64,000 nt of DNA from NCBI GenBank assembly GCA_964035015.1, contig OZ035997.1, forward strand, positions 24,186,834 through 24,250,833, written 5' to 3'. Each line of letters opens with the position of its first letter. Position 1 is the first letter of the stretch. The notes under the pieces were generated by a model that made no database searches, was not told where the DNA came from, and worked only from the letters and a program-made list of their open reading frames with translations. This document shows, piece by piece, positions 1 to 64,000 of this stretch. This stretch comes from Corallium rubrum. Lineage: Eukaryota > Cnidaria > Anthozoa > Scleralcyonacea > Coralliidae. A program made the translations under genes and the position numbers.

Positions 1-518
1 ATCCACATTACATGCACCACTATTGAGTCCAGTTAATCAGATCAGGTGAATGGGCTTTGGTTGCAATATTCATCAAAGACACTGGCAGGCAGTGTAAGTG
101 TGTAATTAATATAACAGATGATATAGCAATATACCAAATCAGGAAATAGCCAATTTAATTTGCTAAAATACATATTAAGAACCTTTCAGAATGTTTGTTG
201 ATATTTGACTATAGTTTAGTATGAGAATTTTCTACTGTGTGTATACACATGCAGAAATAATACTGTCATAATAAGTTACATACTGGTTATATCTTGTCTG
301 CATATTATTGCAGTCAACAACAGCTAAAACTGACACAGATTGTTTGCCCTCACTAAAACTGGCAGATTTTTGACCTCGGTCAATTATATAAACAATGGGT
401 CCAAGGATTTTCCTCAATGTTATTTACTTTCCTCAGTAATATTGCAACATACTTACACAATATATAACAGACATTGGTGGACGTTCGTCAAACTCAATTA
501 CTCAGAAAAGATTTCTGA
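1..518. other. No gene seen
   Basis: AT-rich sequence with only short chance open frames. I see no splice-flanked coding segment, RNA gene or repeat structure here. Confidence 0.5.
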
Positions 519-590
519 GCCCCAGACAGGATTCGAACCTGCAACCTTCTAATGACTGGTTAGATGCTCTATCCAATGAGCCACTGAGGC
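519..590 (-). tRNA. tRNA-Thr(AGT)-like gene with an atypical anticodon loop
   Basis: On the minus strand all four stems form: acceptor GCCTCAG/CTGGGGC (7 of 7 with one G-T), D stem GCTC/GAGC, anticodon stem TCTAA/TTAGA, and a T arm with GGTTCGAATCC, which supplies a B box. The loop is CCAGTCA, giving anticodon AGT (Thr), but position 33 is C where T is nearly universal. It could be a functional gene, a tRNA-derived SINE head or a decaying copy. No intron is apparent. Confidence 0.6.
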
Positions 591-1540
591 TCAGATGGAG
601 AGCTAAGGTTGCAAAATAATTCATAGTCATATGCACTCCTAAGTGGTAGCGTTTGCATATGAGATGTAGTTAAAGTGATCTGATGAGTTGTACATGTACG
701 TATACATGTCGTGCATGTGGTACATTTACGAGCTTAAACTACTACATATATATGCACAACTTATCATACACAATATATAGCGTACTACACACACTTCACT
801 TAATAATTTGTTAAGTTTGTTTAGTTTGAGTTATGCGATAATTCACTACACAGATAACGTCTGATCAGAATGTCACCACTAGCACATTGGTCCCTGTGCA
901 ACGACTGTCACAAGCTATGAACACATGTCAGTCAATATTTCTAAAACAGAAAACAAAAAATTAGGTCATTAGGGAAGCATATAAATATCTATGAAGCGAA
1001 CATGAAGCAAAAAAGTGTTATTAATAATAATCGTGGTAGGAGCTAAGAGTTTAATTTTTTATTCCATTTTTGAAGAAATGGATCGCTTGGTTGGACTGCT
1101 TTATAGCATATACAGTTGCACATTTAATAAAATATAAGCTTACAGTCCCAGTGTATACTATTTTGACGCATATTAATGCGACAATGGCCTTTAGAGTATT
1201 AAAATCCCGTAAAATGAATCAGGGTATTCTTTCTATATTTATTTTTGAAACTATAAACTGTTTTGTTTGTAACTGTCGGGCTTACAGTAACGTTGAGGAC
1301 AAAATACTTTGAGTTAAAAGTAAAGCAACTGCAAATTATAGATATTTCCTTTCAAACAACTATTTCATGAGTCTATGAATAATGATAATATACAACCCTA
1401 AATTAAGATAGCCCAGTACAACAGGCAATTTACATCATGTTTCCACAAGTTCCATAGAGATTAACGTTGATGTGACACAGTATAAGTTATAATTACTTCC
1501 TTACCTTGATAAAATCTCCCCAAAATCAAAAGAAAGGAGT
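591..1540. other. No gene seen
   Basis: AT-rich non-coding sequence. The short open frame near 1070-1312 has no recognisable homology, no codon-bias signal I can judge and no splice context. Confidence 0.45.
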
Positions 1541-1603
1541 AATTATAGAATACCCCGCAATTGAAATTGCTCCTCTCAATCGCTATGTAGCTACGTTCCT
1601 GGC

Positions 1604-1684
1604 AACGTGGCAACCAGGCTACACGGCTACGCGCCTACGCATCCACGCGGCTGCGCGCCCACGCGGCTACGTGGCTACGCGGCT
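1604..1684. repeat. GC-rich GGCTACGC short tandem repeat
   Basis: Imperfect tandem copies of an 8-9 bp motif (GGCTACGCG and variants), strikingly CpG-rich compared with the AT-rich surroundings. Confidence 0.65.
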
Positions 1685-1686
1685 AC

Positions 1687-1776
1687 GCTCCAACTCCATT
1701 ACTTAACTTTATGTTAACTCCGACTCCACTACTTAACTTTATGTTAACTCCGACTCCATTACTTAACTTTATGTTA
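1687..1776. repeat. 30-bp tandem repeat, three copies
   Basis: Three near-identical copies of a ~30-bp unit containing CCATTACTTAACTTTATGTT, differing at one or two positions. Confidence 0.8.
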
Positions 1777-1931
1777 ATCGTAATCCTAATATTAACCGAA
1801 TCAAATCAAGGAAGTTTGTGGTATGGAAAATTACGATTACCTGACCCCCATACAATGGAACCATGAACCCTAACCCTATAACCCTAATCACAAATCACGG
1901 ATGTTTGTGGGATAGAAAATTATGGTAACCT

Positions 1932-1932
<1 letters not shown>

Positions 1933-2008
<76 letters not shown>

Positions 2009-2019
2009 ACACACACACC
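1933..2019. repeat. (AC)n microsatellite
   Basis: About 87 bp of AC dinucleotide repeat with one interruption (CATAC), directly outside the left end of the Polinton-like element. Confidence 0.95.
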
Positions 2020-2418
2020 ATTGAAAAGGGGCGACGGGGGTAAGTGTATAGAGTATACGAATCCTTGGATGAAGAATCAATTCGAGAAGCCGTAAGAAGA
2101 ACGATTTTAAGTGTGGAAATATAAACCCAAAGCGCTTTATTACTTTGAAAGCGTTGCTACGCTTTCTGTTGCTACGGCTGATATTTGCGTATTTATCCTG
2201 AGTGCACGTGCAGAGCACAAAAGGGAAAGCTCGTTAAAGTTACTAATGACCTAAATATAACCGGATTTGCATATACTGTAGAATATGTAATTATTTATGG
2301 GGTGATCATGAGTTTTTTGGGGGATAATAAGGGGCATGAAGAGGTATTAATGCTTGGGCAAGTCTAGGCGAGAAAGTCATTAACAACACGCGTACATGTA
2401 ATACAGAATTTAAACTAT

Positions 2419-2424
2419 TTTATT
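2419..2424 (-). terminator. Polyadenylation signal AATAAA (left-arm 223-residue gene)
   Basis: TTTATT on the plus strand, 14 bp beyond the stop codon of the minus-strand gene; mirrored at 6579-6584. Confidence 0.6.
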
Positions 2425-2437
2425 GAGAAATATATCT

Positions 2438-3109
2438 TTACACAAAAAACTCTTGATTATTTAGTGATCTATCGGTAACACTAGCATATGGGCATACAGT
2501 ACATCTTATAATCCGAAGGCATGGATCATGAGTCTTGAATTCTGTACCACAAACATTACATATCAGATTTCGAATAACACATTTGTTAAAATATTTCCAC
2601 AAACACGTAGGACACTCAATTACATGTGTAAAATTAACAGGATTCTGACAACGTTCGCAATCAACAGGTTCGTCAATTATAGAATTTTCTGATTCTATTT
2701 CGGTGTAATCTTTATCGTGTTCGGAATCTTCGGAGGACGTTTCTTCGTTTTCGCTCTCTGATTCTGTTTCTTCTTCTGCCTGCGCCAACATTGTCAGCAC
2801 TCGAACATTTTCGATAAGGTTTTTGTCAATGTTAATGTCGGCGAGTCCTTTTACAAATACATTTAGACCAGCTGGTTTGGGAATTCCTGAGACGTAAGGT
2901 GATACGCAGTATTCTACCAATTCGGCTATTTTTGTGTTTGGTATAGTTCTTCCTTGATACACAATTTCTCCTTTGGGATTCCATGTTAAGTTGACATAGG
3001 ACGCGAGTAAACTATTCAGCAAAGAAGACGCTGTCGCTTCATCGACTCCGTAGTCAAAGTGTGACAGTATTTCTTTAACACGAAAATCATCATGTAATCT
3101 TTCTCCCAT
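2438..3109 (-). CDS. Acidic CxxC zinc-binding protein of the Polinton-like element, left copy
   Basis: A 223-residue protein that I do not recognise by name. The N-terminal ~110 residues look globular. Then comes a strongly acidic Glu/Ser/Asp-rich linker (about residues 110-145), then a C-terminal domain with four CxxC pairs (CERC, CPTC, CNVC, CTVC) plus extra Cys and His, which should bind two zinc ions in a RING- or treble-clef-like way. The translation is identical to the right-arm copy at 5894-6565. It is transcribed outward from the element's centre, downstream of the 105-residue gene with a 44-bp gap, and is followed by an AATAAA signal. Virus-derived small acidic zinc proteins often target host regulators, but that role is only a guess; I saw no LxCxE motif. 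Confidence 0.75.
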   Translation of the reverse strand: MGERLHDDFRVKEILSHFDYGVDEATASSLLNSLLASYVNLTWNPKGEIVYQGRTIPNTKIAELVEYCVSPYVSGIPKPAGLNVFVKGLADINIDKNLIENVRVLTMLAQAEEETESESENEETSSEDSEHDKDYTEIESENSIIDEPVDCERCQNPVNFTHVIECPTCLWKYFNKCVIRNLICNVCGTEFKTHDPCLRIIRCTVCPYASVTDRSLNNQEFFV

Positions 3110-3153
3110 CGTGTTCAGGGTTCGAATGAGGGTCTTTACAAAATATCGTTCTT

Positions 3154-3471
3154 TTATATTAGTTCTGCGAGTCCGTCTAAAACAGGACCAAGTAAGACAT
3201 CAAGAAATCCTGTACCTTTTTGAACCAGTATCTCCTTTTTTCTCATAAAACTACTTCGGGGACTAGCCAAAGTTGATATGTCGTCGCTATAAGGCTTAAC
3301 GTCTTCAAGCAAAGCAGGTGATAATTGATATTGCATTGACCAAAAGTTCAACATACAATCACAAATGCATCTAATTTGCTCGGGGTTTGCAGTCTCCAAC
3401 AGAGCTCGCTGTTGAATAGGTTCACTTGTACATAAAAGTTCAAGAAACGGTTTGTGCTTTTTCATCAACAT
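3154..3471 (-). CDS. Small core/peptide-type protein of the Polinton-like element, left copy
   Basis: A 105-residue protein, identical in translation to the copy at 5532-5849. It has a basic N-terminus (MLMKKHKP), a helical middle containing CICDCML, a basic stretch (FMRKKEILVQ) and a hydrophobic amphipathic C-terminus (GFLDVLLGPVLDGLAEL). This architecture resembles small proteins often found beside packaging ATPases in animal Maverick-like elements and compared with adenovirus core or lytic peptides; that comparison is from general knowledge and is not demonstrated here. The ATG is the first in frame and lies close to the inner end of the arm. Confidence 0.7.
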   Translation of the reverse strand: MLMKKHKPFLELLCTSEPIQQRALLETANPEQIRCICDCMLNFWSMQYQLSPALLEDVKPYSDDISTLASPRSSFMRKKEILVQKGTGFLDVLLGPVLDGLAELI

Positions 3472-3530
3472 CTCTATTTGACAGTCAGTGTATAAATGAG
3501 GAAAACGCTACCAAAACACACATTTTAAGA

Positions 3531-3833
3531 GGAGGAGGAGGAGGAGGAGAAAGAGGAGGAGGAGGAGGAGGAGAAAGAGGAGGAGAAAGACGAGGAGGAG
3601 AAAGAGGAGAAGGAGGAGGAGGAGGAGAAAGAGGAGGAGGAGGAGAAAGAGGAGGAGGAGGAGGAGGAGGAGGAGGAGGAGAAAGAGGAGGAGGAGGAGG
3701 AGGAGGAGAAAGAGGAGGAGGAGAAAGAGGAGGAGGAGGAGGAGAAAGAGGAGGAGGAGGAGAAAGAGGAGGAGGAGGAGGAGAAAGAGGAGGAGGAGGA
3801 GGAGAAAGAGGAGGAGGGGGAGGAGGAGGAGAA
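3531..3833 (+). repeat. Purine-only (GGA)n/GGAGAAAGA tract, left
   Basis: About 300 bp with almost no pyrimidines on the plus strand, made of GAGGAGGAG blocks punctuated by AGAAAGAG. The reverse-complement tract at the inner end of the right arm is about half as long. It creates long open frames in several phases, which I treat as artefacts. It ends 60 bp before the ATPase start codon. Confidence 0.95.
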
Positions 3834-3893
3834 ATAAATAATAAGACATTCTCTAGAAATATTTATTCTGCTCATGCTCTTCAACGAGTGAAC

Positions 3894-5225
3894 ATGTCTT
3901 ATGTCTGCAGCACTTGTGGAAAAACGTTTTCTACACTATTCAACATGCAACGCCATATTAAAAATTCCCATCAGGAAAATAATACAGGGCATGTTTCCCC
4001 AGTTATCAATGGAGCAACAGTCATGCAGCATCCATTTACTTGCATTGTCGCAGGGTGTACTCAGAGTGGTAAAACAGTATGGGTAAAAACGCTGCTGGAA
4101 AACGCCCAAACTACTATTAATCCTCCTCCTGAACGTATCATTTGGTGCTATGGACAATGGCAGCCCATGTATTTAGAAATGATCAAAACAATACCAGGCA
4201 TCGAATTCTATGAGGGTATACCTTCCGACATTGACTCTGATAATTTTCTTGAAGTCTCTCAACGTAACCTGATCGTCCTCGATGATCTCATGGATCAGTC
4301 AGGAAGAGATAAACGTATTGCTAATTTATTTACTAAAGGAAGTCATCACAGGAATCTCTCCGTGATTTACATTGTTCAGAATATATTTCACCAAGGCAAA
4401 GAAACAAGAAACATCAGCCTCAACGCACACTATATCGTACTATTCAAGTCTCCGAGGGATAAGCAACAAATTTCTGTCTTGGCACGGCAGGTGAACCCAG
4501 GTCATGTCCATAAATTTATGAAGAGTTACGAGGAAGCCACAACTCGTCCTCATGGTTATTTAATGCTTGATCTGAAACCGACCACGGACGACGATCATCG
4601 CCTCAAGACCAATGTTCTACCTGGAGAAAATAGCTCCAGCCTGCAGCAACAGCTGGGTAGTTTCATACAAAAGCAATCCTATCAAATACCTCCGATCGTT
4701 AATGCCATGTACAATACAGAACAAAAAATGCAAGATATTGTACAAGCGCCACAGTTGACACCTGAAGAAAAGAGCATACTTTACTCCAATCAGCTAGGGC
4801 GTTTTCTGACGTTTCAAAACCAACTGCAAAATCAGTCTCAACCTCTGACTAATCTTCAACCTCGGAAAAATACAGAAAATTTGACACTGGAGATAAAGCA
4901 AGAAACTGACGATCTTCCGTGGAGTTTCCCTGCTCCACCTAAAACCTATTTTGTAACACCGCCTCCTACCGTTGAACAACCGACGCTTAAACATAATTTC
5001 TTTCATAATTGGGAAAGCTCTTCGGATTGGAAAGAAAGCGACTTGGCAAAGATGACCCCAGATGATAGAGAAGAGTATGAACACCATCTAATGATGACTA
5101 GATCAAAATATTTACCCATGACAAAAGAAGATGTATCACAATTATCACCAGCAGACAAGAAAGACTATCACGCTACCTTTAAAATAAAAACGCCTAAATA
5201 TAATCTAAGAAGCAGACCTTACTAA
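3894..5225 (+). CDS. C2H2 zinc-finger / A32-like packaging ATPase
   Basis: A 443-residue protein starting at the ATG at 3894, the first Met after the purine repeat; the open frame continues further upstream only through the repeat. Residues 5-26 form a C2H2 finger (C5, C8, H21, H26). Residues 47-270 form a P-loop ATPase: Walker A GCTQSGKT at 54-61, Walker B LIVLDDLM with D130-D131, then a HRNLSVIYIVQN sensor-like segment. This layout matches the poxvirus A32 / FtsK-HerA-type genome-packaging ATPases found in Polintons, adintoviruses and virophages. The C-terminal ~170 residues are Gln/Pro-rich and end in basic KYNLRSRPY. The gene is intact, single-copy and in the centre of the element. The fused N-terminal finger is unusual. 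Confidence 0.8.
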   Translation: MSYVCSTCGKTFSTLFNMQRHIKNSHQENNTGHVSPVINGATVMQHPFTCIVAGCTQSGKTVWVKTLLENAQTTINPPPERIIWCYGQWQPMYLEMIKTIPGIEFYEGIPSDIDSDNFLEVSQRNLIVLDDLMDQSGRDKRIANLFTKGSHHRNLSVIYIVQNIFHQGKETRNISLNAHYIVLFKSPRDKQQISVLARQVNPGHVHKFMKSYEEATTRPHGYLMLDLKPTTDDDHRLKTNVLPGENSSSLQQQLGSFIQKQSYQIPPIVNAMYNTEQKMQDIVQAPQLTPEEKSILYSNQLGRFLTFQNQLQNQSQPLTNLQPRKNTENLTLEIKQETDDLPWSFPAPPKTYFVTPPPTVEQPTLKHNFFHNWESSSDWKESDLAKMTPDDREEYEHHLMMTRSKYLPMTKEDVSQLSPADKKDYHATFKIKTPKYNLRSRPY

Positions 5226-5260
5226 AACTTTTGATATGTATATGTTTGAACGAAAACCGA

Positions 5261-5266
5261 AATAAA
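5261..5266 (+). terminator. Polyadenylation signal AATAAA after the ATPase gene
   Basis: AATAAA lies 36 bp past the ATPase stop codon and before the right purine/pyrimidine tract. Confidence 0.6.
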
Positions 5267-5317
5267 TATTTTTAAGCTAAATGCTTTTGTATGTATGTGT
5301 GTGTGTGTTTATTTGTT

Positions 5318-5476
5318 CCTCCTCCTCCTCTTTCTCCTCCTCCTCTTTCTCCTCCTCCTCCTCCTCCTCCTCTTTCTCCTCCTCCTCCTCCTCTTTCTCC
5401 TCCTCCTCCTCTTTCTCCTCCTCCTCCTCCTCCTCCTCTTTCTCCTCCTCTTTCTCCTCTTTCTCCTCCTCCTCTT
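5318..5476 (-). repeat. Pyrimidine (CCT)n/TCTTTCTCC tract, right
   Basis: Reverse complement of the left purine tract, about 160 bp versus 300 bp. It marks the inner end of the right inverted arm. Confidence 0.95.
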
Positions 5477-5531
5477 AAAATGTGTGTTTTGGTAGCGTTT
5501 TCCTCATTTAGACACTGACTGTCAAATAGAG

Positions 5532-5849
5532 ATGTTGATGAAAAAGCACAAACCGTTTCTTGAACTTTTATGTACAAGTGAACCTATTCAACAGCGAGCT
5601 CTGTTGGAGACTGCAAACCCCGAGCAAATTAGATGCATTTGTGATTGTATGTTGAACTTTTGGTCAATGCAATATCAATTATCACCTGCTTTGCTTGAAG
5701 ACGTTAAGCCTTATAGCGACGACATATCAACTTTGGCTAGTCCCCGAAGTAGTTTTATGAGAAAAAAGGAGATACTGGTTCAAAAAGGTACAGGATTTCT
5801 TGATGTCTTACTTGGTCCTGTTTTAGACGGACTCGCAGAACTAATATAA
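5532..5849 (+). CDS. Small core/peptide-type protein of the Polinton-like element, right copy
   Basis: Second copy of the 105-residue protein, identical in translation to the left copy. It starts at the ATG at 5532, 55 bp after the pyrimidine repeat, and is followed after 44 bp by the 223-residue gene on the same strand. Both right-arm genes run outward. Confidence 0.7.
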   Translation: MLMKKHKPFLELLCTSEPIQQRALLETANPEQIRCICDCMLNFWSMQYQLSPALLEDVKPYSDDISTLASPRSSFMRKKEILVQKGTGFLDVLLGPVLDGLAELI

Positions 5850-5893
5850 AAGAACGATATTTTGTAAAGACCCTCATTCGAACCCTGAACACG

Positions 5894-6565
5894 ATGGGAG
5901 AAAGATTACATGATGATTTTCGTGTTAAAGAAATACTGTCACACTTTGACTACGGAGTCGATGAAGCGACAGCGTCTTCTTTGCTGAATAGTTTACTCGC
6001 GTCCTATGTCAACTTAACATGGAATCCCAAAGGAGAAATTGTGTATCAAGGAAGAACTATACCAAACACAAAAATAGCCGAATTGGTAGAATACTGCGTA
6101 TCACCTTACGTCTCAGGAATTCCCAAACCAGCTGGTCTAAATGTATTTGTAAAAGGACTCGCCGACATTAACATTGACAAAAACCTTATCGAAAATGTTC
6201 GAGTGCTGACAATGTTGGCGCAGGCAGAAGAAGAAACAGAATCAGAGAGCGAAAACGAAGAAACGTCCTCCGAAGATTCCGAACACGATAAAGATTACAC
6301 CGAAATAGAATCAGAAAATTCTATAATTGACGAACCTGTTGATTGCGAACGTTGTCAGAATCCTGTTAATTTTACACATGTAATTGAGTGTCCTACGTGT
6401 TTGTGGAAATATTTTAACAAATGTGTTATTCGAAATCTGATATGTAATGTTTGTGGTACAGAATTCAAGACTCATGATCCATGCCTTCGGATTATAAGAT
6501 GTACTGTATGCCCATATGCTAGTGTTACCGATAGATCACTAAATAATCAAGAGTTTTTTGTGTAA
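5894..6565 (+). CDS. Acidic CxxC zinc-binding protein of the Polinton-like element, right copy
   Basis: Second copy of the 223-residue protein with the acidic linker and four CxxC pairs, identical in translation to the left copy. It uses the ATG at 5894 and is followed by AATAAA at 6579-6584. Complete identity of both copies implies a recent duplication of the arm or ongoing sequence exchange between arms. Confidence 0.75.
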   Translation: MGERLHDDFRVKEILSHFDYGVDEATASSLLNSLLASYVNLTWNPKGEIVYQGRTIPNTKIAELVEYCVSPYVSGIPKPAGLNVFVKGLADINIDKNLIENVRVLTMLAQAEEETESESENEETSSEDSEHDKDYTEIESENSIIDEPVDCERCQNPVNFTHVIECPTCLWKYFNKCVIRNLICNVCGTEFKTHDPCLRIIRCTVCPYASVTDRSLNNQEFFV

Positions 6566-6578
6566 AGATATATTTCTC

Positions 6579-6584
6579 AATAAA
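6579..6584 (+). terminator. Polyadenylation signal AATAAA (right-arm 223-residue gene)
   Basis: Lies 14 bp after the stop codon; mirror of 2419-2424. Confidence 0.6.
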
Positions 6585-6960
6585 ATAGTTTAAATTCTGT
6601 ATTACATGTACGCGTGTTGTTAATGACTTTCTCGCCTAGACTTGCCCAAGCATTAATACCTCTTCATGCCCCTTATTATCCCCCAAAAAACTCATGATCA
6701 CCCCATAAATAATTACATATTCTACAGTATATGCAAATCCGGTTATATTTAGGTCATTAGTAACTTTAACGAGCTTTCCCTTTTGTGCTCTGCACGTGCA
6801 CTCAGGATAAATACGCAAATATCAGCCGTAGCAACAGAAAGCGTAGCAACGCTTTCAAAGTAATAAAGCGCTTTGGGTTTATATTTCCACACTTAAAATC
6901 GTTCTTCTTACGGCTTCTCGAATTGATTCTTCATCCAAGGATTCGTATACTCTATACACT

Positions 6961-8019
6961 AGGGTTAGATAAGCGATAATTCGACCAAAACTGTTAACAT
7001 TCATCTCTTCGTAAATAACACTCAGATTACTTAACCAAAAACCCGCTAAATTCCAGGTTTAAGATAAAAAATATAAAGTGTCTCTATCCATTTCTGTTTC
7101 GTTCCTCTACAAACTAGGCCAAAGTAAACGATAACTCTCTAAACACTTATTGCCACAAAACGTGTATAAGACTGTTTGATCATTTAGGTTCTAACTAATA
7201 TAATATTCAAAGTCTCCATATTATTCAAATAATATTCAGGTTTCACCAGAGCAGTTGTCTCTGCCAATTCAGACCCTTCGGGCGTCACACCACCGGGCGT
7301 CACACCGAATATTTAATGAGGCGGCATCCCTTTGTACGCTATATGGGGGGGGTTATCTACTGGGGTATAGCAATTTATGCAAAAAAGAGGCTTATCAAAA
7401 AAGAGGCTGAATCATGGCATGATTCACTCGAGTCGTTTCAACTAATTTTGTCAATGATTGTAGCTATAGCTACCGTGTAGCCGCGTAGCCAGACTACATA
7501 CCATTTCACATGCGGGGTATTCTATAATTGTACCAAAAGAAACAACTCGTTTTCAATGACTCAATCGTTCGTAGACAAGATGGACGAAGCAATGAAGCAG
7601 AAAGCGGTTGACGCCATATTCACTAAATCGCATACTTCGTCGCTACATCGGAAAACATCGGCACACCTTCGCTTATATTGGCTATGTAATTCGCTCGCTC
7701 CGAACGTTTCGCGCGCCGATGAATCTGATAGAGGAAAACCTATTACGTCACAAAAGTGACAATACTCCGCCAGCCAGCCAGACGGTCAGGTAGGTTTTTA
7801 CGGGTACATAACGTCTTTCTGCTACATGTAACTGAACTCGGGGATCCGAAGAAATTATATGATAACCTAGATCTTTTTTGCCAAGCGACGAAAGCTAAGA
7901 TGAAGCTGAACTTTGTCTGTTAGCTTATCGACAAACACTATTATTATTGTAGAGAGTTTTTTTTTTTGTAATTCATGCTGTCATGCCTTGCGTTTTGTTA
8001 CAGTTGATGTATATCCTTC
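6961..8019. other. No gene seen
   Basis: Non-coding sequence between the Polinton-like element and the first MITE. The open frame at about 7556-7759 shows no recognisable domain and no splice-site context. A GGCTACGC-like patch and the 7511-7529 inverted repeat fall here. Confidence 0.45.
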
Positions 8020-8310
8020 TCAAACTCATTAATAATTCATGAGGAAAGCATTATCGAAATCAGTTACCGAGACGTTGTTGTGAAATGTGGTAATAAACGC
8101 CCATAAATTAAGACAAGTTTTACCTCAGATTTCTCTTTAAATACTGATTTGTTTGAGTGGTATAATACACTCGAAAGCCGTTTTTTATCTGATTTTAAAA
8201 CACCTTGAAGTGAGTTAAAAAACTCGGCTAGCGCCTCGTTTTTCAACACACTTCTCGGTGTTTTCAAATCAGATAATAAACGGCTTCTCGTGTATGATAT
8301 TACATATAAA
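8020..8310 (+). repeat. Dispersed ~300-bp repeat family, copy 1
   Basis: Shares ordered blocks with 13805-14065, 46770-46978 (inverted) and 47400-47705: CTCATTAATAATTCATGA, GAAATCAGTACC-like, AAATTAAGxCAA, TTTCTCTTTAAATACTGATT, an internal hairpin around GTTGAAAAACGAGGC, then TCGTGTATGATAT. Its hairpin core suggests a non-autonomous DNA transposon. Confidence 0.7.
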
Positions 8311-8389
8311 TACACCATCGCAATCAGCACAGAAACTTGAAATTACCAAAAAATTACCAAGACACAAATTATTGTAAAAAAATGGTCAA

Positions 8390-8620
8390 TGACGACGTTG
8401 CTTCCATTTTAAAAGGATCCCCGTTGCATGTTTGAACAAATGTGTATCACGGGCGCCGCCATCTTGGATTTGATAACGTCAAATTGTTGCACTTATTGTC
8501 CGGAAAAATTGAAACCATTGTCTTGCAAGAACGTGTGCAATCATTTGACGTCATCAAATCCAAGATGGCGACGCCCATGAGGTGTATTTGTTCAAACATG
8601 CGGGAGTCCTTTTAAAGTGG
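8390..8620. repeat. Foldback element (~230 bp)
   Basis: Inverted arms share TTTAAAAGGA, CATGTTTGAACAAAT and GCCATCTTGGATTTGAT with a centre near 8505. There is no coding capacity. Confidence 0.75.
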
Positions 8621-8624
8621 TTGT

Positions 8625-9080
8625 TCGCTGATGAAAATGTTGTTAAAGTTTCTGCATAATCCTAAAGATATGTTACTTGGTAATTGTGCAAAGTTTCATT
8701 TCGAAATTCTCAAAAACAAAGTTTGTATTTTACGTGCGAAGTTTATATTTTGTAGCGCCGCCATTAAATTGGCCGTGTTTGAGAAGAATGGGTCGAGGAG
8801 AACTTATGACGTCATAGACTCAATAAAAACAAAAGATCATTGTTGTTGTCAACAAAAGGTCATTGTTGTTATTGAGTCCATGACGTCATAAGCTGCCTCG
8901 ACTCATTCTTCTCAAGCTCGGCCACTTTAATGGCGTCGCTCCAAAATACAAACTTCACAAGTAAAATATCACCTTTTCTTCAACGAATTTTGAAATGAAA
9001 CTTTGCAAGTTTACTAACGACCATGACATCTTTAAGATTATGCAAAAACATTGCCCACAATATATTCATCAGAGAAAAGT
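8625..9080. repeat. Foldback element (~455 bp), adjacent to the previous one
   Basis: Diverged inverted arms meet near 8840. Matching blocks include TGCATAATC, GCAAAGTTTCATTTC, GAGAAGAATG and ATGACGTCAT, and the centre contains a ~20-bp direct repeat (AAAGATCATTGTTGTT and AAAGGTCATTGTTGTT). Confidence 0.75.
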
Positions 9081-9204
9081 TTTGGTTGCAATGTAATTCA
9101 AACGTGCTAATTAATGGTATTTATAGTAATTAGTTATTAGAGGGATGCAGAAACGTAAGACCATGTACAGTCATTCAAAAAGAACATTGAACTTTATTGC
9201 CTAG

Positions 9205-12200
9205 GGCAAATGGGAATCCTGGTCCAGATCCTTATTACATCGACCAAGCCAAAAATGTTTTATTTGAATTGGAACATTTAGACATCCCTTCAGTTTGTGA
9301 AGCAAGGTGAGTGAGACAAGAAAACGTTGGGATTAGTTTGTTAATTGACTGCTATGTAAACTCACAGAACGTCTGTTTGCAGGCTACGTTGGGATAAAAA
9401 AATGTTGACGTAAAATATTTAAGTTGATAAATGATTGAGCGTATACATTAAGATTATTGGCAGTTACAATAACACTCAGTATAATTATTTAGCTATTATA
9501 AAAGTCGATTGTTGTTCACACTAGCGAACTTGGTATAGCTAGACAACGAGTCCGTCAGTGTGAACGTAAACAGACTAGGTTTACTGTAGATTGAATTCGA
9601 GTTCACTTGGTGGAGGTAACTGAGAAAGGACTCGACAAAGTGTGAATGCATTCGACCTGGCTTTGGGCTGGAATGGACCGCTTTCCATGGTCAGGTAGTA
9701 ATCCACTGAACAGGTGGACAACGTACCCAGTCATCTTGACCAGCAAAACTTAAAACTAGTGTGAACGCAACCAGTAAGTCCTATACCAGTCCAGCCTCAG
9801 TCCAAACCCAGTTCGAGTCCTCTAGTGTGAACACAACCAGTAAGTCCTATACCAGTCCAACCTCACTCCAAATCCAGTCTGAGTCCTCTAGTGTGAATGC
9901 AACCACAGTAAGTCCTATACCAGTCCAGCCTCAGTCCAAATCCAGTCTGAGTCCTCTAGTGTGAATGCAACCACAGTTAGTCCTATACCAGTCCAACCTC
10001 AGTCCAAATCCAGTCTGAGTCCTCTAGTGTGAATGCAACCACAGTAAGTCCTGTACCAGTCGACCAGCCTCAGTCTAAATCCAGTCTGAGTTCTCCAGTG
10101 TGAATGCAACCACAGTAAGTCCTATACCAGCCCAGCCTCAGTCTAAATCCAGTCTGAGTCCTCTAGTGTGAATGCAACCACACTAAGTCCTATACCAGTC
10201 CAGCCTCAGTCCAAATCCAGTCTGAGTCCACTAGTGTGAATGCAACCAGTAAGTCCTATACCTGTCCAGCCTCAGTCTAAATCCAGTCTGAGTTCTCCAG
10301 TGTGAATGCAACCACAGTAAGTCCTATACCAGCCCAGCCTCAGTCTAAATCCAGTCTGAGCCCTCTAGTGTGAATGCAACCACAGTAAGTCCTATACCAG
10401 CCCAGCCTCAGTCTAAATCCAGTCTGAGCCCTCTAGTGTGAATGCAACCACAGTAAGTCCTATACCAGCCCAGCCTCAGTCTAAATCCAGTTTGAGTCCT
10501 CTAGTGTGAATGCAACCACAGTAAGTCCTATACCTGTCCAGCCTCAGTCCAAATCCAGTCTGAGTCCTCTAGTGTGGATGCAACCAGTACGTCCAGCCTC
10601 AGTCTAAGTCCAGTGTGAGTTTGCTAATGTTGGAACGCGCCTTAAAATCAACACCTAACATCTTAGCTGTGATCCATGGTCTGAACTGTGTCGTTGGCGG
10701 CTGCCTGGAGCGCCTTTGATATGCCTCGACACGGCCACGTTGATCTGCGTCCTTCGCAATTCAGCCACTGGCTGCAAGTAAGGATGATTAGCCACCCAGT
10801 CCTTTATCCTTTATCCTTATCCTTATCCTTTATCCAAGGTAGTGCATGTTCTGCCGAGTTTTTAAGGTAGCTAAAACTACACTGTGTACTACAATGAAAC
10901 TGTGTATATTTAAAAACATACATGTATGAATTATTTTTATTGCAGGTTTCAATACCCTACGTGTCCACCAACTGCTGTGGCTGACCATCTTGTACTTTCC
11001 AGTAAGACATCAGGTGCAGAGAAACTAAATTACGAAAACAAAGGCAGGATCCCAGGTTCTCTTGAAAATTTAAGAAGCCCAGGTTAGCAATATCCATAGT
11101 TTGCCTAAACATATATTATCTTGGTCTGCACAAGCGTCAATAATCAGTTGAAATTGTTTATAGAATTATTGTTTCCAAAGAATTTAAGATATATGTATGA
11201 ATCCTCCTTCAAACGGTTTTTTAAAGATTAAGATTTTTTTATATCTCTTCTATTGTCTACCAAGTAGAAATGACATCAACAGTGACCTATTAGATTTTAT
11301 TAAATTGAAAATTATTAGAAATTGAAAATTAGAAAGTTTATGAATCTGTACTTCTGAGTTCTGTCCATATTTACTCGTCGAATGTTTTTATCAGATTATA
11401 TTGAGAACGAGCGGCTATTTTCTATTTCTTGTGACTAAGGAGGCTTCGGTGACTCAAACGTTAAAGTATAACTGACTGCCTTTCACGTCTGAAGTCACGA
11501 GTTCAAAACCTACGATTTCCCGGTTCATCGCTTGGTGCATCCTTCACAAACGTATTTACACATCATCTTATGCATTACTAAGTTATGCTTAAGTCATTAC
11601 TGCTTATCAATATGAAATATTCAGAGTTGATATTTTTTTACTTTAAAATAATTTTTAATAATTTTTTTTTTTACTATGTTAGGTGTAGAAGAAACAGAAT
11701 CTATTTACTCTGATACGAGTGCAGGAAATACTGTTGCTTTATCTCCATATTCACGAAGACGAAACTCAAATGTTTCTGAAGGATCCAAAGGAAGTGCTGG
11801 GAGTGGAGGAGTAGGAAAGATGTTGATGAATAGAAATTTATCTGGTTCATTTTCATTAGCAATGCTGAGGAAAAGTTCAGAAATTGCTGGAGATCTTACG
11901 TTTAGTTACCTTAACAAGTAAGATAACTATATTTATTATAAATTTATAGTGAAGGAAAATTTCCAGTGTAGGAATATATCAAATTGTGGCTTGTTGAGAA
12001 AACGCAACATTGGGGCCTTCCGGCTAAGAATCGAACCCGCCACGAATCTCCTTAACTGGGCTTACATGTAGTTCTCTTTAAGACGCCATCAATCTTGCTT
12101 TCATGTTGCAGTAATGTGATAGAAGCCCGTCCATTCCGGAGGGGGTGGAGCAAACGGTGTAGAACCTCTGGGATCGGGGTATTGTTTTCCTGGCATTCAC

Positions 12201-14399
12201 GGTTTAGTGCTTTGTCTTCATAGTTAATCTTTAATTGAAATATTTTTTGTTTAGGTTATCTGCTGGCGACGAGAATACAATATTTCATTACGTCATTCAT
12301 AACACATTTCATGGAATTATCTTGTCACCATTTGTAAATTCCTCCAAAGGAAAACTTCATGAAACAGTTTTAGACAACTTTAACAAAGCTTGTTTAAAGA
12401 TTAGGAGACATTTCTTAAACAATGTAAGTTCAAGAAGGATTAATATTAAGGTGTTACTCTGAGTGACGAACCAAGCCGGACACTCTACTTGGCCCAGCTG
12501 GGATTCGAACCCGCGACCTTCGGTTTACTAGTCCGATGCTCTACCAACTGAGCTACAGGTCAAGTTGGGAGCTGAAGGTCGAATGATAGTACTTAGGTTA
12601 TTTGATATTTTGAAACAGACTAGTTTCTTCAATATCTGGACAACAGTCTTCGTACATGACGATCAAATAGCCTAAGTACTATCATTCGACCTTCAGCTCG
12701 AAACTTGACCTGTAGCTCAGTTGGTAGAGCATTGGACTACACACGTAAAAACGCACAAGCTGTTACAGACCTGCAAGCAAGTTGTTACAAGGCTGTTCAA
12801 CAGGCTGTCACCGTCATGTGTTCGCACTGGCTGTCCCAGTCTGTTAACATGTCTGTAACAAGTTGTTGACAACTTGTAACAAGGCTGATGACTCCAACAG
12901 ACTGATGACAAGTTGTTCCAACAACCTGTTACCGCTCTGCACTCAACAAGTTGTTAACAGGTTGATGCTAACAAGGTTGTAGCAGCATCTTGAATGAACA
13001 GCATTGTTACAACTTGTTCCCAGCCTTGCTACAAGCCTGTTGCGAACACATCCTGTTGACAAGCTGTGAGATTTTTACGTGTGTAGTAAACTGAAGGTCG
13101 CGGGTTCGAATCCCAGCCGGGCCAAGTAGAGTTTTCTCTACTTGTCCGGTATTGTTCGTCACTCACAGTAACACCTTATTATTTTCCACCCGAGTTCACT
13201 GTTTCACAATAATCATTCGAAAAAGAAGGATTAATTTCGTTTAGTCGAACCATATAATTATATTATAGGTACTGCTATCAATTAAATAATGTTAATTTAC
13301 TTTCCAGTCATCATTTAATAAAGACAAGCTGTGTAAAACGCAAAGCAGGTTTTCATCCACGTCATCGGATACCGTTTTTGAAATGGGAGTACAGTTTTGT
13401 GTTGTAGACACCAAAAGGCAGGAACCTTTACTAAAATACTGGGTCAAAGGGTAAGTTTCATTTTTTAAAAGAATTGTGGATATCCATCATAGTAGAATTA
13501 GTTTTAGTACAGATGCACAATTTCTGATAGTATATATACGGTAAATTATTCCGAAGCCTAGGAGCTGCAGCGTTTTTGAAGTCTGCGGTTTTAACGCATT
13601 CTTATATAACGCATATCTAAGAGTATATCAAACACAAAAATAGGCACACAATGCGTACATGCGTCCACTGCTAAAGCCTGCGTCGCAGCCCTAATGACGC
13701 AGGCTCCGTTGTGTCGAAGCTTTGCAAAAATTTGCTTAAAAACACACGACTAAATAAACGTACAGGACAACTAAAACATGTTTTGTAAAAAATCACAAGT
13801 AACATATATTGGCTTCTCAAATCATTAATAATTCATGAACCGAAAACAAAGGAAATCAGTACCAAAACGGAGGTTTTGATACCGGAGGAAGAAATTACAT
13901 AAATTAAGCCAACTTTCGCCTCGATTTTCTCTTAAAATACTGATTTGTTTGAGAAGCTATATTTGAAATTTGTTCAAAAACCTCGGCTTCGCCACGGTTT
14001 TCAACAAAAGTCTCGGTGTTTGGAAATCCTGATGAAACACTCCTCCTCGTGTATGATATATAACTTATTGGACATTTTATTTAGACAGAAATAGAGATAA
14101 ACAAAGATATTCATAAATTAGCAACAGATCCATTATGATATCCACATAATTTTCACCGGGATTGTAGCTTTTTGATCACTTCACGTCTCTTTTCCTATAG
14201 TAAAAACCTCTTGCAGTGGCAACTATTTTGAGTTATTTCATTTTCCACCAGAAGAATCTTTTACTAAATACCATGATTTTTCTTTAGGAGATTATTAGAA
14301 AGTGCAAGTCAGAAGGAATTTTACGTGTGCTATAAAGATTCAGCTGCTCAGAATATGGTCGAACTTGCTTTCAAATTAGGTTTTGGTTCACCTGTCTAA
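9205..14399 (+). CDS. INTU: Inturned planar cell polarity protein, C-terminal exons (partial)
   Basis: Six exons with consistent phases: 9205-9306, 10946-11082, 11683-11917, 12255-12423, 13308-13450 and 14288-14399 (stop TAA). All introns are GT-AG. The last three exons encode the C-terminal longin-type domain of INTU, including ENTIFHYVIHNTFHGI, LKYWVKGRLLES and the final KEFYVCYKDSAAQNM, followed by a Phe-rich end, which match the human INTU tail (YWVVGRLF, LYVCFHDS). INTU is a subunit of CPLANE with FUZ and WDPCP; it works in ciliogenesis and planar polarity and, with FUZ, activates Rab23. The first exon starts in phase 1, so earlier exons exist. I found none in 1-9204, so the Polinton-like element may lie in an INTU intron. 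Confidence 0.9.
9755..10620 (+). repeat. 64-69-bp minisatellite in an INTU intron
   Basis: About 13 tandem units containing GTGAATGCAACCACA, GTAAGTCCTATACCAG and CCAAATCCAGTCTGAG, with small indels. Degenerate related sequence extends upstream to about 9510. Most units contain GTAAGT on the sense strand of the gene. Confidence 0.92.
10636..10830 (+). repeat. 5S-related SINE family, 3' fragment
   Basis: Matches the downstream half of the element at 19570-20010: AATCAACACCTAACATC, GGCGGCTGCC, GCCTCGACACGGCCACGTTG, then GCCACCCAGTCCTTTA. It ends in short tandem TTATCC units, as SINE tails often do. The 5S-like head is absent (5' truncated). Confidence 0.75.
12491..12562 (-). tRNA. tRNA-Thr(AGT)-like pseudogene
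   Basis: The D arm (GCTC/GAGC), the anticodon loop CTAGTAA (AGT, with normal T33) and the B box GGTTCGAATCC are good. The acceptor pairs only about 4 of 7 positions and the T stem 3 of 5. Probably a tRNA relic inside the foldback repeat rather than a working gene. Confidence 0.45.
12706..13123 (+). pseudogene. tRNA-like copy split by a MITE
   Basis: The inverted counterpart of the previous entry. The 5' part is 12706-12739 and the 3' part 13084-13123. The insertion point is inside the anticodon loop (GGAC-TA-GTAAAC in the intact copy). Confidence 0.7.
12740..13083. mobile_element. 344-bp MITE with TA target duplication
   Basis: Terminal inverted repeat CACACGTAAAAA at both ends and a TA target duplication (12738-12739 and 13084-13085). 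The interior consists of AACAAGTTGTTAACAGG-type repeats. The uninterrupted sister tRNA copy at 12491-12562 proves the empty site. The TA duplication suits mobilisation by a Tc1/mariner-type transposase. It has no open frame. Confidence 0.9.
13805..14065 (+). repeat. Dispersed ~300-bp repeat family, copy 2
   Basis: Shares AAATCATTAATAATTCATGA, AAAGGAAATCAGTACC, GAGGTTTTGATACCGGAGGA, TTACATAAATTAAGCCAAC and the ATTTTCTCTTAAAATACTGA block with the other copies. Lies in the last INTU intron. Confidence 0.75.
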
Positions 14400-15018
14400 T
14401 ATTACAAAGAAACGAGATTAAATCTTGCAAGATATAGGGCACGTCAAGTGGTTGTGAAGTGAAAATTTCTCATAAAACAAATTTGAAGCTCATAGTCTAA
14501 ATTCTTACGTTTAAACGGGAGAAACTAAATCGCGGCTTAAGTGTCGCGAACACACTCACATAAATGGTCAGTTTGTTTGGGACCAAAGTAAAGAAAATAA
14601 GAACAGGGATTGAAAGATAGTCTAAAATAAGTCACGAGTTATTAGAAATTGATCGTTTATACGAGACAGTGTCTTCGTGACTTAGAGAAGGCGCATCAAG
14701 CCGAGACTTATTTTCTCCCGTTTAAATGGCCCTTTTAATTTACCTTCCTGCATGGTGTTACAAAATATAAAGACTGGCATTGAATATACAGGGGAGATGA
14801 CGTGTGCCGTTAGATTATTAATATTGAAATACATTGTTCTTTTGCATATTTGTCCAACTGCATACGTCATCAAGCACTGTAACCCACAGAAAACGTCGAG
14901 AGTTTATAGCTCAACAGTCTAAATCGCAAGAAATGATCGTTTTTCCCCGTAAAGAAGTTTTGCACAGGTCCCATGAGCTTCTTTTTAGTTGAAAAGTTGT
15001 ATACCCTCAAAGCTTACC
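14400..15018. other. INTU 3' flank, no further gene seen
   Basis: AT-rich sequence after the INTU stop codon. I did not find a canonical AATAAA close to the stop. INTU and DHRSX converge across this and the following ~4.5 kb. Confidence 0.45.
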
Positions 15019-15021
15019 TAA

Positions 15022-15390
15022 GGGGCCGTTTACATGAATCCGGATTGAGTCTCAATCCGGATTGAAATGCGAAGTCAATCCGTGTTTACATGCGAATTGG
15101 ATTTCTGGATTGAAATCCGTCTGAAATCTGAAATCCGTAAATATTAGAAAATACGCATGCATTGTTTGTTCTAGCCCTCTCTCTCACGTTTTTCATTCCG
15201 GAATGAAACTCGCACCGCCTTAAATGATTCCGGAACGAAATGTCAATCCGGAATGAGAACCGGGATTGAACTCAATCCGGAATGAGCTAATCTCAATCCG
15301 GATTCATGTAAACAGATAAAGGGGTTTGATCAGAAGCGGAATGAGTTCAATCCGGATTGAAACTCAATCCGGATTCATGTAAACGGCCCC
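15022..15390. mobile_element. 369-bp MITE, TAA target duplication
   Basis: Terminal inverted repeat GGGGCCGTTTACATGAATCC at both ends, flanked by TAA at 15019-15021 and 15391-15393. The interior repeats CAATCCGGATTG palindromes in both orientations. A 3-bp TWA duplication is typical of PIF/Harbinger-type elements. Non-coding. Confidence 0.85.
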
Positions 15391-15393
15391 TAA

Positions 15394-16974
15394 GTGAAGA
15401 AATCGTGTTTCCAGTAAATGCAGAAAACCTAATTTGCATAAAATCTGTCACTTACCAGAACACAATTTCTCCAGATACGCAAGCGCTTCAAGTATAAATC
15501 TTTTCAATAATCACGCGCACCACTAGAGCTGTGCAATGAACTAAAATGAAACTCACTTTTCATCAAGAAAAAACGTAATTCTCATGATGTAGACTGTGGG
15601 GCCACCTTAAAATTATCAGTTAATGCTTTTGTCATGCTGATCTGTTCAAACTTCAGAACCGCTAAAAGATTTTTCGCTTCATAGCCACTTTGTTATAGAC
15701 CCTTTGCATATGACGTCAAATCCACGGATTTGGAGGATCGAAGTTCTTCAAAGAAATTCAGTTGAGAGATTAACTACATGCTTTCAGTTCACTAAATCTA
15801 GACATCATCATAATACATATATTAATATAAATTGTTAAATATGTACTATATTTTTATAATGTGTAATATATTTTGATAAAGTAATGCCGGAATCATGAAA
15901 CGTACCATGTGATTGTTGGCTTAAAAGTTATCCAGCCTTTAAAGTGTGCCTATGAAACCAAAATTAAGTTTGTTGAAAAGACTTATTTGAAAGCATACTT
16001 AAAATGACGGAGAAACTTTTGCAGTTTTTTGAGATAGAGATTTATATGGAAACGGTGATTTTGCAATTTCAGTGATCTTGGCGATCAGTATGCATGCCAG
16101 CGGACCATTAAAACAATGGCCGCGGTCAACCATGGCCTCCTTAGCGATCATATGGAAACTGCGACATGATTGTTGATCGTTGCGATCGCCGAGTTAATTT
16201 TTGAGCGATCGCCGCGATCGTAGCGATTATACGGAAACCAGGCTTATGAAACGCAACGATCGCTGAGATAGAACATTTCTATCTCGGCGATCACGATCGT
16301 AGCGATCGTTGCGTCAGTGGTTTCCAATAGTAGTCTCATCTCTTCATGTTAACATCACGTCAGAAACAACCCCCACGCTCCTTTTAACTCGTTCATTTGC
16401 ACTAGTGCGCCCGCATTGACGAGAATCATTGTCCAGCGTTCAAATAAAATCACGTGATATGTTTCAACACACCATGTGATTGTTGTTGTACAGCAATGAC
16501 ATGGTATGTTGACCTTTAAGAAAATCCTTTTTATACAGTAGTTATAAAATGCCTGCATTGGAATTCACACTACAGAGTGTATAGTTTAGTAGATAGCGTG
16601 TGTATACATTAGCCGAAAATTTGTATTTTTATCAAATATCTAGTAATAAAGATATCTTTATAAACGTTTGATACGGTCATACCCAAATTGAAGTCTAGTG
16701 AAATACATTTACTATAGTCAGTATTTTAGTTACCCCAAGCTTCTAGTGTGTTGCCATTGCTATAGAAATACACCACCGAGGTCTGAAACAAATGCTCCAA
16801 CGCAGTTTAAGTCGGTTTTCTACTTGCGAAAAAATCTATTTTGTAAAACAAATCCAGCCAGGTGAATAATAAGTCGACTTAGTTTAACGCTAATCTGGAT
16901 AAAATTTGAATAGATTTCTAATTTGTTCCAACCGAAACGAACGACGTCAGTTGTGACGACACCATTACGGACGA
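15394..16974. other. Non-coding; GCGATCG-rich palindromic patch
   Basis: No gene seen. Between about 16075 and 16325 the sequence is dense in GCGATCGC/GATCGTAGCGATCG palindromes, bounded by TATGGAAAC / GTTTCC-like ends, which looks like an old MITE. The open frame at 16355-16558 has no support. Confidence 0.5.
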
Positions 16975-17362
16975 CGTTGGGTGACTACAGCTACCAGAAT
17001 GCTTTGCCAGTATTCTAGGGTTTCAGTTAAAAGGATGACTCAAAGGGACCCGTCCAGTCCTTTCGCGGCTTTTCCAAAATGTGTCGTCAAATTTGGTTTT
17101 TCCAAATTTGTCGTCAAGTTTCAGTGAGTCTCAAGATTTTAGAAATTTTTTCGATACCCTAGCTAGACTACAACATAAACCCAAACCCTAATCAAAAATC
17201 TGGTTTACCCCCTAGCGTTTTGGAAAAAATGTACTTGACGACATTTCGGAATAGCCGCGAAAGACTGCACGGAGGCGGTACGGGTTCTTTTGAGTCGTCC
17301 CTTTTACCCGCAACCCTAGAATACTGGCAAAGTATTCTGGTCTAGCTGTAGTCCTTGCAACG
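16975..17362. repeat. Foldback element (~390 bp)
   Basis: Inverted arms share GACTACAGCTA, CCAGAAT, TTTGCCAGTATTCTAGGGTT, GGGACCCGT-like and TTTCGCGGCT blocks around a centre near 17165. Non-coding. Confidence 0.8.
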
Positions 17363-17365
17363 CCA

Positions 17366-18704
17366 TCGTATCTGCTCGTTCACCGGTCAAAGGCCAGACA
17401 TATGGCGGGTAGACCGGTTTTCCAGTGCTGGAATTTTTCTGTCTTGTAATTTATAGTTCCACTAGAGAACTAGTCTCTTTCGCAGTTGTGATCTGTCATA
17501 AAACTCACTCGCACACATTTCGTTTCATGAAATTTGCTTAAAAAGCAAAGGATAAACCGAAAATAAACATCTTGAAACTCAAAATATGGGCGAAAACAAG
17601 ACAACGATAATATTTCGACTTTATTATAAAGTCACTATCAGATTAAGTGTTGATGATAATTACTTGGGAACTCTGCAGAGACTCTGCTCCAGCACTGTGG
17701 CTCCAGTGATCCCTTCCCCATTGAGGGGGTAAGGGGGAGCAGAGACGGAGGCTCTTATCTTTAAGTCCATGTATCACCGTTTCACTTGCATGTCTTGTTT
17801 CAGCTCACATTTTCATTCCTACAATGAGAAAATCAAAGGCTTTGTGCCAAGCTTTTTTCACTTTGTTGACCTTGTTCCCTGAATGGAGGTTAGAGATAGG
17901 TCAAGCAGTTAGCGTTTTTGCAAACGGGGTCTCGGTTACTGCATGTAATAGATCAAATTATCTAGGGTCTTTGACTAATTTGTTTGGGTTAGATTACAAT
18001 GCAATAAATTATAGGTTGTAAGAACTGTGTAAATGTTATTACATGCTTACAAACATTCACAACAACAAAATGCTGGATATTTTTATTAACACGTATTTAT
18101 ATTTTCATTCTTCTAATTTCTAAATGTCGTTACAGCAAGTTTATAACGATTTTGGACTTTCAGTCCATTGAACAAGATATATTTCATTTAAAAGTTAAAA
18201 AGTGCCTAATTGACCAATTACTTAAAAAACTTACTAAATCATATATAGTACTGAGATTTCTGTACAATTAACGACACAAATAAAACCCGTATATATGTTT
18301 AAGATTTCAGGGTTCTCATTGGCTAAACGCTTTTTTCACTAGTGAGAATATCGTTTATACTCTTTCTGTTTTGTTTATATTGTAAATTAACGAACACTTC
18401 TCACAAAGAAAGTGTGTTTAACGTTTAAAACAGTGTTCTTGTTTAGCCATTACTGTATCGCTTTTCTCCGTAACTAGCCTGTTTGTAGGTTATCAAATTA
18501 TAGAATGAGAGGGCCTGCAAGCGGACTACCCCATAACCAATCTCAGTACTCATATAATAAATGGTCTTTGTATGACTTTAAAAGCATGACTTTATAAAAA
18601 TCATACACATCTGCCATGAAGTAATCTATATTAATTTTATACTTTCATACTATACAATTATATAACCATGACTGTTCAAAATGGTGGCATTTATATAAGA
18701 GTAG
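17366..18704. other. No gene seen
   Basis: AT-rich intergenic sequence between converging INTU and DHRSX. Short open frames (for example 17824-18021) show no recognisable domain. Confidence 0.45.
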
Positions 18705-18706
18705 TA

Positions 18707-19029
18707 CAGTAGAATCCAGCTATCTCGAAGTTGGCTTTATCAAACTGAATGGCATTGGCATACTTCATATGACCATCACTACATTGAACTTCAACTATCT
18801 GAAGTCGTACTATACCTAGTACATAATATACTAAGATTTATTTTATTAGTTTAGAGCAACCAAAACCAAAACCGCTAGTCAATGACGACCGTGGAAACAA
18901 ATTTGTAGTAGACAATGTGATTAGTTACTTATAGCCAACCAAGAAACCTTTATCTTAGCTTGGTCTTTAACCACTATCTGAAACAATATTTTGTTTTCCT
19001 TGGGTATTCGAGATAGCTGGATTCTACCG
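18707..19029. mobile_element. 323-bp pogo-like MITE, TA target duplication
   Basis: The ends are CAGTAGAATCCAGCTATCTC and, reversed, CGGTAGAATCCAGCTATCTC, flanked by TA at 18705-18706 and 19030-19031. The CAGTAGAA-type terminus is characteristic of pogo/Tigger-derived MITEs. It shares GTAGAATCC with the 1.9-kb element at 30075-32011. Confidence 0.85.
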
Positions 19030-19272
19030 TATCACAATGAGACAATGTCTTAACTCGCTATAATAGTATAACATTGTTTTAATATATTATTAGATTATAA
19101 TGCAACTTGATGTACTCCTGATTAATAATATAATATCAGAATGGTGTTATCTATTGAGAAACGTTCATTTAAAACAGACTAGCATCGAGTCAATTCTAAA
19201 ACAAATTCCTGCTGCTAAATCTTAATTTTTTTTCTATAATAATGCATGATTTGCAATATAATTTCTACTTTT

Positions 19273-22200
19273 CTAATGACTTATTTGTGTTAGGTCACAG
19301 CTTACATCCCACAGTTGACGCTGAAGATCTTGATTGTAAGATTCTTCACTCGACTGTACTTCTTGACAGTTGTCATAGTAACGCCCACCAAGACCTTCAA
19401 ATTTCGGTGATGTAGCCACATAGAGTGTAGTAAAAGCACCTTGTTCAGCAGTCTGAAATATAGATTATTTCTATTAAACAACTACAGAGAAGAAGACGAA
19501 ACGAAAGGAAAAGACAGCGAAGAAACTCTCCTCCTCAGAGGTTTCCGTGAGGATTATGAGGCTGAGGAAGAAATCTGACAGCGGTTTCTTGTAAAGGACT
19601 GGGTGGCTAATCATCCTTACTTGCAGCCAGCGGCTGAATTGCGAAGGACGCAGATCAACGTGGCCGTGTCGAGGCATATCAAAGGCGCTCGAAGCAGCCG
19701 CCAACGACGCAGTTCGACCACGGATCACAGCTGAGATGTTAGGTGTTGATTTTCTGGAGGGAGGAAAACCGGAGAACCCGGCGAAAAACCCTCGAAGCAC
19801 AGGAGAGATCAACTACAACTCTACTCACATGAGTCCAAGCTGGACAACGGGGTTATTCCCAGACGGTCACCCATCCAAGTACTAACCCCGTCTAACCGGG
19901 CTTAACTATTTGGTGAGAGGCAGCGCGCTAACAGCACACGCCACCCGTGCTCCCTCAGAATCGTCACGGGAACCGCTAAGGAGGAGAGAGGAGAAGAAAA
20001 AGGGTGGAGAAAAAGGAAGAAAAGAGGGATAGAAAATAGAAGCAAGAACTTGTAGAAACACCGCGTTTATTATTTCTTACCAGCAATAAATAAACGTGGT
20101 ATTTCCACTATATTCTCGCTTCTAATACAGTTTGTCAGCATGCAAACATTCAAAGAATAAAATAAGAAAATAGTTGAGCAGTGAACTTGGCAAGTACAAA
20201 TGTTTGAACGTACCTTAAACATCCATGATATGAGATATTTCTGGGTAGTAAGCAATAGTGAAGGTACATTCTGAAATATATCAGTATTACCTATCCCAGG
20301 ATGCAACGCATTAGCAGTCACATGACATCCCTCTGCCATTAAACGTCTTTGTAACTCGTATGTAAATAAGATGTTGGCTAATTTACTTTGTTGATAAGCA
20401 CCATATGCGCAATAACCACAACTACAAGGGAAAACACACAATATCTTTTAAACTTTGGTGTCAGTTTTCAACTATTATCGCACACAAAACAATTTTATAT
20501 AAAAACATTCAAGAAAATTGTTGATCAATATGATAATATCAGGCAATGCTTCATTCTTAATGCAACAAATGTTGAGAAAAAAATGCCTGTCATTTGTGAA
20601 TCATGATCAGTTTGTTTACACCCTGAGCATTTGATTGGCTATTTTTAATCTACCTTCGTCACCTTTTTGGCATAAAAAGCTCTGTTTTATTTGATTTGAT
20701 ATCATCATATTTCCCCTTATAAAAGGCGGTTTTCCACTAGGCGACATTTGTCGACCGACTCGACATTTTTCTTTTGTCTTGGCTAATTAGTTCCACTCGA
20801 GAGCTTGCGAGACAAAAGAAAATGTCGCTTCGCGCGACATTTTTCGCCTAGTGGAAAACCGCCTTAAAGGGCTCTGCTAGAAACGTCACCAAAAATCTTG
20901 GCAGTACAAGTAAAATCACCCAGAAATAAACGCAGATATATTGTGTTTCCTTCGGTTAATTGTTTTGAAAGTATGCACTGTTCACGAATAAGCTTATATC
21001 TTTCTACCATGTTTTTTTTTTTAATACACCGGACAAAATACACTGGACAAATTTTGCTTAATTATGAAATAGCATGATAAAATCCTCCATTTCTTACCTG
21101 CTCTTGAGGTTATCAAAAGCTATTGTTCCATAGCGATGAACATCAGATGATACGTTTACTATTCTGGCATAACTATCAGGGAAACCCGAACTATAAAATA
21201 AAACACATTCAGACAGTTATTTGATAATCATGGGCAAATTGACGTAAGAAGTTAGGACGATGTTTTTAAACCGTCTTACAGTCGAACCCCTTTTAACGGA
21301 CACCCCTTTTAAGCCGACACCTCTCTTCAGCGGACACTTACGCGAGGTCTCGGCCATTTCTTTATTAAAACACGAGAGTTACAACCCCTCTTAGGGGGTG
21401 TTTACAGGAGGCCGGTCCGAACTCAGGTTGGACTGATCTCGGGTTGACTGTAGTGTTTTTACTAGATATAAAAGTTGTTGCAATTTGATTGGGTACAGTA
21501 GCGGGCGGATTTTTACGATATTTGGACCACGGTCGCGGAATCCTAGCAAATTGGCAAAATTGTTTACAAACAATTTAGTACTATGTAGTATTTTGGCAAA
21601 ACTGCTTCTCCGGTTCGAAACCAAAGGATTCAGACGACTATTACCACGACGAGAGTGAATTATATTTAAACCAAATGTGTCTAAGAAAATATAAGAGAAA
21701 TAGACGAGGACTACGACGTCGCCGAAGAAGATTTTGTGATGTGTGAAATTCAAGCATGACTCAGGCAAGAATGGGTTAATCAGTGAGTTACTAAGATTTC
21801 GGATGACTCAGCAAAACAAGTTAAAAATCACAATAAATTGCATATTAATTGAACTCTAGGTAAATCATGCAACTCTACGTGTAAACATGAAGAGAAACTC
21901 ACTCATTTAAAACATCAAGAAGAAGTAGAGTTAAGGCAAAGTGACCAAGATGATTGGTTGCAAACTGTAATTCATAACCATCTTCTGTTGTCTCAAATGG
22001 AGTAATCATTACTGCGGCTAAACAAAACAAAAATGATAAAACGCAAGAGGAAAAAGGAACGTGTACAAAACATATCATCACTGTAAAATTAGTTTCTATT
22101 CAGGTTCTACTTTCTGCAACGATTGCAGCGATTTGTTTCAGTGTTAACCGTGTAACACCCCTTCAGCAACTTCTCTCGCAATATTTTGTCGAGATTGTAT

Positions 22201-25200
22201 TTTGCCTATTTTGCCATGATTTGGCACTCCGAGCCCTAGTCTACCTGCTTCTATCGAAATCCAAATCATTGGAAAATTGCATAAACGCGTTGCAGTGTGT
22301 TGCAACTGTAATGCTGCATGAGTCATAATTGCGAGACAAGTTGCATGTAAAATAGCACAAGGCCTTTAACTTCACATTTACCAACATTTAAGAAGAGTTT
22401 AATAAACAAACATCTTACCATTATTTATTAAAATGTGAAGAGGTAGTTTTCTTTCTTTAAATGTTGCAACAAATTCTCTAACAGAGGTTAACCTTGATAA
22501 GTCCAATTTCATGAATTCAACTAAAAATTTAAAGTACACCAAAAAACTAAATATAAAATAAGAATTACATCAGGCCAGTTATATTTGATGACTTGTTGAG
22601 CTAAAGGAAAATATTTTACCTTTAGCATCTGGAGTTTCTTTTTTAATTTGTTCTATTGCTACATTAGCAGCAACACTGGACCTACAGGCTGAGGAAGAAT
22701 TACGATAAAGTAAACATTAATACAATAAAACAGTGATATACAGTACTTTGTATAGGTATTATTGGTAGGGAGCGGAGGGGAGGTGTAACAAGAGTGGTAA
22801 CAACTTCGTACATATAGTCTTTCCCACTTCAACTCCCACGAGATTCAATTTGTAAAGTTCACAAAAAAAAATTGAAATACATTTCAAATCTAGCATGAAC
22901 TGCAAAACACAGGCGACTATCTTAACAATCTGAGCCGGCCGCGTCTTCAAAAGTGCGAGAATAATTTTGTACGCTACAAGAGAGTCATCGTTCTACGTTA
23001 TCATCCATTTATGTCAGTGAGAGCTGAAACTACTAGTTTAAAGGCTTTTGCATGACTTTTAAGATTAGGTGGGAGTGAGCATGACCTTTCACGCATGCCA
23101 AAGGAGCAAGCCGCAAGCGCGGTTGAGTTTGCGCGTCGGCCAACTCGTGCGTTTGCGTAATTATTTCATGGGAATTGAGAAGGAATAATCTAATTGTTTT
23201 ACATTGTTACGCTTTTATCAATCCGTACAAACGCTACGTACGCACTGTAGATAACATCTATGCTCTACAACGAAATAATGAGTCTGAAGGAGACGCCTTT
23301 CACAAATTAGATTCAAAATGGAGATCCGACATTAAGTGATGGATTCAGTTTGATCTGGTAGGGGGTGCAGAGCGAGCGAAGTGAGACCAGGCCTGCGGCG
23401 TGACTGAGGCAGGGTGGAGCGCCGCTGAGGGAGTTACGGCAGGGGTCTGGGGACACAGCCCTCGGCAGGGTCCAGGGGCCGAGCTGGTGGTGGGGCTGGG
23501 GGGTAGGGGGGCGAAGCCCACCAGAAATTATTTTTTATACCTATTAATACTGTACCTATGAATCATATGATAGCTAACATGTGAATCATATATATCTATG
23601 AATCATATGATAGCAGATAGCTATGATACCTAATACCCAGGTCCTATGAAGTTTATGAATGCGTCCTTGATTGTACTTGGATTTGACAAGGCAATTGGCA
23701 CCTCTGGGGTGCGCACTCCCCTGCAACCCCCCCCCCCCCCTATAAATCCATCACTGCACACAATTACACTGAAGGAGAATACTTGTCATTACTTGATTTT
23801 ACCGTCAGCATAAACGCAGACGAAAAAGACAACCTGCAGGAAACCATTATTTGTCTATTATATCTCTGCCTTACCTAAAATGGACATAATCCATATTGAA
23901 AGGAAGTGCCCCCCCCCCCCCCCCTATAAATCCATCACTGCCAACATTTACACTATAGGAGAATAATACTTGTCATTACTTGATTTTACCGTCAGCATAA
24001 ACGCAGACGAAAAAGACAACCTGCAGGAAACCATTATTTGTCTATTATATCTCTGCCTTACCTAAAATGGACATAATCCATATCAAAAGGAAGTGGAATT
24101 AACGATGCTCCACACAGAAAACAAAGTGCAAACACAATAGAGATCTCGACGATATATTATACTTAAACGGATCAGAACAGAACCTATTATTTGATCCACA
24201 ACGATTACCGTACAAAATGGCTCTACAGTCTCTCCAAATTCCTTACATCTCAGATGCTAAGGACGACGAGATGCAAAATATTATCAGGAAGAAGACTTCC
24301 CATTAACTCAATAAGGATTGTTCACAAAACCACTACGCTTCGACAGGCACACCAACCAACCAACCAACCATCCAACCACCGTTCAACTGTCCAACCATCC
24401 AATCAACCACCGATCCACCATCCAGACCTAACTACTTCTAGAAAGAGACTATTAAATAAAGTCTACAATACTGTAACAATTAAAAATTAAAGTGAACAAA
24501 CCTGAGGGAGGGAAAAAATTAAAAAATCACTAAAGTTAATAAAGTTTCAAAAGTGTGCCCGCCTAAATCTATGACTTCAGCAAATGTTTATTTAAGATAA
24601 TTACAAGCTGAATGTACATTTAATGATCGAAAGTCTTCCAGAATGTCAGCTTTGTCTCGTTTTCTGAAAGGTGTTCGCGATCCCCTCGTGGACGGAAGGC
24701 AGAATCTCGTGTGACAGTCACGTGGGTAACCAAGCCATAACAATACCATATAATTCACCCAGTGCTGTTTTGATTTGGAATAAATAATTAATAATAATGT
24801 TACAATACAATTCTCAAATGAGATAGTATATGAAACTACCTTATATAAGAATGTACTTAGTACACTTTGACTAGGAGGAGCATCCAAAAATTTGCTCATT
24901 ATAGGCAATATTTTTGTTTTTTTCTAAATTAGTTGAAAACAAGACATACATGTATGTACTGTACAGATTAAAGTACAGCCCTCGAAAAAAGTTCGGATTG
25001 GCAGAAAACTGCCAACCTAAATTCAATCCAGGTCAGCACCTGTTGGCATTTTTTTCAAGATGGCAGCCATGTTAATTTAACCAATTTATATAGTACAGCA
25101 CTTGCCTTGTATGAACTGAAATGAGTTTAAACATCTTGGAAAGTGTTTGTCATACACATTTATGTTGCGGTGTTTTACCACAAAGTTTAGGTTTTGTTTC

Positions 25201-26864
25201 TTCAAAGAAAAATGCAATTGAGCTCAGCAAAAAGTTGCCATCCTCTCAGGCACACGGCCTGCTACAAAGAATTGATTGTCTCTTTATCAGATTGTAAAAT
25301 ATGAAAGGTCTTCATTTAAAAAAAACTGTCCATTAAATCTTACCCATTATCACAAAGGCTCCTAATTTACACAATGCTCTTGCAGTTTCAAAACCAATCC
25401 CTTTATTTGATCCTGTTACTATAGCAACCTTGTCATGTTGATCTGGAAGATCTAAAAAAATATTAATTTTAAATTGAATCTAGTATCATCGAGTATTCAT
25501 TTCGTAAATATTAGATGTTTGCATATAGAGACAAATTGTATAATTATTTTTTGAGGGGGGAGGGGATGGTGGTGGTGGGTTTCTTTTCTCTTTTTCTCAC
25601 ACATTATCTATAAACAATTATTTAAACTACTGACAGAAGATTTTGATTTTAGAAGTTGATGCTTGTAAATATAGTATCACATGACTAGCAGATGCTGCTC
25701 AACTACTGTATTAAATACTATCAGGTATTGTATTTTATAAGATAACATGTATACTATGTGAGTCCTGATTGGTCAATTGCTGTGTTTGGATCAGAATATC
25801 CAAACATGGAAAATTCCCATTTGAAAATGTCGGACAATATATCATAATATAAAAGAAATACCAAATGGGTTTTTTTCTGTGTTTGGAGACTCTTATCCAA
25901 ACACTTGGGAAATTGCTCGACTTTTGAAAAGCTAACAACACTTGCCTACAGCTCATGTTTTGTTACGCTTTTCTCCAGTTGAGCAATTTCTGACATGTAT
26001 AGAGATAATATTCTTTAGTTACGAATATCATGTTTTTGATTACACTACTTCCTATTATGCAACATAATTATGATAAAACAACTGTCTGGACAGGAAGTCC
26101 CACTTGATGACTGGAAAATTGTTTGATTTCTATAGGAAATCTTGCAATTTATCGCAAATCGAACTCGTGAGACAGCTGTATTCACAGGATAAAACTGTGC
26201 AAACTAATTAAACCATTTTTCAAAAAACCACTGACAAAAAACAATGTCCAAGGGGGGAGGGTGCAATTTTGGCTTTTGCTTTGTCCTAAGAGGGGGGACC
26301 CGTTTGACATTTCTTCCGTGGGGGGGGGGGGGGGGAGTATGGATCTTTTCTGGAACGATCCATTGCTTACTCATAAAAGTAGGATGACACTGTTGCTTGC
26401 AATATCACAAGACTACACAACATCTACATCACAAAATTTCACATAAAATTCTACGTTTCGAAAACTGACCGCGCAGATAGGAATAGATCAATTGTCAGAG
26501 CACTTGCTGTAAGAAATCCTGAGGTATACTCAGGGACGTAGCGAAGCCTTGGAAGTTGGGGGGGTGTATGGTGGTTATTTACCTGATTTGAAAAATATTT
26601 TGGAAATTTACCTGAAATTTAACTGCATATTATTTAGGTGGTCTCACGTCAACACATTATTTCCCGTTCCCATGCACCAAGTTCTTTTAACACCGTTACA
26701 AAAACAAAGTGAACACCAGGCAGTTCTGAACCTGCATGTACTTATGTATACAAAAATATGTATAACAACAAAAATCAACATTATACATACATTGAGGTAC
26801 TAATATTTACAAGTTCACAAAGTCTCAAGTCCTAAAATTTCAAAAGCTGAAAACGCACGATTAG

Positions 26865-26945
<81 letters not shown>

Positions 26946-29900
26946 GTATATATGTTTTAAAAGTTAGTTAAAAGCTTCTTCATTCGATCGACAGTCGTCG
27001 GTTTTTCAAGATTGACCATTTTTTTGCCAGCTTATTGACTTCGACGGCGTCAGTGATATCCTTTTCTGCAGCAAGAATCATGCAATCATTCAAACGTTCC
27101 TCTGATATCTTGTTTCTTGAATAGCTTTTCACAATATCCATTAGACTGAATGATCGCTCGTTCGTAACAACGGCTGGAGCGGCTGTTAGAAATAACTTGT
27201 AAACCTTGGCAGCTAACTTGTAGAGTCCATGATTCCGGGCTGTTTTAAGAGCGATTTTTGCAGCGATCGTGTATGTCATCGGTTTTGCTTCTAAACCTTC
27301 TGACTGGCGTTCATCTTGTTCTCGTTTATGTTCCTTCATCGCATACTCAAAGAAAACTGCCAATTCGCTGTGAATTGCTCCACTTGATTCAGGTGATAAT
27401 ACTGACGGGAACATAGCTACCAATATTCGCATGTCCTCGACTGTTCCTGGCCTTTCTGGATGCAGCACTTTCAGGAAAGGTTCGAACGTGTCTTTGAGAG
27501 AGTTCCCTTTCTCCATCAATGTGGTGCACAATTGGTCGATGAACTTGAAAAATTCGGTGCGATAAAAAGTAGGGATGCTTGCCAGCTCCACAGCTGTTGA
27601 TTCTGGTTGATTGTCTAGTCGTTTAGAAGGCCTCCTTATTCTGTGTAACCTGGAAAAATCAGCAACTGGGTCAGCGCCGATATTCCGAGCCACTGCCATT
27701 GCAGCTTGTACTTGGTCGTCGATCGCTTTATCATCCACTCGCATTTTCTGTAGACAATCTTGTGTTGACTCTATCGCAATGAGGGCACCGGCAATATCAA
27801 CTGTCTCTCCTTGAAGGAAGTCGGCGAGTAGTTTTGTCTTGTACATGACGTTCTTCAGAAACATTATTCCGCAGATGAAGTCGATGTTGACAATGTTGTT
27901 AATCAGTGCCAGCGCTTTGGTCTTTGACTCTTTGTCACAGGATCTTGACTCTTTTATTGTATCGAGAGCTGACAGAATAGCTTCTAGACTTCTCCAAACA
28001 GCTTCAACAGATTCTGGTCGGGCTGTCCATCTTGACATTCTTGTCTTGGAAAGGTTTCGCAACTGCAGGTAGTTTTCAACTTCATGAGATTTCTGCTCTA
28101 ATTCTTCATGCCTTTTTGTGCTGCTGGTAAAAAATACGAAAATCTGCTCCAAGACCGTGAACACCTTACCAATTAATGGCGAGGCTGTACAACCGTGCTC
28201 TACCACCAGATTTACACCATGCGGAGTGCACTTTGTGTAAGGGATCTTTCTCTCTAACAATTCACTAAGCTTCTGTTGGGCGCCATTAAACTTTCCAGAC
28301 ATACTTGCAGTTGAATCGTAGATTTGGAACATAACAGTAGACAATGGAATGTCAGATTGTTTCAAACACTTCACAATATCATTTGCCTGTCCAGCTCCAG
28401 TCTTGTCTTTAGTTACTGCGATCCTCACCAAACGTTCTTTAGGCATGCAGGATTCAGCATCGACATAACGGACAGCAACAGAGAGCTGATCACTGTGACT
28501 CACGTCTGGTGTGGTGTGGTGTCTGCCATAACTGAGCAGAAACCAGCATTTTTCACACAAGTGCTTATTCTGCTTCTCACCTCCTCGCCCAGTAGGCTAA
28601 TGAACTCATTCTGACTTTGTGGACTTAGGTACGTCGTGTGGTGCTTACGCGCAGAACGGTTATCTATCCAGGCTTTCATCACTGGGTTATGGCGCGAAAG
28701 AAGTTCGACAATCTGGCGGAAATTTCCGTCTTCATCAGCGTTGTTTCCACGAAATGCCATCCCATTTCTTGCTAAGGTTTTAGCCACGTCAAAGAGCACC
28801 TCGATAACTTCTCTGTTCTTCTCCTTTTCGGTTTCACTGTCGATGATGCCTCTTCGCTGCTGCTTTGTCAACAATGTATCGATCTGGCCACCTTCGCGGA
28901 CAAAGTTGGTGTAGTCACGGAGTGCAGAGGTGTGGGCGGCACAGCTAAAGTGCGTCTCAAGCTTTCCGGCTTTGTTTTTGCCTCGACTACCTTTCATCTT
29001 TGACCAGTCATCAATCCCTTCTGTCCATGTTTTATCTGATCTTTCTCTATGGTAGCCTTTTCCAAACACGCTGCAGACGAAACAGTAAGCTTTATTCTCC
29101 GTAACACTGTACTCTAAGTAAGGGTAATCATGAAACCATGTTCCAGAAAATGAACTTTGTTTTCCCTTCTTGATAAGGGCAGGATTTCGTGGGTAAATTG
29201 TTAGTTGCGATTGGCACGGTCCAAGATGGATCACATATTTTATCTGGTTTCTGGTCAATTTTGATGGTCTTCTAGCAGGATCGTGTTCAACCAGAGTATT
29301 TTTCTCAAACATTTCAAACTCATGGCTCTGTGATTGATTCTGTACAGCTTGTAGTCCAGCCACGGCCAAGCTCTTTGTGTCACTGAGCATAGTGACGACC
29401 TTGTCGCAAGTATCGACGAGCTCTGTATACACAGATTTCAAGTGGACTGGATTTTTATCAGATGCTTCACTGACAAATTTGATAATTTTTCAGAGCTCCA
29501 TCGCAACTGTCCCAGACAGCGAAGGTATCTCTCTGTTAGAGACAATTCAGACAAAGAACCAACGTCATCAAGTAGTTCCTCCTCAGCTGGCTCGGCATTT
29601 TCATTTTCGGTGTCTTCAGCCCACTCTTCAGTCACCAATTCTGGGATGACGCTTTCTGGTAACTCACTTCCTGTTTCAACATCTTTGCCTTCTTTGGGGG
29701 ACAATTCAGGGACAGTACGCTCTGGTAGTTCATTTCCAGTGTCTAAAATGGTAACGAACGTGCGTGTATTTGCTGGAGTGTGGCTAGTCGATGGTTTCGA
29801 TGAGCATTCGATTTGTTGTTGTTCGTCTTCGCCTTCTGTAGTGGTAGAATTAAACGGGGCGACGATAACTTGGTCATTCTCTAAATCTTCGTCTTGCATA

Positions 29901-32900
29901 CGGTTACTTACAGTTATCTGAGATGACAGTTGTGAACTTGCTCCTTTTAATGGTTCACTGGTGACTATATGGTGTCTGTTAAGTCTATAGACTACAAAAC
30001 GTTAATATAGAAAAAATAAGATCATGCGTTGATGAGAATGAATTTTGTAAATCAGATCAGATGGATAAAGTATACCGTAGAATCCCGCTTATAAGCCCCC
30101 GGTTATAAGCCCCCCAGTTATAAGCCCATCTGTTTGGTAATAGCCTGCGAAGCAGACGGTTGTTTTTTGGGGGTGGGTTTATTTTTGGGGGCAGGGTTTA
30201 TATTTGGGGTCGTGGAATACCGGAGGCGGAAAACCCGCATAGGCGGAATTACCCGCCAGGCGGAAAACACGCGAGGCGGAAAACACGCGAGGCGGAAAAC
30301 ACGCGAGGCGGAAAACCTGCGGGGCGAAGCTGAAAGACCGTCTGCCGGGTTTCGATATGTTTTTCGATATACCAGTCCGCTGGTGGACTGGAAAAACTGA
30401 TTGGCTAATAAACCATTAACTTGTCATCAGGGATTAACTTGTCATCATGTAATTACTGTAAATCTTTAATATATTATCGTATACATAGACTACATAGTTG
30501 CGATGGCGTCGACTGAATATAGTGAATATGTTGACGAAGCTTTTCGTTTGCTGAACTTGCTTGCAAGTCCCACACGGGAATTTATATTGAAGAAGGGACA
30601 AGAAATAGCAGTTAACGAGTTGCTGCAAGGGAAAGATGTTTTGGCAGTTTTACCGACTGGATTCGGGAAGAGTTTTATTTTTATCTTGTATTTGTTGGCA
30701 CGAAATGAGATGTCAAAACGAACCCAGGGAAATGTTCGTAGCTGCGTTCTTGTTGTGTCTCCTCTAAAGAGCATTATATCTGATCAGATATCAGAAGTGA
30801 CTTCATTTAATTGCACTGCAGCGGAGCTTTCAAAGGAAACTTTGTCTGAAATAATGGAATCCCCACCGCAATTCATATACTGTAGTGCGGATTCATATTC
30901 TGTTTTGTCCTTTGCCTTTCTGATTACGTGTACTTTTCTCGCTTGAGGACTTCGCTCAGGAGAACATACAGTGGTCGGTAGAAGGCGCTTTATCCTGTCA
31001 GTTGCTTTCACTTCAGCCTCGACTTTAGAGTTGACCAGATTAATTGAGGTTGATATGAATGCGTAAAGCTGGTTGGTATTCCTTATTTTACGCGCGCAAG
31101 ACTTACAAACCCGTTCCGACAACTCGGAATTTCTGTGAACAGAAATACCAAACTCCACGCAAAGTGCGCCCAAAGTTTTTTCGTTGAGGTCTTTCCTGTT
31201 CGATGTTTTGAACAGATTTTCCGAAGACACGTAGGACGTTTTTTCAAAATTTCCAAACTTAACCTTTAGTGGACACTTGCACAGTCTGCAAAAGTCGTTG
31301 ACACTTTCCGCTTTTGGTTTTCTTCCTTTGGGTACAGTTTTTGTTGGGGTAGCGCTCTTACTCATGACATGTACATCAGCATAAACATGATTCACAAAAA
31401 CGGTGGTGGGGTCAAAACATCAACATGTCAGGTATCATGTTTCACTTATAAGTGGCTTTCGAAATAATCCGATTTCAAGTAGCAAAGGGGCGTATATCGA
31501 AAAACATATCGAAACCCGGCAGACGGTCTTTCAGCTTCGACCCCGCGGGTTTTCCGCCTCGCGTGTTTTCCGCCTTTGCGGGTTTTCCGCCTCGCGTGTT
31601 TTCCGCCTTTGCGGGTTTTCCGCCTCGCGTGTTTTCCGCCTTTGCGGGTTTTCCGCCTCCGGTATTCCACGACCCCAAAAATAAACCCACCCCCAAAACA
31701 ACCGTCTGCTTCGCAGGCTATTTGGTAACAGAAAAGACCTTCCGGTTATAAGCCCTCCGGATATAAGCCCACCTTCCCATTAGCACATTTTATAGTAAAA
31801 ATAACAACGAAAAAAACAGAGAAACAGCGCAACTAACGTGCGATATTAAGCAAAACGTTGAGCAATAAAGTGCCAACATAGTTTGTCTGTTGCGTATTGA
31901 AACCTTTTTTCTATCCCGCTTATTAGCCCCCTGGTTATAAGCCACTCAAAAGTCAAAACCCCTTGCGAAGTTGTATAAGGCAAGCCCAGGGCTTATAAGC
32001 GGGATTCTACGTATACTGTATATGTATATATAAAGAATATAATTTTTGATGTCTGTTCAGCTTCAGTTAAACTACGCCGGTCACAAATAAACAATAATAT
32101 ATTACAATATAATCATGTTAATGATGTTATTGCCCATTTTCCCTATTATTATTAACTGAAACTGAACATATATACCATAAGATATAAGGAATATGTAAAC
32201 TAACCTTATCCACAGGTTTTGATAGTCCACCAAAATTAAGAAGCCGCTGCGATTTGTCGGCTACATCTTGAAACGTCGGTATCAGACCTTCATGTTTTGA
32301 TCGCTGATGATGTGCTACATTATCTCTGTTTAATACCTTGTCGCATCGCAAGCAAACGACGCGATTTCGATTTGATCGTTCAACTTTCCTACGTTTCATT
32401 GCATAGCAATGATTAGTGAATTCAAAATTAACACAACTTTCCCACAATTAGTCAATTATCCGTTCAAAACTCGGCTGAAAAGCGCAATGTAAGTGTAACT
32501 CTTAACGCATAAGAAAATATACGCGCGCTGTGTAAATAATGTTTTCTTTGTTATCTTATCGTGTATCATATTTCAAATTTAAACGACTGCGCGAGCGCAC
32601 GTGCTATTAAAAGCGAATTCGATAGTGTAAACAAACATTTTCTAAGCAGGAAACACAATGGGTTAGGTTAAAACGCGGATGCGGACGGACGGACGGACGG
32701 ACGGACGGACGGACGGACGGACGGACGGACGGACGGACGGACGGACGGACGGACGGACGGACGGACGGATATGAGGGTAAAACGCGGATATGAGCTTTTT
32801 ACCCTCATATCCGCGTTTTACCCTCATATCCGCGTTTTACCCTCATATCCGCGTTTTACCCTCATATCCGCGTTTTACCCTCGAGGTTAAAACGCGGATA

Positions 32901-35900
32901 CGGACGGACGGACGGGCGGACGGACGGACGGACGGACGGACGGACGGATATGAGGGTAAAACGCGGATATGAGCTTTTTACCCTCATATCCGCGTTTTAC
33001 CCTCATATCCGCGTTTTACCCTCATATCCGCGTTTTACCCTCATATCCGCGTTTTACCCTCATATCCGCGTTTTACCCTCATATCCGCGTTTTACCCTCG
33101 AGGGTAAAACGCGGATATGAGGGTAAAACGCGGATATGAGGGTAAAAAGCTCATATCCGCGTTTTACCCTCATATCCGTCCGTCCGTCCGTCCGTCCGTC
33201 CGTCCGTCCGTCCGTCCGTCCGTCCGTATCCGCGTTTTAACCTCGAGGGTAAAACGCGGATATGAGGGTAAAACGCGGATATGAGGGTAAAACGCGGATA
33301 TGAGGGTAAAAAGCTCATATCCGCGTTTTACCCTCATATCCGTCCGTCCGTCCGTCCGTCCGTCCGTCCGTCCGTCCGTCCGTCCGTCCGTCCGTATCCG
33401 CGTTTTAACCTAACCCGAAACACAATGCCAATTACTAGTGTAGTGCGTCGTCACTCGTCAGGGGGAGTTTAACTAAAATAATATGTCAAGCGCAATTAGG
33501 TTTGATCCGCGGCCGCTGCGTACGCAAGAAAATCAGACAAGAAAGAAAATATCTCTAGCCTTTCACATTTTAGCAGATATATCTACCTGATTTTCTTACT
33601 CGATTGTCACACAATTTTACCTGATTTTTTCGCACTGTCTCAATTGGGGTAGCACCCCCCCCCCCCCCCCCCCACACACCCCCGCTCGCTACGTCCCTGG
33701 GTATACTTTATAAGTGTTATTTTCTGCCGGCTGAGGAACGAAAGAGGCAGAAAATGTTTTTCACACACACTGCTGGGGGACTGGTCTAGAGTGGGGGCAG
33801 GGGGGGAAAGGTCACTTTTTGTTTTGCCTCGCTTGGCCTGACCTTTGTTTTCTTCGAGCGTGATTTTATGCAAATTTTGGTGATATATATCGGCAATCTT
33901 GGATTATTTGTTCTTCAATTGCCGTGCCAAAGCAAGCTTCTCATCCAGAGCGTTCAAAATCGGGTTCTAGAGCGTTACGGCGCTTGGAACCGTACAATGA
34001 AAGTCCAGCAAGCGAAGACGATCGGGGACATGGCTCGCGCCATTCGAGCGGGAAGAAATCGCATCGGTCGACAAGTTCTCACAGTCGTTCGAGGACACAC
34101 AGTCGCTCTCGTTCGCCAGCAAGGCCGCCGCAGTGGGCTAAAGAACTGTTAAAAAATCAGCAGGAAAATGTGAAGGAGTTAAAGCGTCTGAAAAGCGAGA
34201 TCGAACGGGGTCGAGCGTCGAATACAAGTAAACCCAACGTACGCGTACCAGAGCCGGCTTTTCGTTATGTTGGCAACAAGACGCAATACGAGTTGAATAA
34301 CAGCGTGGTTGACAAGATTGAAACGGCGCTAGCGACGAACGACGACCAGGAAAGAACGGCGGCATTAAACGAAGGTAAGAGCTTACTTTCAGAACGGAAC
34401 AAACATATTTTATTAGCGGAAAAATTCGGCTGGGATACGGTTGAATGCTATACTGCTGAACCTCTTGCCACCGATGCGGACGACGAAAAACGTATTAGAA
34501 AGGCGGTGAAGGAGAGCAAGCGCCTACGGGACGAGAAGAAAAAGAAATCAATGCCTTCAAATAAATCTAGGAGGCCGATTTCGTGGTCTGGCGGTTCATC
34601 CGAGCAGAAAGGTGTTGTCGATAGAGCCTCGTTTCCATCCTCACGAGGATTTCCGGCGGGAAAGTCCAGCATGACACGTAATTCGAGCGCTGTTTGTTTT
34701 CGTTGCCTCAGACCCGGCCACTTTGCCCGTGATTGCAGGGCAGCAAACACTCGAACAGTCACATTTAATGGAGCCCAGCCCAGTGGAGTCTCTTCACAGC
34801 CTGCCTCTCAGTGAGTGGGAGAAAGATAACTTTGTAAATATGAATAATACAGATACTGATATTGATGTTGAGGGTTCAAATGTTGTTTCGTTGGTTAATG
34901 TTGAAAACTTAGAGATTAACTCGTGTACAAAAGTTAAGGGACGACTACGGGAAAATATTTCATTCTGGGAGCACATTGGGGCTAACAGATGGGTGCTAGA
35001 GATTATTCGGGAAGGGTACTATCTACCGTTTATTGACATGCCTGAGAGAGTAGTATTGGCCAACCACAAGAGTGCTTTCGGGGCATCTGGTTTCGTATCA
35101 AGGAAAATCGAGAAACTTCTTTTATCGGGAGCTTTAGTTGAAGTAAAAGCACATGAGCTAACTGTTTGTAGCCCTTTGGGTGTAGTTTTTAATAACACTA
35201 AGAAGCCGAGGCTGATTCTGGACCTACGGTATGTGAACAAGCACTTACGGTCTTGCAAATTTCAATATGAGGACATTAGAACAGCTGCCAGTTTATTCAA
35301 AAAGGGGGATTGGTTTTTCAAATTTGACTATGTGAGTGGATATCATCATGTAGAGATTTTTCCAGAACATACCCAGTTTCTTGGTTGCTCATGGGACGTT
35401 AATGGTATCCAAAAATTCTATAAATTCACAGTCCTCCCATTTGGTCTGTCTACCGGCCCATATGTATTTTCTAGAATACAAAGAGCTTTAGTGAAGCACT
35501 GGAGGGAGAAGGGGTTCAGAATGTTTACTTACCTGGACGATGGTGCTGGAGCGGAGTCTAGCTTAGAGGAAGCACAGGAAACATCAGCTTTGGTGCAGCA
35601 GGACATTGCACAAAGTGGGTTTGTAGCTCATAAAGATAAGTGCCAATGGGAGCCCAGTCAGTCAGGAGAACTGCTTGGTTTTGTAATGGATTTACAGTCA
35701 GGTACATTTCGTGTTCCCCCAAGAAGAGTGCAATCCCTTGAAGCAGTACTCCAGGAAGTTGTCTCAAGAGGCTTCATTGCATCGGCTCGATGCCTTTCTC
35801 GGCTTACTGGTCTGTTAGTGTCAATGGGACTTGCGCTTGGCCCAGTGGTACGCCTCCGGACCAGAGGTCTATATCGGGAGATCCTTCAAGCCCCATCTTG

Positions 35901-38900
35901 GGATAATGTGTTTTTGCTTTCGGATGAAGCACAGAGGGAGGTGCAATTCTGGATTGAGAATTTCAGCAATAGTGGATATCCTATATGGTCCCCCAGTCCG
36001 AGAATCGAGGTTATGACTTACTCGGATGCCAGTGATACAGGTTGGGGTGGTTATGCAGTTCAGGTTGGTGATCAATCTGCTACTGGTGGTTGGTCGGAGG
36101 CTGACGGACAAAAGAGTTCAACATGTCAACATGGAGGGAGATAAGAGCTACTAGGCTAGTATTGGAGTCACTTGTACGCAGTCTTCAAGGAAAGGAAGTG
36201 CTTCACAGGACGGACAACATGAACACGGTGCGGATCCTGTCAGTAGGAAGCCGGAGGTGTGATCTACACCAGGAGGCGGTGGAGATTTACAAGTTTTGCC
36301 AGGCAAATAACATACGGTTATCGGTTGAGTGGGTGAGTAGGAATGATAATGAACAAGCGGATGCCTTATCAAGAACGGAGGATGCAAATGATTATAGTTT
36401 GGACCCCTTAGTGTTTACACGATTGGACAAGCGCTGGGGTCCTCACACAATTGATCGGTTTGCAAGCGTACAGACCAAGTTACTACCACGGTTCTGCAGT
36501 CGTTTCCTTAACCCCGGTTGTGAGGCGGTGGATGCCTTCACTATTTCTTGGGAGGGTGATAATAATTGGATTTTCCCCCCACCTTACCTGATCCCACGAG
36601 TGTTGCAACACATGGCAGAAGGAAAAGAATTTGGAACACTAATAGTACCAGAATGGCAGTCAGCTCCATGGTGGCCATTATTAGTTACGAGACAAGGATT
36701 ATGGCAAACCTTTGTCAAGGACTGTTGCAAACTGCAACAGTACGAGGGTATTCTGGTGCCTGGTTCAGCGGCAAGTAGCCAATTCGCTTCTGGTATACCT
36801 GCGTACTCCATCGTGGCTTTGAGGGTCAGCTTTGTGAGATGCATAGCATCGGTGAGTATTTGTCAAAGGACAAAAGAGCCTGTTAGGGGCAAAAAGCCTG
36901 TAAGGGGCAAACAGCCTGCAAGGGGCAAGAAGCCTGTTAGGGGCAAGAGGCCTGTAAGGGGCAAACAGCCTGTAAGGGGCAAACAGCCTGTAAGGGGCAA
37001 AAAGCCTGTTAGGGGCAATAAGCCTGTTAGGGGCAATAAGCCTGTTAGGGGCAAAAAGCCTGTAAGGGGCAAACAGCCTGTAAGGGGCAAAAGCCTGTTA
37101 GGGGCAAGAAGCCTGTTAGGGGTAAGAGGCCCGTTAGGGGCAAGAAGCCCGTTAGGGGCAAAGGGCCCAGTAGGGGCAAAGAGCCCATTAGGGGCAAAGA
37201 GCCTGTAGGGGCAGGGAGCCTGTAGGGGCTAAGAGCCTGTTAAGGGCAGTTACAGTCTAGATACGGACAGGTTATGCCGTTGTGTAACTGGTTGTGTTTT
37301 TCAGTTGCAGTGGTGCAAGTAGTGGCAGAGGATGTGGTTTTACCAGCAAGTCTTCAACCCACACGTTTTGAAGATCCAGATTTAGCCCATTTGGCCCACA
37401 TGTTACCTGGTATTTTGGTGCAAGACAGGGCAGAAAAAACGGTGAACACTTATATTAGTGCATATCGTAGATGGAAGCAGTGGGCCACGCAACATGGGGT
37501 AGTGGCCTTACCAGCAGACCCAGTACCATTTGCTTTGTATCTAGTCTATCTGATCCAGCAAGTCAGATCAGTGGCCTCAATTAACTCAATAGTGTATGGT
37601 GTTAGCTGGGTACACAAGAAAGGTGGTTTCCCGGAACCTTCACAGCAACCCTTGGTGAAGCAGATTATGGAGGCAGCAAGGGTATCCTGGCGAAAGCAGC
37701 AACGCGAAAGACTCCCTTCGATACGGACTTGGTACGGAGATTGGTGCAACGATTACAGCAAGGTAACCTGGCGGAGCTGCAGTTGGCAACATTGATTTCG
37801 TTGGGGTTTTTTGGTTTTCTTCGATGGGACGACCTAAGTAATCTGACATGTGACAGTGTCCATTTTGAAGGGTCACATATTGCTTTGTTTTTGGAGAAAC
37901 GAAAAAATGACCAGTTCAGAGAGGGTTCGTGGGTATTCATTTCCAGCTCAGATGGACAGCCGTGCCCAGTAGCAGTAGTGAGGAAATTTGTGGAACAAGG
38001 TCGCCACAAGACAGGATCCAAGTTATTTCGACGAGTCCAGCATACAAAGAACAGTTGGATACTGAAAGAGCAAGGAATGTCCTATAGTCGTGCCAACCAA
38101 CTGCTCAAGGTGGAGTTAAAGAAGGAGGGATTGGACGACAGGTGTTATAGCATACATAGCTTACGTTCGGGGGGAGCTTCAGCAGCAGCGGCGTTGGGGG
38201 TGCCGGACCGGTTAATTCAACGACAGGGTGGATGGAGGAGTGCAACAGCTAAGAACAATTACCTCAATGAAACTCTGGACTCATTGTTATTAGTAACAAA
38301 ATCTATTCAAAATTAAGAACACTTATATAAGGTTGTACACTACTGAACTTTGAGGGAGCTAGTACACTCTATGTGTTTTGCTTTGCGGGTGAAGCATCCC
38401 ACACGGCAGTGTGTGTGAAGTGTTATTTTCTGCCGGCTGAGGAACGAAAGAGGCAGAAAATGTTTTTCACACACACTGCTGGGGGACTGGTCTAGAGTGG
38501 GGGCAGGGGGGGAAAGGTCACTTTTTGTTTTGCCTCGCTTGGCCTGACCTTTTCCCACCCACCCACCCTTGGTCAGCCACAGCCAGGAATAATGAGGTTA
38601 TTGAATTTTATAAGTTTTGGGTTCCAGTTCTGGTAAAGTAGTTGGTTCATGATATTTAGACTGGGACATCTTGTAAATAGTTTGAGAGTTTAAGTTTATT
38701 AAAGGTCAGGGTTGCGGGTGAAGCATCCCACACGGCAGTGTGTGTGAAATCCCAGAAGACATTTGACTCACAGACATATGTTAACTAGCATATATATTAA
38801 GCTGATGAAAACACAACAGATTTATATTACAAAGACCGATTTTAATTATAAATGATTTAAATTCAAATTGTACACAAGTGACGTACAAATCAAAGATCAA

Positions 38901-39079
38901 TCACTCAAAACTGACGTTTTGAATAAAATCAATAACATACCTTGAGGAGTCACCAGATGACTGAAGTATTCTGATAATAGTTTCTTTACACCTCCAAAAT
39001 ATGTAGAGTACACACCAGAAGTGAAGCCACTTGTAGTTTGGTTCGTAGATGATGTTTCATTACCATCACTCGCAGCCAT
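19273..39079 (-). CDS. DHRSX: DHRSX-like short-chain dehydrogenase/reductase
   Basis: Eight exons (minus strand, 5' to 3'): 38941-39079, 25344-25451, 22620-22688, 22419-22520, 21903-22017, 21098-21190, 20214-20421 and 19273-19452. All have GT-AG borders and the phases add up to 1,014 nt, 337 residues (human DHRSX 330). The Rossmann motif TGSNKGIG is at 59-66, ACRS near 83, INNA at 137-140, a catalytic Ser in VNVSS near 193, and YQQSK with Tyr218 and Lys222. [15 protein letters not shown] and the C-terminal [10 protein letters not shown] closely follow human DHRSX, which is reported to act in dolichol synthesis as polyprenol dehydrogenase and dolichal reductase. The start is the first ATG of exon 1. 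Intron 1 (13.5 kb) is about 90% transposon. A generic RDH/WWOX-type SDR is less likely. Confidence 0.92.
19570..20010 (-). repeat. 5S rRNA-derived SINE
   Basis: On the minus strand 19852-19970 resembles the 3' two-thirds of 5S rRNA: GGTTAGTACTTGGATGGGTG, then ACCGTCTGGGAATA, with AGTTAAGCCCGG before it, i.e. the internal pol III promoter region. It is followed by the non-5S body shared with 10636-10830. 5S-headed SINEs (SINE3-like) are known from fishes and invertebrates. It lies in the DHRSX intron between exons 7 and 8. Confidence 0.75.
20725..20863. repeat. 139-bp palindromic MITE
   Basis: Inverted ends GGCGGTTTTCCACTAGGCGA around a short core with TCGACC/GAGACAAAAGAAAATGTCG. It lies in the DHRSX intron between exons 6 and 7. 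The target duplication is unclear. Confidence 0.8.
23334..23757. repeat. Degenerate TIR element with AGTGATGGATT ends
   Basis: AGTGATGGATT at the left and AATCCATCACT at the right enclose a G-rich 420-bp segment (GCAGAGCGAGCGAAGTGAGA) and poly-C. The same CTATAAATCCATCACTG end recurs at about 23927-23942. The termini resemble hAT-type MITEs. Confidence 0.55.
23759..24100. repeat. Direct duplication of ~150 bp
   Basis: Two near-identical segments (about 23762-23909 and 23950-24096) sharing ACTTGTCATTACTTGATTTT through ATGGACATAATCCATAT, separated by poly-C and the SINE/MITE-like end CTATAAATCCATCACTG. Confidence 0.85.
24338..24430 (+). repeat. CCAA-rich low-complexity tract
   Basis: Runs of CCAACCAACCATCCAACCAC. 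The open frame across it is an artefact. Confidence 0.8.
26867..26954. repeat. (TA)n microsatellite
   Basis: About 80 bp of nearly pure TA dinucleotide, just beyond the 3' end of the hAT transposase gene. Confidence 0.95.
26980..29960 (-). pseudogene. hAT transposase (ZMYM/TTF-finger type), frameshifted
   Basis: Three minus-strand frames (about 29899-29438, 29441-28500, 28560-26980) together make one hAT transposase. Order: an acidic Glu/Ser-rich N-terminus; a coiled-coil-like segment; a TTF/ZMYM-type finger (YCFVCSVF and [11 protein letters not shown]); the catalytic core beginning SVMADTTP and continuing [17 protein letters not shown]; and a C-terminal dimerisation region with [17 protein letters not shown]. 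Two frame breaks are visible. One is in TGGTGTGGTGTGGTG near 28510, where one of three 5-bp units looks extra. The other is at 29440-29500, where the two frames overlap by about 60 nt. It probably also used the zinc-finger exon at 32205-32399, spliced over an intron. Relatives act in the nucleus to cut and paste their own element. Confidence 0.85.
30503..30946 (+). pseudogene. RecQ-like DEAH helicase, captured N-terminal fragment
   Basis: An open frame of 147 codons starting [14 protein letters not shown]. It contains the RecQ Q-motif/motif I region ([20 protein letters not shown] followed by GFGKS) and motif Ia-like [15 protein letters not shown], and then a truncated helicase core ending near [11 protein letters not shown]. 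After about 30890 the frame runs into antisense sequence of the neighbouring zinc-finger fragment and stops. It lacks motifs II-VI, so it cannot be a working helicase. Its clean open frame suggests recent capture or selection. Confidence 0.7.
30784..31395 (-). pseudogene. C4 zinc-finger (ZAD-like) protein fragment, captured
   Basis: An open frame of 203 codons on the minus strand with a FCRLCKCPL ... [13 protein letters not shown] pattern, i.e. two Cys pairs about 60 residues apart as in ZAD-type zinc-binding domains. A basic tail follows. Its last ~35 codons are antisense to the RecQ fragment, showing an artificial junction near 30890. Probably the first exon of a host zinc-finger gene picked up by the element. 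The family assignment is tentative. Confidence 0.55.
32205..32399 (-). CDS. Probable first exon of the hAT transposase (BED/C2H2-like finger)
   Basis: 65 codons from ATG ([10 protein letters not shown]) to a splice donor AAG|GTTAGT. It holds a finger of the form CLRC-x12-HH-x4-H and basic residues, typical of the N-terminal DNA-binding finger of hAT transposases. It lies within the hAT element's ends and on the transposase strand, separated from the body by an intron into which the Pack-type element inserted. The joining acceptor is uncertain because the downstream frame is damaged. Confidence 0.6.
32666..33416. repeat. Palindromic satellite: (GGAC)n plus 19-bp units
   Basis: Starts GGTTAAAACGCGGAT and ends with the reverse complement ATCCGCGTTTTAACC. 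Inside are four (GGAC)n/(GTCC)n runs and blocks of a ~19-bp unit TACCCTCATATCCGCGTTT in both orientations, with local axes near 32795, 32885, 32965, 33100, 33150 and 33310. No gene; open frames here are artefacts. It should form cruciforms. Confidence 0.92.
33714..33846 (+). repeat. A1 split direct repeat of the Ngaro-like element
   Basis: 133 bp beginning GTGTTATTTTCTGCCGGCTG, repeated almost exactly as A2 at 38420-38553. Confidence 0.9.
33924..34814 (+). CDS. Gag-like protein of the Ngaro/DIRS element
   Basis: 296 codons, very rich in Ser/Arg/Lys early on ([17 protein letters not shown]). A helical middle follows, then one CCHC zinc knuckle [14 protein letters not shown] near residue 255. 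It packages element RNA in related retroelements. It overlaps the start of the RT frame by about 90 nt in another phase, which suggests translational frameshifting or reinitiation. The frame is intact. Confidence 0.8.
   Translation: MPKQASHPERSKSGSRALRRLEPYNESPASEDDRGHGSRHSSGKKSHRSTSSHSRSRTHSRSRSPARPPQWAKELLKNQQENVKELKRLKSEIERGRASNTSKPNVRVPEPAFRYVGNKTQYELNNSVVDKIETALATNDDQERTAALNEGKSLLSERNKHILLAEKFGWDTVECYTAEPLATDADDEKRIRKAVKESKRLRDEKKKKSMPSNKSRRPISWSGGSSEQKGVVDRASFPSSRGFPAGKSSMTRNSSAVCFRCLRPGHFARDCRAANTRTVTFNGAQPSGVSSQPASQ
34723..36144 (+). pseudogene. Reverse transcriptase of the Ngaro/DIRS element
   Basis: RT motifs are in order: [44 protein letters not shown], the catalytic YLDD near residue 270, and ELLGFVMD. 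It then enters RNase H with [15 protein letters not shown]. The frame breaks at about 36118-36135, where CAACATGT is repeated as CAACATGG, an apparent 8-bp tandem duplication. The RNase H continuation is in the next frame from about 36123. Confidence 0.85.
36123..37208 (+). pseudogene. RNase H and methyltransferase-like region of the Ngaro/DIRS element
   Basis: Continues RNase H ([15 protein letters not shown], then HRTDNMNTV and [15 protein letters not shown] with the catalytic Asp residues). Next comes a region with [28 protein letters not shown] and [15 protein letters not shown], which resembles the Dam-like methyltransferase domain of DIRS elements. The last ~115 codons are the KPVRGK repeat. 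Out of frame with RT because of the upstream 8-bp duplication. Confidence 0.8.
36876..37250 (+). repeat. 18-bp minisatellite inside the retrotransposon pol region
   Basis: About 20 copies of CCTGTAAGGGGCAAAAAG with variants, in phase, encoding tandem [12 protein letters not shown]. It lies between the methyltransferase-like and recombinase domains. The 3' copies decay and lose phase. Confidence 0.92.
37274..38316 (+). pseudogene. Tyrosine recombinase of the Ngaro/DIRS element
   Basis: Two overlapping frames, 37274-37795 and 37729-38316. The first has the SAM-like core-binding domain ([19 protein letters not shown]). The second has the catalytic domain: Arg in [15 protein letters not shown] (the HxxR pair), GGWRS and the nucleophile region NNYLN. 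The frame changes near 37705-37725, consistent with a 1-nt indel. It would recombine the circular cDNA into the genome. Confidence 0.85.
38384..38748 (+). repeat. B1-A2-B2 terminal repeats of the Ngaro-like element
   Basis: B1 (38384-38419) and B2 (38713-38748) are the same 36 bp, starting TGCGGGTGAAGCATCCCACA. A2 (38420-38553) abuts B1 exactly. 160 bp of unique 3' sequence lies between A2 and B2. Confidence 0.9.
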
Positions 39080-39090
39080 CACTGAATCGG

Positions 39091-39359
39091 AAGAGGTTAG
39101 ATGGGATGACTCTCTGGGACCTTTTCCGAAGATGTAGCCTTACGAAGCATGGATTTTAACGAAAACCTATCCCAATACCCCCCTAACCCTAACCCCCTAA
39201 CCCTAATCTCAAAAGTGTGGAAAGTGCCCGGCCTTAATATAGTCGCCAATTTGTGGTCCACAACTGTTTCCAAAGATTGTGGGATGCGCAGTAAAGTTCA
39301 ATACGTCACTTGGCGCAGCCTTCCAAAAAGGTCCCAGAGAGTCATCCCATCTAACTTCT
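39091..39359. repeat. Foldback repeat with CCCTAA units just upstream of DHRSX
   Basis: About 35-bp inverted arms (GGTTAGATGGGATGACTCTC and its reverse complement) at 39091-39130 and 39320-39359. Between them are several telomere-like CCCTAA units (39181-39210). It starts only 12 bp 5' of the DHRSX ATG, so it forms the 5' UTR or core promoter region. Confidence 0.8.
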
Positions 39360-39543
39360 ACCCACTGAATCACTCTCGAGTCACGAGCCCACGAGCACAA
39401 CAAATACTTCAGCGTTGTCATGTGTGAGCGGGTAGGTACTTCATGTTAGGGTACATATAGTGGTTATATATATATTTAATAGTATACGCTTATGACATAT
39501 AGTGGTACTTACATTATGACATATAGTGGTACTTACATTATAG

Positions 39544-42500
39544 TTGTTACAACTTATACTTTATTCTTTCCATGCTTTATATACTTTACCTGCTTTATAT
39601 GCTTTACCTGCTTTATATGCTTTATATGCTTTATATGCTTTACCTGCTTTATATGCTTTATATGCTTTATATGCTTTATATGCTTTACCTGCTATATATG
39701 CTTTACCTGCTTTATATGCTTTACATGCTTTATATGCTTTATATGCTTTACCTGCTTTACGTGCTTTATATGCTTTATATGCTTTAATTGCTTTATATGC
39801 TTTACCTGCTTTATATGATTTATATGCTTTACCTGCTTTATATGCTTTATACGCTTTACCTGCTTTATATGCTTTACCTGATTTATATGCTTTATATGCT
39901 TTACCTGCTTTATATGCTTTACCTGCTTTATATGCTTTATATGCTTTACCTGCTTTATATGCTTTACCTGCTTTATATGCTTTACCTGCTTTATATGCTT
40001 TATATGCTTTATATGCTTTACCTGCTATATATGCTTTACCTGCTTTATATGCTTTACATGCTTTATATGCTTTATATGCTTTACCTGCTTTACGTGCTTT
40101 ATATGCTTTATATGCTTTAATTGCTTTATATGCTTTACCTGCTTTATATGATTTATATGCTTTACCTGCTTTATATGCTTTATACGCTTTACCTGCTTTA
40201 TATGCTTTACCTGATTTATATGCTTTATATGCTTTACCTGCTTTATATGCTTTACCTGCTTTATATGCTTTATATGCTTTACCTGCTTTATATGCTTTAC
40301 CTGCTTTATATGCTTTACCTGCTTTATATGCTTTACCTGCTTTATATGCTTTACCTGCTTTATATGCTTTACCTGCTTTATATGCTTTACCTGCTTTATA
40401 TGCTTTATATGCTTTACCTGCTTTATATGCTTTATATGCTTTATATGCTTTACCTACTTTATATGCTTTATATGCTTTATATGCTTTATATGCTTTATAT
40501 GCTTTATATGCTTTATATGCTTTACGTGCTTTATATGCTTTACGTGCTTTATATGCTTTATATGCTTTACCTGCTTTATATGCTTTATATGCTTTACCTG
40601 CTTTATATGCTTTACCTGCTTTATATGCTTTATATGCTTTACCTGATTTATATGCTTTATATGCTTTACCTGCTTTATATGCTTTACCTGCTTTATATGC
40701 TATACCTGCTTTATATGCTTTACCTGCTTTATATGCTTTACCTGCTTTATATGCTTTATATGCTTTACCTGCTTTATATGCTTTACCTGCTTTATATGCT
40801 TTATATGCTTTACCTGCTTTACCTGCTTTATATGCTTTATATGCTTTATATGCTTTATATGCTTTATATGCTTTATCTGCTTTACCTGCTTTATATGCTT
40901 TACCTGCTTTACCTGCTTTATATGCTTTATATGCTTTACCTGCTTTATATGCTTTATATGCTTTACCTGCTTTATATGCTTTACCTGCTTTATATGCTTT
41001 ATATGATTTACTTGCTTTATCTGCTTTACCTGCTTTATATGCTTTACCTGCTTTACCTGCTTTATATGCTTTACCTGCTTTATATGCTTTATATGATTTA
41101 CTTGCTTTATCTGCTTTACCTGCTTTATATGCTTTACCTGCTTTACCTGCTTTATATGCTTTATATGCTTTACCTGCTTTGTATGCTTTATATGCTTTAC
41201 CTGCTTTATATGCTTTACCTGCTTTATATGCTTTACCTGCTTTATATGCTTTACCTGCTTTATATGCTTTATCTGCTTTACCTGCTTTATATGCTTTACC
41301 TGCTTTATCTGCTTTACCTGCTTTATATGCTTTACCTGCTTTATAGGCTTTATATGCTTTATATGCTTTATATGCTTTATATGCTTTACCTGCTTTATAT
41401 GCTTTACTTGCTTTATATGCTTTACCTGCTTTATATGCTTTATATGCTTTACCTGCTTTACCTGCTTTACCTGCTTTATATGCTTTACCTGCTTTATATG
41501 CTTTACCTGCTTTATATGCTTTACCTGCTTTATATGCTTTATATGCTTTACCTGCTTTATATGCTTTATATGCTTTATATGCTTTATATGCTTTACCTGC
41601 TTTATATGCTTTATATGCTTTATATGCTTTATATGCTTTACCTGCTTTACCTGCTTTATATGCTTTATATGCTTTATATGCTTTATCTGCTTTACCTGCT
41701 TTATATGATTTACCTGCTTTACCTGCTTTATATGCTTTATCTGCTTTACCTGCTTTATATGCTTTACCTGCTTTATCTGCTTTACCTGCTTTATATGCTT
41801 TACCTGCTTTATATGCTTTATATGCTTTATATGCTTAATATGCTTTATATGCTTTACCTGCTTTATATGCTTTACCTGCTTTTTATATGCTTTACCTGCT
41901 TTATATGCTTTATCTGCTTTACCTGCTTTATATGCTTTATATGCTTTACCTGCTTTACCTGCTTTATATGCTTTATATGCTTTATATGCTTTACCTGCTT
42001 TATATGCTTTACCTGCTTTATATGCTTTACCTGCTTTATATGCTTTATATGCTTTACCTGCTTTATATGCTTTATATGCTTTATATGCTTTATATGCTTT
42101 ATATGCTTTACCTGCTTTATATGCTTTATATGCTTTATATGCTTTATATGCTTTATATGCTTTACCTGCTTTATATGCTTTACGTGCTTTATATGCTTTA
42201 TGTGCTTTACCTGCTTTACCTGCTTTATATGCTTTATATGCTTTACCTGCTTTATATGCTTTACTTGCTTTATATGCTTTACCTGCTTTATATGCTTTAT
42301 ATGCTTTACCTGCTTTACCTGCTTTACCTGCTTTATATGCTTTATATGCTTTATATGCTTTACCTGCTTTATATGCTTTACCTGCTTTATATGCTTTACC
42401 TGCTTTATATGCTTTATATGCTTTACCTGCTTTATATGCTTTATATGCTTTATATGCTTTATATGCTTTACCTGCTTTATATGCTTTATATGCTTTATAT

Positions 42501-45500
42501 GCTTTATATGCTTTACCTGCTTTACCTGCTTTATATGCTTTATATGCTTTATATGCTTTATATGCTTTATATGCTTTATCTGCTTTACCTGCTTTATATG
42601 ATTTACCTGCTTTACCTGCTTTATATGCTTTATCTGCTTTACCTGCTTTATATGCTTTACCTGCTTTATCTGCTTTACCTGCTTTATATGCTTTACCTGC
42701 TTTATATGCTTTATATGCTTTATATGCTTTATATGCTTAATATGCTTTATATGCTTTACCTGCTTTATATGCTTTACCTGCTTTTTATATGCTTTACCTG
42801 CTTTATATGCTTTATCTGCTTTACCTGCTTTATATGCTTTATATGCTTTACCTGCTTTACCTGCTTTATATGCTTTATATGCTTTACCTGCTTTATATGC
42901 TTTACCTGCTTTATATGCTTTACCTGCTTTATATGCTTTATATGCTTTACCTGCTTTATATGCTTTATATGCTTTATATGCTTTATATGCTTTATATGCT
43001 TTACCTGCTTTATATGCTTTACGTGCTTTATATGCTTTATGTGCTTTACCTGCTTTACCTGCTTTATATGCTTTATATGCTTTACCTGCTTTATATGCTT
43101 TACCTGCTTTACCTGCTTTATATGCTTTACCTGATTTATATGCTTTATATGCTTTACCTGCTTTATATGCTTTACCTGCTTTATATGCTTTACCTGCTTT
43201 ATATGCTTTATATGCTTTATATGCTTTATATGCTTTACCTGCTTTATATGCTTCATATGCTTTATATGCTTTATATGCTTTATATGCTTTACCTGCTTTA
43301 TATGCTTTACGTGCTTTATATGCTTTATGTGCTTTACCTGCTTTACCTGCTTTATATGCTTTATATGCTTTACCTGCTTTATATGCTTTACCTGCTTTAC
43401 CTGCTTTATATGCTTTACCTGATTTATATGCTTTATATGCTTTACCTGCTTTATATGCTTTACCTGCTTTATATGCTTTACCTGCTTTATATGCTTTACC
43501 TGCTTTATATGCTTTACCTGCTTTATATGCTTTATATGCTTTACCTGCTTCATATGCTTTACCTGCTTTACCTGCTTTACCTGCTTTATATGCTTTATAT
43601 GCTTTACCTGCTTTACCTGCTTTATATGCTTTATATGCTTTATATGCTTTATCTGCTTTATCTGCTTTATATGCTTTATATGCTTTACCTGCTTTACCTG
43701 CTTTATATGCTTTATATGCTTTACCTGCTTTATATGCTTTACCTGCTTTATATGCTTTATCTGCTTTATATGCATTATATGCTTTACCTGCTTTATCTGC
43801 TTTACCTGCTTTATATATGCTTTACCTGCTTTACCTGCTTTATATGCTTTATATGCTTTACCTGCTTTGTATGCTTTATATGCTTTACCTGCTTTATATG
43901 CTTTACCTGCTTTATATGCTTTACCTGCTTTGTATGCTTTACCTGCTTTATATGCTTTATCTGCTTTACCTGCTTTATATGCTTTACCTGCTTTATATGC
44001 TTTATATGCTTTACCTGCTTTACCTGCTTTATATGCTTTATATGCTTTATATGCTTTATATGCTTTATCTGCTTTACCTGCTTTATATGATTTACCTGCT
44101 TTACCTGCTTTATATGCTTTATATGCTTTACCTGCTTTATATGCTTTATATGCGTTACCTGCTTTATATGCTTTACCTGCTTTATATGCTTTACCTGCTT
44201 TATATGCTTTACCTGCTTTGTATGCTTTACCTGCTTTATATGCTTTATCTGCTTTACCTGCTTTATATGCTTTACCTGCTTTATCTGCTTTACCTGCTTT
44301 ATATGCTTTACCTGCTTTATATGCTTTATATGCTTTATATGCTTTATATGCTTTACCTGCTTTATATGCTTTACCTGCTTTTTATATGCTTTACCTGCTT
44401 TATATGCTTTATCTGCTTTACCTGCTTTATATGCTTTATATGCTTTACCTGCTTTATATGCTTTATATGCTTTACCTGCTTTATATGCTTTATATGCTTT
44501 ACCTGCTTTATATGCTTTACCTGCTTTATATGCTTTACCTGCTTTATATGCTTTATATGCTTTACCTGCTTTATATGCTTTATATGCTTTATATGCTTTA
44601 TATGCTTTATATGCTTTACCTGCTTTATATGCTTTATATGCTTTACCTGCTTTATATGCTTTACCTGCTTTATATGCTTTACCTGCTTTATATGCTTTAC
44701 CTGCTTTATGTTTACTGCTTTATATGCTTTTATATGCTTTACCTGCTTTATATGCTTTACCTGCTTTATATGCTTTACCTGCTTTATATGCTTTACCTGC
44801 TTTATATGCTTTACCTGCTTTTATGCTTTATCTGCTTTACCTGCTTTATATGCTTTACCTGCTTTATATGCTTTACCTGCTTTATATGCTTTACCTGCTT
44901 TATATGCTTTACCTGCTTTATATGCTTTACCTGCTTTATATGCTTTACCTGCTTTATATGCTTTACCTGCTTTATATGCTTTATATGCTTTATGCTTTAT
45001 ATGCTTTATATGCTTTATATGCTTTACATGCTTTATATGCTTTATATGCTTTATATGCTTTATATGCTTTATATGCTTTATATGCTTTATATGCTTTACA
45101 TGCTTTATATGCTTTATATGCTTTACCTGCTTTATATGCTTTATATGCTTTATATGCTTTACCTGCTTTATATGCTTTACCTGCTTTATATGCTTTACTT
45201 TACCTGCTTTATATGCTTTATATGCTTTACCTGCTTTATATGCTTTATATGCTTTATATGCTTTATATGCTTTACCTGCTTTATATGCTTTATATGCTTT
45301 ATATGCTTTACCTGCTTTACCTGCTTTATATGCTTTATATGCTTTATATGCTTTATATGCTTTATCTGCTTTACCTGCTTTATATGATTTACCTGCTTTA
45401 CCTGCTTTATATGCTTTATATGCTTTACCTGCTTTATATGCTTTATATGCGTTACCTGCTTTATATGCTTTACCTGCTTTATATGCTTTACCTGCTTTAT

Positions 45501-46735
45501 CTGCTTTACCTCCTTTATATGCTTTACCTGCTTTATATGCTTTATCTGCTTTACCTGCTTTATATGCTTTACCTGCTTTATCTGCTTTACCTGCTTTATA
45601 TGCTTTACCTGCTTTATATGCTTTATATGCTTTATATGCTTTATATGCTTTACCTGCTTTATATGCTTTACCTGCTTTTTATATGCTTTACCTGCTTTAT
45701 ATGCTTTATCTGCTTTACCTGCTTTATATGCTTTATATGCTTTACCTGCTTTACCTGCTTTATATGCTTTATATGCTTTATATGCTTTACCTGCTTTATA
45801 TGCTTTACCTGCTTTATATGCTTTACCTGCTTTATATGCTTTATATGCTTTACCTGCTTTATATGCTTTATATGCTTTATATGCTTTATATGCTTTATAT
45901 GCTTTACCTGCTTTATATGCTTTATATGCTTTATATGCTTTACCTGCTTTATATGCTTTACGTGCTTTATATGCTTTATGTGCTTTACCTGCTTTACCTG
46001 CTTTATATGCTTTATATGCTTTACCTGCTTTATATGCTTTACCTGCTTTACCTGCTTTACCTGCTTTATATGCTTTACCTGCTTTATATGCTTTATATGC
46101 TTTATATTCTCTACCTGCTTTATATGCTTTACCTGCTTTATATGCTTTATATGCTTTATATTCTCTACCTGCTTTATATGCTTTACCTGCTTTATATGCT
46201 TTATATGCTTTACCTGCTTTATATGCTTTATATGCTTTATATGCTTTACATGCTTTATATGCTTTATATGCTTTATATGCTTTATATGCTTTATATGCTT
46301 TATATGCTTTATATGCTTTACATGCTTTATATGCTTTATATGCTTTACCTGCTTTATATGCTTTGTATGCTTTATACGCTTTACCTGCTTTATATGCTTT
46401 ATACGCTTTATACGCTTTATACGCTTTACCTGCTTTATATGCTTTATATGCTTTATATGCTTTATATGCTTTACATGCTTTATATGCTTTATATGCTTCA
46501 TATGCTTTACCTGCTTTACTTGCTTTACCTGCTTTATATGCTTTATATTCTCTACCTGCTTTATATGCTTTATATGCTTTACCTGCTTTATATGCTTTAT
46601 ATGCTCTACCTGCTTTATATGCTTTATATGCTTTATATGCTTTACCTGCTTTATATGCTTTACCTGCTTTATATGCTTTACCTGCTTTATATGCTTTATA
46701 TACTTTATATGCCTTATCTGCTTTATATGCTTTAT
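39544..46735 (+). repeat. Left arm: array of two 9-bp units
   Basis: About 800 units of TTTATATGC (A) and TTTACCTGC (B), mixed irregularly, with rare variants (TTTATCTGC, TTTACGTGC, TTTACATGC, TTTAATTGC). A and B differ by TA versus CC only. Larger copies are superimposed, for example a 333-bp block duplicated in tandem (39691 and 40024). The array is open in five of six frames because 9 is a multiple of 3. Confidence 0.97.
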
Positions 46736-46769
46736 ATATCAGGCTTTATCATGCTTGTTGTGCTTTATG

Positions 46770-46978
46770 TGATAGTTCAAACACAAGGAAGAGCATTTCA
46801 TCCGATATCCAAACACCTCTAAGTTGGTTAAAAAACTTGGCCTAAGGCCTCGTTTTTCAACCCACTTCTTGGGTTTGGTTATCGGATGAAACACTCTTTC
46901 GAGTGTTTGATATGTTGCTTCTCAGACGAATCAGTGTTTAAAGAGAAAATCAAGGTAAAAGTTGGCTTAATTTATGTA
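46770..46978 (-). repeat. Dispersed ~300-bp repeat family, copy 3 (left of centre)
   Basis: Reverse complement of 47494-47705 with few differences. Contains GTTTGAACTATCACATAAAGC, GGATATCGGATGAAA and TTGAAAAACGAGGCCTTAGG. Confidence 0.85.
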
Positions 46979-47493
46979 ATAAGTGATATTGGGCATTTCA
47001 CTCGATTACATAGCATGTTCTAAGGATTTTTGGGTGAAGGAAAATTCGAGTGTAGAATATCTACATTTTAAGACCAAACCGGATCCAGTTGCGAAAAATG
47101 CAACTACACAGGCCTTCCGGCAGGAATTGAACCCACGACCTTGCGATTCTAGTGCAATGCTCTGACCACTGAGCCACGGAGGGCGTTGCCGAGAGCTTGA
47201 TCGCGAGTTCTGTATATATAATAAGGTGGTAATGCCAGGAGAGAATTGGGTATATTATAAGTGATATTGGGCATTTCACTCGATTACATAGCATGTTCTA
47301 AGGATTTTTGGGTGAAGGAAAATTCGAGTGTAGAATATATAAATTTTAAGACCAAACCGGTTATGTAAGTTGCTTCCTCCGATATCCAAACCTCCATGAT
47401 ACGTAATTCATAATTCTCAAACTCATTAGTAATTCATAACATAAAAACAAAGGAAATCAGTACCGAGAATGGAGGTTTGGATATCCGAGGAAG
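46979..47493. other. Central spacer of the palindrome
   Basis: Non-mirrored ~515 bp. Contains a direct repeat of ~110 bp (46982-47090 and 47258-47360, both with GTGATATTGGGCATTTCACT) around a tRNA-like sequence. Confidence 0.8.
47111..47184 (-). tRNA. tRNA-like relic in the palindrome centre
   Basis: Minus strand: acceptor CCCTCCG/CGGAAGG pairs at 6 of 7 positions, D arm GCTC/GAGC, loop CTAGAAT (anticodon AGA), T loop TTCAATT. A true tRNA-Ser would need a long variable arm, which is absent, so this is more likely a tRNA-derived repeat or pseudogene. Confidence 0.4.
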
Positions 47494-47705
47494 CAACTTA
47501 CATAAATTAAGCCAACTTTCACCTTGATTTTCTCTTTGAACACTGATTCGTCTGAGAAGCAACATATCAAACACTCGAAAGAGTGTTTCATCCGATAACC
47601 AAACCCAAGAAGTGGGTTGAAAAACGAGGCCTTAGGTCAAGTTTTTTAACCAACTTAGAGGTGTTTGGATATCGGATGAAATGTTCTTCCTCGTGTTTGA
47701 ACTAT
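47400..47705 (+). repeat. Dispersed ~300-bp repeat family, copy 4 (right of centre)
   Basis: Full-length copy: TCAAACTCATTAGTAATTCA, AAGGAAATCAGTACCGAG, TTACATAAATTAAGCCAACT, then the hairpin core, ending GAACTATCACATAAAGCACA directly before the right array. Confidence 0.85.
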
Positions 47706-47739
47706 CACATAAAGCACAAGCATGAAAAAGCCTGATATA

Positions 47740-50700
47740 TAAAGCAGATAAAGCATATAAAGCAGGTAAAGCATATAAAGCATATAAAGCATATAAAGCA
47801 GGTAAAGCATATAAAGCATATAAAGCATATAAAGCATATAAAGCAGATAAAGCATATAAAGCATATAAAGCATATAAAGCATATAAAGCATATAAAGCAT
47901 ATAAAGCATATAAAGCAGGTAAAGCAGGTAAAGCATATAAAGCATATAAAGCAGGTAAAGCATATAAAGCAGGTGAAGCATATAAAGCATATAAAAGCAT
48001 ATAAAGCAGGTAAAACATATAAAGCATATAAAGCATATAAAGCAGGTAAAGCATATAAAGCATATAAAGCATATAAAGCATATAAAGCATATAAAGCATA
48101 TAAAGCATATAAAGCATATAAAGCATATAAAGCATATAAAGCATATAAAGCATATTAAGCATATAAAGCAGGTAAAGCAGGTAAAGCAGGTAAAGCAGGT
48201 AAAGCAGGTAAAGCATATAAAGCATATAAAGCAGGTAAAGCATATAAAGCATATAAAGCAGGTAAAGCATATAAAGCATATAAAGCAGGTAAAGCATATA
48301 AAGCAGGTAAAGCAGGTAAAGCATATAAAGCATATAAAGCAGGTAAAGCATATAAAGCATATAAAGCATATAAAGCAGGTAAAGCATATAAAGCATATAA
48401 AGTTTATAAAGCATATAAAAAAAAAAGCAGGTAAAGCATATAAACATATAAAGCATATAAAGCAGGTAAAGCATATAAAGCAGGTAAAGCATATAAAGCA
48501 GGTAAAGCAATATAAAGCAGGTAAAGCATATAAAGCAGGTAAAGCATATAAAGCATATAAAGCATATAAAGCATATAAAGCATATAAAGCATATAAAGCA
48601 GGTAAAGCATATAAAAACATAAAGTAGGTAACATATAAAGCAGGTAAAGCATATAAAGCATATAAAGCATAAAAAGCATATAAAAGCATATAAAGCATAT
48701 TAAGCATATAAAGCAGGTAAAGCAGGTAAAGCAGGTAAAGCAGGTAAAGCATATAAAGCATATAAAGCAGGTTATAAAGTATATAAAGCATATAAAGCAT
48801 ATAAAGCATATAAAGCATATAAAGCAGGTAAAGCATATAAAGCATATAAAGCATATAAAGCAGATAAAGCATATAAAGCATATAAAGCATATAAAGCATA
48901 TAAAGCATATAAAGCATATAAAGCAGATAAAGCATATAAAGCATATAAAAGCAGGTAAAGCATATAAAAAGCATATAAAGCAGGTAAAGCATATAAAGCA
49001 TATAAAAGTATAAAAGCAGGTAAAGCATATAAAGCATATAAAGCATATAAAGCATATAAAAGCATATAAAGACATATAAAGGTAAAGCATATAAAGCATA
49101 TAAAGCATAACAGATATAAAGCATATAAAGCATATAAAGCATATAAAAAAAGCATATAAAGCATATATAAAGCAAAATGCTATATAAAGCATATAAAGCC
49201 CATATAATAAACATATAAAACATATAAAGAAGACATATAAAAACATATAAAGCATATAAAGCATATAAAGCAGGTAAAGCAGGTAAAGCAGGTAAAGCAT
49301 ATAAGAAAAGCATATAAAGCATATAAAGCATATAAAAGCATATAAAGCATATAAAGCAGAATTAAAGCATATAAAGCATAAAGCATATAAAGCAGGTAAA
49401 GCATATAAAGCATATAAAGCAGTAAAGTATATAAAACATATAAAGCATATAAAGTAGGTGCATATAAAGCATATAAAGCATATAAAGCATATAAGCATAT
49501 AAAAGCAGGTAAAGCATATAAAGCATATAAACATATAAAGCATATAAAGCATATAAAGCATATAGAAAGCATATAAAGCATATAAAGCATATAAAAGCAG
49601 GTAAAGCATATAAAGCAGGTAAAGCATATAAAGCATATAAAGCATATAAAGCATATAAAGCATATAAAGCATATAAAGCATATAAAGCAGGTAAAGCATA
49701 TAAAGCAGGTAAAGCATATAAAGCAGGTAAAGCATATAAAGCATATAAAGCATATAAAGCAGATAAAGCATATAAAGCAGGTAAAGCATACAAAGCATAT
49801 AAAGCAGGTAAAGCATATAAAGCAGGTAAAGCATATAAAGCATATAAAGCATATAAAGCATATAAAACATATAAAGCATATAAAGCAGTTAAAGCATATA
49901 AAGTATATAAAGCATATAAAGCAGGTAAAGCATATAAAGCAGGTAAAGCATATAAAGCATATAAAGCATATAAAGCATATAAAGCATATAAAGCATATAA
50001 AGCAGGTAAAGCATATAAAGCATATAAAGCATATAAAGCAGGTAAAGCATATAAAGCATATAAAGCAGGTAAAGCATATAAAGCATATAAAGCATATAAA
50101 GCAGGTAAAGCAGGTAAAGCATATAAAGCAGGTAAAGCATATAAAGCAGGTAAAGCATATAAAGCATATAAAGCATATAAAGCATATAAAGCATATAAAG
50201 CATATAAAGCATATAAAGCATATAAAGCATATAAAGCATATAAAGCAGGTAAAGCATATAAAGCATATAAAGCATATAAAGCATATAAAGCATATAAAGC
50301 ATATAAAGCATATAAAGCATATAAAGCATATAAAGCAGGTAAAGCATATAAAGCATATAAAGCAGGTAAAGCATATAAAGCAGGTAAAGCATATAAAGCA
50401 TATAAACATACTTTATATAAAGCATATAAACATATAAAGCAGGTAAAGCATAAAGCAGGTAAAGTTATATAAAGCATATAAAGCATATAAAGCAGGTAAA
50501 GCATATAAAGCATATAAAGCATATAAAGCATATATATAAAGCATATAAAGCATATAAAGCAGGTAAAGCATATAAAGCATATAAAGCATATAAAATATAT
50601 AAAGCATATAAAGCATATAAAGCATATAAACAGGTAAAAAAGTATATAAAGCAGATATAAACATATAAACATATAAAGCATACAAAGCATATAAACATAT

Positions 50701-53700
50701 AAAGCATATAAAGCATATAAAGCATAATTAAAGCAGGTAAAGCAGGTAAAGCATATATAAAGCATATAAAGCAGGTAAGCAGGTAAAGCATATAAAGCAT
50801 ATAAAGCATAAAGCAGGTAAAGCATATAAAGCAGGTAAAGCATATAAAGCAGGTAAAGCATATAAAGCATATAAAGCATATAAAGCATATAAAGCATATA
50901 AAGCATATAAAGCAGGTAAAGCATATAAAGCAGGTAAAGCATATAAAGCATATAAAGCATATAAAGCAGGTAAAGCATATAAAGCATATAAAGCATATAA
51001 AGCATATAAAGCATATAAAGCAGGTAAAGGTAAAGCATATAAAGCATATAAAGCATATAAAGCAGGTAAAGCATATAAAGCAGGTAAAACATATAAAAGC
51101 AGGTAAAGCATATAAAGCAGGTAAAGCATATAAAGCATATAAAGCATATAAAGCATATATAAAGCAGGTAAAGCATATAAAGCAGGTAAAGCATATAAAG
51201 CAGGTAAAGCATATAAAGCATATAAAGCATATAAAGCATATAAAGCATATAAAGCATATAAAGCAGGTAAAGCATATAAAGCATATAAAGCATATAAAGC
51301 AGGTAAAGCATATAAAGCATATAAAGCAGGTAAAGCATATAAAGCAGGTAAAGCATATAAAGCAGGTAAAGCATATAAAGCATATAAAGCAGGTAAAGCA
51401 TATAAAGCATATAAAGCATATAAAGCAGGTAAAGCATATAAAGCATATAAAGCATATAAAGCATATAAAGCAGGTAAAGCATATAAAGCATATAAAGCAT
51501 ATAAAGCATATAAAGCATATAAAGCATATAAAGCAGGTAAAGCATATAAAGCAGGTAAAGCATATAAAGCAGGTAAAGCATATAAAGCATATAAAGCATA
51601 TAAAGCATATAAAGCATATAAAGCATATAAAGCATATAAAGCAGGTAAAGCATATAAAGCAGGTAAAGCATATAAAGCAGGTAAAGCATATAAAGCATAT
51701 AAAGCATATAAAGCATATAAAGCATATAAAGCATATAAAGCATATAAAGCAGGTAAAGCATATAAAGCAGGTAAAGCATATAAAGCAGGTAAAGCATATA
51801 AAGCATATAAAGCAGGTAAAGCATATAAAGCAGGTAAAGCATATAAAGCATATAAAGCATATAAAGCAGGTAAAGCATATAAAGCATATAAAGCAGGTAA
51901 AGCATATAAAGCATATAAAGCATATAAAGCATATAAAGCATATAAAGCAGGTAAAGCAGGTAAAGCATATATAAAGCAGATAAAGCATATAAAGCAGGTA
52001 AAGCATATAAAGCAGGTAAAGCATATAAAGCAGGTAAAACATATAAAGCAGATAAAGCATATAAAGCAGGTAAAGCATATAAAGCACGTAACGCATATAA
52101 AGCAGATAAAGCATATAAAGCAGGTAAAGCATATAAAGCAGATAAAGCATATAAAGCAGGTAAAGCATATAAAGCAGGTAAAGCATATAAAGCAGGTAAA
52201 GCATATAAAGCAGGTAAAGCATATAAAGCAGGTAAAGCATATAAAGCAGGTAAAGCATATAAAGCAGGTAAAGCATATAAAGCAGGTAAAGCATATAAAG
52301 CAGATAAAGCAGGTAAAGCATATAAAGCAGGTAAAGCATATAAAGCAGGTAAAGCATATAAAGCAGGTAAAGCATATAAAGCAGGTAAAGCATATAAAGC
52401 AGGTAAAGCATATAAAGCAGGTAAAGCATATAAAGCAGGTAAAGCATATAAAGCAGGTAAAGCATATAAAGCAGGTAAAGCATATAAAGCAGGTAAAGCA
52501 TATAAAGCAGGTAAAGCATATAAAGCAGGTAAAGCATATAAAGCATATAAAGCAGGTAAAGCATATAAAGCAGGTAAAGCATATAAAGCATATAAAGCAG
52601 GTAAAGCATATAAAGCATATAAAGCAGGTAAAGCATATAAAGCAGGTAAAGCATATAAAGCATATAAAGCAGGTAAAGCATATAAAGCAGGTAAAGCATA
52701 TAAAGCATATAAAGCATATAAAGCATATAAAGCATATAAAGCAGGTAAAGCATATAAAGCAGGTAAAGCATATAAAGCATATAAAGCATATAAAGCATAT
52801 AAAGCAGGTAAAGCATATAAAGCAGGTAAAGCATATAACGCAGGTAAAGCATATAAAGCATATAAAGCAGGTAAAGCATATAAAGCAGGTAAAGCATATA
52901 AAGCAGGTAAAGCATATAAAGCAGGTAAAGCATATAAAGCATATAAAGCAGGTAAAGCATATAAAGCAGGTAAAGCATATAAAGCATATAAGCAGGTAAA
53001 GCATATAAAGCATATAAAGCAGGTAAAGCAGGTAAAGCATATAAAGCAGGTAAAGCAGATAAAGCATATAAAGCAGGTAAAGCATATAAAGCAGGTAAAG
53101 CATATAAAGCATATAAAGCAGGTAAAGCATATAAAGGAGGTAAAGCATATAAAGCATATAAAGCATATAAAGCAGGTAAAGCATATAAAGCAGGTAAAGC
53201 ATATAAAGCAGGTAAAGCATATAAAGCATATAAAGCAGGTAAAGCATATAAAGCAGGTAAAGCATATAAAGCAGGTAAAGCATATAAAGCATATAAAGCA
53301 GGTAAAGCATATAAAGCAGGTAAAGCATATAAAGCATATAAAGCAGGTAAAGCATATAAAGCAGGTAAAGCATATAAAGCAGGTAAAGCATATAAAGCAG
53401 GTAAAGCATATAAAGCATATAAAGCAGGTAAAGCATATAAAGCATATAAAGCAGGTAAAGCAGGTAAAGCATATAAAGCAGGTAAAGCAGATAAAGCATA
53501 TAAAGCAGGTAAAGCATATAAAGCAGGTAAAGCATATAAAGCATATAAAGCAGGTAAAGCATATAAAGCAGGTAAAGCATATAAAGCATATAAAGCATAT
53601 AAAGCATATAAAGCATATAAAGCAGGTAAAGCATATAAAGCAGGTAAAGCATATAAAGCAGGTAAAGCATATAAAGCATATAAAGCAGGTAAAGCATATA

Positions 53701-54160
53701 AAGCAGGTAAAGCATATAAAGCATATAAAGCAGGTAAAGCATATAAAGCAGGTAAAGCATATAAAGCATATAAAGCAGGTAAAGCATATAAAGCATATAA
53801 AGCAGGTAAAGCATATAAAGCAGGTAAAGCAGATAAAGCATATAAAGCAGGTAAAGCATATAGAGCAGGTAAAGCATATAAAGCATATAAAGCAGGTAAA
53901 GCATATAAAGCAGGTAAAGCATATAAAGCATATAAATCAGGTAAAGCATATAAAGCAGGTAAAGCATATAAAGCATATAAATCAGGTAAAGCATATAAAG
54001 CATATAAAGCAGGTAAAGCATATAAAGCAGGTAAAGCATATAAAGCATATAAAGCAGGTAAAGCATATAAAGCATATAAAGCAGGTAAAGCATATAAAGC
54101 ATATAAAGCAGATAAAGCAGGTAAAGCATATAAAGCAGGTAAAGTAGATAAAGCATGGAA
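47740..54160 (-). repeat. Right arm: array of two 9-bp units (inverted)
   Basis: About 700 units; on the plus strand GCATATAAA (A) and GCAGGTAAA (B). Between about 48400 and 50760 there are many 1-5 nt indels that break the 9-bp register. From about 52140 to 52540 the array is a near-perfect AB 18-bp dimer. The unit order is not the mirror image of the left arm. Confidence 0.97.
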
Positions 54161-54305
54161 AGAATAAAGTATAAGTTGTAACAACTATAATGTAAGTACC
54201 ACTATATGTCATAATGTAAGTACCACTATATGTCATAAGCGTATACTATTAAATATATATATAACCACTATATGTACCCTAACATGAAGTACCAACCTGT
54301 GAGCG

Positions 54306-54415
54306 AAAGAGACCACGTGGTGAGTGAAAAGCAACATGGCGGACAAGAAGAAGTTTGATTTGATGGCGCTGAAGATCCGAAATTGATGCGGTAAACTTGT
54401 GAATAAGACATAATC
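54306..54415 (+). promoter_or_regulatory. Likely SDAD1 promoter/5' UTR
   Basis: The 110 bp between the palindrome's target repeat and the SDAD1 ATG hold CACGTG (54314-54319) and AACATGGCGGAC (54334-54345), a good match to the YY1 consensus often overlapping housekeeping start sites. If transcription starts upstream, the ATG at 54336 opens a 16-codon uORF ending at 54386. Confidence 0.45.
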
Positions 54416-55538
54416 ATGAGTCGTAGGAACAGAAATCAACTTCCTAATAATCTTCCACAACTTCAAAATGTTATTAAAAGAGATCCCGAATCATACAAAG
54501 AAGAAGTAAGTTCGAATTTTCTATATCTGCCAAATTATGAAATTTATAGTTGCTCTGATTTCTGAAGGTTTTTCTCAACCGTATTAGATTTTGTCCGTTT
54601 TAATATTATGACAATAAACTATTTGATTTGAATGTACGTTGTGTGATTGTGAATATACGCCTGTAGGAGTGTAAAGTATATATAATGGAGTTTCATATAA
54701 ATGTAAGTTTCATATATAATGGAGCATTTATATGGAACTCTCTACCCAAAGATATAAGAGAGAGTAATTCACTAACTGATTTCAATCATAAAATTGCTAC
54801 TCATGTTTTCTAGTTTGTGTATTTACTGTATACATGTACATGTATATGTATGTATGTAGTCATATATATTAACCAGACTGGAAAGTTTGCAAATTTCGCG
54901 GCGGAGATCAAATTTTGGCCGCCATTTTCGCGGGCAGATCGTGGAATTTTCAAGGGCAGATCGTGGATTTTGCGCGGGCATGTCGCGAAATTTGCTCCCA
55001 ATTGCGCGGTCGCGTGGATTTTTTCTCGCAATTTCACGGTCGCGTGATTTCATGATTTCATGATTTTCGCGGCCGCGGCCAATTTTCTTCATGATTTTTG
55101 CGGCCACGGCCAATTTTCTTCACGATTTCGCGGCCACATAAATTAGGTCTGAAAATCTCACGATGGATATATCCGTCGCGAAGTACAAACTTTCCAGTCT
55201 GGTATATTAAGACTTTAGTTACTTAGATCCTTTTATAGATCCTTTACTATATATTTATTTTTAATGTACCTTAACTTTATCAAACTTTTATACTACTCTG
55301 TAAAATATGCATGCACGCCCATCGTGGAAATCAGCTGTTGTTGTCGATGTTAGCGTGAGTAAATAAAATTGATTGATTGATTGATTGATTGATTGATAGA
55401 ATATTTTTGTTTATTTTTACTTTCTTTTTAAAGTTTCTGCAGCAGTATAGACACTATCAGTCCAATCTAGAGATCTTCAAAATGAATCCATCTCTTGCTA
55501 ATGTAGTTTTTCAAGATCTGGTGATGTTTCTTAGTCAA
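54416..55538 (+). CDS. SDAD1: SDA1 homologue, ribosome biogenesis (first two exons)
   Basis: Exon 1 is 54416-54505 (ATG, 30 codons, donor GAA|GTAAGT) and exon 2 is 55434-55538 (35 codons, donor CAA|GTAAGT), both phase 0. The translation starts [18 protein letters not shown], then [12 protein letters not shown] joined to [19 protein letters not shown], which tracks the human SDAD1 N-terminus closely. Sda1/SDAD1 is a nucleolar-nuclear protein needed for 60S ribosomal subunit maturation and export. I see no third exon before the window end, so the rest lies to the right. Intron 1 carries a MITE and a (GATT)n run. Confidence 0.9.
54873..55202. mobile_element. 330-bp hAT-like MITE with 8-bp TSD
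   Basis: Ends CCAGACTGGAAAGTTTG and its reverse complement, flanked by identical TATATTAA at 54865-54872 and 55203-55210. The interior is rich in ATTTTCGCGG/GGGCAGATCGTGG repeats. It lies in SDAD1 intron 1 and has no coding capacity. Confidence 0.9.
55370..55397 (+). repeat. (GATT)n microsatellite
   Basis: Seven GATT units shortly before SDAD1 exon 2. Confidence 0.9.
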
Positions 55539-56976
55539 GTAAGTTATCAACATTTGCTGATTTAAATACATCCATGTATATGATCCAGACTTCATTCCTT
55601 GCAAAGTGCGCGTGGAAGATAAAAACTGGAAAAAAATTGTGCACCAAAAACTTCGAAAAATCAAACCGGAAGTAACCTGCTGCTTGCGGTCAGTGGCTGT
55701 ATGCGAAAGTAACCAGATATTTAACAAAAGTTAAAGCTCCATTTATGCTTTAAAAGATAATTGTGGTGTAAATCATCTGGTGTGAAGGTGAGAAAAGTGC
55801 CTACAGTACAATATATGCATGCGGCGCATGCAGCAATAAATTTTTGCGTGCACCAATAGGGCGTGTTGGTAAAAAATGCACGCGGAAGAACTTCCGTGTG
55901 CGTAGCATAAAAAAAAATCAGTTGACTGGACTATTGTCTATTTATTGGGAACTTAGGCCTTTGGGAAATCCCCAGAGAAGAACGTCTATGAATCAGCTCC
56001 GTAGCTCTTGTTCTGTGATGTCATCTGTCCACATAGATTCCAGGGATGCTCTCCGATTGGCCAAATATTTATACGCGATATTCAATTGGTTAATTACAAC
56101 TGCTTCCATTTTGAATGTTTTGTTGTTTACCATGCAGACAAAGGCACTGGACTTTTTGTCTGGTCCACATGCATTAATCGAGACTGTATCGAAGCACGGA
56201 CTAAAATGAGTTTGTTAATTCTTTTAAAAGCTTTTATAGTCAGCGTAATGTTGTTTGAGAACAATCAAACAGCTGAAAAAGATGCGGGACTGAACTTGTG
56301 AATCGCTTCAAACATCATGGCTGTAATAACAGGGTGGTTGTATTAACGGGGGAGTATTACACTACTTAGAATGTATTCAGGCCTGAAATGTGGTCGTAAT
56401 AATGAGGTGGTCATATTAACCGGTGGTCATATGGCAGGGTTCCACTGTACTACAATTTTTCAGGGTTCTATTCTATACATTTTTTTTTCAAATTCACATA
56501 TCTTATACATGTACATAATTTAACATTCTATCTAAGGGGAAAAAAAAGTCTTCTGGTCAGCACGCGCGTCATCTTTTTTCTTGTGCGTCGATACTTTTTT
56601 TTAAACATTTTTAATATTAATTGACTACAAATGATACCAGTGGATATTAAATATTTGATCAGTCTATTCTCAACCAATGTTTCCTATGAAAACTGCTGGT
56701 ATGTTTGCGGGCACTGATTGAAGGCTTCATATTTCAATCATGTGTTCATGCAGGAAGCATGCATGTTGGTACATATACAGTACGATGCTACATGTTCAAT
56801 GTACCATGTGACAAGTATATTATAAGAATACAGTACTCACCATGTTTCAGATGTCTGTTCAAATTCAATCAAGGTTTGCCTTGGGGGAAAAAAGGTGAAA
56901 GAAAAAAAAACCTGCATCACCGTGTCGATTTTGGGCATGTGCCCTGACCAGAAATAGAAGACTTTTTTTTTTGCCT

Positions 56977-57430
56977 ACTGTAACTGTTCAAGTTTCATGA
57001 ATGGCACAAACCTACAGACGATTCAGAGATACTTTAAAATGATTGCATTTGACCGTAGGCCAAGTGATAGCATAATAATGCAGTTTGATATTTGCGCTTA
57101 TCTCAGTTCAAATAGATTTTTCTCCATTGCTATTCTATACCATTTTTTCTAATTCACATATGTTGTACATACAGAATTAATGCTCTATCTAACTGTAGAA
57201 GTTTTGTGAATGGCACAAACCTATAGACGATTCAGGGATACTTTAAATATGATTGCATTTTACCCAATAATTGCCATTTGCTATTTTTGGTGCTCATCTC
57301 AGTTCAAATAAATTTTCCCCCGTTGCCATTCTACGATTTTTTCTAATTCACATATGTTGTACAGAATTTAATGCTCTCTAGAGTTTCCAGAATGGCAAAA
57401 ACCTACAGACGATTCAGGGCTATACTTTAG
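56977..57430 (+). repeat. Three diverged ~200-bp direct repeats
   Basis: GAATGGCACAAACCTACAGA followed by CGATTCAGRGATACTTTAAA recurs near 57000, 57215 and 57390, each preceded by a TTCTAATTCACATATGTTGT block (an earlier relic is near 56490). Confidence 0.75.
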
Positions 57431-58285
57431 GCACGTGGTGTCTGGCTCAACTGCATGAAGATATATCCCAATACATCTGTTAGCCGTTAAATTCTATATT
57501 TCCGACAAAGTTTTGCATTAAAACACATTATTTTCGAAGATAGGGGATATTGCTGATAAAACTGGTAAGTATTTTTAATGTGACTTATAGTAAACTTGTG
57601 AGTGTGATCTACCCGCACAGTTTTTGTGAGGACATGATAAAAAATTATTTTGGTCAGAGAACGTGTACTTTATAAGATCTTGTAAAGATCTTACAAGATT
57701 TTCCAAGATCATACTGTAAGATCTTACAAGATTTGGTGCAGATACATGTACGCATAGCATACCTTTTGTTTATATTTTTTTTGTGTGTTTTATAAGCTTC
57801 AGAATTATGTAAAATCTTTCACCAAAATGCAGGAAATGGCATTTCAGGGACTCTAGATTTCAAAATTTTCTGGGGCGCATGCCCCCAGACCCCCCTACAG
57901 GTTTCTCGATGCTCGCTTTGTCCACCCCAGTTTTCACACCCTGGCACCACCACTGACTGCATGATCAGCTAAATTTGATGAATTATATTTTGGTATCAAG
58001 TCCACTGGCAAGGGATGGTCAGTGTATTATTTACTTTAATATACTGAAGTATATTATAGTAGTATATTATACTAGAGCTACAATGGGAATCACGTGAACA
58101 CATGTAAGCCAATAAAAGCAAAGTAAACAAATAAATTAATATGTAATTTTAGCCTGTGTGCAGGTGCTGACCCAATTTGTGGGTCAGCTACCTGCAAATA
58201 GGCAAAGAAACAGGTTATAAATTACTATTTAAATCATCAGAAAAAGGTTAAGGAAAAGGTGTGGAATATTTCTCTAATTTCTCCT

Positions 58286-58316
58286 GACGAAGGGTCTTCG
58301 CTCGAAACGTCGAGAA
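58286..58316 (+). ncRNA. Hammerhead-like core motif (retroelement remnant)
   Basis: CTGACGA followed by a short weak hairpin and CGAAACGTC matches the conserved CUGANGA...GAAA core order of hammerhead ribozymes, which occur in Penelope-like and related retroelements. Stem II (AGGG/CGCT) pairs only in part and I cannot confirm stems I and III, so this is a candidate only. Confidence 0.3.
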
Positions 58317-59851
58317 GATTTTTCTCTGTTTTTCAGGCCAACGTGACTTAACCCTGGTAATAATTATATTATACTAGGAAGTTTTGTACAAAATTGCAGC
58401 TTTGATCAATACAAATTCAATCCATTTTATTTGCACTGCACTCACACATTAAGCCTGTTCTACATGTACATGACAAAGTCACACACACATAAAGTTGATT
58501 ATCAAGTGGCATTAAACACATTGGCCTTGTTTCCACCAATCAAGCGATATCAGGATTCATGTTACCTGTATCAGGAAATACCAGACATGTTTCATCTGAA
58601 GAGATGACTGACAATCCCCAGTTGAACTAATCTTATCTTTTCAACTGGCAAATATGAAACGAAGAGTATACAGCGTTGCTTTTACACTGCATGAAATCAA
58701 TGAAATTCTGGTTCATTTTACTGATATGTCCAGCAAGCGAGAGTAAAATATTATGATTTACTAGCGCATAAGTCTAATGCAAGTGCAAATTATTCTGGTT
58801 TTGCGCTTCCAGTTGTTACACCAGCAACACTGTAACTGAAAAGCATTTGCGGTGTGTATACCCATCCACCTATCTTTTGGACGGGCATTTTTGAAAGTGG
58901 ACAGGCAAAACATGCACGCATATGTAGATATAGGGGAAGTAATTCATTTGGAAACTTCTATATGGCTAAAAACAATATATATTTACAACCAGAGTTTAAT
59001 ATGAAATCTAAGTTTTGCTTCGATAGGTTCAACTTTCATTAAATCAGTTTAGTCATCCTAATCCATAAATTATCGCAAGGATGCTTATTTTAATTATTTT
59101 ATTTTAATCCGGGGTGGGTGGGGTTTTTTTCAAAAAAGCATGTAAAAGTGGCCGAGGGGTTGTTGCATTGATATATTTCTAGTAAAATAATAAAGGTGAG
59201 AAAAGAGGAAGGATTAAATGGATGGTGACAGACAAAAACAAAAAAAACCAAGTAGAGTAGAACCTATGTTAGCATTTAAGGAAGGTTTAAGTTAGGAATA
59301 AGCAAACTTTCACGTAAAAGAAGTTCAGATTCAAAAGATCAAGAGCTAATAATTTTAAAGTCGTCGAAAGAAATAGGGTGTCCAGTGTCAAGATGGTGAG
59401 AGAATGCTAGTTGCAGGAGGCTTTATTTTTTGCGTTTTCTTCCACGCGTGTGAATGTGCCGGATTATTTCATGGACACACAAGGCAGCCTTGACAAGTAA
59501 ATTTGTAAACAACATGCGATCTCAGACGTTACTCTACTTACTCTATTTTTCAAGCTGAGCTTGAAGAATTTTTATGTCTAAGTGAACCTCATCTGAAACG
59601 CGTGAGACGAATTATTATCTCGTCGCCAAGCTAAAAGCACTTGTTGAAATGGGGTGAAACATCAAAACTTTTGGTGAAAACATTTAAAATATTGTGGCTA
59701 TTCGCAAAATCGGAATTGCCGTTGTGCATTTAATTAAAATATCTGGGAACATATTTGAGAATTGTTGTAATCAAATATTAAAATATTTGGTGGTTCCCGA
59801 ATCCCGATCGTATAAATAATTTCCCAAAAACTCCTTTTCGATAATTACGTC

Positions 59852-60738
59852 ACGCTGCATGAAAATGAGGCTCCCAGGCCAAAGTTTCACAATTTTGATT
59901 ATCATAGCAATCCCGCCATATTTGTTTATGGAAGAAGATGGCTAATAACGTCCAAACTATATATGGTAGAAACACATCGTGTACGTATGTTGTTAGGCAT
60001 TTCATAAGCTTTCATTTGATGTATATTTTAAGTTTCTGTGTTGTCTGTAACTTTTTAAAATGTCCAAAATGTTCGCACCATTGCTCGTCAAGTAATAAAT
60101 ATGATATGGACTTCTCACAACTGTTGTAGAATTTCGAATACCGTTTTTAAAATATTTAACGTACAACTTTTAAATGTATATCAAACAGAAGATTCTGTAA
60201 AATGCTATTTGTGGTAGAACTTTCAAGTTTCTAGCTTAAGAGAAAGTAGTTTAAAAATGGGAAAACTTACTATTATCTTGGTCTGACGGAATTGTTAAGT
60301 TTGTTTTGTTTAATACAACCACGATGCAACTCAGACCAAGATAATAGTACGTTTTCCCATCAGTCTTAAAATACTTTCTCTTAAACTAGAAACTTGAAAG
60401 TTGTACCGCAAATAGAATTTTACAGTATCTTCTGTTTGATATATGTTTCAAACAATATCTGAAGTTCTACAACAGTTGTGGGAACCATTATTATTACTTG
60501 ACGAGCAATGGTACGAACATTTTGGACAATTTAAAAAGTTACACACGTCACAAAAACTTAAAATATACATCAAATGAAAAGCTTATGAAATGCCTAATAA
60601 CATACGTACACGATGTGTTTCTACCATATATAGTTTGGACGTTATTAGCCATCTTCTTTCATAAACAAATATGACGGGATTACTATGATAATCAAAATTG
60701 TGAAACTTTGGCCTACTAGCCTCGTTTTCATGTAGCGT
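59852..60738. mobile_element. 887-bp foldback element
   Basis: Long inverted arms with a centre near 60300. The outer ends are ACGCTGCATGAAAATGAGGC and, reversed, ACGCTACATGAAAACGAGGC. Arms share GCCAAAGTTTCACAATTTTG, AAGATGGCTAATAACGTCCA and CAGACCAAGATAATAG. The two short open frames in it are mirror images of non-coding arm sequence. Confidence 0.88.
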
Positions 60739-61079
60739 CGGAAAGGTGTATTGCAAAAACCACGTGAAGTTAGCTGCCAATTCGCCAGCTGCCAATTCAC
60801 TGCCAATTAAGATAGCTGCCAATTCAATTTCGCGATGACGCTTCCAGGGGGGAGCGCTCGAGCAGCAGTCGGCTTCGCAGAATAATCGGTTTCGCCGGTC
60901 TTTTAACTTGTTCAATCCAACTTTAACAAAAAATAATAACTCACAATCGATAATTTAAGACATTTACGTGCATATAAACAATACTTCTTCAAGTAAACTT
61001 ATGTTTTAAGATTGCTAGACTTTAATATATTCTCCTTCGAATTAATAACAAACTATTAGTCTGACAGCCGAGCAGTAAT

Positions 61080-64000
61080 TTGTCGCTACAATGTTTTCTG
61101 ATAGGTAGATGGGAAATCCGAAAACAGCGTTAGATTCCCCGTAAAACTCTGCATCGATCAGTATGAAGCTCACCTTTACAATTTTAAATTGATTGATTTG
61201 ACTCAAGTCCAAACACAATTTTTCTGTTTACGCGCGTTAAAGTGCATGACGTATCAAAATATAGTGTTACACAGTCTTTTCAAGCTACAAAATTTTCTGA
61301 TCAGTAGATGGGAAATCCGAAAACAGCGTTGGATTCCCCGTAAAATTCTGCATCGATCAGTATGAAGCTCACCTTTACAATTTTAAATTGATTGATTTGA
61401 CTCAAGTCCAAAGACAATTTTTCTGTTTACGGGCGTTAAAGTGAATGACGTATCTAAATATAGTGCTACATAGTCTTTTCAGGCTACAAAATTTTCTGAA
61501 CGGTAGATGGGAAATCCGAAAACAGCGTTGAATTCCCCGTAAAATTCTGCATCGATCAGTATGAAGCTCACCTTTACAATTTTAAATTGATTGATTTGAC
61601 TCACGTCCAAACACAATTTTACTGTTTACGCGCGTTAAAGTGCATGACGTATCAAAATATAGTGCGACACAGTCTTTTCACGCTACAAAATTTTCTGATC
61701 AGTAGATGGGAAATCCGAAAACAGCGTTAGATTCCCCGTAAAATTCTGCATCGATCAGTGCGAAGCTTACCTTTACAATTTTAAATTGATTGATTTGACT
61801 CACGTCCAAACACAATTTTACTGTTTACGCGCGTTAAAGTGCATGACGTATCAAAATATAGTGCGACACAGTCTTTTCACGCTACAAAATTTTCTGATCA
61901 GCAGATGGGAAATCCGAAAACAGCGTTAGATTCCCCGTAAAATTCTGCATCGATCAGTGTGAAGCTTACCTTTACAATTTTAAATTGATTGATTTGACTC
62001 AAGTCCAAACGCAATTTTTCTGTTTACGCGCTTTAAAGTGCATGACGTATCAAAATATGGTGTTACACAGTCTTTTCAAGCTACAAAATTTTTTGATCGG
62101 TAGATGGGAAATCCGAAAACAGCGTTGGATTCCCCGTAAAATTCTGCATCGATCAGTATGAAGCTCACCTTTACAATTTTAAATTGATTGATTTGACTCA
62201 CGTCCAAACACAATTTTACTGTTTACGCGCGTTAAAGTGCATGACGTATCAAAATATAGTGCGACACAGTCTTTTCACGCTACAAAATTTTCTGATCAGT
62301 AGATGGGAAATCCGAAAACAGCGTTAGATTCCCCGTAAAATTCTGCATCGATCAGTGTGAAGCTTACCTTTACAATTTTAAATTGATTGATTTGACTCAA
62401 GTCCAAACGCAATTTTTCTGTTTACGCGCTTTAAAGTGCATGACGTATCAAAATATAGTGTTACACAGTCTTTTCAAGCTACAAAATTTTTTGATCGGTA
62501 GATGGGAAATCCGAAAACAGCGTTGGATTCCCCGTAAAATTCTGCATCGATCAGTATGAAGCTCACCTTTACAATTTTAAATTGATTGATTTGACTCACG
62601 TCCAAACACAATTTTACTGTTTACGCGCGTTAAAGTGCATGACGTATCAAAATATAGTGCGACACAGTCTTTTCACGCTACAAAATTTTCTGATCAGTAG
62701 ATGGGAAATCCGAAAACAGCGTTAGATTCCCCGTAAAATTCTGCATCGATCAGTGTGAAGCTTACCTTTACAATTTTAAATTGATTGATTTGACTCACGT
62801 CCAAACACAATTTTACTGTTTACGCGCGTTAAAGTGCATGACGTATCAAAATATAGTGCGACACAGTCTTTTCACGCTACAAAATTTTCTGATCACTAGA
62901 TGGGAAATCCGAAAACAGCGTTAGATTCCCCGTAAAATTCTGCATCGATCAGTGTGTAGCTTACCTTTACAATTTTAAATTGATTGATTTGACTCAAGTC
63001 CAAACGCAATTTTTCTGTTTACGCGCTTTAAAGTGCATGACGTATCAAAATATGGTGTTACACAGTCTTTTCAAGCTACAAAATTTTTTGATCGGTAGAT
63101 GGGAAATCCGAAAACAGCGTTGGATTCCCCGTAAAATTCTGCATCGATCAGTATGAAGCTCACCTTTACAATTTTAAATTGATTGATTTGACTCACGTCC
63201 AAACACAATTTTACTGTTTACGCGCGTTAAAGTGCATGACGTATCAAAATATAGTGCGACACAGTCTTTTCACGCTACAAAATTTTCTGATCAGTAGATG
63301 GGAAATCCGAAAACAGCGTTAGATTCCCCGTAAAATTCTGCATCGATCAGTGTGAAGCTTACCTTTACAATTTTAAATTGATTGATTTGACTCAAGTCCA
63401 AACGCAATTTTTCTGTTTACGCGCTTTAAAGTGCATGACGTATCAAAATATGGTGTTACACAGTCTTTTCAAGCTACAAAATTTTTTGATCGGTAGATGG
63501 GAAATCCGAAAACAGCGTTGGATTCCCCGTAAAATTCTGCATCGATCAGTATGAAGCTCACCTTTACAATTTTAAATTGATTGATTTGACTCACGTCCAA
63601 ACACAATTTTACTGTTTACGCGCGTTAAAGTGCATGACGTATCAAAATATAGTGCGACACAGTCTTTTCACGCTACAAAATTTTCTGATCAGTAGATGGG
63701 AAATCCGAAAACAGCGTTAGATTCCCCGTAAAATTCTGCATCGATCAGTATGAAGCTCACCTTTACAATTTTAAATTGATTGATTTGACTCAAGTCCAAA
63801 CGCAATTTTTCTGTTTACGCGCTTTAAAGTGCATGACGTATCAAAATATAGTGTTACACAGTCTTTTCAAGCTACAAAATTTTCTGATTGGTAGATGGGA
63901 AATCCGAAAACAGCGTTGGATTCCCCGTAAAATTCTGTATCGATCAGTATGAAGCTCACCTTTACAATTTTAAATTGATTGATTTGACTCACGTCCAAAC
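61080..64000 (+). repeat. ~199-bp satellite array, dimeric, running off the window
   Basis: About 14.7 tandem monomers. GGGAAATCCG recurs at 61111, 61310, 61509, 61708, 61907 and 62106, a 199-bp period. Two monomer types alternate: one with GTTACACAG, CAAGCTAC, GTTGGATTCC and TATGAAGCTC, the other with GCGACACAG, CACGCTAC, GTTAGATTCC and GTGAAGCTT, so the higher-order unit is about 398 bp. No gene. Confidence 0.97.

Follow-up and report, generated by a model that had tools for sequence, protein, structure and literature searches.

A foldback-type transposon family with inverted 9-bp satellite arms and a fixed-distance target motif in Corallium rubrum

The palindromic satellite at positions 39431-54297 of the window (the whole 64-kb stretch of Corallium rubrum DNA that we analysed) is very probably a copy of a young, non-autonomous DNA transposon family of the foldback type, as judged from sequence comparison. 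Members of this family have common ends, are flanked by 8-bp target-site duplications (TSDs), carry paired satellite arrays in the 14 copies that we read through, inherit these arrays with the element, and lie at a fixed distance from a short motif outside the TSD. Arrays of a 9-bp satellite, up to 7 kb long and in inverted pairs, are thus carried to new places by transposition. We tentatively propose, as a reading that is quite possible but far from assured, that the family represents a eukaryotic cut-and-paste system with directional target recognition, which would dock on GGTCAGCGGT in promoter-like DNA, set the TSD 8 nt beyond CAGCGG and deliver foldback elements with multi-kb satellite arms, scattering kb-long palindromic satellites into gene promoters. 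The earlier note had proposed that a mobile element, with satellite arms in inverted orientation and TSDs of 8 bp, lies between two divergent genes, and the genome holds a family that agrees with it in ends, architecture and TSDs.

The element in the window

The element occupies 39431-54297, base for base where the earlier note had placed it. Its two outer terminal inverted repeats (TIRs) are each 141 bp long (39431-39571 and 54157-54297) and differ at 1 position, the TSD TGTGAGCG is identical at 8/8 positions between 39423-39430 and 54298-54305, and inside lie two opposed 9-bp arrays of 7,166 and 6,420 bp flanking a 999-bp core. The near-identical inverted ends, the perfect direct repeat and the two opposed arrays of about 7 kb described previously are all borne out. 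The features along the window are as follows.

39410..39414, plus strand: target motif CAGCG, outside the TSD, beginning 13 nt before it
39423..39430, unstranded: left copy of the TSD TGTGAGCG, 8 bp
39431..39571, plus strand: left outer TIR, 141 bp, starting GGTAGGTACTTCATG
39490..39541, plus strand: 24-bp subterminal direct repeat, 2.2 copies, containing the word ACATATAGTGGT
39572..46737, plus strand: left 9-bp satellite array, 7166 bp, units mainly TGCTTTATA / TGCTTTACC
46738..46979, plus strand: left inner arm of the core, common to other family members
46980..47360, unstranded: nested insertion in the core, a tRNA-like stretch enclosed by ~103-bp direct repeats that start at 46980 and 47258
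47111..47183, minus strand: tRNA-Ser-like stretch within the nested insertion
47498..47736, minus strand: right inner arm of the core
47737..54156, minus strand: right 9-bp satellite array, inverted orientation, 6420 bp
54157..54297, minus strand: right outer TIR, with a single mismatch to the left TIR (GGTTGG versus GGTAGG)
54298..54305, unstranded: right copy of the TSD TGTGAGCG

The inner arms of the core are ~240 bp long, the left one being 96% identical to the reverse complement of the right, and with the nested piece set aside the inverted repeat runs almost to a short loop. Given its outer TIRs, opposed arrays and inverted core arms, the window element would be able to fold back over nearly its full length. 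The nested insertion is bordered by the duplication TTATGTAA (46972-46979 and 47361-47368) and is also present in a sister copy, C28a, as part of the whole 999-bp core. The ACATATAGTGGT words in the subterminal repeat are possible, putative transposase-binding sites. There are no N runs in the 64-kb window, and four satellite dimer patterns are confined, within the window, to the element.

Common ends, duplications and superfamily

The assembly that contains the window (474 Mb in 312 contigs) was searched with two TIR queries, one consisting of the left end plus 30 bases of flank and the other of another copy's end. The matches scored, which were the best 40 of 94 first-look candidates for the first query and the best 40 of 91 for the second, had 97-100% identity. 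The match started at the equivalent of window 39430-39432 in 39 of 40 scored matches, the remaining one being the window's own copy, where the flank matches too. Many TIR matches are arranged as inverted pairs, 3 to 22 kb apart, and extrapolation from the candidate numbers leads us to guess at a family of some 45 elements. Perfect 8-bp TSDs flank 20 of the 22 complete copies read at both ends, the window copy included, in a sample chosen as the best matches to the two queries and thus not random; the imperfect ones are C23a (7/8) and C164 (3/8). A search for other loci with the same ends and 8-bp duplications, which had been proposed as a check, was therefore successful, and the shared match start together with the perfect TSDs excludes a chance origin.

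The family's elements end in GGTWGGTACTTCATG, their outer TIRs are about 132-143 bp long, and 38 of 53 aligned TIRs are no more than 2 alignment columns off the consensus. The flanks of C8a and C51b are identical at 151/152 bases, with 99.6-99.7% identity extending over 1,500 and 755 bp, and by this comparison these copies probably represent two haplotypes of a single locus, or else a duplication; each of the two sites contains an element. C30b and C12b, judged by eye, occupy the identical position in two sequences that resemble each other.

We recognised no transposase in the copies that we read, one of which had six ORFs scanned with Pfam, and a search for an autonomous copy among the large copies identified none. 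The ends and TSDs bear on the superfamily. The termini are GGTWGG, with GG in 52 of 53 aligned TIRs (all except the C28c right end), whereas hAT termini are CAG-type, and the family therefore has the TSD length of hAT elements without their ends. A Mutator (MULE) element would be expected to have a TSD of 8-10 bp together with a MULE transposase on a related copy; the TSD here is 8 bp. GG ends and an 8-bp TSD would fit Merlin, among others, although 8-bp TSDs suit hAT and P too. The available part of the Merlin source describes a terminal GG, 8- or 9-bp TSDs and tandem repeats inside several families, all of which have counterparts here, and it describes no foldback plan, which is present here (PMC8101967). 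Membership of the Merlin superfamily, with mobilisation by a Merlin transposase, is accordingly conceivable but doubtful, also in view of the foldback element Tetris, whose TSDs are 8-10 bp and which its authors, in the portion of their report available, placed in Mutator (PMC4079207).

A target word at a fixed distance

Insertion sites share a word that lies outside the TSD. Among 20 independent sites, 16 have CAGCG or CTGCG starting exactly at position -22 relative to the element, 14 nt ahead of the TSD, and in 14 the six-base form CAGCGG or CTGCGG stands there, so that 8 nt separate the word from the TSD. In the window the motif is one base closer, and the two offsets -22 and -21 combined account for 17/20 sites; the same two-offset test at control offsets -78 to -31 gave a mean of 0.23 sites and a maximum of 2. 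The motif is one-sided and directional, standing on the left in some copies and on the right in others, except that C22b has it on both sides, at -21 and -22, and in reverse orientation it gave no peak at the 20 sites. The sites without it are C28b, C28c and C20b (3/20). The 20 sites leave out C51b, which has the flanks of C8a and in which the motif is present, and C164, which has no TSD and whose right-flank TAGCGG at -22 was not counted. Copies seen at one end only have the motif at -22 in 4/9 cases. The consensus of the target is close to (W)GGTCAGCGGT. This motif had gone unseen in the earlier note. Palindromic targets as a rule were considered and rejected, the centre of a long palindrome lying at only 2/20 sites (C22b and C28c).

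The sites may also be promoter-like. CpG occurs 7.3 times per 152 bp in insertion sites compared with 4.9 in background, and ATGGCGG, ATGGCGC or ATGGCCG, which we take to be YY1-like words, occur on either strand within 152 bp in 8/20 sites compared with 3.7% of background windows; the background for both comparisons consists of windows cut from this 64-kb window only. In the window itself, the distance from the end of the insertion to the presumed start codon of the right-hand gene (54416) is 111 bp, which fits a promoter target. One exon of that gene matches the PDB entry 'Protein SDA1 homolog' (E 2.3e-09). In the left-hand gene, one ORF (20070-20447) matches PDB chain 3rd5_A (E 1.4e-08), whose listed name gives no function and which presumably resembles a short-chain dehydrogenase; the earlier note called this gene DHRSX. 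Within this assembly the joined flanks of the window insertion match only the two filled flanks, and no empty site was found.

In the mechanism that we envision, a transposase encoded elsewhere would recognise the outer TIRs, with their three ACATATAGTGGT words, excise the whole palindromic unit and insert it at a cut staggered by 8 bp. On one side, a word near (W)GGTCAGCGGT would be contacted by the insertion complex or by a host factor associated with it, and this one-sided contact would place the start of the TSD 8 nt beyond CAGCGG. Once inserted, the arrays would alter their length via slippage or unequal exchange, and gene conversion would exchange sequence among copies. If targets are promoter-like, insertion between divergent genes would follow, and this is where the window copy lies.

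A related model, which we regard as rather unlikely, holds that a host factor, and not the transposase itself, binds the motif where promoter chromatin is open, and that the element inserts next to this factor. The enrichment of CpG and YY1-like words over the window background is what such a model would predict, and the motif is also unlike the element's own TIR, on which the target matrix reaches at best 1.5, whereas the 17 sites used score between 9.9 and 18.4. The TIR score is no higher than that of shuffled TIRs (median 2.0), and we accordingly rejected the idea of a common binding domain for target and TIR. However, the base-exact spacing in 16/20 sites suggests a rigid complex and speaks against this model, even if a host factor tightly bound to the transposase would look alike. 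A fixed-distance target word outside the TSD provides a testable model for target choice by a eukaryotic DNA transposon.

Paired arrays, their inheritance and related elements

The plan of outer TIR, satellite, core, inverted satellite and outer TIR is present in 14/14 copies read through. The properties by which foldback elements are known are all found in the family: long inverted arms holding tandem direct repeats (14/14 copies read through), dispersed copies with TSDs (20/22 perfect, 8 bp) and a repeat number that varies between copies and between arms. Arms range from 0.79 to 7.2 kb (26 arms, 13 copies), the window's two being the longest, and the rank correlation between left and right arm length is 0.49 (p 0.09, 13 copies). 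The cores fall into a short palindromic type (the window element, C28a, C23a and C13a, and C30a with added material) and a larger type of up to ~3 kb (C25a, C20a, C22b, C8a, C12a, C22a, C30b and C1b), of which C15, absent among the 40 scored matches of one search, is a deletion form. The leftmost 9 kb of C140, the part of this copy that was read, contain one array, and an inverted partner, a second TIR or a recognised ORF was not found in that stretch. Satellite was present in 1/6 and 2/4 of the 800-base samples from C51c and C164, listed in that order.

Comparison of the window element with C28a indicates how these arrays are passed on. The two cores are 99.9% identical over 999 bp, the nested insertion included, and lie in opposite orientation; the two ends are swapped as an inverted core predicts, GGTT marking the right end of the window element but the left end of C28a. 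Corresponding arms have 0.72 and 0.58 of their 45-mers in common, whereas an element's own two arms have 0.17 (window) and 0.26 (C28a), and shuffling the units of one arm brings the fraction below 0.01 in both elements. Likewise, when only exactly matching blocks ≥120 bp are added up, corresponding arms have 4,406 and 3,675 bp in common, the two arms of one element 1,428 and 157 bp, and non-corresponding arms of the two elements 839 and 403 bp. This common content implies that the element already carried the satellite when the most recent transpositions took place. The window's arms (7166 and 6420 bp) exceed their counterparts in C28a (4995 and 4276 bp) by 2,171 and 2,144 bp, from which we conclude that array length changes quickly. 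On the evidence of these comparisons, the array travels with the element and goes on changing length.

The earlier note had offered two readings: a foldback-type element whose array moves along with it, or a MITE whose interior expanded after insertion. The first stands, and the length of the array is indeed still changing; the second, in which a short MITE entered between the genes and its satellite arms grew only afterwards at this locus, is now very improbable. The unequal array lengths of the very close window and C28a copies are what later expansion would produce, but both arrays, of the same unit and inverted, are present in 14/14 copies read through, the array boundaries are identical on the two sides of the window element, and the common array content of corresponding arms in separate insertions leaves expansion after insertion unsupported. 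An assembly or read artefact, in which a missed adapter or hairpin read produced a false inverted arm, is scarcely credible: such errors yield near-perfect inverted ends like those seen here, but the window's arms differ in length, in content (0.17 of 45-mers common) and at base 4 of the TIR, and TSDs flank 20/22 copies at different loci.

Copies also appear to exchange sequence. The two arms of some elements are alike (0.69 of 45-mers common between own arms in C12a, 0.45 in C30a and 0.39 in C1b), which indicates that arms are sometimes homogenised. The 8 cores of the larger type differ pairwise at 9 to 50 of 2,336 ungapped columns. The C51b core is a mosaic that, at the 28 sites where C8a and C25a differ, is like C8a at 12 and like C25a at 16, mostly in runs, a pattern suggestive of gene conversion among copies.

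Tandem repeats within the inverted arms are already known from other foldback transposons. TU of sea urchin and FB of Drosophila are built in this way, their inverted outer domains containing short tandem repeats. The statement in the earlier note that no described class has such a body is thus too strong, as the accessible portions of the literature on Galileo, Tetris and Tm1 place tandem repeats in long inverted ends. Tetris, an apparently non-autonomous foldback transposon of Drosophila virilis, is similar in design, each inverted arm consisting of an outer flanking domain, tandem repeats and an inner domain; it also resembles our family in being apparently non-autonomous, in its variable repeat number, in its link to satellite arrays and in its TSD (8-10 bp, here 8 bp), but with a unit of ~220 bp and TIRs of up to 1,735 bp it differs from the 9-bp unit and the arms of up to 7.2 kb here, and the available part of its description mentions no fixed target word outside the TSD like the one present here (PMC4079207). 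Galileo, a foldback-like element of the P superfamily with a P-type transposase containing a THAP domain, likewise has long, internally repeated TIRs, a repeat number that shifts independently on each side and copies that exchange sequence, but its repeats, according to the portions of the sources at hand, are ~210 bp long and number up to three in one subfamily (PMC3573991, PMC3688188). Tm1, a Mutator/foldback family of root-knot nematodes, shares composite multi-domain TIRs, variable counts of a ~14-bp repeat and nested elements in its copies, and differs, in the part of the report available, by its 9-bp TSDs, MULE transposase and asymmetric 7-bp terminal motifs (PMC3169594). Our family is unusual in the length of its arms, in having so short a unit and in the fixed-distance target motif. 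In the open literature searched, at the level of titles and the beginnings of abstracts, we found no description of this family or of such a target motif, and multi-kb arms of a 9-bp unit combined with a directional target word were not met in the small part of the literature examined.

Transposed arrays bear on how satellites spread through chromosome arms, and general links between mobile elements and satellites have been described in the available parts of two sources (PMC9659126, PMC5139131). Arm differences of ~2 kb between copies with 99.9% identical cores (999 bp) make this family a natural clock of satellite growth and shrinkage. Long palindromes are expected to be unstable, and a family that retains them is therefore a useful test case.

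Some copies (C22b, C30a and C1b) are large partly because additional sequence is nested in them. C22b, of 19.4 kb, contains a 9.7-kb block with a protein-kinase domain and a 701-aa ORF. We considered this block as an autonomous partner and rejected it, taking it to be a separate nested element, since it has its own ends (CTCAGG...CCTGAG) and lies, by eye, within the left satellite array between TA dinucleotides. C30a and C1b carry ORFs that we presume, from their appearance, to be reverse-transcriptase-like.

Insertions within and beside the foldback element

The 999-bp core of the foldback element itself hosts a smaller insertion, and a second, short element lies left of the foldback, near the presumed start of the left gene of the flanking divergent pair.

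46980-47360: nested insertion with direct repeats of about 103 bp, a tRNA-Ser-like stretch between them and a TTATGTAA duplication
39080-39371, including duplications: short element, left of the foldback, with its body at 39089-39362

The nested insertion was already in the foldback element before the window copy and C28a, its sister copy in the same assembly, split. The short element has inverted ends GGWAGARGTTAGATGGG, is bounded by a 9-bp duplication, CACTGAATC, at 39080-39088 and 39363-39371, and carries telomere-like CCCTAA repeats; the presumed start codon of the left gene adjoins it.

Other copies of the family in the assembly

When two further copies, C8a and C51b, are compared, their flanks are nearly identical, but the core of C51b is a mosaic and the terminal inverted repeat variants differ. 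Either gene conversion or a base hit twice by insertion would account for this pattern. The copies C28c and C22b each interrupt a long palindrome in its middle or close to it, with stems of 43 and 19, respectively, against a background of 600 windows in which the mean stem was 5.3 and the maximum 38. The satellite array of C22b also hosts a nested element of 9.7 kb, which has the ends CTCAGGKGCATTAATGCCTGGGTC and TA dinucleotides on both sides. This nested element contains a protein kinase domain as well as an ORF of 701 aa, for which no Pfam match had an E-value under 0.15.

Other repeats in the window

2043-6960: two inverted arms, each about 1.64 kb long (2043-3677 and 5317-6960), that are 98.8% identical to each other
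32682-33411: another palindromic satellite, in which the units, CGGA and TTTTACCCTCATATCCGCG, switch back and forth between opposite orientations
33712-38552: element with 135-bp direct repeats (33712-33846 and 38418-38552), 100% identical
61084-64000: 199-bp satellite, about 14.7 units with 94% matches, continuing past the window end

The element at 33712-38552 contains ORFs that, we presume, resemble a reverse transcriptase and a tyrosine recombinase, which would make it DIRS-like. Much of a 601-aa stop-free frame lies between the arms of the inverted repeat at 2043-6960, and this frame includes a stretch that we take to be P-loop-like.
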